Below are positions 1-64,000 of a stretch of 64,000 nt of DNA, in pieces. Positions within the stretch are counted from its first letter, which is position 1. The number at the start of each line of letters is the position of its first letter. Position numbers and translations under genes: made by a program. The stretch is from Acidobacteriaceae bacterium KBS 83 (GTDB lineage Bacteria; Acidobacteriota; Terriglobia; Terriglobales; Acidobacteriaceae), in the NCBI GenBank assembly GCA_000381585.1, contig KB906735.1, positions 208,242 to 272,241 of the forward strand, given 5' to 3'. Below the pieces are notes generated by a model. The model saw only the letters and a program-made list of their open reading frames with translations, ran no database searches and was not told the origin of the DNA.

Positions 1-1
1 C

Positions 2-808
2 CGTCCTTTTCCCTACGTCGACTCCTCGATCGGCTATTTGGACTCGCAGGGCTTGTCAAACTACAACGCGCTCCAAGCAAAGGTGCAACACAACTTCGGC
101 GCGGGCGTATCAGCTCTGGTCAATTACACCTATAGCCACGCACTGGGCGATTCATCGAACGCGAACCTTGGCGCACAGAACAATGACAGCTTCCGCTGGA
201 GCGCGCGTCCGAATATCGAGTACGGAAGCCTGGATTTCGATGTGCGGCATCGCTTCCTCGCGAGCTACATCTGGGATCTTCCAATCGGCAGAGACCAGCA
301 TTTTGCATCGAACGTCAACAGCTTTACGAATGTGCTGATCGGCAACTGGCAGCTCTCGGGAATTGTGACGCTCTCCTCGGGCACCTGGTTCACAGTGACC
401 GATGCGAACGCCAACTTCGCGAACTCCGATGGACAACAGCGTCCGGACTTTGTGCCGGGCCAGAGCGGCAATGGCAAGCCCTGCATTCCGGGCACTTTCT
501 TCAATACATGCGCGTTTGCCGACCCGGCGCCGGGATCTTTTGGAAATGTCAGCCTGAACTCGCTGCGCGGCCCCAACTATAAGAACTGGGACGGCTCACT
601 CCTGAAGAGTTTTCCTATCGGAGAGAGCCGCCGCGTCGAGTTCCGTGCAGAGTTTTACAATCTGCTGAATCACACAAATTACCTATTTGCGGCGCCGGGC
701 CCGCAGAACTCGAATAACGCAACGGTGCTGGGCGCCTCAAGCTTCGGCTACGTCACTGCCGCACGTCCACCACGACAGATTCAGTTGGGACTGAAGTTGT
801 ACTACTAG
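2..808 (+). CDS. TonB-dependent receptor, C-terminal part (5' end outside window)
   Basis: The open frame runs in from the left edge and encodes about 268 residues of an outer-membrane beta-barrel. Alternating aromatic strands (LVNYTYSHALGDSS, VEFRAEFYNLLNHTNY) and a terminal KLYY with a C-terminal aromatic residue are typical of the large acidobacterial TonB-dependent receptors that carry an N-terminal carboxypeptidase-regulatory-like domain. The plug domain and signal peptide would lie outside the window. The stop is 8 bases before the next start, so it is probably cotranscribed with the GH109-like enzyme; import of a glycan or its fragments is an inference from that neighbour. Family assignment is good, substrate unknown. 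Confidence 0.85.
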   Translation, partial: RPFPYVDSSIGYLDSQGLSNYNALQAKVQHNFGAGVSALVNYTYSHALGDSSNANLGAQNNDSFRWSARPNIEYGSLDFDVRHRFLASYIWDLPIGRDQHFASNVNSFTNVLIGNWQLSGIVTLSSGTWFTVTDANANFANSDGQQRPDFVPGQSGNGKPCIPGTFFNTCAFADPAPGSFGNVSLNSLRGPNYKNWDGSLLKSFPIGESRRVEFRAEFYNLLNHTNYLFAAPGPQNSNNATVLGASSFGYVTAARPPRQIQLGLKLYY

Positions 809-816
809 GAGAATGC

Positions 817-2229
817 ATGGACGAACGTCCAATTGAAGCGTCGCAATCGCTTGCGGCGGAGAGTGAAACTGCCGCTCACGGTTCCGTCTCGCGACGCAGC
901 TTCCTGCAGGCGGGCGCGGCGTCCGCCATTGGGCTGGGATTGTCGTCCTTGGAGGCGACCGCACGAACGCCTGAAGCACACGTCCAAGGCAAAACCATGA
1001 TGGATGTGCCCTTCGAAGCGAAGGAGCCGCAGCTCGGCATCATTGGCGTGGGTGGCCGCGGCACGAGTCTGTTGGAAGATCTGCTGGCAGCGAATGCGCA
1101 GGTGCGGGCGATCTGCGATGTTGTGCCGGGGAAAGCAAAGAATGCTCAGCAGTTGATTGAAAAAGCGGGCCAGCACGGGCCCGAGCTTTACACCGAGAGC
1201 GATCGCGCATACGAGCGACTGGTCGCGCGGGACGATCTGGATCTGGTGATTATCGCGACCCCGTGGCGGTGGCATGTTCCCATGGCGGCCGCCGGCATGC
1301 AAAAAGGCAAACATGTCGCGGTCGAAGTGCCTGCCGCAACCACGATCGATGACTGCTGGCAGCTCGTGAATACGTCTGAAGCTACGCGGCGACATTGCAT
1401 CATGCTCGAGAACTGCTGCTACGGCTACAACGAGACACTCGTCCTTCGTATGGTCCGTGCGGGAGTATTTGGCGATCTTCTCTATGGAGAAGGTGGGTAT
1501 CTGCATGATTTGCGCGAAGAGTTATTTTCAAACAAGGGCGAAGGTCTCTGGCGTCGAACCGTGCATACGCAGCGAAACGGCAACCTCTACCCGACGCACG
1601 GCCTGGGGCCGGTCGCGAACTACATGAGTATTAACCGCGGTGACCGCTTCGATTATCTCGTCTCGATGAGCACACCGCAGCGAGGTCTTGATGTCTATCG
1701 CAGTGCTCACCTGGAAAAGGGAGATCCACGGTGGGCGGAACGCTACATCACCGGCGATATGAACACTTCGCTGATCAAGACCGCGCACGGGCTGACGCTT
1801 ACGCTGAAGCATGATGTCTCGAACCCTCGGCCTTACGATCGCATTAACACAGTTGCGGGAACAAAGGGCATCTTCGCCGACTATCCGCCGCGCATCTACC
1901 TGGACGGTCAGAAGGGTGAGGAGGCGTGGGCGAGCCTGGATGCATTCAAGGAGTATGAGCATCCCTTGTGGAAGCAGGAAGGAGACGTCGCGCGCAAGGC
2001 GGGAGGCCATGGAGGGATGGATTTCATCATGGTCTATCGGCTTCTCGACTGCATGCGCAAGGGTCTCCCGCCGGACATGGATGTTTACGACGCGGCTTCG
2101 TGGTCGGCGCCAGGTCCGCTCAGTCTTACCTCGCTTCAAGAAGGAAGCGCACCGGCGAAATTCCCAGACTTCACTCGCGGCCACTGGCACGACCGAAGTG
2201 GCTCACCCATCGCCGGAGCTATTAGCTGA
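817..2229 (+). CDS. GH109-like Gfo/Idh/MocA-fold glycosidase, Tat signal
   Basis: 470 residues. A twin-arginine signal (SRRSFLQAGAASAIGLG, near residues 26-43) implies export folded with its nucleotide. The Rossmann motif GIIGVGGRGT begins near residue 73. EVPAA, LENCCYGYNETL and RNGNLYPTHGLGPVANY (His261) are hallmarks I associate with GH109 alpha-N-acetylgalactosaminidases, which use enzyme-bound NAD+ in an oxidation-elimination-addition mechanism. The C-terminal DVYDAASWSAP and KFPDFTRG segments also fit. An AGGAG ribosome site precedes the ATG, 8 bases after the TonB receptor stop, suggesting an uptake and degradation pair. A plain sugar oxidoreductase is the alternative. Confidence 0.8.
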   Translation: MDERPIEASQSLAAESETAAHGSVSRRSFLQAGAASAIGLGLSSLEATARTPEAHVQGKTMMDVPFEAKEPQLGIIGVGGRGTSLLEDLLAANAQVRAICDVVPGKAKNAQQLIEKAGQHGPELYTESDRAYERLVARDDLDLVIIATPWRWHVPMAAAGMQKGKHVAVEVPAATTIDDCWQLVNTSEATRRHCIMLENCCYGYNETLVLRMVRAGVFGDLLYGEGGYLHDLREELFSNKGEGLWRRTVHTQRNGNLYPTHGLGPVANYMSINRGDRFDYLVSMSTPQRGLDVYRSAHLEKGDPRWAERYITGDMNTSLIKTAHGLTLTLKHDVSNPRPYDRINTVAGTKGIFADYPPRIYLDGQKGEEAWASLDAFKEYEHPLWKQEGDVARKAGGHGGMDFIMVYRLLDCMRKGLPPDMDVYDAASWSAPGPLSLTSLQEGSAPAKFPDFTRGHWHDRSGSPIAGAIS

Positions 2230-2345
2230 GTCTGACCCGCCGAGGCGCCAATGAGCACCATTCTCGCCTCTTGCCAGTACGAGTTGAACAATTCAGCCAA
2301 CGGTACTGGGAGCCAACTGCACCGGGACTGTAGTATCTTCCTTCC

Positions 2346-3101
2346 GTGTCAGCCGTTGCTCAGCACCGAAAAACAGAAGCTCCCCGGCATACCGCGCTTG
2401 TCCGCGTGACGCATTGGATCACGGTCTTTTGTTTCTGCGCTCTCTTGATCAGCGGTATTGAGATCGTGATTTCGCACCCTCGATTCTATTGGGGTGAGGT
2501 GGGAAATGTGGGTACATCACCCCTGTTCACGATCCCAATTCCCTCCTCGCGGGGCACGGTGCCGACGGGGTATGGGTTTGTAATGCCTGACCAGAATGGT
2601 TGGAGCCGGTATTTGCACTTCCAGACAGCATGGGCTCTGGTGCTGACCGGGTTGGTCTATGGGTTGGCCGGGTTGTGGACGGGGCACTTCTGGAAGGATC
2701 TGGTCCCGGAACGGGGCGACAGGAAGTGGCGCGCGTACTGGGGGCGTACGGCGCAGTATCTCCGCCGGACGCCACCGGAGGCGCGGGAGGCGAACTCATA
2801 CAACGTGCTGCAACGGACGGCGTATCTCGGAGTGATCTTCGTGCTGTTCCCCCTGGTGATCTGGACAGGGCTGGCGTCGTCTCCGGCGTTCGATTCGGCA
2901 GTGCCAGCGGCGGTGAACCTGTTGGGAGGGCGGCAATCGGCGCGCACACTGCACTTTTTCGTCTCCGGGGCGCTCGTGCTCTTCCTCTTGGTCCACGTCG
3001 CGATGGTGGCGTTGTCGGGATTCCGCAACCGGATGCGGGGAATGATCTCGGGTCGCCTAGTCGTTCCTGAGGCCGCGGTCCCTGAGGAGGAGCGTTCATG
3101 A
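2346..3101 (+). CDS. Cytochrome b561-type membrane subunit
   Basis: 251 residues with several hydrophobic segments and histidines in membrane positions (VRVTHWITVFCF near residue 20; TLHFFVSGALVLFLLVHVA near residue 205), as in di-heme cytochromes b of the formate-dehydrogenase-gamma / Ni-Fe-hydrogenase b-type group. The start is GTG with no clear Shine-Dalgarno; a possible -10 (TAGTAT, 2331-2336) ends only 9 bases upstream, so the mRNA may be nearly leaderless. The stop overlaps the next start by 4 bases (ATGA). It probably passes electrons between the quinone pool and the exported molybdoenzyme encoded next; direction is not determinable from sequence. Confidence 0.8.
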   Translation: MSAVAQHRKTEAPRHTALVRVTHWITVFCFCALLISGIEIVISHPRFYWGEVGNVGTSPLFTIPIPSSRGTVPTGYGFVMPDQNGWSRYLHFQTAWALVLTGLVYGLAGLWTGHFWKDLVPERGDRKWRAYWGRTAQYLRRTPPEAREANSYNVLQRTAYLGVIFVLFPLVIWTGLASSPAFDSAVPAAVNLLGGRQSARTLHFFVSGALVLFLLVHVAMVALSGFRNRMRGMISGRLVVPEAAVPEEERS

Positions 3102-3859
3102 CGAAAGCTATCTCACGTCGCAAGCTCATCACGAAGGGTCTCGCCGCCGCAGCGGGCGTTTCCGGATTGGCCGCGACAGGCCTCGCAATGCGCCGCCATG
3201 GATTGATTCCGCCCGACCACTGCGGAGTCTATGGTCCGGGAGAGACGCTGACCTACGCTGCGCAGCGGCTGCTCACCAGGCATTCGCTGGCACGCGAGTT
3301 TCCGCGGAGCATGATCTCAAAGAGGCCTTTTGCGAACGAAGTTGCGCCGCCAAGCGACGCGTTCAAGCGGCTTCAGGTGAATCGGTTTGCAGATTGGCGT
3401 CTGGCGGTGGATGGGATGGTCGCGAGACCGCTCTCGGTTTCGCTCAGTGACCTGCGCGCTCTTCCCTTCCGCAGCCAGATCACAGAGGTGGCCTGCGAGG
3501 AGGGCTGGTCGTATATCGCGGAGTGGATCGGCACTCCGCTGGTTGAGGTGCTCAACGAAGCGGGCCTCTTGCCGCAGGCGCGCTATCTAGTCTACTTCTC
3601 GATAGAAAGCAATTGGTGGGAGAGCATCGATCTGGCGGATGCGCTGCATCCGCAGACGCTGCTAACGTGGGGAATGAACGATGGCGACCTTCCCGTGCCG
3701 TTCGGCGGGCCGCTGCGGCTGCGCGTGCCGCGACAGCTTGGCTACAAGAGCGTGAAATATATTGTGCGGCTGACGGCCGCAGATTCGCTGAAAGGTTTCG
3801 GCAAGGGTCTGGGCTCGGCGTCGCCAGAAGCCGGGTATGCGTGGTACGCGGGGATTTGA
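3098..3859 (+). CDS. Tat-exported molybdopterin-dependent oxidoreductase (sulfite-oxidase fold)
   Basis: 253 residues. N-terminal SRRKLITKGLAAAAG is a Tat signal. The core VACEEGWSYIAEWIGTPL contains Cys133, the predicted molybdenum-ligating cysteine of the SUOX/MsrP (YedY) family; WGMNDGDLPVPFGGPLRLR and QLGYKSVKYI are typical downstream family motifs. Coupled by a 4-base overlap to the preceding cytochrome b, resembling the MsrP-MsrQ arrangement, though the partner here looks like a b561-type cytochrome rather than MsrQ. The substrate could be methionine sulfoxide, sulfite or something else; sequence does not decide. Confidence 0.85.
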   Translation: MTKAISRRKLITKGLAAAAGVSGLAATGLAMRRHGLIPPDHCGVYGPGETLTYAAQRLLTRHSLAREFPRSMISKRPFANEVAPPSDAFKRLQVNRFADWRLAVDGMVARPLSVSLSDLRALPFRSQITEVACEEGWSYIAEWIGTPLVEVLNEAGLLPQARYLVYFSIESNWWESIDLADALHPQTLLTWGMNDGDLPVPFGGPLRLRVPRQLGYKSVKYIVRLTAADSLKGFGKGLGSASPEAGYAWYAGI

Positions 3860-4038
3860 TCTGTACTTCGGCATGTCGGCAATCTTCGCGCCCCCTTACG
3901 CCGATCAGACACATCTCGATCTGATCTAGATCTTGTCCTCTAGCTTGGCCTCCCGGATCTCGCCCCGGGGTGGTGCGACCGGCTGGTTGCGTCTGTTTTG
4001 GGCGGGCTCAGCTGAGACGAAGTGAGCGGCGGAGTTCT

Positions 4039-4047
4039 TGCTATAAT
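4039..4047 (+). promoter_or_regulatory. Extended -10 promoter of the sdh operon
   Basis: TGCTATAAT matches the extended -10 consensus TGnTATAAT exactly. No good -35 is seen, which such promoters can do without. Transcription would begin near 4053-4055, giving a leader of about 50 bases before the ATG at 4103. This also argues against the upstream GTG at 4022 as the first gene's start. Confidence 0.6.
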
Positions 4048-4102
4048 CGCGTCCCAGCGGCGGGAAGGGCCTGTCGGACTATCCCTCTGCCGTGGAGGGA
4101 AG

Positions 4103-4888
4103 ATGGCGGGTCCCCAAGTCGTCTGGAAAGGCGGCAGCTTCGGCCAGACGTCTCGTCGCGATGCGTGGTGGTTTTCGCCATCGGCAGTTCTCATAGGGTT
4201 GAGTATCTTCGTGGTGTACTCCACGTGGGCCGCACTGCAGAACAGCCACTACACCTTTGGGCCGTACATCTCACCGTTTTATTCTCCCGAGCTCTTCGGT
4301 GATTCGCCACACGCGCTGTTCGGTCCGAAACCGGGATGGTATCCGAGCTTTCTGCCATTCTCCCCGGCACTTTTCATCCTCTGGATACCCGGCCTTTTCC
4401 GGCTGACTTGCTACTACTATCGCGGCGCATACTACAAATCATTTTGGGCCGACCCGCCCGCATGTGCCGTAAGCGAGCCACGCAAGAGCTATCTCGGCGA
4501 ACGGCGCTTTCCGCTGATACTGCAGAATTTTCATCGCTATTTTCTGCGGCTCTCTTATCCGGTGTGGGGATTTCTCGCCTATGACGCAGTGATGTCCTTT
4601 CGTTTTCCCGATGGTTTCGGAATCGGAATCGGAAGCCTGATTCTGGTTGTGAATGTTGTACTGCTGGGCGGATATGTATTTGGCTGTCACGCCTTTCGGC
4701 ATCTGGTCGGAGGAACGCTCGACCGAATTTCGGAGCACCCGGTCCGGCACAAGCTCTACGATTGCGTGAGCTGTCTGAATGCGGCACACAGAAGATGGGC
4801 GTGGGCCAGTCTGTTTTGGGTGGGATTTTCGGACGTTTACATCCGCCTCTGCTCGATGGGTGTCTGGCATGACTGGAGAATCTTTTAA
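4103..4888 (+). CDS. sdhC: Succinate dehydrogenase membrane anchor / cytochrome b subunit
   Basis: 261 residues from the ATG at 4103, chosen because a GGAGGGA ribosome site lies just upstream and the promoter at 4039-4047 would fall inside a longer version. Several hydrophobic segments (VLIGLSIFVVYSTWAAL, IGSLILVVNVVLLGGYVFG) and histidines in NFHRYF, CHAFRH and NAAHRR suit heme and quinone binding. It is followed directly by the SDH flavoprotein and iron-sulfur genes, so it is the membrane anchor passing electrons to quinone. It resembles single-polypeptide anchors rather than the short SdhC plus SdhD pair. The stop TAA is immediately followed by the GTG of sdhA. Confidence 0.75.
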   Translation: MAGPQVVWKGGSFGQTSRRDAWWFSPSAVLIGLSIFVVYSTWAALQNSHYTFGPYISPFYSPELFGDSPHALFGPKPGWYPSFLPFSPALFILWIPGLFRLTCYYYRGAYYKSFWADPPACAVSEPRKSYLGERRFPLILQNFHRYFLRLSYPVWGFLAYDAVMSFRFPDGFGIGIGSLILVVNVVLLGGYVFGCHAFRHLVGGTLDRISEHPVRHKLYDCVSCLNAAHRRWAWASLFWVGFSDVYIRLCSMGVWHDWRIF

Positions 4889-6703
4889 GTGCCGGAGTTC
4901 GAGCGATTTTCTTACGACGTGCTGGTGATCGGCGCCGGCGGCGCGGGACTTCGTGCTGCAATCGAGGCTGCAGCCAGCGGCGTCAGGGTAGGAGTCGTCT
5001 GCAAATCGCTGCTTGGCAAAGCGCATACCGTCATGGCCGAGGGGGGTATCGCAGCTGCTCTCGCCAACGTCGATGATCGCGATAGCTGGCGCGTTCATTT
5101 CGCCGACACCATGCGTGGCGGTCAATATCTCAACAACTGCCGCATGGCGGAATTACACGCCAAGGAAGCACCCGAATGCGTGCGTGAGCTCGAGGCATGG
5201 GGCGCACTCTTCGACAGGACCAAAGACGGTCGGATCCTTCAACGGAACTTCGGCGGCCACAAATATCCTCGCCTGGCCCATGTCGGCGACCGCACCGGGC
5301 TCGAAATGATCCGTACTCTTCAGGACCACGGCATTCACACCGGGATGGAAGTCCACATGGAATGCACCGTGCTCGGACTACTGGTGGATTCGGGCAGAGT
5401 TGCGGGAGCGTGCGGATACGACCGAGAGAAAGGCCTCTTTCGCCTGTGGCAGGCGAATGCGGTGGTGCTAGCCACCGGCGGGATCGGACGGGCGTTCAAG
5501 ATCACCAGCAACAGTTGGGAGTACACAGGCGACGGTCTTGCACTCGCCTATCGCGTCGGCGCGGAATTGCAGGACATGGAGTTCGTTCAATTCCATCCGA
5601 CAGGCATGGTCTGGCCGATCAGCGTGCGCGGCATTCTGGTGACAGAAGGCGTGCGCGGCGAGGGCGGTGTTCTGCGCAACAGTGAAGGCCGCCGATTCAT
5701 GTTCGATGACATTCCTGATCTGTACAAGGAGCAGACTGCGGATTCGGAAGAAGAGGGCTGGCGCTACACGCAGGGCGACAGAAATGCTCGCCGGCCGCCT
5801 GAGCTGCTCACGCGCGATCACGTCGCCCGCTGCATCAATCGGGAGGTCAAGGCAGGTCGAGGCACACCGCATGGAGGGGTCTTTCTCGATATCGCCTGGA
5901 TCAAGACGCATCTTCCGAAATCCGAGGAGCACATCAAACGCAAGCTGCCCAGCATGTATCACCAGTTCAAACAGTTGGCGGATCTGGATATCACCAAGGA
6001 GCCGATGGAAGTCGGACCAACGACTCACTACATGATGGGCGGCATCCGGGTGGACGGCGATTCGCAGATGTCGTCCGTGCCAGGGTTGTTTGCCGCGGGC
6101 GAAGTGGCGGCCGGGCTGCACGGCGCGAATCGGCTGGGCGGCAATTCCCTCTCCGACCTGGTCGTCTTCGGGCGACGCGCCGGGCGCTTTGCGGCGGAAT
6201 TCGCCAAAAGCAATAAGGCGGCCACGGTTGATGAGCAGCAACTTCAAGCAACCGCGAGCGCCGCTCTCGCACCCTTTGATCGTGGCCTTTCCGGAGAGAA
6301 TCCGTATCAGATTCAATATGATTTGCAGGATGCGATGCAGGATCTGGTAGGCATCGTCCGCACCGAGAGTGAAATGCTGCGGGCATTGGAGAGCATCAGG
6401 CAGTTCCGTGCGCGAGCGGACCACGTTGGCATCACGGGCAACCGACAGTACAACAACGGATGGCACACTGCCATGGATCTCGACAGTCTGCTGGTGGTTT
6501 CCGAGGCGGTTACGCGCGCTGCCCTGCTTCGGAAGGAGAGCCGGGGCGCACAGTTCCGCGAGGACTTTCCGAGTAAAGACGCAGAGTGGGGCAGGCACAA
6601 CATCGTCGTCAAGCGTAGTACGGATGGGGGAATGCAGGTGGAGAAGCGACCTCTTGCCCCAATACCCGAGGAGTTAAAGGCCGTAATCGAGGAGATGAAA
6701 TAG
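4889..6703 (+). CDS. sdhA: Succinate dehydrogenase flavoprotein subunit
   Basis: 604 residues, normal for the family. The FAD dinucleotide-binding motif VLVIGAGGAGLRAAIEAA is near residues 10-27. VMAEGGIAAAL, the substrate-site segment FVQFHPTGM (His near residue 236), REVKAGRGTPHGGVFLD with the family's catalytic arginine region, and ANRLGGNSLSDLVVFGRRAG near the second FAD-binding region are all present. It oxidises succinate to fumarate or runs in reverse, on the cytoplasmic face. GTG start directly after the anchor gene; the stop TAG is directly followed by the ATG of sdhB, so translation is coupled. Confidence 0.95.
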   Translation: MPEFERFSYDVLVIGAGGAGLRAAIEAAASGVRVGVVCKSLLGKAHTVMAEGGIAAALANVDDRDSWRVHFADTMRGGQYLNNCRMAELHAKEAPECVRELEAWGALFDRTKDGRILQRNFGGHKYPRLAHVGDRTGLEMIRTLQDHGIHTGMEVHMECTVLGLLVDSGRVAGACGYDREKGLFRLWQANAVVLATGGIGRAFKITSNSWEYTGDGLALAYRVGAELQDMEFVQFHPTGMVWPISVRGILVTEGVRGEGGVLRNSEGRRFMFDDIPDLYKEQTADSEEEGWRYTQGDRNARRPPELLTRDHVARCINREVKAGRGTPHGGVFLDIAWIKTHLPKSEEHIKRKLPSMYHQFKQLADLDITKEPMEVGPTTHYMMGGIRVDGDSQMSSVPGLFAAGEVAAGLHGANRLGGNSLSDLVVFGRRAGRFAAEFAKSNKAATVDEQQLQATASAALAPFDRGLSGENPYQIQYDLQDAMQDLVGIVRTESEMLRALESIRQFRARADHVGITGNRQYNNGWHTAMDLDSLLVVSEAVTRAALLRKESRGAQFREDFPSKDAEWGRHNIVVKRSTDGGMQVEKRPLAPIPEELKAVIEEMK

Positions 6704-7441
6704 ATGGCCGGGCAGGCGACATTTCGAATCTGGAGAGGAGATCCGGCAGGCGGCAAATTTCAGGATTACGTCACGCCGGTGGACGAGGGCATGGTGGTTC
6801 TGGACGCCGTGCACCGCATCCAGGCTCAGCAGGCATTCGATCTTGCAGTGCGATGGAACTGCAAGGCCGGCAAGTGCGGCTCGTGTTCGGCGGAAATCAA
6901 CGGAATGCCGAAGCTGATGTGCATGACCCGGCTCAACAATCTCAATCTCGACATGCCGGTTATTCTCGAGCCGATGCACACATTTCCCGTGATTCGCGAC
7001 CTAGTTACCGACGTCTCGTGGAACTTCCGGGCGAAGAAGACGATCAAGGAATTCAGGCCCCGTTCACCAGACCTGCCGGATGGGACGTGGCACATGCAGC
7101 AGGCAGACGTCGAACGGGTGCAGGAATTTCGTAAGTGCATCGAATGTTTTCTCTGTCAGGATGTGTGTCACGTTCTGCGCGAACACCACAAGCATGATGA
7201 GTTTATCGGACCTCGCCTGCTAGTCCATGTAGCCGCGCTCGAGATGCATCCCCTCGATGTCGAGGACCGCGTGAGTGATTTAAGACAGAAGCACAACATC
7301 GGTTATTGCAATATCACCACTTGCTGCCGCAAGGTATGTCCGGAGTCCATCACGATAACCGAGAACGCAATCATTCCACTCAAGGAGCGAGTGGTGGACC
7401 AGTTCTTCGATCCCCTGAAGCAGCTTTTTCACATCATCTAA
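6704..7441 (+). CDS. sdhB: Succinate dehydrogenase iron-sulfur subunit
   Basis: 245 residues. WNCKAGKCGSCSAEING supplies [2Fe-2S] cysteines; CIECFLCQDVCHV and CNITTCCRKVCPE supply ligands for the [4Fe-4S] and [3Fe-4S] clusters. It carries electrons from the flavoprotein to the membrane anchor. The ATG follows the sdhA stop without a gap, and a TPR-protein gene follows 16 bases later. Confidence 0.95.
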   Translation: MAGQATFRIWRGDPAGGKFQDYVTPVDEGMVVLDAVHRIQAQQAFDLAVRWNCKAGKCGSCSAEINGMPKLMCMTRLNNLNLDMPVILEPMHTFPVIRDLVTDVSWNFRAKKTIKEFRPRSPDLPDGTWHMQQADVERVQEFRKCIECFLCQDVCHVLREHHKHDEFIGPRLLVHVAALEMHPLDVEDRVSDLRQKHNIGYCNITTCCRKVCPESITITENAIIPLKERVVDQFFDPLKQLFHII

Positions 7442-7457
7442 GCGGAAGGAGGGTCTC

Positions 7458-7958
7458 ATGTTCGCACTTAAGCCAATTTCTCGTGACAGCGTGGACGGCG
7501 CGCTGGCCAGGGCCGAACGATACCGTCTGCTCAATGAGCCACACGAAGCAGAGAGCATCTGCCGCGATATTCTCGACGTGGATCCGGCTAACCGGCAGGC
7601 GCGCATTAGCCTGGTCCTCGCCCTGACCGACGAGATTCCTGAGGATGCTGGCGCGTTCGCCCGGGCCATAGAGGCGATGTCCGACATGGAAACGGAATAC
7701 GATCGCACCTACTACTCCGGAATCGCGTGGGAGCGGCGCGCGAAGGCGTCGTATGCTGCGAGCGGCGTAGGGACCAGCGGCTATGTCTACGATTGGACGG
7801 TCAGGGCGCTCCGCCTTTTCGGAGAAGCGGAACATCTGCGGCCGGCAGGTAATGACGACGCGATTCTACGTTGGAACGCCTGCGTTCGTTTTCTCGATCG
7901 CCATAAGGAGTTGGGGCCGAAAACGGAGGAAGCTCCAGAGCCCATACTTTCGGAGTAA
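7458..7958 (+). CDS. TPR-containing protein in the sdh operon
   Basis: 166 residues, soluble, no signal peptide. An N-terminal TPR-like helical pair is visible (ALARAERYRLLNEPHEAESI, then LDVDPANRQARISLVLAL, residues about 12-55); the rest is helical with DYSG-like turns but no recognised catalytic motif. A strong AAGGAGG site precedes the ATG, 16 bases after sdhB. Position suggests a role in assembly or regulation of the SDH complex, or simple co-expression with central metabolism; neither is shown by sequence. Confidence 0.7.
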   Translation: MFALKPISRDSVDGALARAERYRLLNEPHEAESICRDILDVDPANRQARISLVLALTDEIPEDAGAFARAIEAMSDMETEYDRTYYSGIAWERRAKASYAASGVGTSGYVYDWTVRALRLFGEAEHLRPAGNDDAILRWNACVRFLDRHKELGPKTEEAPEPILSE

Positions 7959-8081
7959 TTGCTGCGCCAACTTGGCGTTGAAGTGAAAGAACGGCGGAGA
8001 ATATCGCCTTCGGGCAAGCGCTCTTGCGCGTGGAAGCGGCTCCCACCGCACTGTCCACCAGCGTGATGTTGAAGTTCACTT

Positions 8082-8804
8082 TTATTGCTTATCAACAGCG
8101 GCCTGAGCAAGAGGCCCGAAAACCATCAGCCGGCCGGGAGAACCGATGGATGATATGCGATCCAGTTCGGTAAAGAACTCCGACACAATGAGGCCGCGAG
8201 GAGCAAACGCATCCGCGTAAAACTCGGGGAAACGATCGTGTGTGTGCTGCCAGCCCTTCTCCGGTTTGCCCGCGTTGAGCGTTGCCTCGCAGAGGATGAT
8301 TAGCGACTTGGGGTTCGCTACCCGCTTGATCTCGCTAAGTGCTTTGCCTACCAGGGAGTTTGGGATATGTTGAAGGACCGTCCATGTGATCACGGTATCG
8401 AAACTGCGATCAGGAAACGGGAGCTCCGTGGCGCTGGCCTCACAAAACGATATCTGAGGATAGAACTGGCTGGCTTCCGATATGGCCCAGGTGTTAATGT
8501 CCACCGCCGTGTGTTGCTCAAAGTGCTCGGCAATGTATGGAGACAAACGACCGAAGCCACATCCAATTTCCAGTGACCGGCCGGGGTTAACACCGCGCTC
8601 GGCTATTAATCCCAGGCAACGGCGCAATTGCATTACCTCATAGAAGTGCCGGCACAGGAGCCTTCCCGGATCTTTGGCCTCAACGAAACCTTCCGGTTTG
8701 AATGTGACGAATTCTCCCTGTCGAACCACGCTCCCGTGAGGGTGAAACAACCGACGAACTGCCCGCGAGAGCAGGGATGGTCGGGCCGCCATCAGTTCCT
8801 CCAT
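8082..8804 (-). CDS. Class I SAM-dependent methyltransferase
   Basis: 240 residues. Motif I SLEIGCGFGRLSPYIAEHF (about residues 97-115), the acidic AVDINTWAI loop and SFDTVITWTVLQHIPN (motif IV region) define a Rossmann-fold methyltransferase of the Methyltransf_11/25 type. It lies downstream of and on the same strand as the P450 gene after a 330-base gap, divergent from the radical SAM operon. The acceptor is unknown. A role in the same pathway as the radical SAM cluster is an inference from proximity. Confidence 0.85.
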   Translation of the reverse strand: MEELMAARPSLLSRAVRRLFHPHGSVVRQGEFVTFKPEGFVEAKDPGRLLCRHFYEVMQLRRCLGLIAERGVNPGRSLEIGCGFGRLSPYIAEHFEQHTAVDINTWAISEASQFYPQISFCEASATELPFPDRSFDTVITWTVLQHIPNSLVGKALSEIKRVANPKSLIILCEATLNAGKPEKGWQHTHDRFPEFYADAFAPRGLIVSEFFTELDRISSIGSPGRLMVFGPLAQAAVDKQ

Positions 8805-9134
8805 AATTGATCGCTACCGACTCATATCCTTTATTTAAATGCGGCGGCTTCTCCGTATCGGAGCATACCATTTTCCGAAATTTGGCCATCTACTTTGTCC
8901 CACAAACGTGCACACCAGAGACTGATCTTCACTGTTTCCGAGATGTGGACTTCACTTCTTCTGAGGACATCCCACGCTCAATGTTGTCCTGCGCGTCGTT
9001 GTCGTGGTCGCCGATATCCCGATCGAGATCGCGAGCATGCGTTTGCGTCGCCATACGATTCACTCTACTGCTTCGTGAGGGCACGCAACTGTTTCGCTAT
9101 CGTTTGCCGAATCAGTTACGCATATGCGCTTCTA
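8805..9134. other. Intergenic stretch, no gene recognised
   Basis: 330 bases between the P450 stop and the methyltransferase start, both minus strand. AT-rich near 8830-8845, which could hold the methyltransferase promoter. Open frames on the plus strand here show no recognisable protein features. Confidence 0.4.
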
Positions 9135-10253
9135 TTAATCTGTGCTTCTCTCCCCTGTGGTCAGATGGACCCAAAGAGATCTGGGGAAACGAAACCCGGA
9201 TCCGCCCTGCCAATCGACGGGGCGTGAGAGGCTCGCCGAGGCAACCATTTGAACCAGCGGCCGGGTGATCGTGATGGCTGCCATGCGAATCAGGTTGGCA
9301 GCCACACATGCGTGAGGACCCGCCCCCAGGGTGAGATGTCCTGCATTGCGGCGCGCGAGATCGACATGGTTCGGATGGGAGAAGCGCTCGGGGTCACGGT
9401 TTGCCGCGATGATCCTCAGGATGATGCGGTCGCCGCTGCGAATCGAAGCGCCATTGAGATCGATGTCCGCCGTGGCTATCCTGGAGAGGATGCGGACAAG
9501 ACCGGCGTAGCGCAGCAGCTCCTCGATCGCCTGTTCCATCAGCCCCGGCTCTCGATGCAGCAAACTCCATTCTTGGGGAAATTGCAGCAGGGCGAACCAT
9601 GCATTTCCCAAGATGCAGGGCATGGTCTGCGAAAGCGCAACGAACCCGGATTCGCGGAGGGACTCGGGTCCAGAAGGAAAGTAGTTCCGAAGCCCGGCGC
9701 TTAGGGATTCCGCGCTGCGGCGCAGGGCCGAGTCATAAGGTTCGGCGGCGGCGGCCGATATTTCCCGGGCTCGCTCGCAGAGCTGCTCGGCATCGCTTCG
9801 GGAGATGCCTGTCACTATCGCCGCCAATGAGAGACACAGCGGCCGCGCGTATGCATCCATCAGGTCCACCGGTTCTTCGACGGGCAGGCCGTCGGCCAGT
9901 GCGCGAGCCGCAGGAGCGAGTTGATCGCGCCACGCGCGCAACTGTGCGGGAGAGAGCGACTCCATTGCCTCTGCCCGCATCTTTAGCCGGGCACGCTCGC
10001 ATCGGTCATGCTGACCCTCGGCACACTGACCTTCGGCACTCTCGCCGGATGGCTGCGAACCGTGGTCGCTGGCGTGGCTGGCCGGGGAAAGGCTCGAAGC
10101 ATGAAACGCCGCCAGAATATCCGCGTGTCTGCTGAGCACCCACGCTTTGAGAGCACCGTCAAAATAGGGAGTTTCCAGCTCGGGCGCAGAGAGAGAGTCG
10201 AGCTGATCTTCCCTCCATGCGGGTATGGAAGGATCATCTCGTCTGGTAGGCAT
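9135..10253 (-). CDS. Cytochrome P450, atypical
   Basis: 372 residues, slightly short for a bacterial P450. The K-helix ExxR motif is in IEELLRYAG, and the heme-binding loop is HLTLGAGPHACVAANL with Cys316 as the predicted heme thiolate. The loop deviates from FGxGxHxCxG (Leu for Phe, Val for the last Gly), and the I-helix region reads TMPCILGNAWFALLQFP with no AGxxT threonine, so the usual oxygen-activation and proton-delivery residue is missing. It is divergent from the radical SAM operon across a 190-base spacer and may share its regulation. Possible chemistry: hydroxylation, C-C coupling or a non-monooxygenase reaction. The start ATG has only a weak ribosome site. Confidence 0.8.
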   Translation of the reverse strand: MPTRRDDPSIPAWREDQLDSLSAPELETPYFDGALKAWVLSRHADILAAFHASSLSPASHASDHGSQPSGESAEGQCAEGQHDRCERARLKMRAEAMESLSPAQLRAWRDQLAPAARALADGLPVEEPVDLMDAYARPLCLSLAAIVTGISRSDAEQLCERAREISAAAAEPYDSALRRSAESLSAGLRNYFPSGPESLRESGFVALSQTMPCILGNAWFALLQFPQEWSLLHREPGLMEQAIEELLRYAGLVRILSRIATADIDLNGASIRSGDRIILRIIAANRDPERFSHPNHVDLARRNAGHLTLGAGPHACVAANLIRMAAITITRPLVQMVASASLSRPVDWQGGSGFRFPRSLWVHLTTGERSTD

Positions 10254-10300
10254 CGCAATCGCCAGAAAACATCATGTCGAGCATAGCGCAGCGGTCGAGG

Positions 10301-10372
10301 CGAATTGTCAGCAGTGTGTCATCGCTGCTTTTCCGACCGGTGCAGTTGCTTACGAGAGGTGACGACAATTCG
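10301..10372. promoter_or_regulatory. Divergent control region with a spaced 9-bp inverted repeat
   Basis: CGAATTGTC (10301-10309) and GACAATTCG (10364-10372) are exact reverse complements, 54 bases apart, inside the spacer between the P450 gene and the radical SAM operon. They could be two half-sites of one regulator controlling both directions. No confident -35/-10 pair was identified. Confidence 0.35.
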
Positions 10373-10443
10373 ATGACAATATCGGGACGATCGGCTGACA
10401 CGCGCGGACGCTCAAAAGAACACATTTATGAGTAGAGCGAGCG

Positions 10444-11967
10444 ATGCCGAAATCTTTTTCTCCTCCCCGGAAGGTGGTTTTTTTCTTCCCCTCCTTTGCG
10501 AGTTCTGAAGCAACGGCCCCACTCGGTGTTCTGGCAGTCGCGACTCCTCTGATTCGCGCCGGATATCAGGTTGTCCTCGTCGATTCGACGATCACCCCCG
10601 ATTATAGGAAGAGGGTACTCGAAGAGGTTCGCGATGCCGTCTGTCTCGGCATCTCGCTTGTCACGGGGCCAATGATTCGCGAAACGGTCGAGATTGCGCG
10701 AGCGGTGAAGGAGTGGAATCCGGAGTTTCCCATCATTCTGGGCGGGTGGCATCCTTCGCTGCTTCCCGATCAGACTTTGCAGGCTGCATGCGTGGACTAC
10801 ATCGTGCGCGGCCAGGGTGAAGATGCACTGTTGGAACTGGTCAAGCATCTGGAAACGAGGTCCGCGCCGGATCTAATTCCAGGTATCGGCTTCAAGCGGG
10901 GCGGCAAACTCATCCTTACACCGGAGCGGCCGCTGAAGCCTCTGGTAGAGATGCCTCCGAAGGCGTATCACATCGCAGACTTCGATGCCTATGAGCGCGG
11001 TTGCGGCAAACGATGGGCGATGTACACCTCGAGCCTGGCGTGCCCATTCAACTGTGCGTATTGCACGAACGCAGGCGTCTACGGACGCAAATGGAACGCT
11101 CTGCCGCCCGAACAGTTCGTCGAAGAGACCGTCGATCTCACGAGACGCTATCGGCTCGAGATGCTCTGGGTGGTGGACGACAACTTTCTGGTCGACCTCG
11201 ATCGCGCACGCGGCATCGCGGAAGGGCTGGTGCGCGAACGGTCCCAATTCAAGTGGAGCATACAGGCGACGACCAATATGGTGGCCCGGCTTTCGCCGGA
11301 AGATCTCAAGCTGCTGCGCCGAGCAGGGCTGCACCAGGTCTGTCAGGGGGTCGACTCGGGATCGCCGAAGATTCTGCAATTGATGAACAAGACCTTTCAG
11401 GACTTCGATCAGATTTACGAGAGCGCTGCCCGATGCCTGGCAGCCGATATCCGGCCTTCGTTCAACATCATCTTCGCCTTCCCTGGTGAAGGAGCCAAGG
11501 AACGCCGGGAGACGATCAGTTTCATGATGGATGTTTGCCGGCGTTTCCCGGGAGCCGAATTCTGGACAAACATCTTCACGCCCTATCCCGGCTCGCCGAT
11601 CATGGAGCGAGCTAAGGAGATAGGCATCGAAGTTCCCGCGACCCTTGAAGGGTGGGCTGATTTCTTCCCACGCTATACGACACTGCCGTGGCTGCACGGT
11701 GAAGAGCATAAGAGGCTGCAGGTGACACGCGAATATCTTCGCATTGCCTTCGATCGAATCCCCATCGCGGCTGATACTCGCGGCCCCATTACGCGGATCG
11801 CGCAGAAGAGCATCTCCTTGCCCGCGCGCTGGCGCCTCGACCACGATGTGTATAAGTATCCGGTCGAGATATGGCTGAACAACCAGCTAAAAAAACGGAC
11901 GGCTTCCAGCAAACCTGCCGTAGACGCGAAGAGGCTCGCCAACACACCGGCGGAGGCAGCATGCTGA
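10444..11967 (+). CDS. B12-binding-domain radical SAM enzyme (cluster gene 1)
   Basis: 507 residues. The N-terminal Rossmann-like B12-binding domain (about 8-145) shows GISLVTGPMI, ILGGWHPSLLPDQTL and DYIVRGQGED, as in BchE-type class B radical SAM enzymes. The radical SAM barrel carries ACPFNCAYCTN with Cys200, Cys204 and Cys207 for the [4Fe-4S] cluster. A C-terminal tail, RWRLDHDVYKYPVEIWL (about 462-478), recurs in cluster genes 2 and 7. Family chemistry includes methylation at unreactive carbons, ring formation and C-C coupling; the substrate here is unknown. First gene of an operon of overlapping genes; its stop overlaps the next ATG. Confidence 0.9.
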   Translation: MPKSFSPPRKVVFFFPSFASSEATAPLGVLAVATPLIRAGYQVVLVDSTITPDYRKRVLEEVRDAVCLGISLVTGPMIRETVEIARAVKEWNPEFPIILGGWHPSLLPDQTLQAACVDYIVRGQGEDALLELVKHLETRSAPDLIPGIGFKRGGKLILTPERPLKPLVEMPPKAYHIADFDAYERGCGKRWAMYTSSLACPFNCAYCTNAGVYGRKWNALPPEQFVEETVDLTRRYRLEMLWVVDDNFLVDLDRARGIAEGLVRERSQFKWSIQATTNMVARLSPEDLKLLRRAGLHQVCQGVDSGSPKILQLMNKTFQDFDQIYESAARCLAADIRPSFNIIFAFPGEGAKERRETISFMMDVCRRFPGAEFWTNIFTPYPGSPIMERAKEIGIEVPATLEGWADFFPRYTTLPWLHGEEHKRLQVTREYLRIAFDRIPIAADTRGPITRIAQKSISLPARWRLDHDVYKYPVEIWLNNQLKKRTASSKPAVDAKRLANTPAEAAC

Positions 11968-13460
11968 AGCGGGGCAAGGTGGTTTTGTTTTATCCACCGT
12001 ACGACGGGCCTCCGCTCGGCTCGCCGCTCTCGCTGCTCTCGCTCGCCGGCACGCTGCGCGAAGCCAACTTCGAGGTGGTGCTGATCGACGCCGCGATTGA
12101 GCCGCGATATCTGGAACGCATCGTGGAGGAGTGCGAGTCGGCGGTCTGCATCGGTATATCAGTGCTGACTGGTCCCATGATCGGAGGAGCGATCGAAGCG
12201 GCTACTCTGGTCAAGAGTCACGCACCGGAAGTATGCGTGGTGTTTGGCGGGTGGCATCCCACGCTGTGTCCCGAATCGACCCTGCGTGAGCCCTATGTAG
12301 ATGTTGTGGTGCGCGGGCAGGGTGAGATCACGATCGTCGAGCTCGCAAGCGCGCTCGCCAGCAAACAACCCCTGGATCTCATTGCGGGTATCTCCTGGAA
12401 GAAGCAGGGGCGGCTGATACAAAACTTCGAACGGCGGGTTCAACCCGTCGACACCTTCGCTCCGCCCGCGTTCGACATGACCGACTTCGACGCGTATGAG
12501 CGCGTTTCCGGCAAGCGTGAGCTGGCATACGCCACGAGCGTCGGCTGCCCCTACGCCTGCAACTACTGCACCGATATGGTGGTGTACAAACGCCGCTTCA
12601 ACGCTTACACCGCTGAGCATGTCGTCGCGGAGCTGACCGGCCTCGTCACACGCTACCGCATCACGCATGTGGCCCTGCTGGACTCCAACTTTCCCGTCGA
12701 TCTGAAACGGGCAATCGCGATTGCCCGGGGCATACGCGACTCCGCCGTGAAGTTCTCCTGGACCTTCCAGGCATCGACGGACTTCATCTGCCGCATGAAC
12801 CAGGAAGAGGTTCAGCTGCTTGCCGACAGCGGCGTAAGTTACATGGGCTTTGGAACCGAGTCGACTTCACCGCTCGTGCTTAAGTTGATGAACAAGCGCC
12901 ACCAGCGTGTTGATGAGATGTACGAGACCGCGCGCAAGGCCAGCCTCGCCGGCATCCGGATCAACTTCAATCTCATCCTCGGCTACCCCGGAGAAACGGA
13001 GGCTGACCGGCTTCTCACCTTCAGGACCATGAGCGACATCGGGCGCCAGTTCAACAATGTCCGTTTCTCGCCGAATATCTTCACGCCGTATCCCGGCATT
13101 CCTATCTGGCCTCAGCTTCGCGAGCTTGGAGTCGTCGAGCCGCAGACCTTGGAGGACTGGATGTCGATGCCACTGGGAGCGAACCTGCTGCCCTGGCTCA
13201 AAGGCCGCGAGCTTGCCCGGCTCGAGCGGATGCTCGCTTATTTTCTATTGCTGAACCAGACACGTCGTTCGCGCAAGACTTCGTTCGCGCAAAAGCTCAC
13301 CAGTTTTCTTGTGCAGACACCCGTCCGCTGGCGCCTGGACTCCAGCTTCTTCTCCTTTCCGTGGGAGATCTGGCTTACGCAGCTCTCGGAGCAGATCGTC
13401 AAGCGCCGCTCTCTTGTCACCGGCCAGGCATTGCCTGCAGAGCCAGCCAATGTCTGCTGA
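11961..13460 (+). CDS. B12-binding-domain radical SAM enzyme (cluster gene 2)
   Basis: 499 residues from the ATG at 11961, which has a GGAGG site 4 bases upstream and overlaps the stop of gene 1; a longer frame upstream is only overlap. B12 domain with GISVLTGPMIGGA, FGGWHPTLCPESTL and VVVRGQGE; radical SAM cysteines in GCPYACNYCTD at 196, 200 and 203. It aligns with gene 1 throughout, including MNKRHQRVDEMYE versus MNKTFQDFDQIYE and the tail RWRLDSSFFSFPWEIWL, so the two are paralogues. They may form a heterodimer or act on successive positions of one substrate; both ideas are inference. Confidence 0.9.
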   Translation: MLKRGKVVLFYPPYDGPPLGSPLSLLSLAGTLREANFEVVLIDAAIEPRYLERIVEECESAVCIGISVLTGPMIGGAIEAATLVKSHAPEVCVVFGGWHPTLCPESTLREPYVDVVVRGQGEITIVELASALASKQPLDLIAGISWKKQGRLIQNFERRVQPVDTFAPPAFDMTDFDAYERVSGKRELAYATSVGCPYACNYCTDMVVYKRRFNAYTAEHVVAELTGLVTRYRITHVALLDSNFPVDLKRAIAIARGIRDSAVKFSWTFQASTDFICRMNQEEVQLLADSGVSYMGFGTESTSPLVLKLMNKRHQRVDEMYETARKASLAGIRINFNLILGYPGETEADRLLTFRTMSDIGRQFNNVRFSPNIFTPYPGIPIWPQLRELGVVEPQTLEDWMSMPLGANLLPWLKGRELARLERMLAYFLLLNQTRRSRKTSFAQKLTSFLVQTPVRWRLDSSFFSFPWEIWLTQLSEQIVKRRSLVTGQALPAEPANVC

Positions 13461-13473
13461 ATTATTTTCGCCC

Positions 13474-13487
13474 GGAGGTGACCCATC
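13474..13487 (+). promoter_or_regulatory. Ribosome site GGAGG and probable ATC start codon
   Basis: GGAGG (13474-13478), six bases (TGACCC), then ATC (13485-13487) in frame with cluster gene 3. An in-frame TGA at 13479 excludes any start further upstream. Translation from ATC gives ADVLLTHSYHLARDAKQF, aligning position for position with the ATG-started PDLLLTHGYFLYEDPKEM of gene 4. Confidence 0.6.
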
Positions 13488-14984
13488 GCAGATGTACTGC
13501 TGACGCACTCCTATCACCTTGCCCGCGACGCAAAACAATTCAGGAAGATGCAGCCGTATCCGCCGCTCGGTACGCTGTATGCGGCGACGGCGCTGCGCTC
13601 CGCTGGTATTTCGGTTGCTGTATTCGACACGATGTTTGCTGAGCCGGCGCCAGGCTTTAGTGCGGCGCTTGAGGAGCATCGCCCGAAGATCGTTGTCATC
13701 CATGAGGACGACTTCAACTTCGTAACCAAGATGTGCCTGATGCACATGCGTGAACTGGCAAACGAGCTTGCCACGATCGCTCGCAGCGCGGGAATCACGG
13801 TAATCGCGCATGGATCGGATGCGACCGATCATCCCCGCGAATATCTGGACAACGGTGTTGACTTCATTCTGAACGGTGAAGTGGAACAGAGCCTTGTCGA
13901 TCTCTGTAGCGCTCTTCTGCAGTCGCAGCGGTTGCCAGCGGTTCCCGGCCTGGTGAGCTACTCAGCCACAGATGGCAGCCTGGAGACTTTGTTGCCTGCG
14001 CCGACTAATCCTTCCTGGGCCACTCTACCACGAGCGGCGAGAGATCTCATCGACCTTGAGCCATACAGGCGCGCATGGATCGAAGGGCACGGCTACTTCT
14101 CCACCAATGTCGTGTCCAGCCGAGGCTGTCCATATCAGTGCAACTGGTGCGCGAAGCCCATCTCCGGCAATCGATTTCAGCTACGAGCGCCGGAAGAGGT
14201 TGCGGCGGAGATCCGTGAGATCAAGACGTGTTTCGGCGTGGAGCACATCTGGTTTGGCGATGACGTGTTTGCATTGGATCGCCGCTGGGTGGAAGCTTTT
14301 GCGCGCGCCGTCGAATCGCATGGTGAAGTGGTTCCCTTCAAGATTCAGTCACGTGCCGATCTGATGAGTGACGCGACAGTCTCAGCTTTGAAGCGAGCGG
14401 GCTGTGTGGAGATATGGATGGGCGTTGAATCCGGTTCACAGAAGATTCTCGATGCGATGAAGAAGGGTTTGAACCTTTCCGCCGTGTATGCCGCACGAGA
14501 GAGGCTCGCAAGCGCTGGTATACGGGCGTGCTACTTCCTTCAGTTCGGCTACTCGGGGGAGGGATGGGCCGAGATCTGCGAGACGGTGCAACTGGTGCGC
14601 CGCACCCGACCCGACGACATCGGCATATCACTCTCCTATCCTCTGCCTGGCACGCGCTTCTTCGATCGCGTTCAGGCGCAGTTGGGAAGAAAACGCAACT
14701 GGATCGACAGCGACGATCTCTGTGCGATTCATATCGCTAGCTACAACGACATCTTTTACCACGCGCTCCGCGATGCGTTGCATGCCGAGGTGACAGCCTG
14801 GAATGCGCCTTCGGGCACATCCGATCCGTCTAGCTATGAATCCCTATGGAGCCGCGTTTACCAGATGGAGCCCGCATGCAGAAACAGGAACATACTGTCT
14901 CTGCCTGCCGAATCCTCGCATAACGACCTACACGGCGCGTTCCTGCCATTGGAAAACCTCATGGTGGGGGCCAGGAGATCCTGA
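13485..14984 (+). CDS. B12-binding-domain radical SAM enzyme (cluster gene 3), probable ATC start
   Basis: 499 residues if started at ATC 13485; the first in-frame ATG (13548) would remove about 20 residues that match the N-terminus of gene 4. The B12 domain starts with ADVLLTHSYH and includes PYPPLGTLYAATAL and GVDFILNGEVEQSL. Radical SAM cysteines lie in GCPYQCNWCAK at 215, 219 and 222. ESGSQKILDAMKKGL and LQFGYSGEGW are conserved with gene 4, so these two form a second paralogous pair distinct from genes 1 and 2 and lacking their C-terminal tail. The stop TGA overlaps the next ATG. Substrate unknown. Confidence 0.88.
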   Translation: MADVLLTHSYHLARDAKQFRKMQPYPPLGTLYAATALRSAGISVAVFDTMFAEPAPGFSAALEEHRPKIVVIHEDDFNFVTKMCLMHMRELANELATIARSAGITVIAHGSDATDHPREYLDNGVDFILNGEVEQSLVDLCSALLQSQRLPAVPGLVSYSATDGSLETLLPAPTNPSWATLPRAARDLIDLEPYRRAWIEGHGYFSTNVVSSRGCPYQCNWCAKPISGNRFQLRAPEEVAAEIREIKTCFGVEHIWFGDDVFALDRRWVEAFARAVESHGEVVPFKIQSRADLMSDATVSALKRAGCVEIWMGVESGSQKILDAMKKGLNLSAVYAARERLASAGIRACYFLQFGYSGEGWAEICETVQLVRRTRPDDIGISLSYPLPGTRFFDRVQAQLGRKRNWIDSDDLCAIHIASYNDIFYHALRDALHAEVTAWNAPSGTSDPSSYESLWSRVYQMEPACRNRNILSLPAESSHNDLHGAFLPLENLMVGARRS

Positions 14985-16393
14985 TGCCAGATCTGCTCCT
15001 TACGCACGGTTACTTCCTCTACGAGGACCCCAAGGAAATGCAGATCATGAAGCCATATGCACCTCTGGGCATCCTGTATCTCTGTTCGCACCTGCGGCGG
15101 CAGGGCTTCGATGTTGAGGTCTTCGACACAACCTTTTCCAATCGCGAGTCGCTCTTCCGCCACCTGCAGACAGAGAAGCCATCCGTACTTGGCATCTACG
15201 CCAATCTAATGACTCGCAGCAACGTGGTGGAGATCATTCGCGTGGCTCGTGAAGCGGGCTGGCACATTATCGTCGGAGGGCCGGAGCCCGGCGCATACGC
15301 GCAGGAATTTCTAGAGTCGGGCGCGGACTTCGTCGTCTTCGGCGAAGGCGAGGCCACAATGCAGGAGTTATTGACGGCTTTGCACGATAGCACAGACTCA
15401 TCCGGCAATATTTGGAAGGCGAAGGTCGCCGGAACAGCATATCTCGACGACGAAGGAACATTTCATCAGAATCCTCCGCGGGCCCAGATCGCTGACCTCG
15501 ATGCGCAACCCTGGCCTGCCCGCGAAGCAATCGACCTGCATCGCTACGTCGATACCTGGCGAAGCCATCATCAGCAAGGGTCGGTGAACTTTATCACCGC
15601 GCGCGGATGTCCCTACAAGTGCCGCTGGTGCAGCCATCAAGTCTACGGCCAGACGCACAGGCGCCGTAGCCCAGTCAAGGTGGTGGATGAACTGGAGTGG
15701 CTACTGACCGAGTACACGCCGGATATCGCATGGGTGTCTGACGATGTTTTCACGATCAATCATGAATGGATACGCAAGTATGCCGCGGAGATGCGTCGCC
15801 GCAATCTTCATATTCCCTTCGAATGCATCTCCCGCGCGGACCGGCTCAACGAAGAGATGCTCGACCTGCTCGCGGAGCTGGGTTGCTTTCGTATCTGGAT
15901 CGGCTCTGAGAGCGGTTCGCAGCGGCTGCTCGATGCGATGGATCGCGGGGTGAAGGTGGAACAGGTGCAGAGGGCCGTCGAGATGAGCCGCGTGCGCAAG
16001 ATTCAAAGCGGGATGTTTCTGATGTGGGGTTATGAAGGAGAGGAGATGGAAGACATTGAGGCCACGATCCGCCATGTCAGGACGACCAAACCTGACATCT
16101 TCTTCACCACAGTCTCCTATCCGATCAAAGGCACTCCATACTACCAGCAGGTTCAGAACAAGCTGGTGCAGCTGAAGCCCTGGGCGCAGAGCTCCGATCG
16201 TGAGATCAAGATCGCAGGTCGGCACTCACGGGCTTACTACGCGCATGCAGATAAGCTGCTTCGCGATGAAGTTCAATTTGCGAAGGTGAGCGAAGACCCG
16301 GCAGCGGACTCAGAGCTTCTGCAGGATCTCAGAATAAACATTCGAGCCTCGCGGGAAGGACTCCTGGCCACGCAGAGTGAGGTGGAGGCATGA
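14984..16393 (+). CDS. B12-binding-domain radical SAM enzyme (cluster gene 4)
   Basis: 469 residues, ATG overlapping the previous stop by one base (TGATG). The B12 domain shows PDLLLTHGYF, KPYAPLGILYLCSHL, HIIVGGPEPGAYAQEF and GADFVVFGEGEATM. The radical SAM cluster motif GCPYKCRWCSH has cysteines at 209, 213 and 216; SESGSQRLLDAMDRGVK follows. Paralogue of gene 3. It overlaps the following methyltransferase by 4 bases (ATGA). Likely a methylase, cyclase or C-C bond former on the cluster's unknown substrate. Confidence 0.9.
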   Translation: MPDLLLTHGYFLYEDPKEMQIMKPYAPLGILYLCSHLRRQGFDVEVFDTTFSNRESLFRHLQTEKPSVLGIYANLMTRSNVVEIIRVAREAGWHIIVGGPEPGAYAQEFLESGADFVVFGEGEATMQELLTALHDSTDSSGNIWKAKVAGTAYLDDEGTFHQNPPRAQIADLDAQPWPAREAIDLHRYVDTWRSHHQQGSVNFITARGCPYKCRWCSHQVYGQTHRRRSPVKVVDELEWLLTEYTPDIAWVSDDVFTINHEWIRKYAAEMRRRNLHIPFECISRADRLNEEMLDLLAELGCFRIWIGSESGSQRLLDAMDRGVKVEQVQRAVEMSRVRKIQSGMFLMWGYEGEEMEDIEATIRHVRTTKPDIFFTTVSYPIKGTPYYQQVQNKLVQLKPWAQSSDREIKIAGRHSRAYYAHADKLLRDEVQFAKVSEDPAADSELLQDLRINIRASREGLLATQSEVEA

Positions 16394-17238
16394 CGGTCGA
16401 CGGAACGATCTCACTTGTCAGTTATACGGAATCAGCTTATGCGGGACCGGCCGCCGGTGCAGCCTTCGACCGAATCGCACATGACTACGATCGAAGATTT
16501 ACCGATTCGTTGATTGGCCGAACGCAACGCGATGTCGTCTGGAAGGTGCTGACGAGAACCTTTCAAAAGAGCGACAAGGTTCTCGAACTCAACTGCGGTA
16601 CCGGCGAAGATGCCATCTATCTGGCCGGCAATGGCATCTCTGTAGTCGGTCTTGATGCTTCGCGGCAGATGATCGCCAGGGCCAAGCAACGCCTTCAGCA
16701 GAAGTCACCGCGAATTCCCCCAGTCTTCCGCGAGTTGCCCACAGAGCGCATCGGCGAGCTTCGTGCGGAGAAACAATTCGACGGTGTATTTTCGAACTTT
16801 TCCGGATTGAACTGTATTGCCGATCTTGCTGCCGTTGCCTGCTCAGTTGCGCGGCTCGTGAGGCCAGATGGGCGCCTGGTTCTGTGCTTTTCTACACGCT
16901 TCTGCCTAATCGAAATCCTGTACTACCTCGTTCTCGGGCGATGGCGGACGGCGTTGCGGCGCTGCAAGGGGCACACCGACGTGACGATCGACGGGGTGTC
17001 GTTCATGGTCTACTATCCGACCCTTCGCAAGATTCGCCAATCGTTTGCCCCGGATTTTCGGCTCTACTCTTGCACTGGAATCGGGGTTGCTGTGCCGCCT
17101 TCCTATCTTGAGGCATGGGCTCGCCAGCATCCACGCCTCTTTCGCTTACTCCGCCGCCTGGAAGAACGATTGGCCGCGCTGCCCATTCTTCGCAGCACGG
17201 GTGATCATGTCCTCCTCTGCTTCGAGAAGGTGTCCTAA
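16390..17238 (+). CDS. Class I SAM-dependent methyltransferase (cluster gene 5)
   Basis: 282 residues. AFDRIAHDYDRRFTDS at the N-terminus and VLELNCGTGEDAIYLAGNG (motif I, around residue 61), followed by VVGLDASRQMIARAKQRL, define a Methyltransf_25-type O-, N- or C-methyltransferase. The region after motif IV contains the hydrophobic LIEILYYLVLGRW, which may contact a lipid-like acceptor or the membrane. It overlaps its neighbours on both sides (ATGA upstream, TAATG downstream). The acceptor is presumably the product of the surrounding radical SAM enzymes. Confidence 0.87.
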   Translation: MTVDGTISLVSYTESAYAGPAAGAAFDRIAHDYDRRFTDSLIGRTQRDVVWKVLTRTFQKSDKVLELNCGTGEDAIYLAGNGISVVGLDASRQMIARAKQRLQQKSPRIPPVFRELPTERIGELRAEKQFDGVFSNFSGLNCIADLAAVACSVARLVRPDGRLVLCFSTRFCLIEILYYLVLGRWRTALRRCKGHTDVTIDGVSFMVYYPTLRKIRQSFAPDFRLYSCTGIGVAVPPSYLEAWARQHPRLFRLLRRLEERLAALPILRSTGDHVLLCFEKVS

Positions 17239-18242
17239 TGACTGCGGCGCACGTAGAGGTTCTCGATGGAGCCGAAGGGGTATGCCGGAATTGGGAGGTG
17301 ACACTCCTGTGCTGGCAATGCGGTGCCCCCCTGGCAGAGCTGACCCCCGATACGCGAACTGGATCCGGAATACGTACATGCCAACGTTGCAAAATGACAA
17401 CGCGATACAGAAACGGCATCTGGCGGGCGCTTTCTCCCGACCGCGTCGATCATTTCCGGAAGTTTATTGCCGAATATGAGTTGATACGTGCTGCCGAGGG
17501 GCGTGGTAGTGCACAGCCGGAATACTATCTAAACCTGCCGTTCAAAGATATGTCCGGGCGGAATAGTGACCAGTGGGCGATACGAGCACGCACCTTCCGT
17601 GCAATGCAGCGATCCATTGTGGCACCCCTTGCCCTGCGCGCTGGGTGTGCTCTCCGCATTCTGGACCTGGGTGCGGGCAACGGCTGGTTGAGTTATCGGC
17701 TAGCGCTCCAGGGACATTTCCCCATTGCCGTCGATCTATTGACCAATGATCGCGACGGTCTCGGGGCGGCCGTCCACTATAACGCGCACATCCATCCCCT
17801 GTTCCCTCGCGTCCAGGCGGAACTCGATCGGCTTCCATTCGTCTCATCAGTCTTCGACCTCGTTATCTTCAACGCGTCGTTTCACTACTCTGTGAACTAC
17901 GAGCGGACCTTGGCGGAAGCAGTGCGGTGCACATGCCCAGGCGGCAGCGTTGTGATCGCAGATACGCCGTGGTACGCAAAGGAAGAGAGCGGCAGAAGAA
18001 TGGTCGAGGAGAAGCACAAACGCTTCTTTGCAACCTACGGATTCGCGTCTGACTCGATCGCAAGCCTCGAATACCTCACGCCGACTCGTCTACAGCGCCT
18101 AGGAAACGCGTTCAATCTGGGATGGAGATCTATAAGCCCGTTCTATGGGATTCGCTGGGCTCTCCGTCCGCTCCGTGCCAAGCTCGCTGGCAATCGTCCT
18201 CCATCGCAATTCCGCATCTATGAAGCACGTGTGGGAGCATGA
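17238..18242 (+). CDS. Methyltransferase with N-terminal zinc ribbon (cluster gene 6)
   Basis: 334 residues. Two CxxC knuckles (CWQCG, Cys25/28; CQRC, Cys48/51) look like a zinc ribbon of the kind fused to some methyltransferases such as the RlmA and Trm112-dependent groups. A central class I methyltransferase domain follows, with IRILDLGAGNGWLSYRL-type motif I (read here as LRILDLGAGNGWLSYRL) near residue 140 and VIADTPWYAKEESG further on. RNGIWRALSPDRV links the two parts. Translationally coupled to both neighbours. The ribbon may position a carrier, partner protein or substrate; that is inference. Confidence 0.85.
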   Translation: MTAAHVEVLDGAEGVCRNWEVTLLCWQCGAPLAELTPDTRTGSGIRTCQRCKMTTRYRNGIWRALSPDRVDHFRKFIAEYELIRAAEGRGSAQPEYYLNLPFKDMSGRNSDQWAIRARTFRAMQRSIVAPLALRAGCALRILDLGAGNGWLSYRLALQGHFPIAVDLLTNDRDGLGAAVHYNAHIHPLFPRVQAELDRLPFVSSVFDLVIFNASFHYSVNYERTLAEAVRCTCPGGSVVIADTPWYAKEESGRRMVEEKHKRFFATYGFASDSIASLEYLTPTRLQRLGNAFNLGWRSISPFYGIRWALRPLRAKLAGNRPPSQFRIYEARVGA

Positions 18243-19708
18243 TCATCCTCTATCATCCGCGCGCCACGCGGCCACGCAATCGCAGACTGCCTCTCGCTGT
18301 CCTGGCCCTCGCCGCGGTGCTGGAAGGAAAAGAGGAATACGAAATCGTCGACGGGAACCTCGAGGAGAATCCGACCGCTCGCATTCTTGAGCTCATCGAT
18401 CGGCATAAGGTCGAATTGCTGGGTGTCTCAGTAATGCCGGGTCCGCAGATGGTGGCGGCGATGGAGACCTCTCGTGAGGTTCGTCGTCTTCATCCGAAGG
18501 TCCCCATCTGCTGGGGCGGCTATTTCGCTTCTATCTATCCTGATGCTGCGCTCAACGCTCGCTACGTGGATTTTGTCGCTCGCGGTCAGGGCGAAGATAC
18601 GCTCATCGAGCTTCTAGATGCCCTTCGCGGCAAGCGCTCGCTCGACTCGGTAAAGAGCCTCTCCTACAAGGACATGTTTGGCCTACGTCGCGACAACGGA
18701 GAGCGACCGATGAAAGGGCCGGATGAGTTTCCATGGTCACCGTTTCAGCGTCTTCCGGTCGAGAAATATCTACGTCCTTCCTTCTTCGGGAAGCGCACGG
18801 CCGTTCATCATGCGAGCATCGGCTGTCCGTTCAACTGCAGCTTCTGCGGTGTTCACGCAGCGTATGGCAACAAGGAGAAGATGGAGTCGCCCAAGCGAAC
18901 GGTCGCCATTCTGACTCATCTGGTTGAACGCTACGGCGCAGACTCGGTTCAGTTCTACGATATGAACTTTTTCCTGCGCGAGGATCACGCGCGGGAGCTC
19001 TGCGATCGCATGGCGCATTTAAATCTTCGCTGGTGGTGCGAAGCGCGTGTCGACATCATGTCCCGGTATTCGGATGAAACATTCGCCGCAATCAAACGAG
19101 CTGGATGCGCGATGATCTTCTTCGGAGCGGAATCCGGTTCGGACTGGGTGCTCGAGGAGATGCAAAAAGGGATCACCACACAACAGACGCTGGAAATCGC
19201 ACGGAGAACCCATCAGTTCGGCATCATTCCCGAGTTCTCCTTTGTCATTGGCAATCCCAACGATCCTGACCGCGACACGCGCGAGACGATGCGATTCATC
19301 CGCCAGATCAAACGTATCAACCCGGATTCGGAGATCATCATCCAGCACTACACTCCAACACCGCAGCCGCACGATGCCGGCGGTGAGATGTACGGCAAGA
19401 TCGATGTTCCGTTTCCGGATTCACCGGCCGGATGGGCGGCAAAGGAGTGGATGAACTTTACTCTGCGAATCGATACCAACGCTCCATGGCTCAAGCGCCG
19501 GACCAAGAAGCTCATCGACAACTTCGAGATCGTCGTCGGCTCACGCTGGCCCACGGTTCAGGATATTCGTGCGCCGCGTTGGAGCCGTCGGCTTCTGCAA
19601 ATTCTCAGCGCGTGGCGCTATGCCTTGCACATCTATAGCTTTCCTTTCGAGCTTCATCTCGCCAACCAGTTCATCGCTCTGCGCAAGCCGAAGCGGGAGA
19701 GCCTGTGA
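18239..19708 (+). CDS. B12-binding-domain radical SAM enzyme (cluster gene 7)
   Basis: 489 residues, ATGA overlap with gene 6. The B12 domain is shorter at the N-terminus (IILYHPRATRPRNRRLPLA) with GVSVMPGPQMVAAM, WGGYFASIYPDAAL and DFVARGQGED. The radical SAM motif GCPFNCSFCGV has cysteines at 196, 200 and 203, and GAESGSDWVLEEMQKGI follows. The tail AWRYALHIYSFPFELHL (about 458-474) corresponds to that of genes 1 and 2, so this is a third, more distant member of that group. Its stop overlaps the GTG start of the fusion gene. Confidence 0.9.
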   Translation: MIILYHPRATRPRNRRLPLAVLALAAVLEGKEEYEIVDGNLEENPTARILELIDRHKVELLGVSVMPGPQMVAAMETSREVRRLHPKVPICWGGYFASIYPDAALNARYVDFVARGQGEDTLIELLDALRGKRSLDSVKSLSYKDMFGLRRDNGERPMKGPDEFPWSPFQRLPVEKYLRPSFFGKRTAVHHASIGCPFNCSFCGVHAAYGNKEKMESPKRTVAILTHLVERYGADSVQFYDMNFFLREDHARELCDRMAHLNLRWWCEARVDIMSRYSDETFAAIKRAGCAMIFFGAESGSDWVLEEMQKGITTQQTLEIARRTHQFGIIPEFSFVIGNPNDPDRDTRETMRFIRQIKRINPDSEIIIQHYTPTPQPHDAGGEMYGKIDVPFPDSPAGWAAKEWMNFTLRIDTNAPWLKRRTKKLIDNFEIVVGSRWPTVQDIRAPRWSRRLLQILSAWRYALHIYSFPFELHLANQFIALRKPKRESL

Positions 19709-21669
19709 CGACGCGCGCCAAAACTTGGGCCGTTTCGCAGGCGCAACCCGACGCCAGCGTTTTCAATCGTTGGGCGCAAGTCTACGATGCACAACGCAAT
19801 CCCTTGCTGCTGCTCGAGGAGCGCAAAGCTGTGCCGCTTCTGCCGTCCATTCGCGGCAGCAATGTTTTGGATGTCGGATGCGGCACCGGCCGCTGGCTTA
19901 CGCACCTCGAAGCCCTTCACCCAGCTTCGCTCATCGGCATCGATTCCTCCAGAGTCATGCTGAAGCACGCTCGCAAAAAGGTCCTTCCCGCAACGAAGCT
20001 CGAACATGGCCACAGTTCGGCGCTGCCGGGCGAAGATGTGCGCTACACCCTCGTCATCGCTTCGTTCCTGCTGAGCTACGTCCAGGATCTGCCGGCATTT
20101 GCTCTCGAGTGTGCTCGCGTCGTTCGACCGGGTGGGTCGCTGATTCTCTCCGACATGCACCCCGTGACAGCGGCAGAACGAGGCTGGAAACGAAGCTTTC
20201 ACGTCGATGGCACAACGGTTGATATAGCCGCTCATTCCCGGTCTTTGCCGGAGATCATTGCTGTCTTCGAGAAAAGCGGATTCGAGGTTGGAATTCTCAT
20301 TGAGCCTCCATTTGATGAGCCTGAGCGGCAGGTATTCGAGGATGCGGGGAAGCTCGGAGAGTACGAAACACTAGCTGGAGTGCCAGCAATCTATATCTTG
20401 AAGTTGCAAAAGCGACGACCGGGCACGCCGATGCAGTTTCCTGCCCGGAACAAGGCACTTCAACTTACGAATGCGCGCATCGGCGCGGGCCCCACTACCT
20501 GGAGAGACGGCGTCATCTCGATAGACAATGGGCGCATCGCCGGCATCCATGACGATTCTGACGTGACAGCGCAGGCACTCAATCTGCAGGATTATGTGCT
20601 TCTGCCAGGCTTGATCAATTCGCACGAGCATCTTGAGTTCGGATTATTTCCAAAGCTTGGGCGCCCCGCAGACGCTCCCTCTTATCGAAGCTCGATAGAG
20701 TGGGCGAAGGAGATCCATCGGCTTCACTCCGGCATCATCGCGCAATACCGACAAATTCCGAAAAAGACTCACCTGTGGTGGGGAGCGATACGCAATCTTC
20801 TGTGCGGCGTCACAACGGTTTGCCATCATAATCCGCTCCACCGGGAGCTGACCCGTCCGGATTTTCCAGTGCGCGTTCTCTCGCGCTTTGGGTGGTCCCA
20901 CTCACTTGCCTTTGATTCGGATCTGAAGGGCAACTTTGATCGTACGCCGAAGGAATATCCGTTCATCCTTCACGCGGCCGAGGGCATGGATGAAGAGAGC
21001 AGGAACGAAGTTTCCTGGCTTGACCAGATGCACGTGCTGGATGAACGCACCGTGCTGGTGCATGGGCTGGCATGCTCTGCAAGCGAGATATCGCTGATCA
21101 ATCGACGTGGCGCTTCGCTGGTCGTCTGCCCCACATCGAACCGCTTCCTTTTTGGAAGAACTTTCCCGCGCAAACTACTGACTGTGGTCGAACGGCTCGC
21201 ACTTGGCAGTGACTCGCCGATCACGGCTGCGGGCGATCTGCTTGATGAGATCAACTACCTTAACGCGCAAGCCGGTCTCAGCCCGCACGTGATCTACCGC
21301 ATGGTCACAACCAATCCCTCGGAGATGTTCCATCTCAATGATGACCAGGGCCGCATCGCGGAGTCCGGTGTTGCCGATCTGATCGCAGTGCGCGGCAACT
21401 ACGATACTCCCGCGCGCGCCGTCTCTGAGCTTACGGTGGGTGACGTGGAGTTCGTTTTACTCGCGGGTCGAGCTCAGATCGCATCGCCCTCTATCTACGC
21501 ACGCTTGCCATACGATCTTCGTTCCGGCATGGAGCTCATCGAGGTAGGAGGCTATCAACGCTGGATTCGCGCGCCCCTGCGAGAACTGTTCGCGTCTGCG
21601 GCGAGCGTTCTGGGCCAGCAAAAACTGCTGCTCGCCGGGAGGGAGGTGCGTTATCTCGGCACTCTATGA
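19705..21669 (+). CDS. Methyltransferase-amidohydrolase fusion (cluster gene 8)
   Basis: 654 residues, GTG start overlapping the previous stop (GTGA). Residues 1-225 are a class I methyltransferase: VLDVGCGTGRWLTHLE (motif I near residue 53), IGIDSSRVML and RVVRPGGSLILSDMHP. Residues about 245-600 are an amidohydrolase of the guanine-deaminase/chlorohydrolase type: LLPGLINSHEHLEFG (metal ligands His307, His309), FILHAAEG (His423, Glu426), LVHGLACS (His453) and LGSDSPIT (Asp503). No frame break separates the parts, so it is a real two-domain protein or a recent gene fusion. It may deaminate or hydrolyse a cluster intermediate and methylate it. The ending overlaps the next gene by 17 bases if that gene starts at ATC. 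Confidence 0.88.
   Translation: MTTRAKTWAVSQAQPDASVFNRWAQVYDAQRNPLLLLEERKAVPLLPSIRGSNVLDVGCGTGRWLTHLEALHPASLIGIDSSRVMLKHARKKVLPATKLEHGHSSALPGEDVRYTLVIASFLLSYVQDLPAFALECARVVRPGGSLILSDMHPVTAAERGWKRSFHVDGTTVDIAAHSRSLPEIIAVFEKSGFEVGILIEPPFDEPERQVFEDAGKLGEYETLAGVPAIYILKLQKRRPGTPMQFPARNKALQLTNARIGAGPTTWRDGVISIDNGRIAGIHDDSDVTAQALNLQDYVLLPGLINSHEHLEFGLFPKLGRPADAPSYRSSIEWAKEIHRLHSGIIAQYRQIPKKTHLWWGAIRNLLCGVTTVCHHNPLHRELTRPDFPVRVLSRFGWSHSLAFDSDLKGNFDRTPKEYPFILHAAEGMDEESRNEVSWLDQMHVLDERTVLVHGLACSASEISLINRRGASLVVCPTSNRFLFGRTFPRKLLTVVERLALGSDSPITAAGDLLDEINYLNAQAGLSPHVIYRMVTTNPSEMFHLNDDQGRIAESGVADLIAVRGNYDTPARAVSELTVGDVEFVLLAGRAQIASPSIYARLPYDLRSGMELIEVGGYQRWIRAPLRELFASAASVLGQQKLLLAGREVRYLGTL
21642..21655 (+). 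promoter_or_regulatory. Ribosome site GGAGG and probable ATC start codon
   Basis: GGAGG (21642-21646), six bases (TGCGTT), then ATC (21653-21655) in frame with the radical SAM/SPASM gene. Spacing and codon are identical to the arrangement at 13474-13487. The first GTG or ATG in frame (21767/21770) lies inside the CxxxCxxC cluster motif and cannot be the true start. Confidence 0.55.
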
Positions 21670-22681
21670 AATTCAACCTGCGACGCCGGCTCATCTTAGT
21701 AGATCGCGGATTACCACGCTTCCCATTCTGCTGCTCAGCATCCACAGCCAATGCAATTGCCGCTGTGTGATGTGCGACATCTGGAAGCGGAAGGACGGAC
21801 GCGAGTTCCATGCCGCCGATCTCGAACGGCATCGCGAATCGATACGAACGCTCGGAGTGAAGCACGTTGTGCTGACTGGCGGCGAGCCTCTGCTCAATCG
21901 TGAGCTGGGCGCGATCTGCGAGTTCTTTCACGATCTAGGCCTTCGCGTCACACTCCTCACCACCGGGCTCCTCCTGCAGAAGAAGGCGGATGTCGTTGCC
22001 CGTGGCTTCGACGACATCATTATCTCTATCGATGGGCCGCCAGAGGTACATGATCGAATTCGTCGCGTCTCCGGCGCTTTTCGGACCCTTCAAAAGGGAG
22101 TGATGGAGGTTCGCTCCCATCGGTCCCAGATACTGATATCCTGCAGAACCACAGTGCAGAAACTGAACCATACACATCTTCGCGCTACCGTCTCCGCCGC
22201 TAGATCTCTTGGACTCGACAGTATCTCCTTCCTCGCGGCGGACATCTCGTCAGCAGCTTTCAACCGGGAGGAACGCTGGGCACCCGAGCGGCAGAAGGAA
22301 ATTGCACTTAGCCGCGCCGAGGTGAGCGAACTGGAAGAAGAAATCGAACTTCTGATCCAGATGCACCAGGAAGACATTGATCGGGGCTTCATTGTTGAAA
22401 GCAACGCGAAGCTACGGAGGATTGGAACGCGCTTTCGAGAACACATCGACGGCACACCGCCAAAGGCTCCCATCTGCAATGCCCCATGGGTTTCGGCCGT
22501 AATCGAAGTGGATGGAAGTGTTCGCCCCTGCTTCTTTCACCCTTCCGTCAGCAATGCACATCAACTCACATTGGAGGAGGCAATCAATAGCGAGACTGCC
22601 CTCTCCTTCAGAAGCCGCCTTCAGGTTGCCAGCAACCCCGTCTGCCAGCGTTGCGTTTGCTCCCTGAATTACGCGCGATGA
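21653..22681 (+). CDS. Radical SAM/SPASM-type enzyme (cluster gene 9), probable ATC start
   Basis: 342 residues if started at ATC 21653. The [4Fe-4S] motif is QCNCRCVMCDIW with Cys34, Cys38 and Cys41, so the usual ATG/GTG candidates downstream would produce a protein lacking its cluster. GGEPLLN and IISIDGPPEVHDRIR are standard radical SAM motifs. The C-terminus has SPASM-like cysteines: ICNAPWVSAVIEVDG, RPCFFHP and CQRCVCSLNYAR. It resembles MoaA/PqqE-type proteins, which modify peptides or small molecules. No B12 domain. ATT or CTG codons between 21671 and 21731 are weaker start alternatives without a ribosome site. Confidence 0.83.
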   Translation: MSALYEIQPATPAHLSRSRITTLPILLLSIHSQCNCRCVMCDIWKRKDGREFHAADLERHRESIRTLGVKHVVLTGGEPLLNRELGAICEFFHDLGLRVTLLTTGLLLQKKADVVARGFDDIIISIDGPPEVHDRIRRVSGAFRTLQKGVMEVRSHRSQILISCRTTVQKLNHTHLRATVSAARSLGLDSISFLAADISSAAFNREERWAPERQKEIALSRAEVSELEEEIELLIQMHQEDIDRGFIVESNAKLRRIGTRFREHIDGTPPKAPICNAPWVSAVIEVDGSVRPCFFHPSVSNAHQLTLEEAINSETALSFRSRLQVASNPVCQRCVCSLNYAR

Positions 22682-22824
22682 GTGGAGTCGCCTGCGGGAG
22701 AGCTAAGTTCATCGAGGAATATCCACATAACCCCGATGGTCTAGGACTGATGTTTGTCGGCTTTGCTGGTGAACTCCGTCACGCCGGCACCACCACAAGT
22801 ATGGAGAAGCAGCTCATCCACTGA
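22678..22824 (+). CDS. Possible 48-residue peptide at the end of the radical SAM operon
   Basis: An ATG at 22678 overlaps the stop of the SPASM gene by ATGA, the same coupling used elsewhere in this operon, and opens a 48-codon frame ending at 22824. The peptide begins MSGVACGRAKFIEEYPH and ends TTTSMEKQLIH, with one Cys and a Gly-rich middle (GLGLMFVGFAGEL). It may be a precursor peptide, a truncated last gene or chance. No family is recognised and codon bias is not decisive. Confidence 0.3.
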   Translation: MSGVACGRAKFIEEYPHNPDGLGLMFVGFAGELRHAGTTTSMEKQLIH

Positions 22825-22853
22825 CAGAGTGGAATATCGAAGTATCACCATCG

Positions 22854-24290
22854 CTATTCCATCTCGAAGGCAACGTATTGATTTACGCCGCGCCGCTCGA
22901 CCACGAGCGCAACCACGTCTCCAGGTTTAAAGCCAGCGATATCCTGTCGCAGATGCTCCGCATCGACCACTGGCTTGCCGTTGACCGACGTAATCACGTC
23001 TCCAGCGCGGAGATCGGCCAGAGTGGCCGGTTCTCCGCTGAGCACTCCAGCCACGATAGCGCCGGATTGGGCACGAGTCCCCATAGCATCCGCCAAGTCG
23101 TGCTTGAGATCCACCACAAAGATGCCGAGAGATCCGACGAGATCCGTCCTAGGGTTGATCAGGTCAGAAAGGTTCTCAATCGTCTGGGGCGCTGGAACGG
23201 GCATGACGGATGCTGAGACATCTTTGCCATCGCGCAGTACCTTCATTTCCATCCACCGCTCGCGCGGATGCAGGTAGAGAAATGCCGTATATTTGGGCAA
23301 CGAGTCAATCGGCACCCTATCGATAGAGAGAACCAGGTCCTTAGGTTGAAGCCCTGCAGCCGCGGCCGGCCCGTTTGCTTCCACGTCAGATAGCATCACA
23401 CCCCAGTCCCGAGGGAGCTTAAGTGCGGCAGCCAGCGCAGGCGTAACGGTCTGCGCGTGGGCTCCGATGGTAGAGGCGGGGATCGTGCCAAACTCCTTGA
23501 GCTGTATGTATGCGTACTGGACAATCGGCTCCGGGATCGCAAAGCCAAGTCCCTCACTTCCGCCGCCGGAACTATAGATAAAGGTGTTGATCCCGACGAG
23601 GCGTCCGTTGCGATCCACAAGAGGGCCGCCACTGTTGCCTGGATTGATCGGTGCGTCAGTTTGCACATATACCATGGGACGGTCAGCTTCCGGCTGCCGG
23701 CCAAGCGCACTGACAATCCCTTTCGTTACGGTATGGGCGAGCCCCTCCGGCGACCCGATCGCGATCACAGTCTGTCCTAACCGCACTTCGTAATTCTCCG
23801 GAAGCGGAATGAAGGGCAGGTTCTTCTCGTCGATCTTGATGACTGCGAGATCAGCGTAGCGATTGGTACCGATGAGCGTCGCATTGTAGACATGTTCCTC
23901 GTGGGATAGAACGGTGCGGCCCACCGCCAATTCAACAGTCGCCGGCGCAAGCGTCACGCGGATGCGCAGGGCCCCGGAAACAACGTGATTGTTGGTGATT
24001 ATGTATCCATTCGGATCAACAATCACACCCGAACCGAGCGCACGCTGGCGCTGAAAGTTCTGCGAATCGTCACCTTGGCCATGTTCGGGCACGCTGTAAC
24101 TGGTGACGTCGATTTGAACTACAGACCGCATCGCGCGCTCCGCAATCTCATCGAGCGATTGATCGTATTCCTGCAAAATAGAGGACCCTACGCTATGTGG
24201 CGTCGGGGACTCGCGCTTCTGCTGTCCATCAACTGATAGCGGAAGCAGGGCTACGACGATCGCAAGAGCGCACTGCATTCGATATTTCAT
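22854..24290 (-). CDS. HtrA/DegQ-type serine protease with PDZ domains
   Basis: 478 residues from the ATG at 24290, chosen because it gives a signal peptide (MKYRMQCALAIVVALLPLS). The trypsin-like domain has the triad His in ITNNHVVSG, Asp in YADLAVIKID and Ser in NPGNSGGPLVDRNG. Two PDZ domains follow (ANGPAAAAGLQPKDLVLSID and SGEPATLADLRAGDVITSVN). It degrades or refolds damaged envelope proteins. Last gene of the minus-strand efflux group, 29 bases after the RND gene, suggesting an envelope-stress role together with the pump. Confidence 0.9.
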   Translation of the reverse strand: MKYRMQCALAIVVALLPLSVDGQQKRESPTPHSVGSSILQEYDQSLDEIAERAMRSVVQIDVTSYSVPEHGQGDDSQNFQRQRALGSGVIVDPNGYIITNNHVVSGALRIRVTLAPATVELAVGRTVLSHEEHVYNATLIGTNRYADLAVIKIDEKNLPFIPLPENYEVRLGQTVIAIGSPEGLAHTVTKGIVSALGRQPEADRPMVYVQTDAPINPGNSGGPLVDRNGRLVGINTFIYSSGGGSEGLGFAIPEPIVQYAYIQLKEFGTIPASTIGAHAQTVTPALAAALKLPRDWGVMLSDVEANGPAAAAGLQPKDLVLSIDRVPIDSLPKYTAFLYLHPRERWMEMKVLRDGKDVSASVMPVPAPQTIENLSDLINPRTDLVGSLGIFVVDLKHDLADAMGTRAQSGAIVAGVLSGEPATLADLRAGDVITSVNGKPVVDAEHLRQDIAGFKPGDVVALVVERRGVNQYVAFEME

Positions 24291-24319
24291 CTTCTCGTCC
24301 CTCACCAAGACCGAAATGC

Positions 24320-27300
24320 CTAATTCTCCGACGGCGCGGCTGCCGCCACTGTCGGCTGCGTCTCCACCGCCTTCCACTCCAGCACCTTCAGATCAAGCAC
24401 GAAAATCGCATACATCACCGGCACCTGAAGCTTGGTCACCACTGTCGCCACAAGCAGCCCGCCAATCTGCGCATAACAGAGGGGCTTCCACAGCGGCCCG
24501 CCATGAAGCGCAAGTGGGAAAAGAGCCAGCACCGTCGCAAACACAGTAATCAGCACCGGCCGGAGCCGGAGAATTCCTGCATCGATCAGAGCGTTTTCAA
24601 AATCGTCGCCTGCGAAGTGACGCTCCTCAATAAAGTCAAAGAGCACAATCGAGTGGCTCACGATAACACCCACTAGGCTTGCGACTCCCAAAAAGGCCAT
24701 AAAACCGAAAGGTTCATGCATGATCCACAACGCGCAGAACGCGCCGATCATGCCGTAAGGAGCGGCTGCCAGAACCAGCAACGGTTTGATGGCATTCTTG
24801 AACTGAAAAAGCAGCGCCAGAAACACGGCAAAGGATGAAATTGCCATCACCATCGTGAGATTTTTGAATCCCGACTGTGTCTTGTAATATTCACCGCCGA
24901 TCTGCATTTGAAACCCCGGTGGCAGGGAGTTCTGAAGCGAGCGCAGGCGGGGCATCACATCTTTGATCACCTCCGAACTCAGATGGCCAGCAACAGGAAA
25001 GGCGCGTATGTTCATCGTGCGGAACTGCTCAAGGCGAATAATGCGCCCATTTACTAATTCGTGGTCAACCTGAGAGAGCTGAGCGAGCGGCACCTTGGAG
25101 TTGTCCTGGGACGCATAGACGTAGAGATTTTGAATATCAGAAAGACGGGCGCGTTCGTCCATGCGCATTCGGGCGACGATCGGAATCTGTTTTTGGCCTT
25201 CCTGAAGGGCGGCGACCGTGGTTCCGCTGATCCCTGCTACAGACGAGTTGGCGACGTCCATATTCGTAATGCCTGCCAGATTCGCGCGGTCCGAATTCAC
25301 GGTGAGCGTTATCTGCGCACTTTGATCCCCCCATTCATTGCGCGTGCGTTCGGCCAACGGCGACGAGCGCAGGATGTCTTCAACCTGGCCGGCAATTCTT
25401 CGAAGCTGCCGGATGTCGCTGCCCTCCAGCGCGGTGTTGACATCAGCGGTGCTGGAGACGCGAATCTCAATCGGATAATCGATCGGATTGGTCAGCAACT
25501 GCCGTGCGTCCAGCCGTGCTCCTGGAATGGACGCGGAGAGGACGGGCTGCAACTCGCGAACAAACTGGGGAGTGATCTCTTTATTGGTAACTTCAACCAG
25601 CACCTGCGCATAATTCAACTGTTGGAGCTGAGGAGACGCGGAAAACCAGAACCGCGGACCTCCCCCGCCGACAAAGGTCGTGACATAACGGAGCACGGAT
25701 GCGGACTGTCCGTCATCTTTTGCATGCTCTTGAGCAAACTTCGCGGCCTGTTGCTTTACGACATCCTCGACTTTGCGTGCTGTATCGTTAGTTGCACCCA
25801 GGTTGGCGTCATTCGGCAGCCAGACATCGATGTACGACCAGTACTGGACGTCTTCGGGAAAGAAGGCGGCGTTCAAGTGCGAGAAAACGAACGCCCCGAA
25901 CACCAGGAAGACGAGGGATCCGATGAAAAACTTCCAACGATGTTCGATCGAATACCGCGCGATCCGCGCATACCAGCCATAGAAGCCGGCGCTGCGCATT
26001 TCTTCAATCGTCTTCTCCGGCTTCTTCTCTGGCCGTAGCAGATAGTAGGCGACAAAGGGGAGAAAGCTCATGGAGACCAACCGCGAAGCGACCAGCGCGC
26101 AGGTCATGACGATCGGCAGGCTGTGCAGGAACTCGCCCGTACTTCCGGTGACCAACAGGAAGGGCAGATAGGCGACTATATTCGTAACCGTCGCATACAT
26201 GATTGCCGTTGCCAGCTTCGTAGGTCCCAACCATGCGGCTACGATTCCGGGGTGTCCCTCGGCGAGTGCTCGCTTGATGGAATCGCCGGCGAGTACGGGA
26301 TCATCGACCAGAAGACCCAGGGCAATGATCAGAGTGGCTACGGAAACCTGTTGAATATCGATACCAAGTAGGTACATGGCGCCGAATGTCATCGCCAGTG
26401 TGACCGGCATGGAAATTGCCATCAGCAACGCGGAACGCCACTCCCAGAACCCCAGCCAAGAGACCAGCACCACCAGGACAATCGCCTCATACAACGCATC
26501 CATGAAGAGGCTGATGTTTTCCTTCACCTGCAGCGGCTGATCCGAGGTGTGGACGATGACGAGATCCTCCGGCAGATACCGTCTTACGGCCGCGAGCTTT
26601 GCATCCACACTCTTTCCAAATGCTCCAATCTGGGCCTCATCCTTCATCGGCATGGCTAGCGTGATGGCGCGACTGCGATGCCATACGCCTTTTGCATCCG
26701 CCCAGGTAAGGTAGTTCAGATAACGGGCAGGGCTCTGATATCCGCGCGAGATATCGACCAGATCCCTCAGATAGACAGGGCTTTGCGCTGCTGAAGAAGA
26801 CGAACTTATGATGACATCGCCGATTTGGCGAGCGCTGGTGAACTTTCCCGAAGGATCGATCTGTATCGCCTTTGTTCCAACCTCCAGCTGTCCTCCAGGC
26901 AGCGTGATGTTGCGCGCCCCGAGGATGTCTTTCAGGTTGGAGGGCTGCAGACCATAGGCTGCCAGCCGATCCTGTGAGTATTCCAGATAGATTTGTTCTG
27001 ACAGTACTCCCTTACGATCCACCTTGGCGACCTCCGGCGCCCCCTGCAAGCTTCGAGAGATGAGATCGGTAAAATCATCCAACTCGCGATAGGAATACTT
27101 GTCACCGGCACCCGCGGCAAGACGCGCCTCAGTATCCGCAGGATCACGGATGAAAGCGGCCTTCCACGCGTCAGGATGTATTTCCGAACGGTGCAGGTTC
27201 TCTTCGACCCAATGGTCTCCCAGGGTCCTCAGTTGCTCGTCGCTCAGCTTGGACGTTATATCTACGCCGATGAATCCACTGCCTTCGAAGAAATGCGGGT

Positions 27301-28000
27301 CAGCCGCTGCCCGGTTCGCTTTCGCCGAATCGACAACGGCAACGAGCGAGTCACGTATAAGGTCAGCGGAGACGGATACAGGAAAGGCGTACACCACGCT
27401 GATACGGGGCCGGGGAGACTGTTTGGGTTCTGCTTCTCGTATCTTGCGAATAGCGCCCTCTACCGATCTGGCGCGCAATGCGATATCGACCTGGCTTGCC
27501 GGAGGAGTTGCCACTGTCAACATGAGAGCCGCGGTGTCGCCAAAGTCGCTGTTGAACTGGATCGGCCCGGCTCCCTGCGGCAATTTATCGTTGAGCGCAT
27601 TGAGCTTGAGATTGATGTCGGCGAACTGCTTCTTCGTATCGATGACGCTATCGTCCAGCTGCACGTAGGCAAGCGATAGCCCGGGAAAGCTAATGGAGCG
27701 GATGCCGAAATCCGACGGTGACGGCGCTTTGATGAACTGGTTCTGCGCCATTGTCTGTTCTATCGGCCGGCTTACCAGTTGCTCAACCTGTTCGGCAGTC
27801 GCGCCGAGCCATTGCGTGCTGGCCACGGCCACCCGAACGGGAATCTTTGGGTCCTTGCGTTTGGGCATGTGTTGGTATCCGTACCAGCCCCATAGCGCGA
27901 CTGCGATCAGCAGCACAAAAGCAACCTGGCGATGTTCGGTAAAGAATCGCGCCGCGTTATGTGTTTGAGCTATGTACTCGGTCTCGGATCTATGACTCAT
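24320..28000 (-). CDS. RND efflux pump permease
   Basis: 1226 residues, longer than the usual 1020-1060; extra sequence lies in the periplasmic parts (for example around AAFIRDPADTEARL). N-terminal TM1 (VAFVLLIAVALWGWYGY), RPIEQTMAQN, and the TM4 segment ALGLLVDDPVLAGDSIKR with the Asp-Asp proton-relay pair place it in the AcrB/HAE1-like superfamily. The second half repeats the fold (SSFAVFLALLFQF, FMAFLGVASLVGVIVSHSIVLFDF). It works with the adaptor and TolC-like channel encoded upstream on the same strand. Drug or lipid efflux is likely; heavy-metal export is less likely as no methionine-rich site is seen. Confidence 0.92.
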   Translation of the reverse strand: MSHRSETEYIAQTHNAARFFTEHRQVAFVLLIAVALWGWYGYQHMPKRKDPKIPVRVAVASTQWLGATAEQVEQLVSRPIEQTMAQNQFIKAPSPSDFGIRSISFPGLSLAYVQLDDSVIDTKKQFADINLKLNALNDKLPQGAGPIQFNSDFGDTAALMLTVATPPASQVDIALRARSVEGAIRKIREAEPKQSPRPRISVVYAFPVSVSADLIRDSLVAVVDSAKANRAAADPHFFEGSGFIGVDITSKLSDEQLRTLGDHWVEENLHRSEIHPDAWKAAFIRDPADTEARLAAGAGDKYSYRELDDFTDLISRSLQGAPEVAKVDRKGVLSEQIYLEYSQDRLAAYGLQPSNLKDILGARNITLPGGQLEVGTKAIQIDPSGKFTSARQIGDVIISSSSSAAQSPVYLRDLVDISRGYQSPARYLNYLTWADAKGVWHRSRAITLAMPMKDEAQIGAFGKSVDAKLAAVRRYLPEDLVIVHTSDQPLQVKENISLFMDALYEAIVLVVLVSWLGFWEWRSALLMAISMPVTLAMTFGAMYLLGIDIQQVSVATLIIALGLLVDDPVLAGDSIKRALAEGHPGIVAAWLGPTKLATAIMYATVTNIVAYLPFLLVTGSTGEFLHSLPIVMTCALVASRLVSMSFLPFVAYYLLRPEKKPEKTIEEMRSAGFYGWYARIARYSIEHRWKFFIGSLVFLVFGAFVFSHLNAAFFPEDVQYWSYIDVWLPNDANLGATNDTARKVEDVVKQQAAKFAQEHAKDDGQSASVLRYVTTFVGGGGPRFWFSASPQLQQLNYAQVLVEVTNKEITPQFVRELQPVLSASIPGARLDARQLLTNPIDYPIEIRVSSTADVNTALEGSDIRQLRRIAGQVEDILRSSPLAERTRNEWGDQSAQITLTVNSDRANLAGITNMDVANSSVAGISGTTVAALQEGQKQIPIVARMRMDERARLSDIQNLYVYASQDNSKVPLAQLSQVDHELVNGRIIRLEQFRTMNIRAFPVAGHLSSEVIKDVMPRLRSLQNSLPPGFQMQIGGEYYKTQSGFKNLTMVMAISSFAVFLALLFQFKNAIKPLLVLAAAPYGMIGAFCALWIMHEPFGFMAFLGVASLVGVIVSHSIVLFDFIEERHFAGDDFENALIDAGILRLRPVLITVFATVLALFPLALHGGPLWKPLCYAQIGGLLVATVVTKLQVPVMYAIFVLDLKVLEWKAVETQPTVAAAAPSEN

Positions 28001-28040
28001 GCTCGCACTTAGGCTGACCTGTTGTACGGAGTGTGTTGTG

Positions 28041-29168
28041 CTAAGGGATCACACGAACGCGATCGCCATCTTTGACCAGAGAAACTCCAGTCGTTATGAC
28101 CCTCTCTCCCGATTGAATGCCGTTGTTTGCGGCGATCATATTGCCGTAGACATCGCCCAGAACGACCGGTCGCAGCCGCGCGGATTCGATCTCGGAATCA
28201 CCTTCGGCGACCATCACTGCAAATCCGTTCGAGCTCAGAGGATTGCGCACCACTGCGGAGACGGGCACGGCGAGCACAGATTGATCGAGCGCCTCGCCCT
28301 CGATCGCTAGTGATGCGATCATGCCAGACTTCAGTTCGTTTGAAGCATTGGGAATCGTGACTTCTACGGAGAACACCCGGCTCTTGGGATCCGCGGCAGG
28401 AGAAATCGCAGTGATTCGTCCAGCAAATTGCCGCGAAAGCGCATCCGTAGAAATGCTGAGACGCTGGCCCAGCTTCACGCGGCCGATTGCCGTATCAGGA
28501 AGACCGAAGACCGCTTTTACGGTCTGCGTGCTCGCAATCGTAAGGCCGTTGGTGGCCATCCCAACAAAGCTGCCACTATCCACGCTGCGCTTGACAATCC
28601 AGCCATCGAAAGGCGCCCGCAGCGAGCAATACCCAAGTGCTGTAGTAGCCTCGCTTACATCTGCCTTGGCTCCGGAGACGGAAGCCGTAGTGCTCTCAAG
28701 CTGCGCTTGTGCTGAATCAAAGTCCGGCTTGGTGGCGCTCTGTGACTTATAAAGGGCGGAGACTCGATCAAAGCTGAGCTTCGCCTTCTCATACTCCGCC
28801 TGGGCACGGGAGAGCTGCGCGTTCGCCTGCTGAAGCTTGTCTCGATAGCTCTGCTCACGCACCACGGCAAGAACTGTTCCCTTCCGTACGAAGTCGCCTT
28901 CATCGATATTTCGCGTTCCACCGCCAGCACTCTTCACCTGACGAACATGATCTATGTAGCCTGCGGACTGGAAAGCGAGGTCTACTTGCGAATATGGAAC
29001 GATGCTGGCCGAGTACCGCACGCTGTTTCCGATGGCAATGCTCTGCACCATCGCAGTTCGGACCGGCACTGGCGATCTTGCAGGGGCCGCAGACTCTTTG
29101 CATGAGACGAGCATGAGCGCGGCGACGGAAGCAACAGCGGCAGTATCACGGACCATTCTGCATATCAT
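28041..29168 (-). CDS. RND periplasmic adaptor (membrane-fusion) lipoprotein
   Basis: 375 residues from the ATG at 29168, which has a GAGGAG ribosome site and gives a lipoprotein signal (VAALMLVSCKES, Cys after a lipobox). Biotinyl-lipoyl-like halves flank a coiled coil (RDKLQQANAQLSRAQAEYEK, about residues 100-150). LRAPFDGWIVKRSVDSGSFV, SISTDALSRQFAGRITAISPAADP and FSVEVTIPNASNELKSGM are HlyD/AcrA-type beta-barrel motifs. It bridges the RND pump and the outer-membrane channel. The start is 4 bases after the TolC-like gene's stop. Confidence 0.92.
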   Translation of the reverse strand: MICRMVRDTAAVASVAALMLVSCKESAAPARSPVPVRTAMVQSIAIGNSVRYSASIVPYSQVDLAFQSAGYIDHVRQVKSAGGGTRNIDEGDFVRKGTVLAVVREQSYRDKLQQANAQLSRAQAEYEKAKLSFDRVSALYKSQSATKPDFDSAQAQLESTTASVSGAKADVSEATTALGYCSLRAPFDGWIVKRSVDSGSFVGMATNGLTIASTQTVKAVFGLPDTAIGRVKLGQRLSISTDALSRQFAGRITAISPAADPKSRVFSVEVTIPNASNELKSGMIASLAIEGEALDQSVLAVPVSAVVRNPLSSNGFAVMVAEGDSEIESARLRPVVLGDVYGNMIAANNGIQSGERVITTGVSLVKDGDRVRVIP

Positions 29169-29172
29169 GTCG

Positions 29173-30531
29173 TCACTCCTCTCCCAGGGCCTTCTCAAAG
29201 TTGGCCTTCGCACTCCAGAAGGCGAGCAGACTCTGCTGATACTCCTGATTGGCGTTTATTGCGGCTGCCTGCTGTTCCAACAGGTCGCGCATGAGGACGG
29301 TGGACTTACTGAACTGATCGGTCACTTCGCGCAATTTCTCATCCGCCGCGTCGCGTGCAGCGCCGGCCACTGCCACCAGTGAGCGGCTCTCACTCAGCTT
29401 CCGAAAAGTGTTGTCGACGTCGAGCAACACCTGTGAGCGAGTTTCCTGCAACTGGAACTTACTTTGCTCGACGATAGTTTCTTTTTGCTTCACGTCGTCG
29501 TGGCGCCCTCCCCAGTCGAACGGGTCCCATTTCACCTCAAAACCAGCAGAAGCGATATTTTGGGGAAGGATCTGAGTGTTTATGGGGGTCAGGTAGTGAA
29601 AGGCCGCACCAATATCCGGAATGTATTGCGCCTTAGCCAGCTTGCGATCGTAGTCTGCCCGGTGCACATCGATTTCGGCTTCTTTGACCTCCGGACGTTG
29701 CGATAAACAGGTCTGCCGGGCCAGGGTCAGGTCCATTTCTTCTGGCGATATGGGCGGAACTTGCTGGGTACGAAATGGGGTATCCAGATCGCGTCCCAGA
29801 AGGTTGTTGAGGTATTCCTTTTGGGTGGTGAGCGAGTCGCGCAATTGAGCTACTTGATATTGCGATTGTGCGAGCTTAGCCTTCACCTCGAGGCTGCTCG
29901 ACTTGAGCGCCGACTCTTCCGCAACATATTGCAGCACAACCCGGTCGGTTTCCTGATACTGCTTGACGGTCGCCCGAGCCGTTTGAAGCGAGCTTTCCGT
30001 TTGTAGAATGGCGTAGTAGGCCTGTCGTACATCCGCCACCACCGACTGCCGCTTCGCGCGATACTTTTGCCCAGCCAGATCGGCACCTAACTCCTGTTCG
30101 CGAATCGCCAGGTGAATTTTGTACAACTGCGTCAGAGGCTGCGCGATCTGGATCAAGACGTTCCCGGTGAATCCCTGCGAGAGCTTAATGTGCGTATCCT
30201 GCGCGGGCGACGGAACATTGTTGATGGTTCCGAAGATTCCCTTCTGAAACGTGAAGGAGGGCGATGTCAGATTCCCACCTCCGAAGAAATATGTGCTGAT
30301 CTCCGGGAATCGTTTGGCTTTGGTTTGCAGCACCTGCCAATGTGCTTTCGTGATGTCAAGCTGAGTGATCTTGACCGGGCGGTTGTGATCGATCGCAAGC
30401 TCGATTGCGTGCGACAGGGTGAGCTCCGGCAAATCATCAGCCACCTCCTGCGCCCCCATGCTGTTGCCTGCCATAAGCGCGGACGCCAGGAGGGTAAAGC
30501 TGCATGCTCGTGCGAGTGTTATCGACCTCAT
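29173..30531 (-). CDS. TolC-family outer-membrane efflux channel
   Basis: 452 residues with a signal peptide (SITLARACSFTLLASALMAG). TLSHAIELAIDHNRPVKI, repeated long amphipathic helices (SLQTARATVKQYQETDRVVL, VRQAYYAILQ) and AFHYLTPINTQI strands match TolC/OEP duplicates. It provides the outer-membrane exit duct for the adaptor and pump encoded next. It begins the tripartite set on the minus strand, 83 bases downstream of a small exported protein gene. Confidence 0.9.
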   Translation of the reverse strand: MRSITLARACSFTLLASALMAGNSMGAQEVADDLPELTLSHAIELAIDHNRPVKITQLDITKAHWQVLQTKAKRFPEISTYFFGGGNLTSPSFTFQKGIFGTINNVPSPAQDTHIKLSQGFTGNVLIQIAQPLTQLYKIHLAIREQELGADLAGQKYRAKRQSVVADVRQAYYAILQTESSLQTARATVKQYQETDRVVLQYVAEESALKSSSLEVKAKLAQSQYQVAQLRDSLTTQKEYLNNLLGRDLDTPFRTQQVPPISPEEMDLTLARQTCLSQRPEVKEAEIDVHRADYDRKLAKAQYIPDIGAAFHYLTPINTQILPQNIASAGFEVKWDPFDWGGRHDDVKQKETIVEQSKFQLQETRSQVLLDVDNTFRKLSESRSLVAVAGAARDAADEKLREVTDQFSKSTVLMRDLLEQQAAAINANQEYQQSLLAFWSAKANFEKALGEE

Positions 30532-30614
30532 CGCTTTTGGACCGTTCCCATCTCAGGTCAGCTGCCGCGCCTGCGAGTCCTGCGCTCCGTCGCAGCGACC
30601 AAAGCGCTGCGGCG

Positions 30615-31274
30615 CTAGCCTCTGCCATGCCTTCCGCCGCCTTGCGGGCCAAGATTGTTCAAGTCATCCAGGACGGCCTGGCGATCCTGATCGCGAAAAG
30701 ATCCGGTATTCATGACAGCCTCGATCTCGCCCTTGGACTGCTTGAGGGCCATTAAGGCCTTCAGGGGGTGCGCGGAATCAGCTTTTGCTTGCTCCAGGCC
30801 ATTCAAACTGTCCTGAAGCTGCTTGACCTGGCCTTCCGTTGGCTTGCCGAACATAACGGCAGTGAAGACATCCTTACCAAGCTTTTGCCCGGCGTTCGGA
30901 GGCTGCGCCGAAGCAGCTTGCGGTTTCTGGTGTGCCAGGAGAGCCTGCATATCCGCCTGCAAAGTCTCACGGTCCGGCTGCTTCACCGCCGCCATGATTG
31001 CCTTCATGCTGGAGACCGCTCGGTAAGGAGTCAGAAGATCGACCGGGGCGCCCGGTAAACGCTCTCCTTTGGCGGCCTTCAAGGTTTCGGCGTTTGCCTG
31101 CAATTCTTTGACTTGTGGAACGGCGATGCTGCCATTCAGCACCGCTGCCTTCATATCCTCTTTGAACTTGTCCATCGCTGGATTGGAAGGCTCAGCCTGG
31201 GCCATCGCCGAGGGCGCATGAAACAGAGCAAGAAGGACGATGGATAGCGAAACAGCTCGTAAAGCGATCTTCAT
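30615..31274 (-). CDS. Exported alpha-helical protein of unknown function
   Basis: 219 residues from the ATG at 31274, preceded by AAGAAG; this gives a clean signal peptide (KIALRAVSLSIVLLALFHAP, cleavage near SAMAQA). The mature part is helical, with two similar blocks around KAAVLNGSIAVPQVKELQAN and FTAVMFGKPTEGQVKQLQDS that look like an internal duplication. Ends Gly/His/Arg-rich. Not recognised as a known family. It sits between a DUF4410-like gene and the efflux genes on the same strand and is probably cotranscribed. Confidence 0.65.
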   Translation of the reverse strand: MKIALRAVSLSIVLLALFHAPSAMAQAEPSNPAMDKFKEDMKAAVLNGSIAVPQVKELQANAETLKAAKGERLPGAPVDLLTPYRAVSSMKAIMAAVKQPDRETLQADMQALLAHQKPQAASAQPPNAGQKLGKDVFTAVMFGKPTEGQVKQLQDSLNGLEQAKADSAHPLKALMALKQSKGEIEAVMNTGSFRDQDRQAVLDDLNNLGPQGGGRHGRG

Positions 31275-31395
31275 AATTTCTTCTTTCTCAATTGGCTCTT
31301 CCATTCCCTGCAGGGCGAAAGGGTGATCATCGGCTTCCCTTCACCCGCGGGACGTCACTCCGCTGTGAGATGAATGACGCAGATGCCGTTCGCCC

Positions 31396-32172
31396 CTACG
31401 GCGCGACCTCGCCTTTGTCATTGAGCTTGATCCAGCCTTGGGCCGCCATCACCTTGGTGATCTCATTTGCGGATGCATCTGCGGTCTTCACCACATCGTG
31501 ATTAAGCGTCTTCTTGCGGTCGGTAACAACTGACTTGGCCGCAACCGCGGCTGGATCAAGTCCGGCCGCGGCTGGAGCGACCGCTCCAACATTCTTAGGG
31601 ACCGTGGTTTCGGTCTGAAATTGCGACACGAGCACCGCTTCAGCGGGCGTTTGCAAGCGGACATCGATCTTCGCCTGAACCCCGGCAGAACCGAGGCCCA
31701 TACCGACAGTCGTACGCTCGGTCTTAGTTCCTTCGTGCAGCGCGACAAATGTTCCTTGAACGATAAGGGACCCGTCGGAAGGAGTCGTACCGGCGGCAAC
31801 GTGTTGAACCGGAATCCCGGTCTTGGCTAGTTTCTTCGCCAGCTCATCGGAAAAGGTGTGCTCCGAATTTTTGGCAACCGCCTCGGGATTTTCATCTCCA
31901 GCAATTAAATGCCGGGGACGAACACCTTGCGATTTGTCGACTTGTATGTCGGTACCGGGCACAAGATCGTAGATCAGGATCTTGCCCGGCTTTGATAAGG
32001 GACTGCCACTGTAGCTCTGCAGCGTTGTCAGGTTTACCTTGGCCGCCATCGGGCCATCGGGTTGCGCAACCGCCGTCCAGCATGAATTCGTCCCAAGAAG
32101 CAATAGCAGAGCCATGGACGCGCGGGCGGCTATTGTTTCTTTGTTCCAAGCCAAATTCCGGTCATTGTTCAC
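31396..32172 (-). CDS. Exported DUF4410-like protein
   Basis: 258 residues starting at a GTG (32172) with an AGAAGGA site 8 bases upstream; longer frames lack a ribosome site. Signal sequence MALLLLLGTNSCWTAVAQ. The body fits DUF4410-like envelope proteins: KILIYDLVPGTDIQVDKS, FSDELAKKLAKTGIPVQHV, LIVQGTFVALHEGTKTERT and VGMGLGSAGVQAKIDV. Function unknown; the GxGxGxxxV turn resembles lipid- or surface-associated folds. First gene of the minus-strand group that includes the efflux system and divergent from its likely regulator. Confidence 0.6.
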   Translation of the reverse strand: MNNDRNLAWNKETIAARASMALLLLLGTNSCWTAVAQPDGPMAAKVNLTTLQSYSGSPLSKPGKILIYDLVPGTDIQVDKSQGVRPRHLIAGDENPEAVAKNSEHTFSDELAKKLAKTGIPVQHVAAGTTPSDGSLIVQGTFVALHEGTKTERTTVGMGLGSAGVQAKIDVRLQTPAEAVLVSQFQTETTVPKNVGAVAPAAAGLDPAAVAAKSVVTDRKKTLNHDVVKTADASANEITKVMAAQGWIKLNDKGEVAP

Positions 32173-32503
32173 AGGCAAAGTCCTTCTTTGCGGTCCTCGG
32201 AGAACAACCATCAGCGGCGTGAACCGCTCAATTTTGATCATGCTTAAGGATGAGCAACTGTTGAGCAACTTAAGATGGCGCAAAGTCTGGTCTCGCCGGG
32301 GCGCGAAGTCAATGCAGACGATCTAGCCCTCAAGTCAAGCCCATCTAAAGAAATAACCATTCTGCTATCAATGACGGACGCCATTTCGCATTCATGAAAG
32401 GCTCCGCTCAGCGGTATACTCGCGTGGTCCCCCCAAGGCCACAATCCAAGGCAGTACTTACTCCTTGTGCCGATCCGCGTCCATCCAGACCCCGAGATTG
32501 TCC
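32173..32503. promoter_or_regulatory. Divergent spacer between efflux group and its putative regulator
   Basis: 331 bases separating the minus-strand DUF4410/efflux genes from the plus-strand winged-helix regulator. It must hold both promoters, but no strong -35/-10 or palindrome stood out by eye. Short frames here show no protein signature. Confidence 0.4.
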
Positions 32504-34558
32504 ATGCCCGAGCCGTCAATACGATTTGAGGAATTTGAGCTTGACGTCGACAGCTGCGAACTGCGGCGATCCGGACGTCCCGTCAAGCTCGAACGAATTC
32601 CGATGGAGCTCCTGATTCTGCTATTGAAGAGTCCAGGAAAACTGGTCCGCAGAGAGACCATCGAGCAACACATCTGGGGCGGCAATGGTGTTCTCGAGAC
32701 CGAGCACAGCATTAACACGGCCATCAACAAACTGCGAATGATTCTCCGGGACGACTCCAGGGACCCGCACTTTATCCGCACCGTGATCGGGCATGGTTAT
32801 CGCTTCATTGCGAATGTGAAGCACGCGGAACCGATCGAGGAGTCCCCTTCCCCTTCGCACTCGCTTCCCCCTTCGGGTGTGCTTGCTACGACGACGAACG
32901 GCATGGCGACGGTACATGAGTTTCGTCGCCAGCCGGCTGCCACGCCCAATGGAACCGGGATAAAACAGGCGGCTATACCGGATTCGGCGGCTATTCCAAA
33001 TCAGCCTCGAATCCAGGCTCCCACCCTGGAATCAGCACAGCCGCGAGGAAACCGCGTAGCCGCCGGCAAGTGGTTTATCGCTGGCTCTCTCGCATCAGTG
33101 ACCGTGATCGCAATCATTGCTGGGTTAGTTCACCTTATGCCCACGCCCAAAACTCCGTTACGGCAGTCTGAAGCTTTGCCCGGATTCCAATCGATAGCCG
33201 TACTGCCCTTCCTCAATCTTGCGCAAAATTCAAAGCAGGACTATCTGGTTGACGGCATGACCGACCAGCTTATTTCAGACCTTGCGATGAGCACACCATT
33301 GCGAGTGATCTCTCGCCGGTCGGTGATGCAGTACAAGGATGTGCAACTGCCGTTGCAGGAAATCGCGAAGGCACTCAACGTGGACGCAATCGTGGAAGGC
33401 TCCTTCCTGCGCGAAGGGAAAGAGATTCGCATCACGGCGCAGTTGCTGGATGCGCACAACGACCGGCATTTATGGGCGCAAACGTATCACGAGAGCGGTA
33501 AGAACTCGCTCGCTATGCAGGATCAGGTGACGAACGATATTGCCCGCGAAGTGGCCCTCGCTATCGGCAGCTCGTTTACCGGATCGAAACCGCACAGCAC
33601 CAATGAGCAGGCGAGGAATGCCTACCTGCGCGGACGATATCTCTGGAATGAACGCACTGTGAGTGGCCTCGCCAAATCCATCGAATACTACACCGATGCA
33701 ATCCGCGCCGATCCCGACTATGCCGAAGCCTATGCAGCGCTTTCAGAGTCATACGTCACGTTGGGAAGCTATGGCAGGACAAATCCCGCCGAAGCGCTTT
33801 CGAAAGCCCAGTCAGCTGCCGAGCATGCACTTGCACTTGATAGCAACCTGAGCGCGGCACATACCGCTTTGGCAGGGGTGAAAACCGACCGAGATTGGGA
33901 TTGGAGGGGAGCTGAGGAAGAGTACAGGCGTGCCATTGCAATAAACCCGTCGGACTCAACTGCTCATCACTGGTACGGTCTTCACCTTGCCCGCATGGGA
34001 AAAGCCCAGCGGGGATTAGCAGAATTAGAACGAGCGCTTTCGCTCGATCCGCTCTCCTTGATCATCGCTACTGATATGGCCGAAACCTACTATTTGTTAC
34101 GTAAGCCCGAGGAGGCGATGACCCAGGTGAACGAAGTTCTCGCACTCAATCCAGAATTTGCGCAAGCCCATTTGGTGAAGGGAAAGATTCTGGAACGGCT
34201 GCATCAATATCGCGAAGCGGAAGAAGAATTCACGGCATCGTCCCGGCTCTTCGGCGGCGGGAGCAACCTCGACGCCGAACGCGCCCATGCTCTCGCGCTC
34301 GCTGGCGAACCACAACAAGCTTTAAAGATTGCGCAGGACCTCGAACGTGTGTCAGAGCAGCGCTATGTCTCCGACGTCCATCTTGCGCAGATCTACTGCG
34401 CCCTGCAACAAACCAACGCCGCCATGATTTGGCTGGATCGCGCCTATATGCGCCATGACGCAGGCATGAACATGCTCGGCGTTGATCCGCTTTTCGACGG
34501 CTGCCGGGCAGACGCACATTTTCAGGAACTGCTTAGGCTAATTAAGCTCACCGGATGA
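32504..34558 (+). CDS. CadC-like one-component regulator with winged helix, TM segment and TPRs
   Basis: 684 residues from ATG 32504 (a TTG at 32465 is less likely). An N-terminal OmpR/PhoB-type winged helix spans about 5-100 (FEEFELDVDSCELRRSGR, IEQHIWGGNGVLETEHSINT, IRTVIGHGYRFIANV). A transmembrane segment near residue 190 is WFIAGSLASVTVIAIIAGLV. Then a TolB/FlgO-like domain (SIAVLPFLNLAQNSKQDYLV, LNVDAIVEGSFLREGKEIRI) and C-terminal TPRs (AIRADPDYAEAYAALSESYV, LALNPEFAQAHLVKGK). Family members bind DNA directly from the membrane without a kinase. It is divergent from the efflux group and likely controls it. Confidence 0.88.
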   Translation: MPEPSIRFEEFELDVDSCELRRSGRPVKLERIPMELLILLLKSPGKLVRRETIEQHIWGGNGVLETEHSINTAINKLRMILRDDSRDPHFIRTVIGHGYRFIANVKHAEPIEESPSPSHSLPPSGVLATTTNGMATVHEFRRQPAATPNGTGIKQAAIPDSAAIPNQPRIQAPTLESAQPRGNRVAAGKWFIAGSLASVTVIAIIAGLVHLMPTPKTPLRQSEALPGFQSIAVLPFLNLAQNSKQDYLVDGMTDQLISDLAMSTPLRVISRRSVMQYKDVQLPLQEIAKALNVDAIVEGSFLREGKEIRITAQLLDAHNDRHLWAQTYHESGKNSLAMQDQVTNDIAREVALAIGSSFTGSKPHSTNEQARNAYLRGRYLWNERTVSGLAKSIEYYTDAIRADPDYAEAYAALSESYVTLGSYGRTNPAEALSKAQSAAEHALALDSNLSAAHTALAGVKTDRDWDWRGAEEEYRRAIAINPSDSTAHHWYGLHLARMGKAQRGLAELERALSLDPLSLIIATDMAETYYLLRKPEEAMTQVNEVLALNPEFAQAHLVKGKILERLHQYREAEEEFTASSRLFGGGSNLDAERAHALALAGEPQQALKIAQDLERVSEQRYVSDVHLAQIYCALQQTNAAMIWLDRAYMRHDAGMNMLGVDPLFDGCRADAHFQELLRLIKLTG

Positions 34559-34677
34559 CTCATGAGAGGCGGGTGGGTATCAGTTCATTGGTAACTTGGC
34601 AGAAGTTTGGAATAGTTGATTCGATCGAGCGCGCGAGCGGTCGGTCACGTTCTCTCAACTTTGCGGAAGCACCCACC

Positions 34678-35310
34678 TCAGTGAGGTGCGGGAAGAGATG
34701 AACTGGCCGACGGTCCCCCATTGACTAGCAAGTCTTGTTTCACTCTCACCTGGCCGGCTTCCGTGTCACGCCTGAGATCGTTATTGAGCACAGCCTTCAA
34801 ACGGGCGAGCACGTGCGCCGCTCCTTCATTCTGATGCAGCCTGCGCAACAGTAGAAACTGCCGATTCAATGCCGATTGATTTCCAGGTTGCAGCTTAGGA
34901 GCGACATTTATGTGATCAAGTGCATCGGCATCGCGTCCCTCCTGCATCAACAGCTTCGCCATTAGAATCTGCGCTTCTCAGAGTCCGGTCTTGTGACGAG
35001 CGATGTTGTCAGGAGGGTGATTGCTCTCTCATATTCCGGCTGACCGGGCAGCGCACCTGAACGAATCAGAAGATCGGCGAGTAAATAATTAGTGACAGCA
35101 TCCTTCGGTGTGATAGTGAGTTGCTTCTGGAGCAGCGCCTTCTCTTTGTCCACCTGATTGCGATCTGAGTAAAGGAGGCTCATCGCAATGGCGCTATGCG
35201 GCTGATTCGGCTCCAGCTCTGCAGCAGTAGTGAAATCGCCCTCGGCCCTCTTTGTGTCTGGCCAATTGAGCATACGCGACACCGCGAATGAGAAAGAGCG
35301 AGGAGGCTTT
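34678..35310 (-). pseudogene. TPR-protein remnant, frameshifted and truncated
   Basis: Three successive frames read as one TPR protein: RGVAYAQLARHKE, then AEGDFTTAAELEPNQPHSAI..., then EAQILMAKLLMQEGRDADAL through a stop at 34678. One-base shifts are needed near 35245 and near 34970 (between PDSE and EAQIL). No intact start is seen. It lies downstream of a LacI-type operator (35377-35388) oriented as if that site once controlled the full gene. It probably represents a deleted operon of the adjacent LacI regulon. Confidence 0.65.
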
Positions 35311-35376
35311 CGGAATCCGGGCGATTCCTGCCGTTGCTGCCATCACGGATCGCTGCTCCAGAATTTTGCTTCTTTT

Positions 35377-35388
35377 TGAAAGCTTTCA
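35377..35388. promoter_or_regulatory. LacI-type operator, copy 1
   Basis: TGAAAGCTTTCA is a perfect 12-bp palindrome with a central GC step, the usual form of a LacI/GalR-family site. The identical palindrome with matching T-rich flanks occurs at 36756-36767. It sits just upstream of the TPR pseudogene on the minus strand. Confidence 0.7.
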
Positions 35389-35486
35389 TTTTCTCGACGG
35401 AAAGACTAGTAGTACTCTCAGAAAATTGTCAATAGTAAAAATTAGAGAGGTGAAATCCCTAGAACGTGAGGGTGTGTTTAAGAGCC

Positions 35487-36575
35487 CTAAGGTGTTGACG
35501 CGCGTCGGCGTGGCGTCCGGGATTCGCTCGTAGCGCCCATTGCTCCGACGACTCTTTCGCTATTCTCCGCTGGAGGGACACCGACGGAATCGCGAATCTT
35601 CAGAGCTGTTTCAAGCACGATATGCTCCGGCGGCCCGTGATCTCCGCGCACACGATCGATCAGGATCTGCGCGGCTGCTGTTCCCATCTGGTAACCCGGC
35701 TGTGACACCGATGAGAGAGGCGGACTGGTCATTTCGGCAAGTTCGAGATCATCGAAACCAATCAGCGAAACGTCTTCTGGACACTTTAGTCCGAGTTCGC
35801 GAAAAGCCAGTAATGCGCCGAATGCGATCATGTCGTTTCCGGCAAAGATCGCCGTTGGACGTCCGATCATTCGCAACAGCAGAAGGGCCTTGGTATAGCC
35901 GCCGTGCTTATCGAAGCTTGTCTCCTGCACGTACTCGGGGCCGATGTGGATGCGGCTTTCCTGTAGCGCACGCTTGAAACCTTTGAGTCGGTTCTGCGCG
36001 TTGGTCAGATTCCCTGGCCCGCTAATCATCCCCAGACGTGTGTGGCCCTGGCGGAGAACATAACTGGTGGCTTCATACGCGCCCGTTTCGTTATCTGCCG
36101 TCACGGTGTCGCCGTTCCAATCTCGCGGAAGGCGATCTACGCAGACAACTGCCGCGCCCGCCTTGCGGTAGGAAGCAGCCTGCGCGGTCAAATCACTGAA
36201 ATTTGAAGGAATGACAATCAGACCGGAAGGCAGATACGTCCTCAGCTCGTTCAGGTGCGCGATTTCTTTGGCATGGTCGTTGTCTGTATTGCACAGCATC
36301 AACCGGTATCCATTCGCGAAGGCGATGTCCTCTGCGCCTCGAACCACGGCAGGAAAGAACGGATTGGTGACATCTGGAATGACCATGCCGATCATGTTTG
36401 TCTTATCGCGGCGCAGGCCACGCGCAAGCTGACTCGGCTGATAACCAACCCGCTCGACTGCATCCATGACTCGTTTACGAAGCGGTTCCCGGACCGTAGC
36501 CGAGCCGTTCACCACGTGAGACACTGTGCCGAGCGAAACACCCGCCATCTTCGCGATCTGCTTCATGTTTGCCAA
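35487..36575 (-). CDS. LacI-family transcriptional regulator
   Basis: 362 residues. The N-terminal HTH and hinge are MKQIAKMAGVSLGTVSHVVN and RVGYQPSQLARGLRR; IGMVIPDVTNPFFPAVVRGA opens the periplasmic-binding-protein-like sensor domain, continuing through GLIVIPSNFSD, IFAGNDMIAFGALLAFRELG and VSLIGFDDLELAEMTSPPLS. It represses sugar genes until a sugar or sugar phosphate binds. It is divergent from the transporter-ribokinase operon and both flanks carry the same TGAAAGCTTTCA palindrome, so it likely regulates that operon and itself. Confidence 0.92.
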   Translation of the reverse strand: MANMKQIAKMAGVSLGTVSHVVNGSATVREPLRKRVMDAVERVGYQPSQLARGLRRDKTNMIGMVIPDVTNPFFPAVVRGAEDIAFANGYRLMLCNTDNDHAKEIAHLNELRTYLPSGLIVIPSNFSDLTAQAASYRKAGAAVVCVDRLPRDWNGDTVTADNETGAYEATSYVLRQGHTRLGMISGPGNLTNAQNRLKGFKRALQESRIHIGPEYVQETSFDKHGGYTKALLLLRMIGRPTAIFAGNDMIAFGALLAFRELGLKCPEDVSLIGFDDLELAEMTSPPLSSVSQPGYQMGTAAAQILIDRVRGDHGPPEHIVLETALKIRDSVGVPPAENSERVVGAMGATSESRTPRRRASTP

Positions 36576-36755
36576 AGCGCATTACTCCTGACGCGCTGCC
36601 CTACAGCACAACACGGTTTGACCGGCCATAGTGTCGCACATGGTTGGAATTCGACGAAAACATGCAGATTGAGGCTATATCTTGCAGCGCCAATAGAAAG
36701 GCGAAACGAAACTTGACAAACGAAATGCAATCTTTACTAATCTGCGACAGCTTCT

Positions 36756-36767
36756 TGAAAGCTTTCA
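36756..36767. promoter_or_regulatory. LacI-type operator, copy 2
   Basis: TGAAAGCTTTCA, identical to 35377-35388, inside the 307-base spacer between the LacI gene (minus) and the sugar transporter operon (plus). The upstream TTGACAAACG (36714-36723) could be a -35, with the operator covering the start of transcription. No other gene was seen in this spacer. Confidence 0.75.
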
Positions 36768-36882
36768 TTTATGCCTGATCTGATACTTTGGCTCGAACAT
36801 CCAGCAATGCACAGCGAATTCGATCAAGGTGCCCAATCGTCACGCCGAAATACGGCTGATACCCGGTGGAAGGGAGCGAGCG

Positions 36883-37878
36883 TTGTTTCAGCCTGAGAGC
36901 TATCTGCCTGTCCTGTTGCTGATGATCCTCAGCATGCTGTGCTGGGGCTCCTGGGCCAATACAATGAAACTCTGTCCTGGCTACCGGTTTCAGCTCTTTT
37001 ACTGGGACTACGTATGGGGGCTAATCGCTGGAGCGTTGCTATGGGGATTCACGCTAGGTAGCATCTGTGGCCACGGGCCAAGCTTCTTACCGGATCTAGC
37101 GCAGACTAGCGGAACCCACATTGGCTTCGCACTGCTCAGCGGCGCGTTGTTCAATATCGCAAACCTTCTGCTGGTCGCCGCCATTGAAATCGCCGGGCTT
37201 GCTGTGGCATTCCCTGTCGGCATCGGACTCGCGCTGATCGTGGGCGCCATCGCCAGTTACATTCTCCTGCCAAACGGCAATCCTCTGCTGCTATTCGGCG
37301 GCATCGCGCTCGTAGTCGCCGCTATCGCCTTCGATGCTGCAGCTTATCGTTTGCGCGAAACTGATCGGCGCTCGTTAAGCGTGCGCGGCGTCATCATCAG
37401 CTTGATTGCAGGACTGCTGATGGGAAGCTTTTATCCTTTTGTTGCGCGCGCAATGTCAGGGCAGCGCGCGGGCGGTCCATACGCCATAACATTCGTCTTT
37501 GTCTTTGGTGTATTACTTTGTGCGGTTCCGTTCAACTTCCTGCTCATGCGCAAACCGCTTGACGGCAGTCGTCCGCTTATTTTTTCCGAGTACACGGCAG
37601 CGCGCCGCTCCTGGCATCTATGGGGACTTCTCGGAGGATTGATCTGGTGCACGGGTGCACTCTTCAATTTTGTGAGCTCACGTGCGCACGCGGTCGGCCC
37701 TGCCGTCTCCTACTCGATCGGCCAGGGAGCCACCATGATCTCTGCAGCCTGGGGTGTTTTTGTGTGGAAGGAATTTGCTGGAGCGCCGCAGCGTTCAAAG
37801 AGATTTCTTACGTGGATGTTCATCTTTTTTCTGGCGGGACTTTGTGCTGTCGCACTCGCCCCGGTTCTTTGGAAATAG
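36883..37878 (+). CDS. GRP-type sugar transporter
   Basis: 331 residues from TTG 36883, chosen because GGAAGGGAG lies 7-8 bases upstream and the product then begins FQPESYLPVLLLMILSM, straight into TM1; the GTG at 36829 lacks a ribosome site. About ten transmembrane segments with the family motifs CWGSWANTMKL, FYWDYVWGL, FNIANLLLVAAIEIAGLAV and GQGATMISAAWGVFVWKEF, as in glucose/ribose (GRP) uptake proteins. It probably imports a monosaccharide for the downstream ribokinase-type kinase. First gene of the LacI-controlled operon. Confidence 0.87.
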   Translation: MFQPESYLPVLLLMILSMLCWGSWANTMKLCPGYRFQLFYWDYVWGLIAGALLWGFTLGSICGHGPSFLPDLAQTSGTHIGFALLSGALFNIANLLLVAAIEIAGLAVAFPVGIGLALIVGAIASYILLPNGNPLLLFGGIALVVAAIAFDAAAYRLRETDRRSLSVRGVIISLIAGLLMGSFYPFVARAMSGQRAGGPYAITFVFVFGVLLCAVPFNFLLMRKPLDGSRPLIFSEYTAARRSWHLWGLLGGLIWCTGALFNFVSSRAHAVGPAVSYSIGQGATMISAAWGVFVWKEFAGAPQRSKRFLTWMFIFFLAGLCAVALAPVLWK

Positions 37879-37907
37879 GCAGCTTTTCTCAATGTCAGGA
37901 GGGCGCC

Positions 37908-38867
37908 ATGTCTGCGGGGAGTAAGCCAGTCGCCGTCGTGGGCAGCATCAACATCGACTTAGTGACAAACACCAAGCGTATCCCCGTGCGGGGAGAAACT
38001 GTCTTCGGTAGCGGATTTCAAATCCATTCCGGAGGCAAGGGCGCCAATCAGGCAGCGGCGGTTGCGCGGCTGGGTTACCCCGTGTGCATGATTGGCCGAA
38101 TCGGCGACGATGCCTTCGGCCAGCAACTTCGCACTCATCTCGAGCAGGCCGGGGTGAATGTCGCCGGCGTGATCACCACAACCGGGACATCAGGTGTGGC
38201 GACGATCATCGTTGCAGACAGCGGAGAAAACTGCATTGTCATCACTCCGGGTGCGAATGCCTTGCTTACCCCAGAAGACATCGACGCAAACGTTGAGATT
38301 ATTCGTTCTTCCGGTATTGTACTGACGCAACTCGAAATTCCGCTTGAAACAGTTGAGCATCTGGCTGGCATCTGCGCGCGTGAAGGCATTCCGCTGATAC
38401 TCGATCCGGCGCCGGCGAAGGGGCTCCCAGCATCGTTGTTCAAGGTCGTAAGCTGGTTCACTCCGAATGAGACGGAAGCAGCGTTTTTTACCGGGGAGAA
38501 TGGCACGGACTTCGGACTGCTGGAGCCCGCGAGCGTCGCAAAGGCATTGATTGACCGCGGTATCGGAGGGGTCGTTCTCAAACTGGGCTCACGTGGCGCA
38601 TTCCTCGCATCGAACGCCCGGGTGGAGGAACAATTGCCTGCCTTCGCCGTTCGGGCCGTCGATACTACAGCCGCAGGTGACGCCTTCAACGGAGCCTTCG
38701 CCGTCGGAATGCTGCTAGGCAAAGATCCCGTCGCCAGCGCACGATTTGCCACAGCCGCCGCTGCTCTTTCCGTCACGCGCGCTGGTGCGCAACCTTCCAT
38801 GCCCACCCGGGCAGAAGTCGACCGACTCCTCGAAACCAGGCACGAAGCTGGAGAACCCCTACGATGA
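37908..38867 (+). CDS. rbsK: Ribokinase (PfkB family)
   Basis: 319 residues from ATG 37908 with AGGAGGG 5 bases upstream; a longer frame into the transporter gene is spurious. VVGSINIDLVTNTKRIPV and GGKGANQAAAVARLG form the sugar site; TTAAGDAFNGAFAVGM holds the catalytic Asp and anion hole. It phosphorylates ribose or a related sugar at O5. Overlaps the next gene by 4 bases. Ribose fits the motifs best, but related deoxyribose or other kinases are possible. Confidence 0.88.
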   Translation: MSAGSKPVAVVGSINIDLVTNTKRIPVRGETVFGSGFQIHSGGKGANQAAAVARLGYPVCMIGRIGDDAFGQQLRTHLEQAGVNVAGVITTTGTSGVATIIVADSGENCIVITPGANALLTPEDIDANVEIIRSSGIVLTQLEIPLETVEHLAGICAREGIPLILDPAPAKGLPASLFKVVSWFTPNETEAAFFTGENGTDFGLLEPASVAKALIDRGIGGVVLKLGSRGAFLASNARVEEQLPAFAVRAVDTTAAGDAFNGAFAVGMLLGKDPVASARFATAAAALSVTRAGAQPSMPTRAEVDRLLETRHEAGEPLR

Positions 38868-40093
38868 CGTGCGCGATTCGCTCAATGCGATTGCTCGCTT
38901 TCCTCTGGTCCGCCATGCTGGCTTTTTCTGTGGCTGCCCAGGACTTTCGGTACCAGCCGCGCGAGCAGCAGATTCCTCCGCCATCCTGCCTCACGATGCA
39001 CTTTCCTTGGGAGGGCGGTAGCGCTCCGTGCGCGCCGGGTACGCACGAGGAGTGGCTCAAGGCAATCAACGACTGGCGCACTGAGTGGCGCATACGCGTT
39101 GGCTACAGTGGGGCACGCTACGAGATGCCGGCGCTTCAATGGACGCAATCCAGCTTCATTCAGCCGCAGATGATGGTGCCCGACCGTCACTTCTACGATC
39201 CTGTCGCCGGGAAATATACCGTCGATCGTTATCTCGATGATTTGGAGAAGCGCTATGGAGGCATTGATGCGGTTCTCATCTGGGCCACCTATCCAAACAT
39301 GGGCATCGACAACCGCAACCAGCAGGACTTGGTGCGCTCCCTCCCCGGCGGCGTGGAAGGCGTACGGCAGATGGTCTCAGACTTTCACCGTCGCGGTGTG
39401 TGTGTTCTTTTCCCGATAATGATGTGGGATCAAGGTACGCGCAACCCTGGAACGAACTGGCCGGATGCCACCGCGCAGCTCATGAAAGAGATCGGCGCTG
39501 ACGGCGTCAACGGCGATACGCAGGATGGAGTCCCGCTGGCTTTTTCAGTTGCCGCGGAAAAGGCAGGACATCCGCTCGCGTTTGAGCCTGAGATGGGACC
39601 ATCTGACGAAGCTCTGGCCTGGAATGTGCTCACCTGGGGTCAGTACAAATTTCAATTTGCGCCGACGCACGCCTATGTGAAATGGGCCGGCAAGCGCCTG
39701 CCGCATGAATGGGAATGGCAGTTTGCAGCCCAAGGTACAGAGGGTCGTACCTATCCGTGGGGTAATACGTGGGACACGAAGGCGGTGCCCGAACCTGACA
39801 AAGGCCGCACGATGCGCGGACCGGATGCTGTGGGTGCCCATCCGGCGGGAGCCAGTCCCTTCGGAGTGGAGGACATGGTAGGGAATGTCTGGCAATGGAC
39901 CGACGAATATGTGGACGAGCATACGCGCAGCGGCATTTTGCGCGGCGGCAGTTACTACCAGCCGCAGGGTTCGATCTGGTATTTCCCCCAGGCTTACCGC
40001 AATGACAACCACGGAAAGCTGCTGATGATGGCACCGAGCTATGATCGATCCGCCACTGTAGGCTTCCGTTGCGTCGAAGACGCAACAGATTGA
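38864..40093 (+). CDS. GH-like domain joined to truncated sulfatase-modifying-factor (FGE-like) domain
   Basis: 409 residues with a signal peptide (RLLAFLWSAMLAFSVAAQ). Residues about 45-255 look like the first half of a TIM-barrel glycosidase-type domain (GGIDAVLIWATYPNMGID, GVCVLFPIMMWDQGTRNPG). It then jumps, after NVLTWGQYKFQF, into the second half of a formylglycine-generating-enzyme-like domain (YVKWAGKRLPHEWEWQFAAQ, VGNVWQWTDEY, LRGGSYYQP, TVGFRCVED). The start of the FGE domain and the rest of the barrel are missing, so an in-frame internal deletion of several hundred residues is likely. ATGA-coupled to rbsK. Probably nonfunctional or altered. Confidence 0.65.
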   Translation: MTCAIRSMRLLAFLWSAMLAFSVAAQDFRYQPREQQIPPPSCLTMHFPWEGGSAPCAPGTHEEWLKAINDWRTEWRIRVGYSGARYEMPALQWTQSSFIQPQMMVPDRHFYDPVAGKYTVDRYLDDLEKRYGGIDAVLIWATYPNMGIDNRNQQDLVRSLPGGVEGVRQMVSDFHRRGVCVLFPIMMWDQGTRNPGTNWPDATAQLMKEIGADGVNGDTQDGVPLAFSVAAEKAGHPLAFEPEMGPSDEALAWNVLTWGQYKFQFAPTHAYVKWAGKRLPHEWEWQFAAQGTEGRTYPWGNTWDTKAVPEPDKGRTMRGPDAVGAHPAGASPFGVEDMVGNVWQWTDEYVDEHTRSGILRGGSYYQPQGSIWYFPQAYRNDNHGKLLMMAPSYDRSATVGFRCVEDATD

Positions 40094-40280
40094 TTGGTGC
40101 TTCTGAGGAAACGAGATTATTTCGCGGCGGATGCCAAGAAAATCTTCCCCGAGCCATCACGCGGGCGAATAGCGGTTCACCCGTCGAGCGCGCCCATGGA
40201 TGGGATAACTTTGGGCGGTTCACAGCTGAAATCTGGAGGCCGGCAAGAATGCCGACCTCGCAAGGACGAATTGACCACCG

Positions 40281-40811
40281 TCAGCTAACCTTCTGTCGCA
40301 CACTCTGAAGAATCTCATCCGAGAGCCGCGGATCCTTGACGGCGCGAGCCAGCACGACGCCGCCGAGCAAAGCGGCTGCCTGAAAGATGGCTTCCTTACG
40401 GTCGCCGCTGGCGGCAGAGAGAATTTCCTCGAATCCGCGCTCGAAGGCTGCTTTGAGTTCCGGCGCGGAACGGGCCACTTCCTGCGCCAGTGCCGCCATG
40501 GTGCAGCCGTTGCCTGGATTGTCGCGATGCCGAGGGCTCAGATAGCGATCCGCATACACTTTCCGGCCCTTTTTCGTCGAGCCGTAGCTCCGTGCGCGCC
40601 CAGCCGAAACATCCTGTCCGTAGACAACGGCAGCCTTCTCGAGTTCTTGCTTCGACGCGAAATGGGCATAGAAGGCGCCATGCGTAAGGCCAGCGGCCTT
40701 CATTACTTTGCCCACGGTCACGTTCCCAAATCCCCGTTCTCGAAAAAGGCGCGAGGCCTCCTTCACAATCCGGTCATGTTTTGCGGCGGTCTCTTTGGCG
40801 GGGTACCGCAT
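40281..40811 (-). CDS. TetR-family transcriptional regulator
   Basis: 176 residues from ATG 40811, with AGGA a few bases upstream; the longer frame begins inside the operator. The HTH region is IVKEASRLFRERGFGNVTV and GLTHGAFYAHFASKQELEKA. The C-terminal ligand domain has CTMAALAQEVARSAPELKAA, as in the TetR group that controls short-chain dehydrogenases. Divergent from the SDR gene across an 86-base spacer with a 16-bp palindrome. Confidence 0.9.
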   Translation of the reverse strand: MRYPAKETAAKHDRIVKEASRLFRERGFGNVTVGKVMKAAGLTHGAFYAHFASKQELEKAAVVYGQDVSAGRARSYGSTKKGRKVYADRYLSPRHRDNPGNGCTMAALAQEVARSAPELKAAFERGFEEILSAASGDRKEAIFQAAALLGGVVLARAVKDPRLSDEILQSVRQKVS

Positions 40812-40829
40812 TTTCCTGCATCCTCCAAC

Positions 40830-40845
40830 TATGATGCTCATCATA
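40830..40845. promoter_or_regulatory. Palindromic operator between tetR and SDR genes
   Basis: TATGATGCTCATCATA: 7-base arms TATGATG and CATCATA around CT. It lies 19 bases upstream of the tetR ATG and 53 bases before the SDR ATG, where a TetR-type repressor would block both promoters. A related half-site, CATCAT, recurs at about 40861. Confidence 0.65.
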
Positions 40846-40897
40846 CCAAATGCATGACGGACATCATGGTTGAGCGGGCGATCATCAAGGAGGAATC

Positions 40898-41680
40898 ATG
40901 AAGCTTGCAGGCAAAAGGGCACTTATTACCGGAGGCAACAGCGGAATCGGCTTGGCCACAGCCCGCCTTTTCATCGCCGAAGGTGCTGAAGTCGCCATTA
41001 CGGGCCGGGACCAGAAAACGCTGGATGAAGCAGTAGCCGAACTGGGCTCTGACGCACACGGCTACCATGCCGATCTCACCATAGCCGAAGATCGCAAGCA
41101 GCTTTTCGCAGCACTCGCCAGGGATTTCGGCAATCTTGACATCGTCTTCGCCAACGCCGGAATCTCCGGAAAAACGCCTACTGGCGCGGCTGACGAGGCC
41201 ATTTTCGAGAACATCATCCACACCAACTTGAATGGCGCTTTCTTTACCGTCAATTCAGCTGCATCTTTGCTGAACGACAACGGCAGCATTATCTTCAACG
41301 GTTCGGTGCATAACTATCTTGGCCAAGCGGGCATGGCTGCATATGCCGCCACGAAGGGTGGCCTCGTCTCCATGGCGCGTGCCATCGCGGCCGACCTTGC
41401 GCCACGCGAGATTCGCGTAAATGTGGTGGCCCCGGGGGCGACGAAGACTCCCATCTGGAAGCGCGGTCCCCGCGCCAACGATACAGCCGAGCAATCTGCT
41501 AAACTCGCTGACTTCGTCTCCTCCTCGATTGCACTGGGCCGTTGGGGCGAAGCGGAAGAACTGGCCAAAGCTGTGCTTTTCCTTGCCTCCGACGACTCGT
41601 CGTACATCAATGCGATCGAGCTGGTGGTGGATGGAGGAATGACGGGTGCGCCTTTCGGAGCTCCCATTCTGCGTGGCTAA
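40898..41680 (+). CDS. Short-chain dehydrogenase/reductase
   Basis: 260 residues. TGGNSGIGLATARLF (NAD(P)-binding TGxxxGxG), NAGISGK, the catalytic Tyr-Lys in YAATKGGLVSMARA and VVAPGATKTPIW are all present. Classical SDR, soluble, reducing a small carbonyl compound. Good AAGGAGG ribosome site. Regulated most likely by the divergent TetR protein. The substrate is not indicated; quinone or aldehyde detoxification is one possibility for TetR-SDR pairs. Confidence 0.9.
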   Translation: MKLAGKRALITGGNSGIGLATARLFIAEGAEVAITGRDQKTLDEAVAELGSDAHGYHADLTIAEDRKQLFAALARDFGNLDIVFANAGISGKTPTGAADEAIFENIIHTNLNGAFFTVNSAASLLNDNGSIIFNGSVHNYLGQAGMAAYAATKGGLVSMARAIAADLAPREIRVNVVAPGATKTPIWKRGPRANDTAEQSAKLADFVSSSIALGRWGEAEELAKAVLFLASDDSSYINAIELVVDGGMTGAPFGAPILRG

Positions 41681-41750
41681 GCGTCGAATGCCGCCCCATC
41701 GAAGATTAAAGTCGTCCGGCAAAAAATGTTCAACACAAAAGGAGAGACTT

Positions 41751-42219
41751 ATGCCCACGATCCACTTCCACCAGACAACCAGCTTGACGCCCGAGCAGTA
41801 CGTCGCCGGGCTCACCGACTTCGGACACGGCCGTTCAAAGCTCTTTTAGCAACAGCGCAGACGGGTACCTCAAGGTGCATCAGCGCGGCCGCACGTCGGC
41901 CGACGTCACCGAAGACTCCGGCGGCATCTGGGAACGCTTGCGCTACGACTGGTCCGATCCGAACAACGTCATCCTCACCACGACCGACTCGAACACGTGG
42001 GGAGGCGCTTCCGGCCACACTTACACCTTCACTCGGCGGTCCGAAGGCACCACAGAGATTGACGTCGCCGTCAGACGCGAGGGCAAGAATCTCAAGGGAC
42101 TCTTGCTCGGCGTCGTGCTCGGTACCATCGGCAGGAGCGTTTTGGAAAAGGCGTTTACAAACAGCGTCAAGGCCATTGAAGCCCGAAACGGCGTGGCCAC
42201 GGACAGATACGCAGCTTGA
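41751..42219 (+). pseudogene. SRPBCC-like gene with a +1 frame break at TTT TAG
   Basis: ATG 41751 (GGAGAG site upstream) reads PTIHFHQTTSLTPEQYVAG...GRSKLF then stops at TAG 41847. Skipping one T of the CTCTTTTAGC run at 41841-41850 continues directly into SNSADGYLKVHQRGRTSADV and on to a stop at 42219, giving about 155 residues with the look of a small SRPBCC/START-type protein (hydrophobic-ligand cavity; KGLLLGVVLGTIGR near the end). It may be a pseudogene, a homopolymer error, or a +1 frameshift site. It lies 70 bases after the SDR gene and may belong to the same operon. Confidence 0.6.
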
Positions 42220-43203
42220 GAATGCGGCGAGCAAGCCGACCCAACTGGCCGGATTGGTACGCCGAGTATATGGTGCGCGAGCAGGCCGGCCGAGAACTGC
42301 CGCAACAATGGCATGAGCGATTGGGGTGGGATGCGTGTCATCTAATGCCCTGCGCTCTTCAAACGGGCGTAATCTCAAAGAGTAGGTCGACGGCAGTCCC
42401 GCGGCACAAGTCATGGCCCTCGACCACCGCACTATTCTCGGCCCTCAACTCAGGATCCAGAGCGCCGTGACCGTGCGCCGGCTGCTCGCCTATCTCGCGC
42501 TACGCCCGAGCAGATTGCCCACCAACGCGTGAGACACCTTCTATGGAAGTGGTTTTGTCTTGCCAGAATGGAAGTTGGCCTCGCACCGAATGCACTGACT
42601 AGATTGCGGTCATTACGGCACGAAGCAGATTTGATCTTGGGATTGACCGCTGCCCTCGCCGAAAATTGACGCCTTGATACCGTGGAACGAGGAAGTGGGG
42701 CACCGCGTTGGTCCCCAGCATGGAAACGCGCGAGTTTGGGCCGTATGGGATGAGAAGCCCGTTCTCGCCAGACCACTTTGGAGATTCACGCGCTTCAACT
42801 TCTGCCGCTTGCAGCAGCTTGAGCACGGTATTCGTACTGTTGCCGGCTTCAGCCGCTATCTGGCGGGTTGCTCTCGCCAGCGGCTCTCAACCGTTGCACA
42901 GTCTGGAACAGCTTGTGATCATCCTCAGCCTTCGGTCGCCCTGCTGAAGCGAAGCAGCGTGAAGAAGAGACCGCCGGGCGACAATGTCGTGGACTGAAGA
43001 CGAGGCACTGTGGCGCACCACAGCGCAGAACAGCGGCGCAGTAATCTTTCTGGGCTGCTTCGAAGGCGGCTTTGCCGCGGGCCGCGGTGGTCTCCTCAAG
43101 CAGGTAGCGTTGCTGGGCATGGACGGGTGTTGAGCACAGAGCGAGGAAGAACAACGCCCAAAGATCGTCGCGGCGCAGTGGCGGGAGCCTGGACGGGCAG
43201 GCA
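42220..43203. other. Decayed stretch with unrecognised gene fragments
   Basis: About 1 kb without an intact gene. Directly downstream of kduI on the minus strand, an ATG (43207) overlaps the kduI stop; after a frame change it reads a signal-peptide-like WALFFLALCSTPVHAQQRY, then ALLEETTAARGKAAFEA-like helix, and breaks again. Further along, 42599-42826 minus encodes ENGLLIPYGPNSRVSMLGTN in another frame. On the plus strand near 42420-42530, VRRLLAYLALRP resembles a SARP-type regulator fragment, but weakly. I read it as remnants of two or three genes. Confidence 0.4.
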
Positions 43204-44034
43204 TCATCGCAGCTCCGCGATTGCGACGGCGTCCATGTCATCGAACGCCTGGTTTTCACCGCCCATTGCCCAGCAGAATCCGTAGCGCGTTGTGCCTGCG
43301 CCGGCGTGGACGCTCCATGCGGGCGAAAGGACCACCTCCTCCGGCCCGACGAACACATGCCGCGTCTCCCGTGGGTCGCCCATCACGTGCAGAATGCGCT
43401 GCGAGGCATCGAGGTCGAAGTACATATAGATCTCGCTGCGACGCTGATGGGTATGCGGTGGCATCGTGTTCCAGGACGAGCCTTCATCGAGAAGCGTGTA
43501 GCCCATGACAAGCTGGCAGCTTGCGATGCCGTCCGGGTAGATACGTTTGTAGAGCGACCGCTCATTGACCGTGGTCTGCGAACCCAAACGCAGAGCTGCG
43601 CTGCTCTGATGTGTGGCGAGCTGCGAAGGGAAAACCGCGTGGGCGGGATAGCTGACGAGATAGAAGCGAGCGGGATCGGTGGACGCGGTGCTGGCGAAGA
43701 TCACCTCGCGGCTACCTCGGCCGATGTAAAGACAGTCGAGCCGATGCATGGGGTGAGATTGACCATCGACCAGGACCGTACCATGCCCTCCGATATTGAG
43801 TACGCCAAGCTCGCGCCGCTCGCAGAAAAAGCCGGCGCGCATTTCGGGTCCTGCGGATAAAGACAGAGACGTATTCACAGGAACAGCACCACCGACAATG
43901 GCGCGATCCAGGTCTGTCGAAACGAGGTGAAGCCGGCCGGGAGTAAAGAGGCCTTCGATAAGAAAGCTGCTGCGCAGCTCGGCTGTATTCATTCGCGCGG
44001 CACGGATCGGATCGGGCATGGTGTAGTGCTTCAT
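43204..44034 (-). CDS. kduI: 5-dehydro-4-deoxy-D-glucuronate isomerase
   Basis: 276 residues, normal for KduI. FLIEGLFTPGRLHLVSTDLD, LNIGGHGTVLVDG and LYIGRGSREVIFAS are characteristic. The zinc site is in MPPHTHQRRSEIYMYFDLD (His-x-His and Glu) plus the His in SPAWSVHAGAGT. It converts 5-keto-4-deoxyuronate to 3-deoxy-D-glycero-2,5-hexodiulosonate in breakdown of pectin and other polyuronides. The next enzyme of the pathway, KduD, is encoded 0.6 kb away on the other strand. Confidence 0.93.
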   Translation of the reverse strand: MKHYTMPDPIRAARMNTAELRSSFLIEGLFTPGRLHLVSTDLDRAIVGGAVPVNTSLSLSAGPEMRAGFFCERRELGVLNIGGHGTVLVDGQSHPMHRLDCLYIGRGSREVIFASTASTDPARFYLVSYPAHAVFPSQLATHQSSAALRLGSQTTVNERSLYKRIYPDGIASCQLVMGYTLLDEGSSWNTMPPHTHQRRSEIYMYFDLDASQRILHVMGDPRETRHVFVGPEEVVLSPAWSVHAGAGTTRYGFCWAMGGENQAFDDMDAVAIAELR

Positions 44035-44076
44035 ATAGGTTCGCTCTCCGGGCTCGGCTGGTAATCCAAAGATGTG

Positions 44077-44595
44077 TCACGGACGCGCAGGCGCAGGCGT
44101 TTTGATCACGAACAGGGTAAGGTTCTGGCCTGGCGCTTCTATCGCCTGATGCGGGGTGCCGGCCGGGATGAAGATGACATCGCCTTTGTGCAGAGGATGA
44201 CTTTCGGCACCTTCTAGTCGGGCGCCGCGCACTTCCCTGTCGGCCTCTTCACGACGATCGACAATGGAGCCACCGGTCAGCTCCACTCCTTCGCCCTGCA
44301 GCACGATGAGGTAATCGCACCAGAGGCCATGAAGCTCCGCGCCACCGCTGCGGTCCCGCGTAGTGAGCATGGTGTATTGGTTTGGAAGCCGCGTGAGCGT
44401 AGCTCCAGCACTGCCGTTTGCGGCTGCGGCCTGGGCCAGCAGAGACTTTCCCTGCTGACTGAGATCAGCAGAAGTCCAGAGCTGCACCGTTGGTGCGTTC
44501 GGCGGCGCAGTCGCGCCGCGTTGCCCACCAGCAGCCTGCACGAGAAAAAAGACTCCAATAACGAATACGAAACAACGTGCAGCGGTTTGGCGCAT
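44077..44595 (-). CDS. Exported cupin-domain protein
   Basis: 172 residues from ATG 44595 (AAGGA 6 bases upstream), giving a signal peptide RCFVFVIGVFFLVQAAGG. A small C-terminal cupin is seen: HPLHKGDVIFIPAGTPHQAI with LFVIKTP after it, and ELHGLWCDYLIVLQGEG before. Metal-binding histidines are partly conserved. Found between kduI and kduD, 43 bases upstream of kduI on the same strand, so probably part of uronate use; sugar binding or isomerisation outside the cytoplasm is inference. Confidence 0.75.
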   Translation of the reverse strand: MRQTAARCFVFVIGVFFLVQAAGGQRGATAPPNAPTVQLWTSADLSQQGKSLLAQAAAANGSAGATLTRLPNQYTMLTTRDRSGGAELHGLWCDYLIVLQGEGVELTGGSIVDRREEADREVRGARLEGAESHPLHKGDVIFIPAGTPHQAIEAPGQNLTLFVIKTPAPARP

Positions 44596-44667
44596 GAATA
44601 TCCTTTCGGCTGGTAATGGAGATCGGGCGCTTGCCGTACACGAAACCATGCACGTAAAGTCGGTGGC

Positions 44668-45450
44668 ATGTCCAGCCGTGCCACGAATCCCTTGCCGCCA
44701 TCGTATCTTTTCAGCCTGGAGAATAAAGTGGCTCTCGTCACCGGGTCGGCCAGCGGGCTGGGCGCGGCGATGGCGCGGGCGCTGACTGGAGCGGGAGCAG
44801 CTGTTGCCGTACATGGCAATCGCAGACCGGCCGATGCGGTGGTCGTCGCGCTCGGTACCAGGGCTCAGGCGTTCGCAGCAGATCTGAGCAAGCCTGGGGA
44901 AGCGAAGGCGCTGTTCGAGCAGGTTAAAGCCCACTTCGGAAGAGTGGATGTGCTGGTCAACAACGCAGGTACGATTCATCGCGAGGATGCGGTGCATGTC
45001 TCGCTTGAAGACTGGCAGCGGGTTCTGCAGGTGAATCTCACGAGCAGCTTTCAGCTCTCGCAACTGGCGGCGAAGGATATGCTGGAGCGCCGGAGCGGAG
45101 GCAAAATCATCAATGTGGCGTCACTGCTTAGTTTTCAGGGTGGGATTCGGGTGGCTGCGTATGCTGCCAGCAAAGGTGGAATCGCACAGATGACAAAGGC
45201 GCTTGCGAATGAATGGGCGCAACACGGCATCCAAGTAAACGCGATTGCGCCGGGATACTTTGCCACCAGCAATACGGAGGCTCTGCGTCAGGATCCGGTG
45301 CGACAGCAACAGATTCTGGACCGGATTCCGGCGGGACGCTGGGGAGAACCGGATGACTTGGCAGGCGCTGTGATCTTTCTTGCCTCCGCCGCGAGCAATT
45401 ATGTGAACGGCACAGTGCTTACAGTCGATGGCGGATGGATGGGGCGATAG
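44668..45450 (+). CDS. kduD: 2-deoxy-D-gluconate / 2-keto-3-deoxygluconate dehydrogenase (SDR)
   Basis: 260 residues. FSLENKVALVTGSASGLGAA is the typical KduD beginning; NNAGTIHREDAV, the catalytic YAASKGGIAQMTKALANEWA and VNAIAPGYFATSNTEALR follow, ending VNGTVLTVDGGWMGR. It reduces 3-deoxy-D-glycero-2,5-hexodiulosonate to 2-keto-3-deoxygluconate after KduI. Divergent from the cupin/kduI unit with only 72 bases between, so the promoters overlap. Confidence 0.88.
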   Translation: MSSRATNPLPPSYLFSLENKVALVTGSASGLGAAMARALTGAGAAVAVHGNRRPADAVVVALGTRAQAFAADLSKPGEAKALFEQVKAHFGRVDVLVNNAGTIHREDAVHVSLEDWQRVLQVNLTSSFQLSQLAAKDMLERRSGGKIINVASLLSFQGGIRVAAYAASKGGIAQMTKALANEWAQHGIQVNAIAPGYFATSNTEALRQDPVRQQQILDRIPAGRWGEPDDLAGAVIFLASAASNYVNGTVLTVDGGWMGR

Positions 45451-45916
45451 ACGCATCACCTTCCATAGTGAAATGAATCCTGCCCAACGTGGACAGTCCG
45501 AGGCTCCTCTGGAACCGCAGGATGTCCATTCCAATTCGTGGTTATCAGGAATTACACAAGACTGTCCACGATGGTTTCGGCAGAGAAGTATGTCAGCGTA
45601 AATGCGCCGATATCCATTTCCAGAACCTGTCAGGAGCCACTTGTCCTTTGCGTTTCACTGTGCCGCAGCATGGGCCGCGCGCACGCCGTCAACGGCCGCC
45701 CGCTCCAAAGAATCCGTGTTTGACCGTTGCCCCGGCGGCCAACGCCGCGCTTGAGACTGTTACGAAACATCTTTGAGAGGACGAAACCGTACTAGCGCAT
45801 TCGACTCGACGAAAATCGGACAGCAAATGGCGAGAAGACGCGTTTGTCGTCCGAGTCAGTATCCGCAGGCGCCGCCGAGAAACCCAATTCCCGCGTCCTC
45901 CATCGTATCTCGGAGG
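45451..45916. other. Intergenic stretch, nothing recognised
   Basis: 466 bases between the converging kduD and MFS genes. Short plus-strand frames (about 60-95 codons) show no conserved motif, signal peptide or good ribosome site. No clear terminator hairpin found by eye. Confidence 0.4.
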
Positions 45917-47305
45917 CTAAGCCTTTCGTTGAAAGGTTGGCAGCTTGGTCATAACAATTAGAAAGTAGCTAGCCACGCCGACCAGACACAATCCGAATCC
46001 GGCCACAGCGACCGAGATACCCAATAGTGGAATCAACCTCCCTAGAATCAGGGCGCCTAAAGGTATCCCGGCGCGAAAAGCCAGATTGTAAACGCTCATC
46101 ACCCTCCCTCGCATTGAGTCAACAACAATGAGTTGGACGAGCGACAACATTAGCGAGGCAGATGCCATTACAGCAGTGCCGGCAAGAAAAATCAGAACAC
46201 AAGAGATTGGAAGCCATTTGGATACTGCAAATCCGGCCGTTGTAAGCCCAAGTACGACTAGAGCAAGAACCGCTAGACGCGCCTGTCCTTTCAGCTTCTC
46301 CATCGCCGCGACGAGTAGGGCTCCACAAATTGATCCGGCACCTGAGAAAACCAGCAAAAGCTCATAGGTGCCGGGGCCTCTGTTGAAGATCGTCCGCACG
46401 ATCACTGGAAGAAATCCAGTCAAAGAAAAACCAAGCAGAGTTGTGCAAAATGCCAGCACGACGAGCGGAGTCAGACCTTCACGATCTCTAATAAATCCGA
46501 TTCCTTCCTTCATGCTTTTCAAGACGGACATTTGTGTCTTCGGTGCGACGAAATGCACCTGGATAGCGAATAGAGAAAGGATCACCGCAATGTAAGAGAA
46601 GCCGTTCAATGCGAAACACCAAGTCGCTCCAAAGGCGGTATACGCGAAGCCGCCGAGTGTCGGGCCGATGATGCGCGCAAGGTTGAACTGAATGGAGTTC
46701 ATCGAAATTGCATTGGCAAGGTCTTGAGGTTCCACCAGCGTTGGCAACAGCGCGGAATAGGCTGGTCCGCCAAATGACTGCCCGACCCCAACGAAGAAAG
46801 ACAAGGTCAGGATGTGCCAGACCCTGACGGTATGGGTAGAGAAAAGGGCCGCCAACGCAAAGGCGCAGATCATCTGGATATACTGCGACGACAGCAGCAT
46901 CTTCTTCCTGTCCAAGCGGTCAGCAAACACACCACCGAAGAGGGAAAAGAGCATGATCGGCAGTTGCCCCAAGAACAGATCCAGTCCGAGATAGAAGGGA
47001 TCTCTGGTGAGATCGTAGACCAGCCAGCTTTGTGCAAACTGCTGCACAAACGTGCCTATGGTAGAAACACAAGCTCCCAACCACATGATCCGAAAATCAC
47101 GGTACCGAAACGCTCGGAAGATGCGATTCAGAAAGGACGAGGGTTCAACCAAGAAAGCTGGGCTCCGTTCGAGATTTGACCAAACCCTCGTTGATGTGCG
47201 CCAAACCGAAGGTAGCGTTGAGAGATGATTTACAGAATAGATGAGAATCCCGAGGCATCGTCGCAGCTTCTCTGGGAGCGGCCGTCGACTAGGTGGAAGT
47301 ACCAC
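45917..47305 (-). CDS. MFS transporter, EntS/DHA3-like exporter
   Basis: 462 residues in the longest frame, but the first about 55 have no family resemblance; the true start may be a TTG near 47152, without a good ribosome site. FRAFRYRDFRIMWLGACVST opens the first of twelve TM segments; FGGVFADRLDRKKMLL is the MFS loop 2-3 motif; QDLANAISMNSIQFNLARIIG and SMRGRVMSVYNLAF are typical of the enterobactin-exporter/DHA3 group. It probably exports a siderophore, drug or metabolite. No biosynthetic partner is adjacent. Confidence 0.85.
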   Translation of the reverse strand: MVLPPSRRPLPEKLRRCLGILIYSVNHLSTLPSVWRTSTRVWSNLERSPAFLVEPSSFLNRIFRAFRYRDFRIMWLGACVSTIGTFVQQFAQSWLVYDLTRDPFYLGLDLFLGQLPIMLFSLFGGVFADRLDRKKMLLSSQYIQMICAFALAALFSTHTVRVWHILTLSFFVGVGQSFGGPAYSALLPTLVEPQDLANAISMNSIQFNLARIIGPTLGGFAYTAFGATWCFALNGFSYIAVILSLFAIQVHFVAPKTQMSVLKSMKEGIGFIRDREGLTPLVVLAFCTTLLGFSLTGFLPVIVRTIFNRGPGTYELLLVFSGAGSICGALLVAAMEKLKGQARLAVLALVVLGLTTAGFAVSKWLPISCVLIFLAGTAVMASASLMLSLVQLIVVDSMRGRVMSVYNLAFRAGIPLGALILGRLIPLLGISVAVAGFGLCLVGVASYFLIVMTKLPTFQRKA

Positions 47306-47479
47306 GCGGGTAAAACTGATGACTCCTGCTTCTAGCTAATCGATCTGTCGAAGACAGCCTTCTCAGGTTCCTGAGAAAGCCGGATGCGGCCGCGCATCCA
47401 CGTGCTCGCACTGTGGTTGCCGCATAGCGGTCTGACTTGTGAGGCCACAAATCAGGTTGGCGAGCACAGCCAGTCTGCT

Positions 47480-47496
47480 CTATCATTTTATGATAG
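47480..47496. promoter_or_regulatory. Palindromic operator upstream of parDE
   Basis: CTATCATTTTATGATAG: perfect 7-base arms CTATCAT and ATGATAG around TTT, 16 bases before the parD ATG and just before the AGGAGGAG ribosome site. The position and symmetry suit autorepression by the ParD-ParE complex, with the central TATCATTTTATGAT possibly overlapping the -10. Confidence 0.7.
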
Positions 47497-47512
47497 CAGG
47501 AGGAGATGACCC

Positions 47513-47776
47513 ATGCCCAGCAGCTATACCCTTGGCTCCCACTACGAGGATTTCGTGCAATCGCAACTTGAGAACGGCCATTACAACAGCGCAAGCGAAG
47601 TAGTTCGCGCCGGCCTCCGGCTCCTGGAAGAACGGAACGACCGTCTCTGCTCTCTCGATCGGGCCTTAGCGCAAGGCCTTAAGGATGGGGATGCGGGTCG
47701 GGTGCGTCCCGCAGCGAAGGTCTTTGACGAGTTGGAAGCCCGGTACGCTGTGTCGGCGACGAAGAGACGCCGATGA
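47513..47776 (+). CDS. parD: ParD-type antitoxin
   Basis: 87 residues. A ribbon-helix-helix N-terminus (SSYTLGSHYEDFVQSQLENG, SEVVRAGLRLLEERND) binds the operator as a dimer; the C-terminal half is the toxin-binding tail. Strong AGGAGGAG site. Overlaps parE by 4 bases (ATGA), the normal type II toxin-antitoxin arrangement. Confidence 0.92.
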   Translation: MPSSYTLGSHYEDFVQSQLENGHYNSASEVVRAGLRLLEERNDRLCSLDRALAQGLKDGDAGRVRPAAKVFDELEARYAVSATKRRR

Positions 47777-48063
47777 AGGTAGTCCTTACTGCAAAGGCCG
47801 AGGACGACCTGATCCATATCGCCGATTACATAGCTAGAGCCAAGCCAGAACACGCGATCTCGTTCATCCGCGAATTGCGCGACGCTACGCTTCAGCTGGG
47901 TGACCTGCACGGGATTTATCCGATCCTCTCTCGCTATGAGAATCTGCGTCTTCGTCGAGGTGTCCAGGGCAATTACCTCATCTTTTTCCGCGTACACAGG
48001 CGGCAGGTGGTCGTCGTTCGCATTCTGAATGGGGCGATGGACCTCGATCCGCTCCTCTCTTAG
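47773..48063 (+). CDS. parE: ParE/RelE-superfamily toxin
   Basis: 96 residues. KVVLTAKAEDDLIHIADYIA, FIRELRDATLQLGDLHGIYP, LRRGVQGNYLIFFRVHRRQV and VVVRILNGAMDLDPLL match ParE, which poisons DNA gyrase, rather than RelE ribonucleases, which carry different catalytic residues. Translationally coupled to parD. Intact, so probably an active stabilisation module in a region otherwise full of decayed genes. Confidence 0.9.
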   Translation: MKVVLTAKAEDDLIHIADYIARAKPEHAISFIRELRDATLQLGDLHGIYPILSRYENLRLRRGVQGNYLIFFRVHRRQVVVVRILNGAMDLDPLLS

Positions 48064-48290
48064 CTCCCAGCTCGGACACTTCGATCGATTCGTCACCGGC
48101 GCAGGATCACGCGTGCTAACCATTTCCCTGCCAAACTCGGTCTCGGTCATTAAGCGACCTGTCCTGATACGGAGCAGGATTTCACGGGTCCCAACTGAGG
48201 GAAGCCGACCGCAATTATGCTTTGTCCTATCCGGAAACGTTCGCCGTTATCGGAGACTCAAATCACGCATTGGAGCTGAACTCTGCGCGA

Positions 48291-49046
48291 TCAAGCGCTC
48301 TTCGGGTCAACTGTCGGACTAGAGAGAATGTCGAAGGGACTTTGTTCCTGCCAAATAAAAGCCTCAGCGCGCGTGTAGCCGCTTGCCAGACCTCTGAAGC
48401 GGACCACCTGGTCTTGCAGCGCATAGTACCGATCCGGCGTCTGGCTCGCATGCGCGTAGCACGCCGCCCTCTTACGTGACTCCAGCCGGGTGATATCAAC
48501 GTAACGATTCGGCGAAAACTGCATCGTATCTTCGCCATCCGACACTTCGTAGTAATAAAGGGCGAACTTCCGGCCGGATTTTTGCCATGCGTCATACGAG
48601 AGCATCGCAATGGCGCGATGATCACGATGATTGTCGATAATCCAATGAGTGAAGACGACGTCGGGTGCCTCGGCGTTGAGACGGCGCGCAAAGTCTTCAT
48701 AGTGGAGGTTGTCTACTATGGCCGCTCCATTTGTCTGCCCCGCGTAAACGGGACGCGCTCCCAGCAGTTCGCATGCCCGCTTCGCTTCCGCCAATCGTGT
48801 TGCCGCCGGCGTCGGTGGCCACCCGCCATCGTTGAGGTACAGCAAGACGACCTCATGGCCTTGCTCCACTAAGGATGCGATCGCGCCGCCACATCCATAT
48901 TCCGGGTCTCCGGGATGGCCGCCAGCAACGATGATCTTCGCCTTATGCCCTTTCGGCAGCGCGGCTATTGGCGAGATCGCTCCCAGAGCGATGGCGCCTG
49001 AGGCCATTCCTCCTCGAACCATCAAGGCGCGTCGCGTCCATTCCAT
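48291..49046 (-). CDS. Tat-exported PIG-L (LmbE-type) deacetylase
   Basis: 251 residues. N-terminal TRRALMVRGGMASGAIALG is a Tat signal. The zinc-binding motif is GGHPGDPEYGCGG, a variant of AHPDDxE; the second His motif is NHRDHRAIA. Likely removes N-acetyl groups from an amino sugar or glycoconjugate in the periplasm. The next gene on the strand is the oxidase at 49105, 58 bases upstream. A decayed second PIG-L gene lies 1.4 kb away. Confidence 0.88.
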   Translation of the reverse strand: MEWTRRALMVRGGMASGAIALGAISPIAALPKGHKAKIIVAGGHPGDPEYGCGGAIASLVEQGHEVVLLYLNDGGWPPTPAATRLAEAKRACELLGARPVYAGQTNGAAIVDNLHYEDFARRLNAEAPDVVFTHWIIDNHRDHRAIAMLSYDAWQKSGRKFALYYYEVSDGEDTMQFSPNRYVDITRLESRKRAACYAHASQTPDRYYALQDQVVRFRGLASGYTRAEAFIWQEQSPFDILSSPTVDPKSA

Positions 49047-49104
49047 TACTTTACTCGCTCATTTTCTCCGCCATGCTCTTCCGCACTGCGGCATGTAAAC
49101 GGCG

Positions 49105-50259
49105 TCAGCTTGCTAATGAAAGATCCTGGAAACGTCGAGTGGAAAAAAGCCCAAGGTCGTACTCAGGCGAGCCGCCGGTTGCCAGCTCGGCCAGCACTTC
49201 CCCCAGGACAGGAGCGAATTTGAAACCATGGCCGGAAAATCCCGCTGCCAGCGTCACCTGCGAAAATTCAGGATGCTTATCGATAACAAAATGTTCATCG
49301 GGAGTCATCGTGTACAGGCACGTTTCGGCATGAAGCAATCGACCTGCGAGCAGTGGCAGCGCTTCCGCAACGCGTGCTCTGATTATGCGCTCATCGGCAG
49401 GACGTATGGTCCGATCGACCGATTCCGGCGAGCAGAACTCGTCACTGCCATGTAAACCCACCTTCACACCTTCGGAGTCCGGACCGGTGAGAGGAAAGCC
49501 ATATAGCAAAGGCTGCCCCTCCTCCATCTCCCGAATATAGACAGGCATCCGGTCCGTACGAAACAGATCGATGCTGCCGATGGGTTCGAACCGATAGACC
49601 ACCTGGCGTGTGACCCTGAGCGGCAGGTTTAGCTGTTTCAGTATCTGAGGTGCCCACGGACCGGCCGTGATCACCAAGTGTTCGGCGGCATATGTCTGGC
49701 GCGACGTCCGCACCAATACGTCACCGGTGGGCAATGCGTTCCATTCCATCACTGGCTCATCGAAATGAAGTTCCGCGCCAGCCATTACGGCTTGTCCAAG
49801 CTGCTGTTCGATACAGAGCTCCGGTCGGAGATAGCCCGCATCCCTCTCCCAGAGCGCGACCCAGTCATCATCCATTTTGAACGCGGGATACCGGCGGCGG
49901 ACTTGTTCGGTCGAGAGTACCTCATGCGGTAGCATGAACCGTTCCGCGCTAACGGCACTCCGCCCCACCAGGCCCCCGCCGGCTCGTCCAATCATTAATC
50001 CGCCCGTTATATGCATCAGGTGTTGCCCGGAGTCAAACTCCAGCCGGCGCCAGAGCTCGTAACCGCGCAACAGCAAGGGAACGTAGCGAGGATCTTCCCA
50101 ATAGGACTGCCGGATGATCCTTGTCTGGCCGTGAGAGGAGCCGTAACTATGAGGCGGTGTGAACTGATCAAAGCCAAGCACACGATGACCGCGCGATGCG
50201 AGCTGCAGCGCCGTTGCGCTGCCCATGGCACCAAGGCCGATAACTATAATAGTGCCCAT
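49105..50259 (-). CDS. solA: FAD-dependent N-methyl amino acid oxidase (SolA-like)
   Basis: 384 residues from ATG 50259, with GGAGAG just upstream; the longer frame upstream has no homology. FAD motif IIVIGLGAMGSATALQLASR, then FDQFTPPHSYGSSHGQTRII; near the C-terminus CLYTMTPDEHFVIDKHP with the Cys that carries the covalent flavin in this family, and AAGFSGHGFKFAPVLGEVLA. Members oxidise N-methyltryptophan or sarcosine, releasing formaldehyde and peroxide. The exact N-methyl substrate is unclear. Confidence 0.87.
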   Translation of the reverse strand: MGTIIVIGLGAMGSATALQLASRGHRVLGFDQFTPPHSYGSSHGQTRIIRQSYWEDPRYVPLLLRGYELWRRLEFDSGQHLMHITGGLMIGRAGGGLVGRSAVSAERFMLPHEVLSTEQVRRRYPAFKMDDDWVALWERDAGYLRPELCIEQQLGQAVMAGAELHFDEPVMEWNALPTGDVLVRTSRQTYAAEHLVITAGPWAPQILKQLNLPLRVTRQVVYRFEPIGSIDLFRTDRMPVYIREMEEGQPLLYGFPLTGPDSEGVKVGLHGSDEFCSPESVDRTIRPADERIIRARVAEALPLLAGRLLHAETCLYTMTPDEHFVIDKHPEFSQVTLAAGFSGHGFKFAPVLGEVLAELATGGSPEYDLGLFSTRRFQDLSLAS

Positions 50260-50423
50260 TGCTCTCCGTGACCGCTCTAATCTGCAAACGGTCAGATTGA
50301 CTGACGTCATGTGGCGACACCTATCCTCGCCCATCCGGAAAACCAATTCAAATGCAGCGAGGTATCTCAGGCCACCTGCTCGAACTGCCGCGTAGCTCCT
50401 GCGACGTCTTGTGTGCGGGGAAG

Positions 50424-51518
50424 CTACTGTGGAAAGACAAGCAGCGTGGCCTCTCCTATTGGCTTCCCGTTCTCCAGAAGAGTCCATCGCAATTCCTGCG
50501 GCTCCCTCCCTGCTTTGGTAGCTGGTGCAGTCAAGAAAAGCTGAGCCGGGTAGCTGCTATGAGACTCCAAGTGATAAGTGCTCTCTTTCGATGTCGAGGT
50601 CCAGCCATCCGGCAGTGAAGCACGAAGGACGAGATCGTGGCTTTCTCTCGTATCGTTATGCAGCAATAGAGGGACCCATAGAGAATGACCACTGCTCAGG
50701 ACTGTCTGGGGCTTCACGAAGCTCAGTGCAGCCGTTAGCCCGTGCGAAGCGTAAAACTCCTTGTAGAAAGACCATAGGCCGCCAAGTTCGAGGCCTACTG
50801 AAGAACTGGACTCCGGCCGATACCCCGGAGGGGGGCATGTACGCAATCGGAGTCTTATCGACTCCATCCCAGACATCCGCTTCGACAGATGAAGACTTGA
50901 CCAGCGACTTTGCAAGCACAAGATGGTCAGGCATGTTAACGTAATAGTCCAGTTGCGGGTCGATCTGCATAGCATAGAACTCCCCTGCACGCCGGTTCAG
51001 CGTGGCATACAGCACCCCTCCGCTACGCGAGACATCCGAAGCCAGGTAGCTGGGGTCATGATGCGCCAGAAAGTCCTGATGGCTTGCATCCGAAAAGTAG
51101 TAGAGCTTCTTGGCTGCCAGGGATGAAGGCCTTCTCCATAATTACTGATGTCTTGAAACTGTCTCGGTGCAGCTACCTGCTCTGGAAAGGCAGTAGGGTC
51201 GCCGGCTATATCAACAGCTTCCGTTGCCACCACCGAGGAGGCCTGATGGTCGCCGTGGTTTTCGCCGGCTACATATGCAGGCATCCAGGTAATGATGACC
51301 CCCGGGCGAGTCGAGGAACCACCTCGTCCAGCGCTTGGCCATGCCCGAGAGTCTCCAGCGAGTGCAGCACGTCCTGGGTTGGGGTGTCAGCCCAGGCAAG
51401 AACCAGATATTTGTGATGCCGCTGGCTGCAAGCGATCGGCGTGCTTCCATTTCCCGCTCGTCGGCCATCGCCCTTCCCTCCTCCATCCCAACTGCGTTCC
51501 CCCAGAATTTCCCCGGGT
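50424..51518 (-). pseudogene. PIG-L deacetylase remnant with C-terminal NEW3-like domain
   Basis: Read right to left in shifting frames: GKFWGNAVGMEEGRAMADER, EARRSLAASGITNIWFLPG, MPAYVAGENHGDHQASSVVA, EQVAAPRQFQDISNYGEGLH, LYATLNRRAGEFYAMQIDP, then SGHSLWVPLLLHNDTRESHD and QELRWTLLENGKPIGEATLL to a stop at 50424. At least four frame breaks and no N-terminal zinc motif. The last part looks like an Ig-like NEW3 domain. It appears truncated where the PQQ-dehydrogenase fragment begins on the opposite strand. Confidence 0.65.
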
Positions 51519-51519
51519 G

Positions 51520-51903
51520 GTGAAGATCACGGCAACTCTTTTACCTGCCTCTGTTATCCATTGCCACGGCGCAGAACGACCCCACGCAAGCTGGCGCGCC
51601 TACGGTGGCGCGGAGGATGGAGCGCAGTACTCCTCACTGAAGCAGGTAAACCGCGGCAATGTGATGCAGTTGAAGCCTATGTGGATTGCGTCCACCGGGG
51701 ACGAGGCCATCTACGCCTTCAACCCGCTCGTCATCGGCGACACCTTGTATGCATTGGCGGAGAAGGATCACATCCTCGCGCTCGATGCAGCGACCGGCAA
51801 GCAGAAGTGGTCGCACAGCATCCATGCAAAGACGCAGCTCGTGCTCGTAGGCATCGAAACAATCTTGAATGAATGTGTGTATCGCTTTAGTCTACAAGCA
51901 TAG
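51520..51903 (+). pseudogene. PQQ-dependent dehydrogenase fragment
   Basis: From a GTG at 51520, a signal-peptide-like stretch reads in alternating frames, then WRAYGGAEDGAQYSSLKQVN, PLVIGDTLYALAEKDHILAL and DAATGKQKWSHSIHAKTQ, the start of an eight-bladed PQQ-binding propeller. After this the sequence departs (VLVGIETILNE) and stops at 51903, so less than a fifth of the normal gene remains. Frame break near 51590. Likely a deletion scar. Confidence 0.6.
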
Positions 51904-52216
51904 AAAGTGACTTAGGCGATGCTCACGCGGCTAATGCGCGTGCCGATCCAATGCTTCTGATTGTAATAATGCTTGGGGAATGAAGCCCTTCATCGCCTGC
52001 TGCGCACTCGACACGCACCGGCTTTGACAGGAATTTGGGTTCACACCAAACAGGTAACGGCAAGTCGGCTTGTGTTGACTAATTGCGATACGAACCCCAA
52101 TCGGCGAAGAAGCGCTTACTGGCTTTCTGAGAAGTTAAGAAACCACAGTAAAACGTGGTCGTCAAAATGATTCACGACGAGCGTCCGAAACGAATAGATC
52201 GTGGGTAAGGGTGCAC
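51904..52216. other. Intergenic stretch, nothing recognised
   Basis: 313 bases between the PQQ fragment and the S1 gene stop. No conserved protein segments or convincing terminator hairpin found by eye. Confidence 0.4.
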
Positions 52217-53932
52217 TTACGCCGTCAACTCCAGGGAGATTTGCTTGGTGTCGCGATCGATCGTAGCGATTTTGAAATTGCGCACCTGACCAACGTAAAG
52301 TGGCTCAGCCTGCGCGCCCAACGCTTTCGTTTCGCCCTTCCATCGGGCGCTCAGCATAGAGCTCAAGGCTGAGAGATCAAGCTTGGCTTCGCTGTGGCTA
52401 GATGCCACCGGCTCGGTCCTTACGCTTACGGCGCAATTGGCGCGAATGCCTTCGCCAAGTTCCACAATGGCGTTATCCCCTGTGCACTCAAGCAGGCGGC
52501 CCGATACGACGTCACCGATTGAATGCTCCTCGAGATACTCGTCCAGGCCGGTAGGAATCAACTGCTTCATGCTCAGCTTAATCTGACGCTTTTCCAACTC
52601 TATGGCGAGAACCTGAGCTCTGACGATCTGTCCGATCTTGAGCGCGTCCTGCGGATGGTTAATGCGTTTTTCGGCGCTGATCTCGCTGACGTGAACCAGG
52701 CCCTCGATACCCTCCGCCAGCTGCACGAAGGCTCCAAACTTCATTAGTCGTGTGACTGGGCCCTCGATAACAGAACCGGCGGGAAACTTCTGCGGCACCA
52801 CGGTCCATGGGTCGCCAAGAGCCTGCTTGAGCCCTAGAGAGAGACGGCGCTCGGCTGGGTTGATCGAAAGGATGACGGCCTCAACCGTGTCATCGAGTTT
52901 GAGAAAATCAGCAGGCTTCCGCACCTTGTTGACCCACGACATCTCAGAGACGTGAATCAGACCCTCGATTCCGGGCTCGACTTCGATGAACGCACCAAAA
53001 TCCGTAAGACGTTTCACGGTGCCGCTTACGCGCTGCCCCAACTGATACCTGTCGGCAGCAGAGCGCCATGGTTCTGGTTGCAGTTGCTTGAGTCCAAGAG
53101 AAATGCGCCTGCTGTCGGCATCGATCTTCAGAACTTTGACCTGTAGTCGCTGACCGACAGTAAGAACTTCTTCAGGATTATTGACGCGACTCCACGCAAT
53201 ATCGCTTACATGCAGCAAGCCATCGACTCCACTAAGATCGACAAAGGCGCCGTAGCTTGTGAGGCTTCGAACCAGACCACTAACAATATCTCCCTCTTTC
53301 ACCTCTGCATATCGTTCTTGCTCAAGCTGCCGGGCCTGTTCTTCAAGGATGACGCGGCGGTCAACGACTACGTCCTCTTCGGCGGCGTCGAGCTTTACGA
53401 TGCGGCAGGTGATCTCCTGGCCAACAAGCTTCTCCAAAGCAGCAGCATCGCGAGTGCCACTACGAGATGCCGGCATAAAGGCTCGTACGCCAATGTCGAC
53501 TGTAAGACCACCCTTGACGAGGCTAGTCACGGTTCCTGCGACGGCTGCTTTTTGCGTATAGGCTTCTTCCAGTGATGACCAGTCCGTCGGCTGAGCAATC
53601 TTCAAACGCGAGAGAGCATAGTATCCTTCTTCATTGCGCCCCTTGACCGAGACAAGAAACCTGTCTCCAACAGTAATCCCTTGGGCGTTGTTCTCAAACT
53701 CTCCCCGAGAGAGTACGCCCTCGATTTTAAAGCCTATATCAAGGAACACCGAATCTGACGAGATCGAGATCACGATGCCTTCTTTCTGTGACGCCGCCGT
53801 CTTCGATTGGCCAACCCCATGAGTCTTCTCAAACTGTGAAAGGAGTGAGCCGAACGATTCTGTGGAATCGTCAATGGCCTCGGGTGTATTGAGAAAGTCG
53901 GGAGTGTTATTTGGGGTGCCTTCGTTTGCCAT
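52217..53932 (-). CDS. rpsA: 30S ribosomal protein S1
   Basis: 571 residues with six S1 RNA-binding repeats, the classical proteobacterial S1 size: GIVISISSDSVFLDIGFKIE, VAGTVTSLVKGGLTVDIGVR, SGLVRSLTSYGAFVDLSGVD, SGTVKRLTDFGAFIEVEPGI, GPVTRLMKFGAFVQLAEGIE and SGRLLECTGDNAIVELGEGI. Repeats 1-2 would bind the ribosome and 3-6 the mRNA. No typical partners (cmk, ihfB) are nearby, and it stands alone among decayed genes, so a second S1 copy elsewhere is possible. The start ATG (53932) has no obvious strong ribosome site in the upstream bases. Confidence 0.9.
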   Translation of the reverse strand: MANEGTPNNTPDFLNTPEAIDDSTESFGSLLSQFEKTHGVGQSKTAASQKEGIVISISSDSVFLDIGFKIEGVLSRGEFENNAQGITVGDRFLVSVKGRNEEGYYALSRLKIAQPTDWSSLEEAYTQKAAVAGTVTSLVKGGLTVDIGVRAFMPASRSGTRDAAALEKLVGQEITCRIVKLDAAEEDVVVDRRVILEEQARQLEQERYAEVKEGDIVSGLVRSLTSYGAFVDLSGVDGLLHVSDIAWSRVNNPEEVLTVGQRLQVKVLKIDADSRRISLGLKQLQPEPWRSAADRYQLGQRVSGTVKRLTDFGAFIEVEPGIEGLIHVSEMSWVNKVRKPADFLKLDDTVEAVILSINPAERRLSLGLKQALGDPWTVVPQKFPAGSVIEGPVTRLMKFGAFVQLAEGIEGLVHVSEISAEKRINHPQDALKIGQIVRAQVLAIELEKRQIKLSMKQLIPTGLDEYLEEHSIGDVVSGRLLECTGDNAIVELGEGIRANCAVSVRTEPVASSHSEAKLDLSALSSMLSARWKGETKALGAQAEPLYVGQVRNFKIATIDRDTKQISLELTA

Positions 53933-54136
53933 AACGATTGTCTAATATTGTAGCCATGATCGGCGCGGTGGCGATTTTTAGCGAGCAATGCAATGTCGCT
54001 GCGCTAGCTGCCGTAAGCGACGCGATGCCGCCTGAGCAGACTTTCAGGAAAACCTGATAAGCCTGCGTTGGCTCCAACAGAATTGGCCTACGTAGCGTAT
54101 TGACGGCTCCAGAAACGCTGTGTTTGGATCGATTCA

Positions 54137-56493
54137 GTGATTCGAAAGGCAGCACTTCCGGTGGATGCGATTCTGCCGGAGGTTCTCGCAATCCTGCAGC
54201 ATACGACCAACCTCGTCATCGAAGCACCGCCAGGAACCGGGAAGACCACCCGTGTTCCGCCGGCCGTTCTCGGTCTCGTCAGCGGCGAAGTTATCGTGCT
54301 CGAGCCGCGCAGGATCGCGGCTCGCCTGGCGGCACGAAGGGTCGCATGGGAAAGAGGCGAAGAGGTTGGCGGAACGGTTGGCTACCAGGTCCGCTTCGAA
54401 GAGAGGATCGGGCCGCGCACGCGACTCCGGTTTGTTACGGAGGGCATTCTGACCCGCCGTTTGCTGACAGATCCAACTCTCAAAGGCATCGACGCGGTCG
54501 TTCTTGACGAATTCCACGAACGCCACCTTGACAGCGATCTTGCTCTGGCACTTCTGAAGCGTCTCCAACGCACCCGGCCGGAGATACGCATCGTTGTAAT
54601 GTCGGCCACGCTCGATGCGGCGCCGATCGCGCGATACCTTGATAACTGTCCAGTCCTTCGAACCGAGGGGAAGCTGTTTGAATTGTCGGTTAGGCATCTG
54701 CCTTATTCCCCCGAGCCGCTTCAGGTTCAAACGAGGAGGGCTGTGGAACTGCTGAATGCCGGCCAGCCCTCAGGCAGTATTCTCGCTTTCCTTCCTGGCA
54801 TCGCAGAGATTAGGAGAACGATGCGAGAGTGTGAAACGATCGCTCGCCGAACGGGCCTGCTTGTACTGCCCCTTCATGGAGATCTATCACCCTCCGAACA
54901 GGACCGCGCCGTGTTGCCGTCGGCGGAAAGAAAACTCATTCTCGCGACGAATGTTGCCGAAAGCTCTGTCACTGTCGAAGGAGTGACTGCAGTCATCGAT
55001 AGCGGTCTGGCGCGCATCGCAACCTACTCACCTTGGAGTGGACTGCCGACGCTGCAGGTTGGACGGATCAGCAAGGCGTCCGCAACTCAGCGAGCCGGAC
55101 GAGCAGCCCGCACCGGACCCGGCCAGGTGATGCGGCTTTATTCCGAAGAAGATTATCTGCTGCGACCGGAACACGATACTCCTGAGATCGCACGCGCCGA
55201 TCTTTCGCAGCTTTTACTCAGCATTCGGGCAATGAAGATCGCACATCTCAATGATCTCGATTGGTTGGATACTCCCCCCGCGAAAAGCGTTGAGAGTGCT
55301 GAGTTGTTGCTTGATCGCCTTGGGGCAAACGACGGTATGGAGCAGCAACTCGCACAGTTTCCGCTGTCTCCTCGCTTGTCTCGCATCCTGGTCGAAGCAT
55401 TGGATCGAGGGGTCGGAGAGGATGGATGTCTTGCCACGGCACTGCTCGGTCTAGGCGTACGCAGCGAAAAGAATGATCTTCTAGCTGCCATGGACTTGCC
55501 TCAGGAGTATCGTTTGCGGCAGCACATGGAACAACTGATCAGGATGGCCCGCCCACCAAAGCAAACTCGCCACGATGATGAGGCATTGCTGCTCTCCGTA
55601 CTGGCTGGTTTTCCTGACCGTGTTGCCGGCGGCGATCGGGCAATCAGGTGCTGCTATCAACAGGGATCTCGGCAGAAGTGGCTGGCGAAACGCCACCTTA
55701 TGAATTTATGCTCGCCCTCGATGCGGAGGATCGCCAGGAAAATCTCTTGCCACTCATCCGCATGTTCGCGCGAGTTGAGCCGGAATGGCTGCTCGATCTT
55801 TTCCCTGATCGTATTCAAGAAAGTTCGAGTGTGGTCTGGAATCGCATCACGGAGCGGGTCGAGAAAGTAAGTGCGTTGCTATATGACAGCCTGATCATTG
55901 AGGAGTCGCGAGGAACCGCGCCGGAGGCGGAAGCGGCCGAGTTGCTCGCTCGGAAGGCATTCGAGATAGGCGTAGATCACTTCGTAGAAAAGTCGGCTCT
56001 GGAATATTTCCTCGCTCGATTGACCTTCGCGCGACTCGAGTCACCCGATCTCCTACAAACCCTGCGTAATCTGTGCCTGGGACTTCAAAGCTTTGGAGAT
56101 CTGAGAAGTGCCTCCAGAAACTTCATTCCCCTGCTGGAAGAGAAGCTCAACATGAAGCTCCTCGACGAGATCGCCCCTCTCAGTATTCGGCTGAAGAATG
56201 GACGTCGGACTAAGATCCATTACGAAGAAGGCAGGCCACCATGGATTTCATCCAGGCTGCAAGACTTCTTCGGGATGCAGGAAACTCCACGGATCGGTCC
56301 GGACAAGACACCGCTCGTCATTCATCTCCTCGCTCCAAACCATCGCGCGGTACAAACGACAACAGACCTTGCCGGATTCTGGGAGCGCCTTTATCCACAG
56401 GTTCGACGGGAACTAATGCGCCGTTATCCGAAGCATGAGTGGCCAGAGTTGCCTCACGCACTGAAAGGGTCTCAGAACAAAAGATCAACGTAA
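54137..56493 (+). pseudogene. hrpB: ATP-dependent helicase HrpB, one-base frameshift
   Basis: About 785 residues when joined, close to normal. From GTG 54137: IEAPPGTGKTTRVPPAVLG (Walker A), VLDEFHERHLDSDLAL (DExH), VVMSATLDAAPIARYL and ATQRAGRAARTGPGQVMRLY (motif VI). At about 55630 the frame breaks: LLSVLAGFPDRVAG ends, and the HrpB C-terminal part continues one base shifted as RRSGNQVLLSTGISAEVAGE through HEWPELPHALKG to 56493. Restoring one C in GCCGGCGGCG would rejoin it. Possible genuine inactivation or a sequence error; HrpB is dispensable in bacteria studied. Confidence 0.85.
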
Positions 56494-56672
56494 ACGCGTT
56501 TAAGAGGAAGATCGTCACCGTCGCCTCTAAGCGGCGGTCAATGGGTGATTTGGCCTGTTGGCAATACCTGAGTTTCGTTATGTCGGCAGAGAACGATGTA
56601 GCCGCAATGGTTTTGTGTCATCTTGCGAAACGCAATATCCTACCGTCACTCAGTTGGGTTTAGGAGAAACTT

Positions 56673-57845
56673 CTGCCAGCGCATGATTTCGGATTGGTTT
56701 TTATCGAGCTTGGAATGGCGATCATCGGCTTGGCGGTGCTTGCGCGGATTGCCAGTCGCTGGGGAGTTTCTTCCATTCCACTTTACCTGCTTGCCGGACT
56801 TGCATTCGGCAACGGCGGGTTTGTCCCCCTCAAGCTTAGTGCGGGCTTCATCCAGATAGGAGCGGAAGTCGGCGTCCTGCTGCTACTCTTCATGCTTGGC
56901 CTTGAGTACTCCGGAGCGCAACTCAAGCGGAACTTACAGCGCGATCTGCCGGCGGGTGCCATCGACCTCCTACTCAATTTCCCTCCGGGATTTATCGCCG
57001 GTCGGCTTTTGGGTTGGAAGCCACTACCCTCACTGCTCCTAGGTGGGATCACCTATATTTCGTCGTCGAGTATCATCGCTCGCGTACTCTCCGAACTCAG
57101 AGGATTCGATTCCCCCGAGACACCCACCGTTCTCTCCATCCTGGTCCTCGAAGATCTTGTAATGGCCGTGTATCTTCCATTCGTGGCGGTACTCATCAGT
57201 GGAGGCGGTCCCGCCGGAATGCTTGTGCCAATAGCAATCGCCGCGGGTACGGTCGCGATTGTTCTCTTTGTCGCAATCCGTTATGGCAATTCGCTGAGCG
57301 TGTTTGTAGCGCATCAATCGGACGAGATCATCCTTTTGACCACCTTCGGAACCGTCCTGCTGGTTGCGGGAATTGCGCAGAAACTCCAGATCTCAGCTGC
57401 CATAGGAGCGTTTCTTGTTGGAATCGCCGTCTCTGGTCCTATCGCAGAGCAATCCCACCGCCTACTCGCTCCGCTACGTGACCTCTTTGCTGCGACATTC
57501 TTCTTTTTCTTTGGGCTGGAAATCGATCCGCGTATTATTCCCCCTGTCCTGCTGGTAGCGCTGGTGCTGACCTTTGTCACCAGCCTCACAAAGATGCTTA
57601 CCGGCTTCTGGGCAACGCGGCGCGCTGGCCTGCCGAGGCGTTCACGTTTGCGCGCAGGAATGATCCTTGTTGCTCATGGCGAGTTTTCGATCATTATTGC
57701 CGGTCTCGGCACCAGCGTTGAACCCCGCCTAGGACCTCTTGCAGCGGCTTATGTCTTGCTCATGGCCATCCTCGGGCCTATTACGGCCCGCTTGACTTCT
57801 GGACAAACGATCCAATCTACACAAAGCCCCAATATCGTCCACTGA
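56673..57845 (+). CDS. CPA2/Kef-type cation:proton antiporter, probable CTG start
   Basis: 390 residues from CTG 56673, six bases after GGAGA-type GGAG (56663-56666), giving LPAHDFGLVFIELGMAI; the TTG at 56694 lacks a ribosome site. An in-frame TAG at 56661 rules out anything upstream. About 12 membrane segments: LAVLARIASRWGVSSIPLYL, EVGVLLLLFMLGLEYSG, YISSSSIIARVLSELRG, LVLEDLVMAVYLPFVAVL, and FFFFGLEIDPRIIPPVLLV. No C-terminal RCK domain, unlike KefB/KefC. Exchanges Na+ or K+ for protons; ion unknown. Confidence 0.85.
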   Translation: MPAHDFGLVFIELGMAIIGLAVLARIASRWGVSSIPLYLLAGLAFGNGGFVPLKLSAGFIQIGAEVGVLLLLFMLGLEYSGAQLKRNLQRDLPAGAIDLLLNFPPGFIAGRLLGWKPLPSLLLGGITYISSSSIIARVLSELRGFDSPETPTVLSILVLEDLVMAVYLPFVAVLISGGGPAGMLVPIAIAAGTVAIVLFVAIRYGNSLSVFVAHQSDEIILLTTFGTVLLVAGIAQKLQISAAIGAFLVGIAVSGPIAEQSHRLLAPLRDLFAATFFFFFGLEIDPRIIPPVLLVALVLTFVTSLTKMLTGFWATRRAGLPRRSRLRAGMILVAHGEFSIIIAGLGTSVEPRLGPLAAAYVLLMAILGPITARLTSGQTIQSTQSPNIVH

Positions 57846-58031
57846 TGGAATGGTGTTCTTTATCTCAACCACTGGTTTCGGCGCTCCCTTTTGCATCCGA
57901 CGACGTTCCCTGGCATGTAATCGTGGAGTTTTTGGCAATGCCAGACGGAAGGTCATATTCTCGCTTGATGCTAAATCGCCAACTCACTCATCATGCGACG
58001 TGGACGCCTTCGTGATCGAGGCTTCCACAGT

Positions 58032-60410
58032 TCATTCGTAGCGTAACGCTTCCAGCGGATCGACCTTCTCTGCCCGTCGCACCGGCACCCAGCACGCTAG
58101 GAGGCCCACTCCCACGAACATCGCTCCCACAGCGATCAAGGTCACAGGATCGCTGGGCTGCACTTCGAAAAGGAGAGACCTCAGCACTCGCGACAAAACA
58201 ATGGCCAGTGCTACACCGATAAGCACGCCACCCGCTATCAACCGAAACCCTTCCGCGAAGATCAACTTGCGTATGTGCTTTTGTTGCGCGCCCACCGCAG
58301 TACGAATGGCCAGCTCACGGCGTCGCGAGGCCACTGACAGCGAAAGCACACTGTAAATTCCGACCAGCGTCAACGCGCTTCCCACCACCGAAAACCCTGT
58401 CAAGAGGTTCATCGCGAATGTCCGCGATGCCAACGACTCATCACGAATCTGCTCTAGCGTCTTCACGTTTTCGATTGCCGCCGTTGCATCCACGGAGCGG
58501 AGTGCGCGTTCCACGGCAACAACCACCGCGCGCGGATCCGCTGTTGTTCCCACGACAAGATGTTTTGAAAACGCCGTCGCCTGCCATAGCGGGAGATAGA
58601 TCTCGGGCAATGCCGACTGCGTTAGATCGTCCGTCCGCCCATTCGCAATCTCCCCGACAATTTCCGTGTCCGGTTTATCTCGCCCATTCAGCCAGAATTT
58701 CCGTCCAATTGCGTCGCCATGCGGAAAGTAGCGGTCCGCAAACGCCTGGTTTACGATGGCCACCTGTGGCGCCTTGTCGTCATCTGTCGATCGAAACTCC
58801 CGCCCGTCCATGAGCGCCATTCCCGTCAACTTGAAATAGTCAGGCGTCACGGCGCGCAGCGGCAGCGCTGTCTTGTCACTCTCTTTCACCGCCGGCGGCT
58901 GGCCCTCAATGTCCAAAGTCGCCGGCCAATTGTTTCCCGTCAGCGGCACCCCCCAAGCAAATGCCGCGTACTGCACACCCGGAAGCGTGGCAACGCGTTC
59001 CAACGCCTGCCGGTGAAAGCTGCCCCAACTCGACCTGCTTTGCACCTCTGTCACGCTCATCGTCAATATTCGACCCGTGTTGTAGCCAGATGGCACCTGC
59101 GAGATTTTCATCATCGTGCGAATGAGGAGCCCCGCGCCTACCAGCAGCGCCAACGTCAGCGCCGTCTGGAGCATGGTGACTGCCCGCAGCAACCGCCTCT
59201 CGCCGATTCCTGCCGTTCCTTTCGGCCCGGCGTTCTTCAGCACCTCCATCGGATCCAACCGAAACGCTCGCAGAGCCGGGAAAACCGCTGCGAAAAACGC
59301 GGCAAGCACTGCAACGCCAAGTCCCCACCCCATAACCGCCCAGCCTGCTGTTACTCCATCAAGGCGAGGAACGGCATGTCCCGCAATCGCCTTGAACAGC
59401 TTCACGGCAGCAAAGGCGAGGCCGACGCCAATCGCCCCGCCCAGTAACGCCAGCAATAGGCTCTCCATCAAAACTTGCCTTAGAAGGGCCATGCGACCCA
59501 TACCCATTGCGCTGCGTACTGCGTATTCTTGTTGTCGTTGCAGGCCTCGCACCACCAGCGGCAGCAGAACTTGCCTTCCATCCCGGTTCAGTTCATCCGT
59601 TACTAGCTCGGATTGCGGCGCGAACCCTTCAAACTTCTTCTCTGCGTGCGCCTCTCCCGCCGCAGCACGGCCAATTCCTGTTGCCCCTGCTGTGGAATCA
59701 CTCCATCGCGCAGTCGCGCCACTACATTCCAATACGGCTCCTTCAGATACTTCGGTTCGGGAATCGCCGGCACCCAGAAATCCACCGTCGCATTGACGTC
59801 GTAATTCCGCTCCTTCGCCGCTCCCGGCGACGGCAGGAATCGCACGCCCGATTCCATCACCCCAATCACTGTCGGCGTCACTTGCCACCGACTGATTCGC
59901 ACTGTCTTCCCGATAATCTGCTTGTCGCCACCAAATGTCCGCTGCCAGAATTCGTATCCCAGCAGAATCGATTTCACTGGTCCTTGCGCGAAATCCGAAT
60001 CCTCGAAACTGCGCCCTGCCACTGGCCTGAGCCCCATAACCTGAAAGTAGTTTTTCGTTACATCCATTCCCTGCATGGACTGGCTGCCGTCATTTCGAAT
60101 TAAAAAATTAAATGTCCAGTCATACGCAGCGATACCTTCGAACGATTTCGGTTCTTTCTGCCACTCCATCCACTGTTGCGCCGCCCACCCGCGTGGACTG
60201 TCCATCTTCTGTCCATCGGTGCGTACCGTTGGAATTAACACGAGCTGCTCCGGCTTCCGGTAGGGCGGCGGTGTGAGCAGCACGCCCTGAATCAAACTGA
60301 AAACCGCGGATGTCGCCCCCAATCCCCAGCCCCAGCGTCAGCGCAGCAATCAAGCTAAAACCTGGCTGCTTCAACAGCAGTCGAATCGCAAACCGCAATT
60401 CTCGCAACAT
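58032..60410 (-). pseudogene. FtsX/MacB-type permease of the acidobacterial duplicated family, broken
   Basis: Starts LRELRFAIRLLLKQPGFSLI at 60410; a frame break near 60322 at a GGGGG run (GIG|ATSAVFSLIQGVLLTPPPY); second break near 59680 (QQELAVL|AAGEAHAEKKFEGF); then ends PVRRAEKVDPLEALRYE at 58032, the normal C-terminus. About 793 residues, the usual size for these two-permease-unit proteins. The membrane segment expected before VRGLQRQQEYAVRSAMG is absent (LLPL runs straight into VVRGLQRQ), so a further deletion of about 20 residues is likely. No ATPase partner is adjacent, as is common in this family. Confidence 0.8.
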
Positions 60411-60913
60411 GCGCCCGCCCCTATTCCCTTTTCAATCCGCCATGGTGAAAGAGAAAACGTTAGTTAGATCGCCTTTGTTCCGTCATCCGGACGCTTGGAA
60501 ACTCAGCCCCGGGCTGAACGATCCAATCGCATTTTTGTTCACGCTCAACGATCGATAAATCGCCGATACACTCATCGAGATCCCCTAAAAAATGAGGGGC
60601 AGTAGACAGCGCCGCCCCGGAGACACATCCTAACTCCGGTAGTCCGGCGATTCTGTAGGGGTTGTCGGGCGGAATCTGAAGGTTGGCAGTGCGTTTGAGT
60701 CGAGATCAGTAATCGCCAATGCGCTCAGTGAGTCGGTTCTGTTCTGGAAATGCGAAGGCGGTAGCATAGTCCCGAAAAACGTCGTTGCACTCCTCACCCG
60801 CCGTGAAGTGGCTGTGATTCGCGGTGGATTTATGATTGTCATACTCATAGTGTTGTAAGAATGTTCAAGTTATATGCGCTCGTGCCAATTCCGCAGGTCC
60901 CTCAATGATTTCT
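60411..60913. other. Intergenic stretch, nothing recognised
   Basis: 503 bases between the permease pseudogene and the GH54 protein's stop. A small inverted repeat CCCCT...AGGGG near 60579-60598 could form a weak hairpin. No protein signature in short frames. Confidence 0.4.
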
Positions 60914-63900
60914 TCAGTGATTTTGGTTCGGCGCGCCAGGAGTTGGAACACGGTCGGAGACCTGCGCTCCATTGGTATGATGCCGGGTTAGCGGAGTAGT
61001 GAGGTTGATACCGCTACCCGATATCTGCGTGCCAGCTGCGTGGCCACGAGCGAGGGGTGTGACGACCGTGATGGTGGCGGCGCCACGGGTCCTACTCGAG
61101 GAGACAACAGCCGTTTCAGAATTTACTCCTTCGTCGATCGTGATTGTTTGGCCTTTACTAAAGCCAGTCACGCTTGTTGCAGGGAGAACAGTCGCTCCTA
61201 CACCGATGGAAGTACGCAACGTAGTGGCGCCTGCAGTGCCAACGGTAGAGAGAATCGCGGTTTCAGCATTCGCACCAGAATCTATTCGGATTGTCTGGCC
61301 AGGGCGGAAGCCTTCCGTGCTGGCGACCTTGATGTTGGTTGAACCTGCGCCCGAAGCTGCCGACAAAGAAGCAGCAGCCTGCGTTGAAAAGTCGGTACAG
61401 TTGCTGTCGGTATCGGCGCCGTCAGGGAACCGGCCTGCGCTCGTATTGATGGCAACAGGGGCCACAACTGTCGACCATGGGTTGAAGACCGAACCAGGTG
61501 CTGGGGCGTAGCAACCGCTTATCTGAGCTCCTGAGACAGCTTGATTCCCTTCAGCGGCCCATGGATCGACAAGGCCTCCATAGTTAAGGCTGTCGGCAAC
61601 CACTCCTGAAGAGTCACGGAGCACGATGCTGCCTTCCTCGACGGTGAGGGTACGGCCGAACTGCGGGGACTTCGTGGTTAATTCCGGTCCGCCAAACCAC
61701 TGGTTGGGCGCAGGCGTGCCCTGGTATCCCGCAGTTGTGACCGCGGCATCGCGTACGGCCGCGTGGATCGCGTGATCGTTGGCCAGTGGCCTGTAGAGCG
61801 TTATACCTGTCCCAAGCGCCTGAACGGGCTCGTTGCTCGAATGCGCAAAGGCAGTCGCCGGTTGGAAGCTGACTCCTGTTCCGCGATCACTAAACGGAAG
61901 GTTGGCCGCAGGATTGAACCGTAAGGGAGCTGCCAGCCCCAGGCCTGTGCCCGGAGCTACCACTCGTTCACTGACTACATGAGGTTTGATGAGGGCGGGG
62001 GTAAAGTCGATGGAGGTAACATCCGGACCCTGATTGCCCACAGTGGTGACCCTGACGACTTCCTGGCTTGTAGGCGTGCCGACCGTGATCTTGTCTCCCA
62101 CACCGAAACCCTCCGCTCGGCGCACGCTGATCCGGGTTGCTCCGGCATTCGCAGGAGTTAAGAGATTGGTCTGACTCGCTGCTTTGCCGACATGTGCCAC
62201 CGTCACGGCTTCGATCCCATGACCAACGCTGTCGATATCCAACCTGATATTGTCACCGGTGGAGATATTTGCGAGGGATGTCACCTGGATGTTGGTGGCT
62301 CCCGCAGGCGCATCCATCGCCAGATACGCTTGTGTGCCTGGCTTACCGATTGCCGTCACCGTCGCGATCTCATACTGCTCCACCGTATTTGCAACGATCG
62401 GATAGGTAGAGCCATAGCCAAGCGCAATCTTCTGACCAACAACAAACCCAGATGCATCCTCAACAGGCACATTGGTCGAGCCGGCAGGAATTGTGATCAC
62501 TGGTTCTTCGGGCAGCGATTGCCACAACGCTGTATGGTTACTGGCAGCCGTCCCGAGGCCTGCGATCTTTCGCACTTCCACGTTGGAGCCCGTGCCGATG
62601 TTGATCGTGTCGCCAACCGACATTCCCTCGGCGTTTCTGACATGGATAACGCTGTCGCCTGCGTGTGCGGGAACCGCCAACCCCGAGTTGGAGAGGCCGA
62701 GCAGATAGAAGCCGCCAGCCGCAAGCTTCGTTCCAGTCGGGATCTTCACCGCCGAGAAGATAGCCTGATGGGCGGGGTGCACGGTCAACGTCCAGTTGGC
62801 GAGATCGACGCTTTGGGAACCTGCGTTGTAGAGCTCTATAAATGAATCTGTCGGGTTGCCGGGAGCGCCTGAGTTGACTCTAAACTCGTTGATCTTAATT
62901 GGTCTGGCATTTCGAACCTTTTCAACTGCCGTTTCGATCTGCCTTCTGCCGCTGGTCGCGTTCGTCCACGAAGCCGTGCCTACGAGATCTCCGTTGAGCG
63001 CTACTGGTCCGGAAGTGACTTTGAAAGTCGCGCTCACGCTCTCTCCCGGCGCAATCTGCTGACCGAACATCTTCGACGTCTCGGTCGTGCCTGAAACGAC
63101 AGCCGCCCACTGTTTGCCTGGTACAACAATGCTCAACGCAACGTTCGCTGCAGGCGCCCCCGTTGTATTCGTGAATGCCACGGTGAAGTCTCGCGAAGAC
63201 CCCGATGTGAAGGACTGCGTGCCTGCATGCGTTATGGCTGTCGCCGCTGGAGCCAGACTAAGTGGAGTCACGTCATATCTGGCAGCCACAATATTCGCCT
63301 GGACAAGTTGGTCGGTAGCGTCCGATGGAAATGTGCCAGCGGCGGTCATCACTCCTTCATAGAACGTCCCTTGCGAACCGATACTGTTGTCACCACCGTT
63401 GCCCAGGAGAATCGCTCCCTGCTTGCGCATCGGGTCATAGGTTGGATTCACACGGTGCCCATCGAACATGACCGACAGAGCGCCCTTTTGTGCGTCACCA
63501 CCCATGGATGTCCAATGGTGTGGTTCTCCTTTGCCGATTGCGGTTACAAAACGCCAGGGGATACTGGGTAAATTGGGACAGCCTTTGGTCCCATCCTCGT
63601 TGACGCAACCGACAAGATTATTTTCCTGGTCAGTCATAATCCAAGGACCGTTGCCAGCCCCGCTGTACCACGGCGTGGCGTTACCGAAATAGAGCGTTTC
63701 CATGGTGCCGTTGTCATCATCACGGCTGTCGATCTCGGCATTGCCGTAGTCGAAACAGCAACCGGCGTTGAAATGCTTTCCGCTGACGACCCAGTATTGC
63801 CCCTCCGCCTGGTCGTCGACTGCGGTGCCTTTCGCATCGTTCTGGCGGAGCCCCACGCCTGGCTCGATGAACACGCCATAGACCTTGTGCCCCATGATCG

Positions 63901-64000
63901 TGATCGGCGCCATATCCGCGATTGGAAGGGTGTTGAAGCCTCCCAATGCCGGACCACTGAATCCGCCACGGGGAGCCTGAATCAAGTCGTTGTGTTTAGG
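60914..64000 (-). CDS. GH54 alpha-L-arabinofuranosidase fused to NEW3-, lamin-tail-like and repeat modules (5' end outside window)
   Basis: About 1028 residues visible; the frame is open to the right edge. Residues 1-235 are the C-terminal part of the GH54 alpha-L-arabinofuranosidase B catalytic domain: VYGVFIEPGVGLRQND, HFNAGCCFDYGNAEID, LYFGNATPWYSGAGNGPWIM, QGTFYEGVMTAAG and DQLVQANIVAARYD. A NEW3-like Ig domain follows (about 245-350), then PIKINEFRVNSGAPG and FIELYNAGSQSVDLANWTLT of a lamin-tail-type domain, interrupted by at least three beta modules of about 45-70 residues with GxxVGDxIxIGTG-type sequence, then LRDSSGVVADSLNYGG of the lamin-tail C-half, and two more modules near the end (GFRPGQTIRIDSGANAETAI, GFSKGQTITIDEGVNSETAV). 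Secreted plant-polymer degradation is likely. Confidence 0.85.
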   Translation of the reverse strand, partial: PKHNDLIQAPRGGFSGPALGGFNTLPIADMAPITIMGHKVYGVFIEPGVGLRQNDAKGTAVDDQAEGQYWVVSGKHFNAGCCFDYGNAEIDSRDDDNGTMETLYFGNATPWYSGAGNGPWIMTDQENNLVGCVNEDGTKGCPNLPSIPWRFVTAIGKGEPHHWTSMGGDAQKGALSVMFDGHRVNPTYDPMRKQGAILLGNGGDNSIGSQGTFYEGVMTAAGTFPSDATDQLVQANIVAARYDVTPLSLAPAATAITHAGTQSFTSGSSRDFTVAFTNTTGAPAANVALSIVVPGKQWAAVVSGTTETSKMFGQQIAPGESVSATFKVTSGPVALNGDLVGTASWTNATSGRRQIETAVEKVRNARPIKINEFRVNSGAPGNPTDSFIELYNAGSQSVDLANWTLTVHPAHQAIFSAVKIPTGTKLAAGGFYLLGLSNSGLAVPAHAGDSVIHVRNAEGMSVGDTINIGTGSNVEVRKIAGLGTAASNHTALWQSLPEEPVITIPAGSTNVPVEDASGFVVGQKIALGYGSTYPIVANTVEQYEIATVTAIGKPGTQAYLAMDAPAGATNIQVTSLANISTGDNIRLDIDSVGHGIEAVTVAHVGKAASQTNLLTPANAGATRISVRRAEGFGVGDKITVGTPTSQEVVRVTTVGNQGPDVTSIDFTPALIKPHVVSERVVAPGTGLGLAAPLRFNPAANLPFSDRGTGVSFQPATAFAHSSNEPVQALGTGITLYRPLANDHAIHAAVRDAAVTTAGYQGTPAPNQWFGGPELTTKSPQFGRTLTVEEGSIVLRDSSGVVADSLNYGGLVDPWAAEGNQAVSGAQISGCYAPAPGSVFNPWSTVVAPVAINTSAGRFPDGADTDSNCTDFSTQAAASLSAASGAGSTNIKVASTEGFRPGQTIRIDSGANAETAILSTVGTAGATTLRTSIGVGATVLPATSVTGFSKGQTITIDEGVNSETAVVSSSRTRGAATITVVTPLARGHAAGTQISGSGINLTTPLTRHHTNGAQVSDRVPTPGAPNQNH

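Follow-up and report, generated by a model that had tools for sequence, protein, structure and literature searches.

Nine genes on the + strand of the window, a stretch of 64,000 nucleotides from Acidobacteriaceae bacterium KBS 83, form a cluster (10444–22681) that almost certainly encodes a real pathway. They specify five radical SAM proteins with B12 domains, three methyltransferase domains, one of which carries a fused amidohydrolase (AH), and a SPASM radical SAM enzyme. Chances are even that these genes supply the core enzymes of an uncharacterised specialised-metabolite pathway of Acidobacteriota, whose product would be a GTP-derived, aminopyrimidine-nucleoside-like molecule shaped by deamination, radical chemistry, methylation and glycosylation. 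Direct observation covers the gene content, synteny, modularity, linkage, fold families, AH metal site and GTP cyclohydrolase II (GCHII) signature described below.

A conserved nine-gene cluster

Gene calls and Pfam matches over cut-off bear out the nine-gene + strand set of the original prediction. Five proteins pair Radical_SAM with B12-binding and three have a SAM methyltransferase domain, the third of these being followed by Amidohydro_1; the final protein combines Radical_SAM with SPASM. The predicted start at 10444 stands, but the gene package stops at 22681 rather than at 22824. Each of the six radical SAM proteins carries the CxxxCxxC motif, and the window holds 5 of the 13 B12-binding-domain matches of its genome.

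The first gene encodes rS1 (10444–11967, +; 507 aa; Pfam B12-binding 67 bits, Radical_SAM 76 bits), which has a CPFNCAYC motif and a conserved C-terminal EAAC tail, and whose orthologues are 70–95% identical and also occupy the first place of the cluster. The longest ORF of its paralogue rS2 begins at 11871, and comparison with homologues favours 11961 as its start, so that the gene overlaps the stop of rS1 (11961–13460, +; about 499 aa; Pfam). This gene has been lost in about ten loci (L035–L038, L042, L047, L053, L055, L057). It is followed by rS3 (13485–14984, +) and its paralogue rS4 (14984–16393, +; Pfam), which is kept wherever rS5 (18239–19708, +; Pfam and profile search) occurs among sufficiently complete loci. 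Between rS4 and rS5 lie two class I SAM methyltransferases identified by Pfam, MT1 (16390–17238, +) and MT2 (17238–18242, +), the latter with an N-terminal CxxC..CxxC ribbon. The MT3:AH fusion (19705–21669, +) comprises a methyltransferase (about 19705–20412) and an ATZ/TRZ-type amidohydrolase (about 20431–21669), and these are separate genes in L047–L062. The SPASM enzyme (21653–22681, +; CNCRCVMC; Pfam SPASM 37 bits) comes last.

Neither rS3 nor the SPASM gene has ATG, GTG or TTG at the homologous start position. AUC appears to serve as the start codon in both (13485 and 21653), each behind GGAGG; the context in rS3 is GGAGGTGACCCATC. Relatives have ATG at these positions, and the apparent AUC start of the SPASM gene is conserved in four species.

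The same gene order is found in Edaphobacter, Granulicella, Terriglobus, Silvibacterium and uncultured Acidobacteriota, the named hosts being Edaphobacter modestus, E. aggregans, Granulicella mallensis, Terriglobus albidus and Silvibacterium bohemicum. Within the core, 177 of 242 gene junctions overlap, 121 of these by exactly 4 nt. Since the order recurs in dozens of contigs and so many junctions overlap, the arrangement is more than chance, and the conserved synteny supports the proposal of one co-translated biosynthetic unit. An rS5 profile matched 63 of 399 Terriglobia genomes and also found more remote relatives in other families of the phylum, where gene order is preserved as well (e.g. 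L157, L159). Orthologues in related genomes thus retain linkage and order rather than being scattered. No described acidobacterial B12 radical SAM cluster was found in the open-access literature.

Upstream, a divergent intergenic region of 190 bp (10254–10443), judged from its sequence, likely holds promoters for rS1 and for a P450-like protein (9135–10253, −). The latter has a short substrate half and keeps the heme Cys; by eye, a clear A/GGxDT in the I helix is absent. Its nearest subfamily model is the 'P450-derived glycosyltransferase activator' (120 versus 343 bits). The suggestion that it belongs to the cluster is upheld by synteny, as its orthologue lies directly downstream of SPASM in three loci (L061, L099, L111). 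The divergent methyltransferase at 8082–8804 (MT0), also put forward as a member, had no match at other loci and was dropped.

Enzyme families and nearest relatives

As had been predicted, the radical SAM members fall outside characterised families, with none reaching an NCBIfam equivalog cut-off. Scores stay under the cut-offs of the BchE, HpnJ, HpnR and TIGR04072 models, the best being BchE (168 versus 481 bits). The B12-binding domains of rS1, rS2, rS4 and rS5 score 62–76 bits in Pfam, alongside CxxxCxxC. These four proteins share the B12-binding and radical SAM core with the cobalamin radical SAM methylases TokK, CysS, TsrM and MgmA, but the matches amount to just 25–65 bits.

Profile and structure comparisons both give rS3 the fold of AprD4, a radical SAM diol dehydratase, and OxsB, a nucleotide ring-contraction enzyme, which are its closest solved structures. 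AprD4 leads both the PDB profile search, with 100.8 bits, and the structural comparison, with Z 26.0 across 418 residues. However, identities to AprD4 and OxsB are 23% and 17%, the gene neighbourhood differs, and rS3 stays under the NCBIfam AprD4 equivalog cut-off (105 versus 500 bits). Five B12-binding domains had been expected, and that of rS3 is degenerate: its Pfam match barely clears the cut-off (35 versus 32 bits) and HGSDATDH stands in place of GGxHP, so rS3 may not bind cobalamin.

In AH, all metal and catalytic residues of ATZ/TRZ amidohydrolases (HxH, H(xxE), H, D) are present, and H65xH67, H181xxE184, H211 and D261 (AH numbering) are invariant in 25 sequences. The AF2 model of MT3:AH (pLDDT 94) is closest to MTA/SAH-adenosine, isocytosine, aminofutalosine, triazine and guanine deaminases (Z 29–35), the best group being MTA/SAH/adenosine deaminases (Z 35); Foldseek/VIA ranks among these relatives are partly tied, and the substrate was not chosen from them. 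Fold neighbours, here at identities of 15–23%, do not fix substrates. All shown scores are far under the NCBIfam equivalog cut-offs for guanine, MTA/SAH and aminofutalosine deaminases, and in a plasmid search the matches of MT3:AH were all to generic deaminases and methyltransferases.

Among solved chains, the SPASM enzyme comes nearest to the cytosylglucuronate decarboxylase BlsE (E 4e-14), but the match is limited to the core half and the NCBIfam BlsE model scores 53 against a cut-off of 400. The nearest solved structures to the cluster proteins act on nucleosides, sugars and amino-heterocycles.

Modules and a dedicated GTP cyclohydrolase II

The cluster is modular: module A comprises rS3, MT2 and AH, module B rS4, MT1, rS5 and MT3, and module C rS1/rS2, SPASM and sometimes the P450. 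Module A also stands alone, with MT2 travelling with rS3 and AH, usually in the order NTP_transf_5 – MT1 – GTP cyclohydrolase II – rS3 – MT2 – amidohydrolase – GT1 – GT87, and adjoined by an HprK-like kinase. The methyltransferase preceding the cyclohydrolase is a relative of MT1 (38% identical). Nine genomes with complete-looking assemblies have rS3 without rS5 and carry this operon; one or two of its members were not seen in L138 and L139. The pair rS3 and AH is jointly missing in L061 and L027, the L027 genome having both at a second locus (L140). Among the 36 genomes of the tested panel, GT87 is found in 16 of 18 rS3-positive and none of 18 rS3-negative ones, and HprK and NTP in 18/18 versus 4/18, with p-values that ignore shared ancestry. 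GT87 lies beside or within the cluster in several genomes, so that the predicted lack of a glycosyltransferase holds for the window, whose genome has GT87 and the HprK-like kinase on other contigs, but not as the general picture.

The module-A cyclohydrolase exceeds family cut-offs in Pfam and NCBIfam (PF00925, 192 bits; PRK00393, 226 versus 148). It keeps the C..CxC and D.R residues, with the signature intact in 12 of 13 copies, and the cluster copies group together in a single clade, separate from housekeeping RibA (support 100/100). Throughout the 399 genomes, all 13 cluster-type copies sit 0.2–4 kb from rS3; because every copy adjoins rS3 or lies within 4 kb of it, the enzyme is a dedicated paralogue. 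In a panel of 36 genomes alone, its association with rS3 was not significant (p 0.10), and the linkage was settled by the 399-genome search. It is present in stand-alone module A and in four full clusters, and absent from the window locus and most full-cluster genomes, including that of the window, where an extra partial GCHII match (C10) lies in an unrelated region and represents a broken fragment. The presence of this enzyme in the stand-alone module supports the expectation of a scaffold from primary metabolism.

A proposed pathway and its alternatives

Vitamin B2 is built from GTP, and the cluster may draw on the same entry. We infer each reaction, the reaction order and the product as follows. 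GTP would be opened to 2,5-diamino-6-ribosylamino-pyrimidinone phosphate by the dedicated cyclohydrolase where present, and presumably by housekeeping RibA in the window's genome. AH would strip an amino group from the resulting heterocycle or a product of it, and rS3 could act on the sugar part in the manner of AprD4/OxsB. Cobalamin-dependent C-methylation or carbon rearrangement by rS4, rS5, rS1 and rS2, O/N-methylation by MT1–3 and finishing steps by SPASM and the P450 may follow. Glycosylation (GT87, GT1), phosphorylation (HprK) and sugar transfer onto the phosphate (NTP_transf_5) would come last, their genes often lying elsewhere in the genome.

Favouring a GTP-derived, nucleoside-like product are the conserved synteny, the stand-alone operon with its dedicated cyclohydrolase, the co-occurrence of GT87, HprK and NTP with rS3, and the joint absence of rS3 and AH. 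Likenesses point the same way: the fold of AH is nearest amino-heterocycle deaminases, including isocytosine deaminase, rS3 is nearest AprD4/OxsB, and SPASM is nearest BlsE. Against it count the missing dedicated cyclohydrolase in the window locus and most full-cluster genomes, and a module-A operon in which no RibD-type deaminase was found (no Pfam domain in the scanned L118 operon proteins or the window genes). The top structural group of AH would suit recycling of radical SAM by-products, and flavin supply is a role that additional ribA copies can fill. We weigh the GTP scaffold as evenly balanced because the window locus is without the cyclohydrolase. GCHII-started natural products are known, namely the toxoflavin type and pseudoiodinine (PMC9911603). 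The toxoflavin/fervenulin/reumycin and pseudoiodinine pathways resemble module A in that a dedicated GCHII paralogue shares its operon with a deaminase and methyltransferases. Module A, in contrast, showed no RibD-type deaminase and instead has an amidohydrolase of the ATZ/TRZ type together with radical SAM enzymes and glycosyltransferases, and the window locus has no GCHII.

It is possible, if rather unlikely, that the enzymes instead decorate an exopolysaccharide (EPS) or lipid-linked glycan, unusual branched or methylated sugars being placed on a surface polymer by GT87, GT1 and Wza/Wzx. Many loci are flanked by Wza, Wzz, Wzx, WecG, O-antigen-ligase-like, GT4, GT87 and sugar-O-methyltransferase-like proteins, and rS3 resembles the sugar-acting AprD4. 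The co-occurrence of HprK, NTP and GT87 with rS3 also fits. However, HprK and NTP_transf_5 also occur in EPS loci of rS3-less genomes (L120, L126, L127); part of the co-occurrence is therefore due to location, and the case for these two as pathway-specific is weakened. The cluster itself showed no nucleotide-sugar enzymes, and GCHII and the amino-heterocycle deaminase fold would be left unexplained.

Alternatively, though improbably, GCHII boosts flavin supply and AH deaminates SAH, MTA or 5'-deoxyadenosine from the SAM enzymes, the true scaffold being something else. The best structural group of AH and its fusion to a methyltransferase in the window are consistent with this. Yet AH accompanies the single enzyme rS3 in the stand-alone module and is missing where several other radical SAM genes persist (L027, L061), and RibA alone yields no flavin.

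A hidden ribosomal peptide, which had been suggested as the substrate, is very improbable. SPASM and B12 radical SAM enzymes commonly mature peptides, and HPr-kinase/nucleotidyltransferase pairs tailor lasso peptides such as pseudomycoidin (PMC8498205). Module-A loci share the HprK-like kinase and NTP_transf_5 with that system, but the partner here is GT87 and no lasso precursor or cyclase was seen. Clustering of ORFs of at least 90 aa found no conserved small ORF beside the core, and no precursor, RRE, peptidase, cyclase or RiPP core enzyme was noticed at the loci. Small proteins beside HprK, considered as 'PqqD-like', have no Pfam or NCBIfam match; they read as lone HprK N-terminal domains and hence give no RRE evidence. 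Methylation of hopanoids, brGDGTs or ether lipids, which Acidobacteriaceae do produce, is no more probable: the top-scoring models, of BchE, HpnJ and ladderane type, match weakly, with all scores far below cut-off (88–168 versus 360–577 bits), the cluster is patchily distributed and has no lipid genes, and GCHII and the deaminase go unexplained.

Few specialised metabolites are known from Acidobacteriota, a phylum that ranks with the most common bacteria of soil. The cluster combines a high density of cobalamin-radical enzymes with conservation across the phylum, and its presence in named species makes it testable by gene removal and metabolomics. Natural loci with one, two or three modules offer a ready series for assigning functions. 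Entry through GTP cyclohydrolase II, if true, would provide a concrete first intermediate and, to our knowledge, the first cobalamin-radical pathway with such a start; species would then differ in modules and hence in the decoration of the product. At somewhat less than an even chance, up to six radical SAM enzymes may here turn a riboflavin-pathway intermediate into a nucleoside-like natural product of a new class or into an Acidobacteriota cofactor.

A conserved cluster of radical SAM enzymes

The nine genes originally predicted to form a compact operon are real, and lie on one strand almost without gaps at 10444-22681 of the window. Pfam bore out the five B12-binding/radical SAM proteins (rS1-rS5), the three SAM methyltransferase domains (MT1, MT2 and MT3), the amidohydrolase (AH), which sits fused behind MT3, and the SPASM radical SAM enzyme. 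In rS3 the B12 domain scores marginally, at 35 bits against a cut-off of 32, and throughout the rS3 family HGSDATDH replaces the GGxHP signature. Two paralogous pairs can be seen by eye, rS1/rS2 and rS3/rS4, each grouped together by ORF clustering. None of the cluster's radical SAM members scored as high as an NCBIfam equivalog cut-off. In most species a C-terminal cysteine is strongly conserved at the ends of rS1 and rS2 (..EAAC, ..NVC/..NAC; window 11967, 13460). SPASM has an apparent AUC start at 21653 (GGAGGTGCGTT-ATC in the window and loci L025, L059 and L026, with one upstream base differing in L026), where L029, L028 and L057 have ATG; rS3 likewise has an apparent AUC start at 13485 (ATC in the window, ATG in L025).

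With the rS5 alignment as query over genomes of 84,980 species, 41 loci matched, all in Acidobacteriota. Read by tblastn, their gene order is rS1-rS2-rS3-rS4-MT1-MT2-rS5-MT3(:AH)-SPASM, and is identical in another genus of the same family (G016). Junctions overlap in 177 of 242 cases, by exactly 4 nt in 121. Class-wide, rS5 occurs in 63/399 genomes and 29/136 genera, and further families of the phylum carry ~45% identical relatives in the same kind of cluster (e.g. L157, L159). The orthologues are therefore not scattered and unlinked, the finding that was to refute the cluster reading. The P450-like gene (9135-10253, minus strand), tentatively included before, belongs to the cluster, as it lies directly behind SPASM in L061, L099 and L111; the upstream divergent methyltransferase (8082-8804) has no counterpart at other loci and is dropped.

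Ordinary neighbours follow at 22854-30531 (an HtrA-like protease and an RND efflux triplet: ACR_tran, HlyD, OEP). At 2346-7441 lie a cytochrome b561/molybdopterin oxidoreductase pair and a succinate dehydrogenase-like flavoprotein/iron-sulfur pair.

Modularity and a dedicated GTP cyclohydrolase II

Wherever contigs are sufficiently complete, rS4 and rS5 are retained with MT1 and MT3. Absences include rS2 (about ten loci), MT2 (several), rS1 and SPASM jointly (L049, L056, L058, L060, L062), and rS3 and AH jointly (L061, L027); the genome of L027, G320, holds rS3-MT2-AH-SPASM-GT87 at a second site (L140). The rS3 profile matches 72/399 genomes, nine of which, all well assembled, lack rS5. Their usual operon is NTP_transf_5 - MT1 - GTP cyclohydrolase II (GCHII) - rS3 - MT2 - AH - GT1 - GT87 (L118, L125, L133-L139), adjoined by an HprK-like kinase and a PhyH protein. 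GT87 was not called in L138 and L139, and GCHII, present in 8/9, was not found in L139. The copy in G118 (L125:9837-10436) has an in-frame TAG and may thus be a pseudogene or a sequence error.

Cluster GCHII exceeds family cut-offs (PF00925, 192 bits; PRK00393, 226 vs 148), keeps the C-x10-C-x-C and D.R residues, and forms one clade (support 100/100) against 15 housekeeping RibA of the same family. The 13 top-scoring copies among the 399 genomes all lie in rS3-positive genomes, at distances of 0.17-4.0 kb from rS3 (probability by chance 8e-11 under independence of genomes, an assumption that does not hold). Four of the 13 belong to clusters that are otherwise full (L035, L038, L131, L132), where they adjoin GT87 and are transcribed divergently from rS1.

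Structural neighbours and companion genes

AH retains all its metal ligands. MTA/SAH-adenosine deaminases give the best alignment to its AlphaFold2 model (pLDDT 94), with Z 35 over 359 residues at 2.9 A; isocytosine, aminofutalosine, triazine and guanine deaminases come next, at Z 29-33. The substrate of each is an amino-heterocycle or a triazine. For rS3, the model (pLDDT 79) aligns best with AprD4 (Z 26.0, 3.4 A, 418 residues), followed by OxsB (Z 24.1) and MgmA (Z 23.0), and SPASM is nearest in sequence to BlsE. Sugars or nucleosides are thus the substrates of several of these nearest neighbours, although sharing a fold does not prove a common substrate.

In a panel of 18 rS3-positive and 18 rS3-negative genomes, GT87 occurs in 16/18 vs 0/18, and HprK and NTP_transf_5 (NTP) in 18/18 vs 4/18. 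The window's genome carries all three on other contigs (HprK, C9:236344; NTP, C9:247577; GT87, C2:735510). The leading rival explanation is that the cluster decorates an exopolysaccharide. Since HprK and NTP also occur within exopolysaccharide loci without rS3 (L120, L126, L127), GT87 is the most specific of the three companions. A related kinase/nucleotidyltransferase pair that tailors lasso peptides phosphorylates an alcohol and decorates the phosphate with hexoses (PMC8498205); for HprK/NTP this is a precedent but no proof.

On C9, an exopolysaccharide locus with Wza, Wzx and WecG adjoins HprK (L115, L116), together with a cupredoxin, a small cytochrome-like protein, a porin-like protein and a sensor/regulator pair; comparable gene sets are found next to the cluster in further species. 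Small HprK-adjacent proteins (L030:748-1227, L049:2026-2484) resemble a lone HprK N-terminal domain and have no Pfam or NCBIfam matches. In L118:17567-19678 the GT87 domain has a fused C-terminal PD40 beta-propeller, conserved along with the cluster.

A proposed pathway

The gene content and linkage described above are observed, whereas each reaction of the following pathway is inferred. GCHII would convert GTP to a ribosylaminopyrimidine, AH would deaminate it, and rS3 would perform radical chemistry on the sugar, alongside C-methylation or rearrangement by rS4, rS5, rS1 and rS2. O/N-methylation by MT1-3 and finishing by SPASM/P450 would follow, and lastly phosphorylation and glycosylation via HprK, NTP, GT87 and GT1. 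Starting from GCHII has precedents in toxoflavin-type heterocycles and pseudoiodinine (PMC9911603); the RibD-type deaminase expected of toxoflavin-type pathways was not found among the scanned L118 operon proteins or the window genes, so we do not class the cluster with them. The main weakness of a GTP start is that the window locus itself is without GCHII and would rely on the housekeeping enzyme. We give a ribosylaminopyrimidine scaffold derived from GTP roughly even odds. The biosynthetic gene cluster itself is real and undescribed, conserved between species and modular in its make-up.
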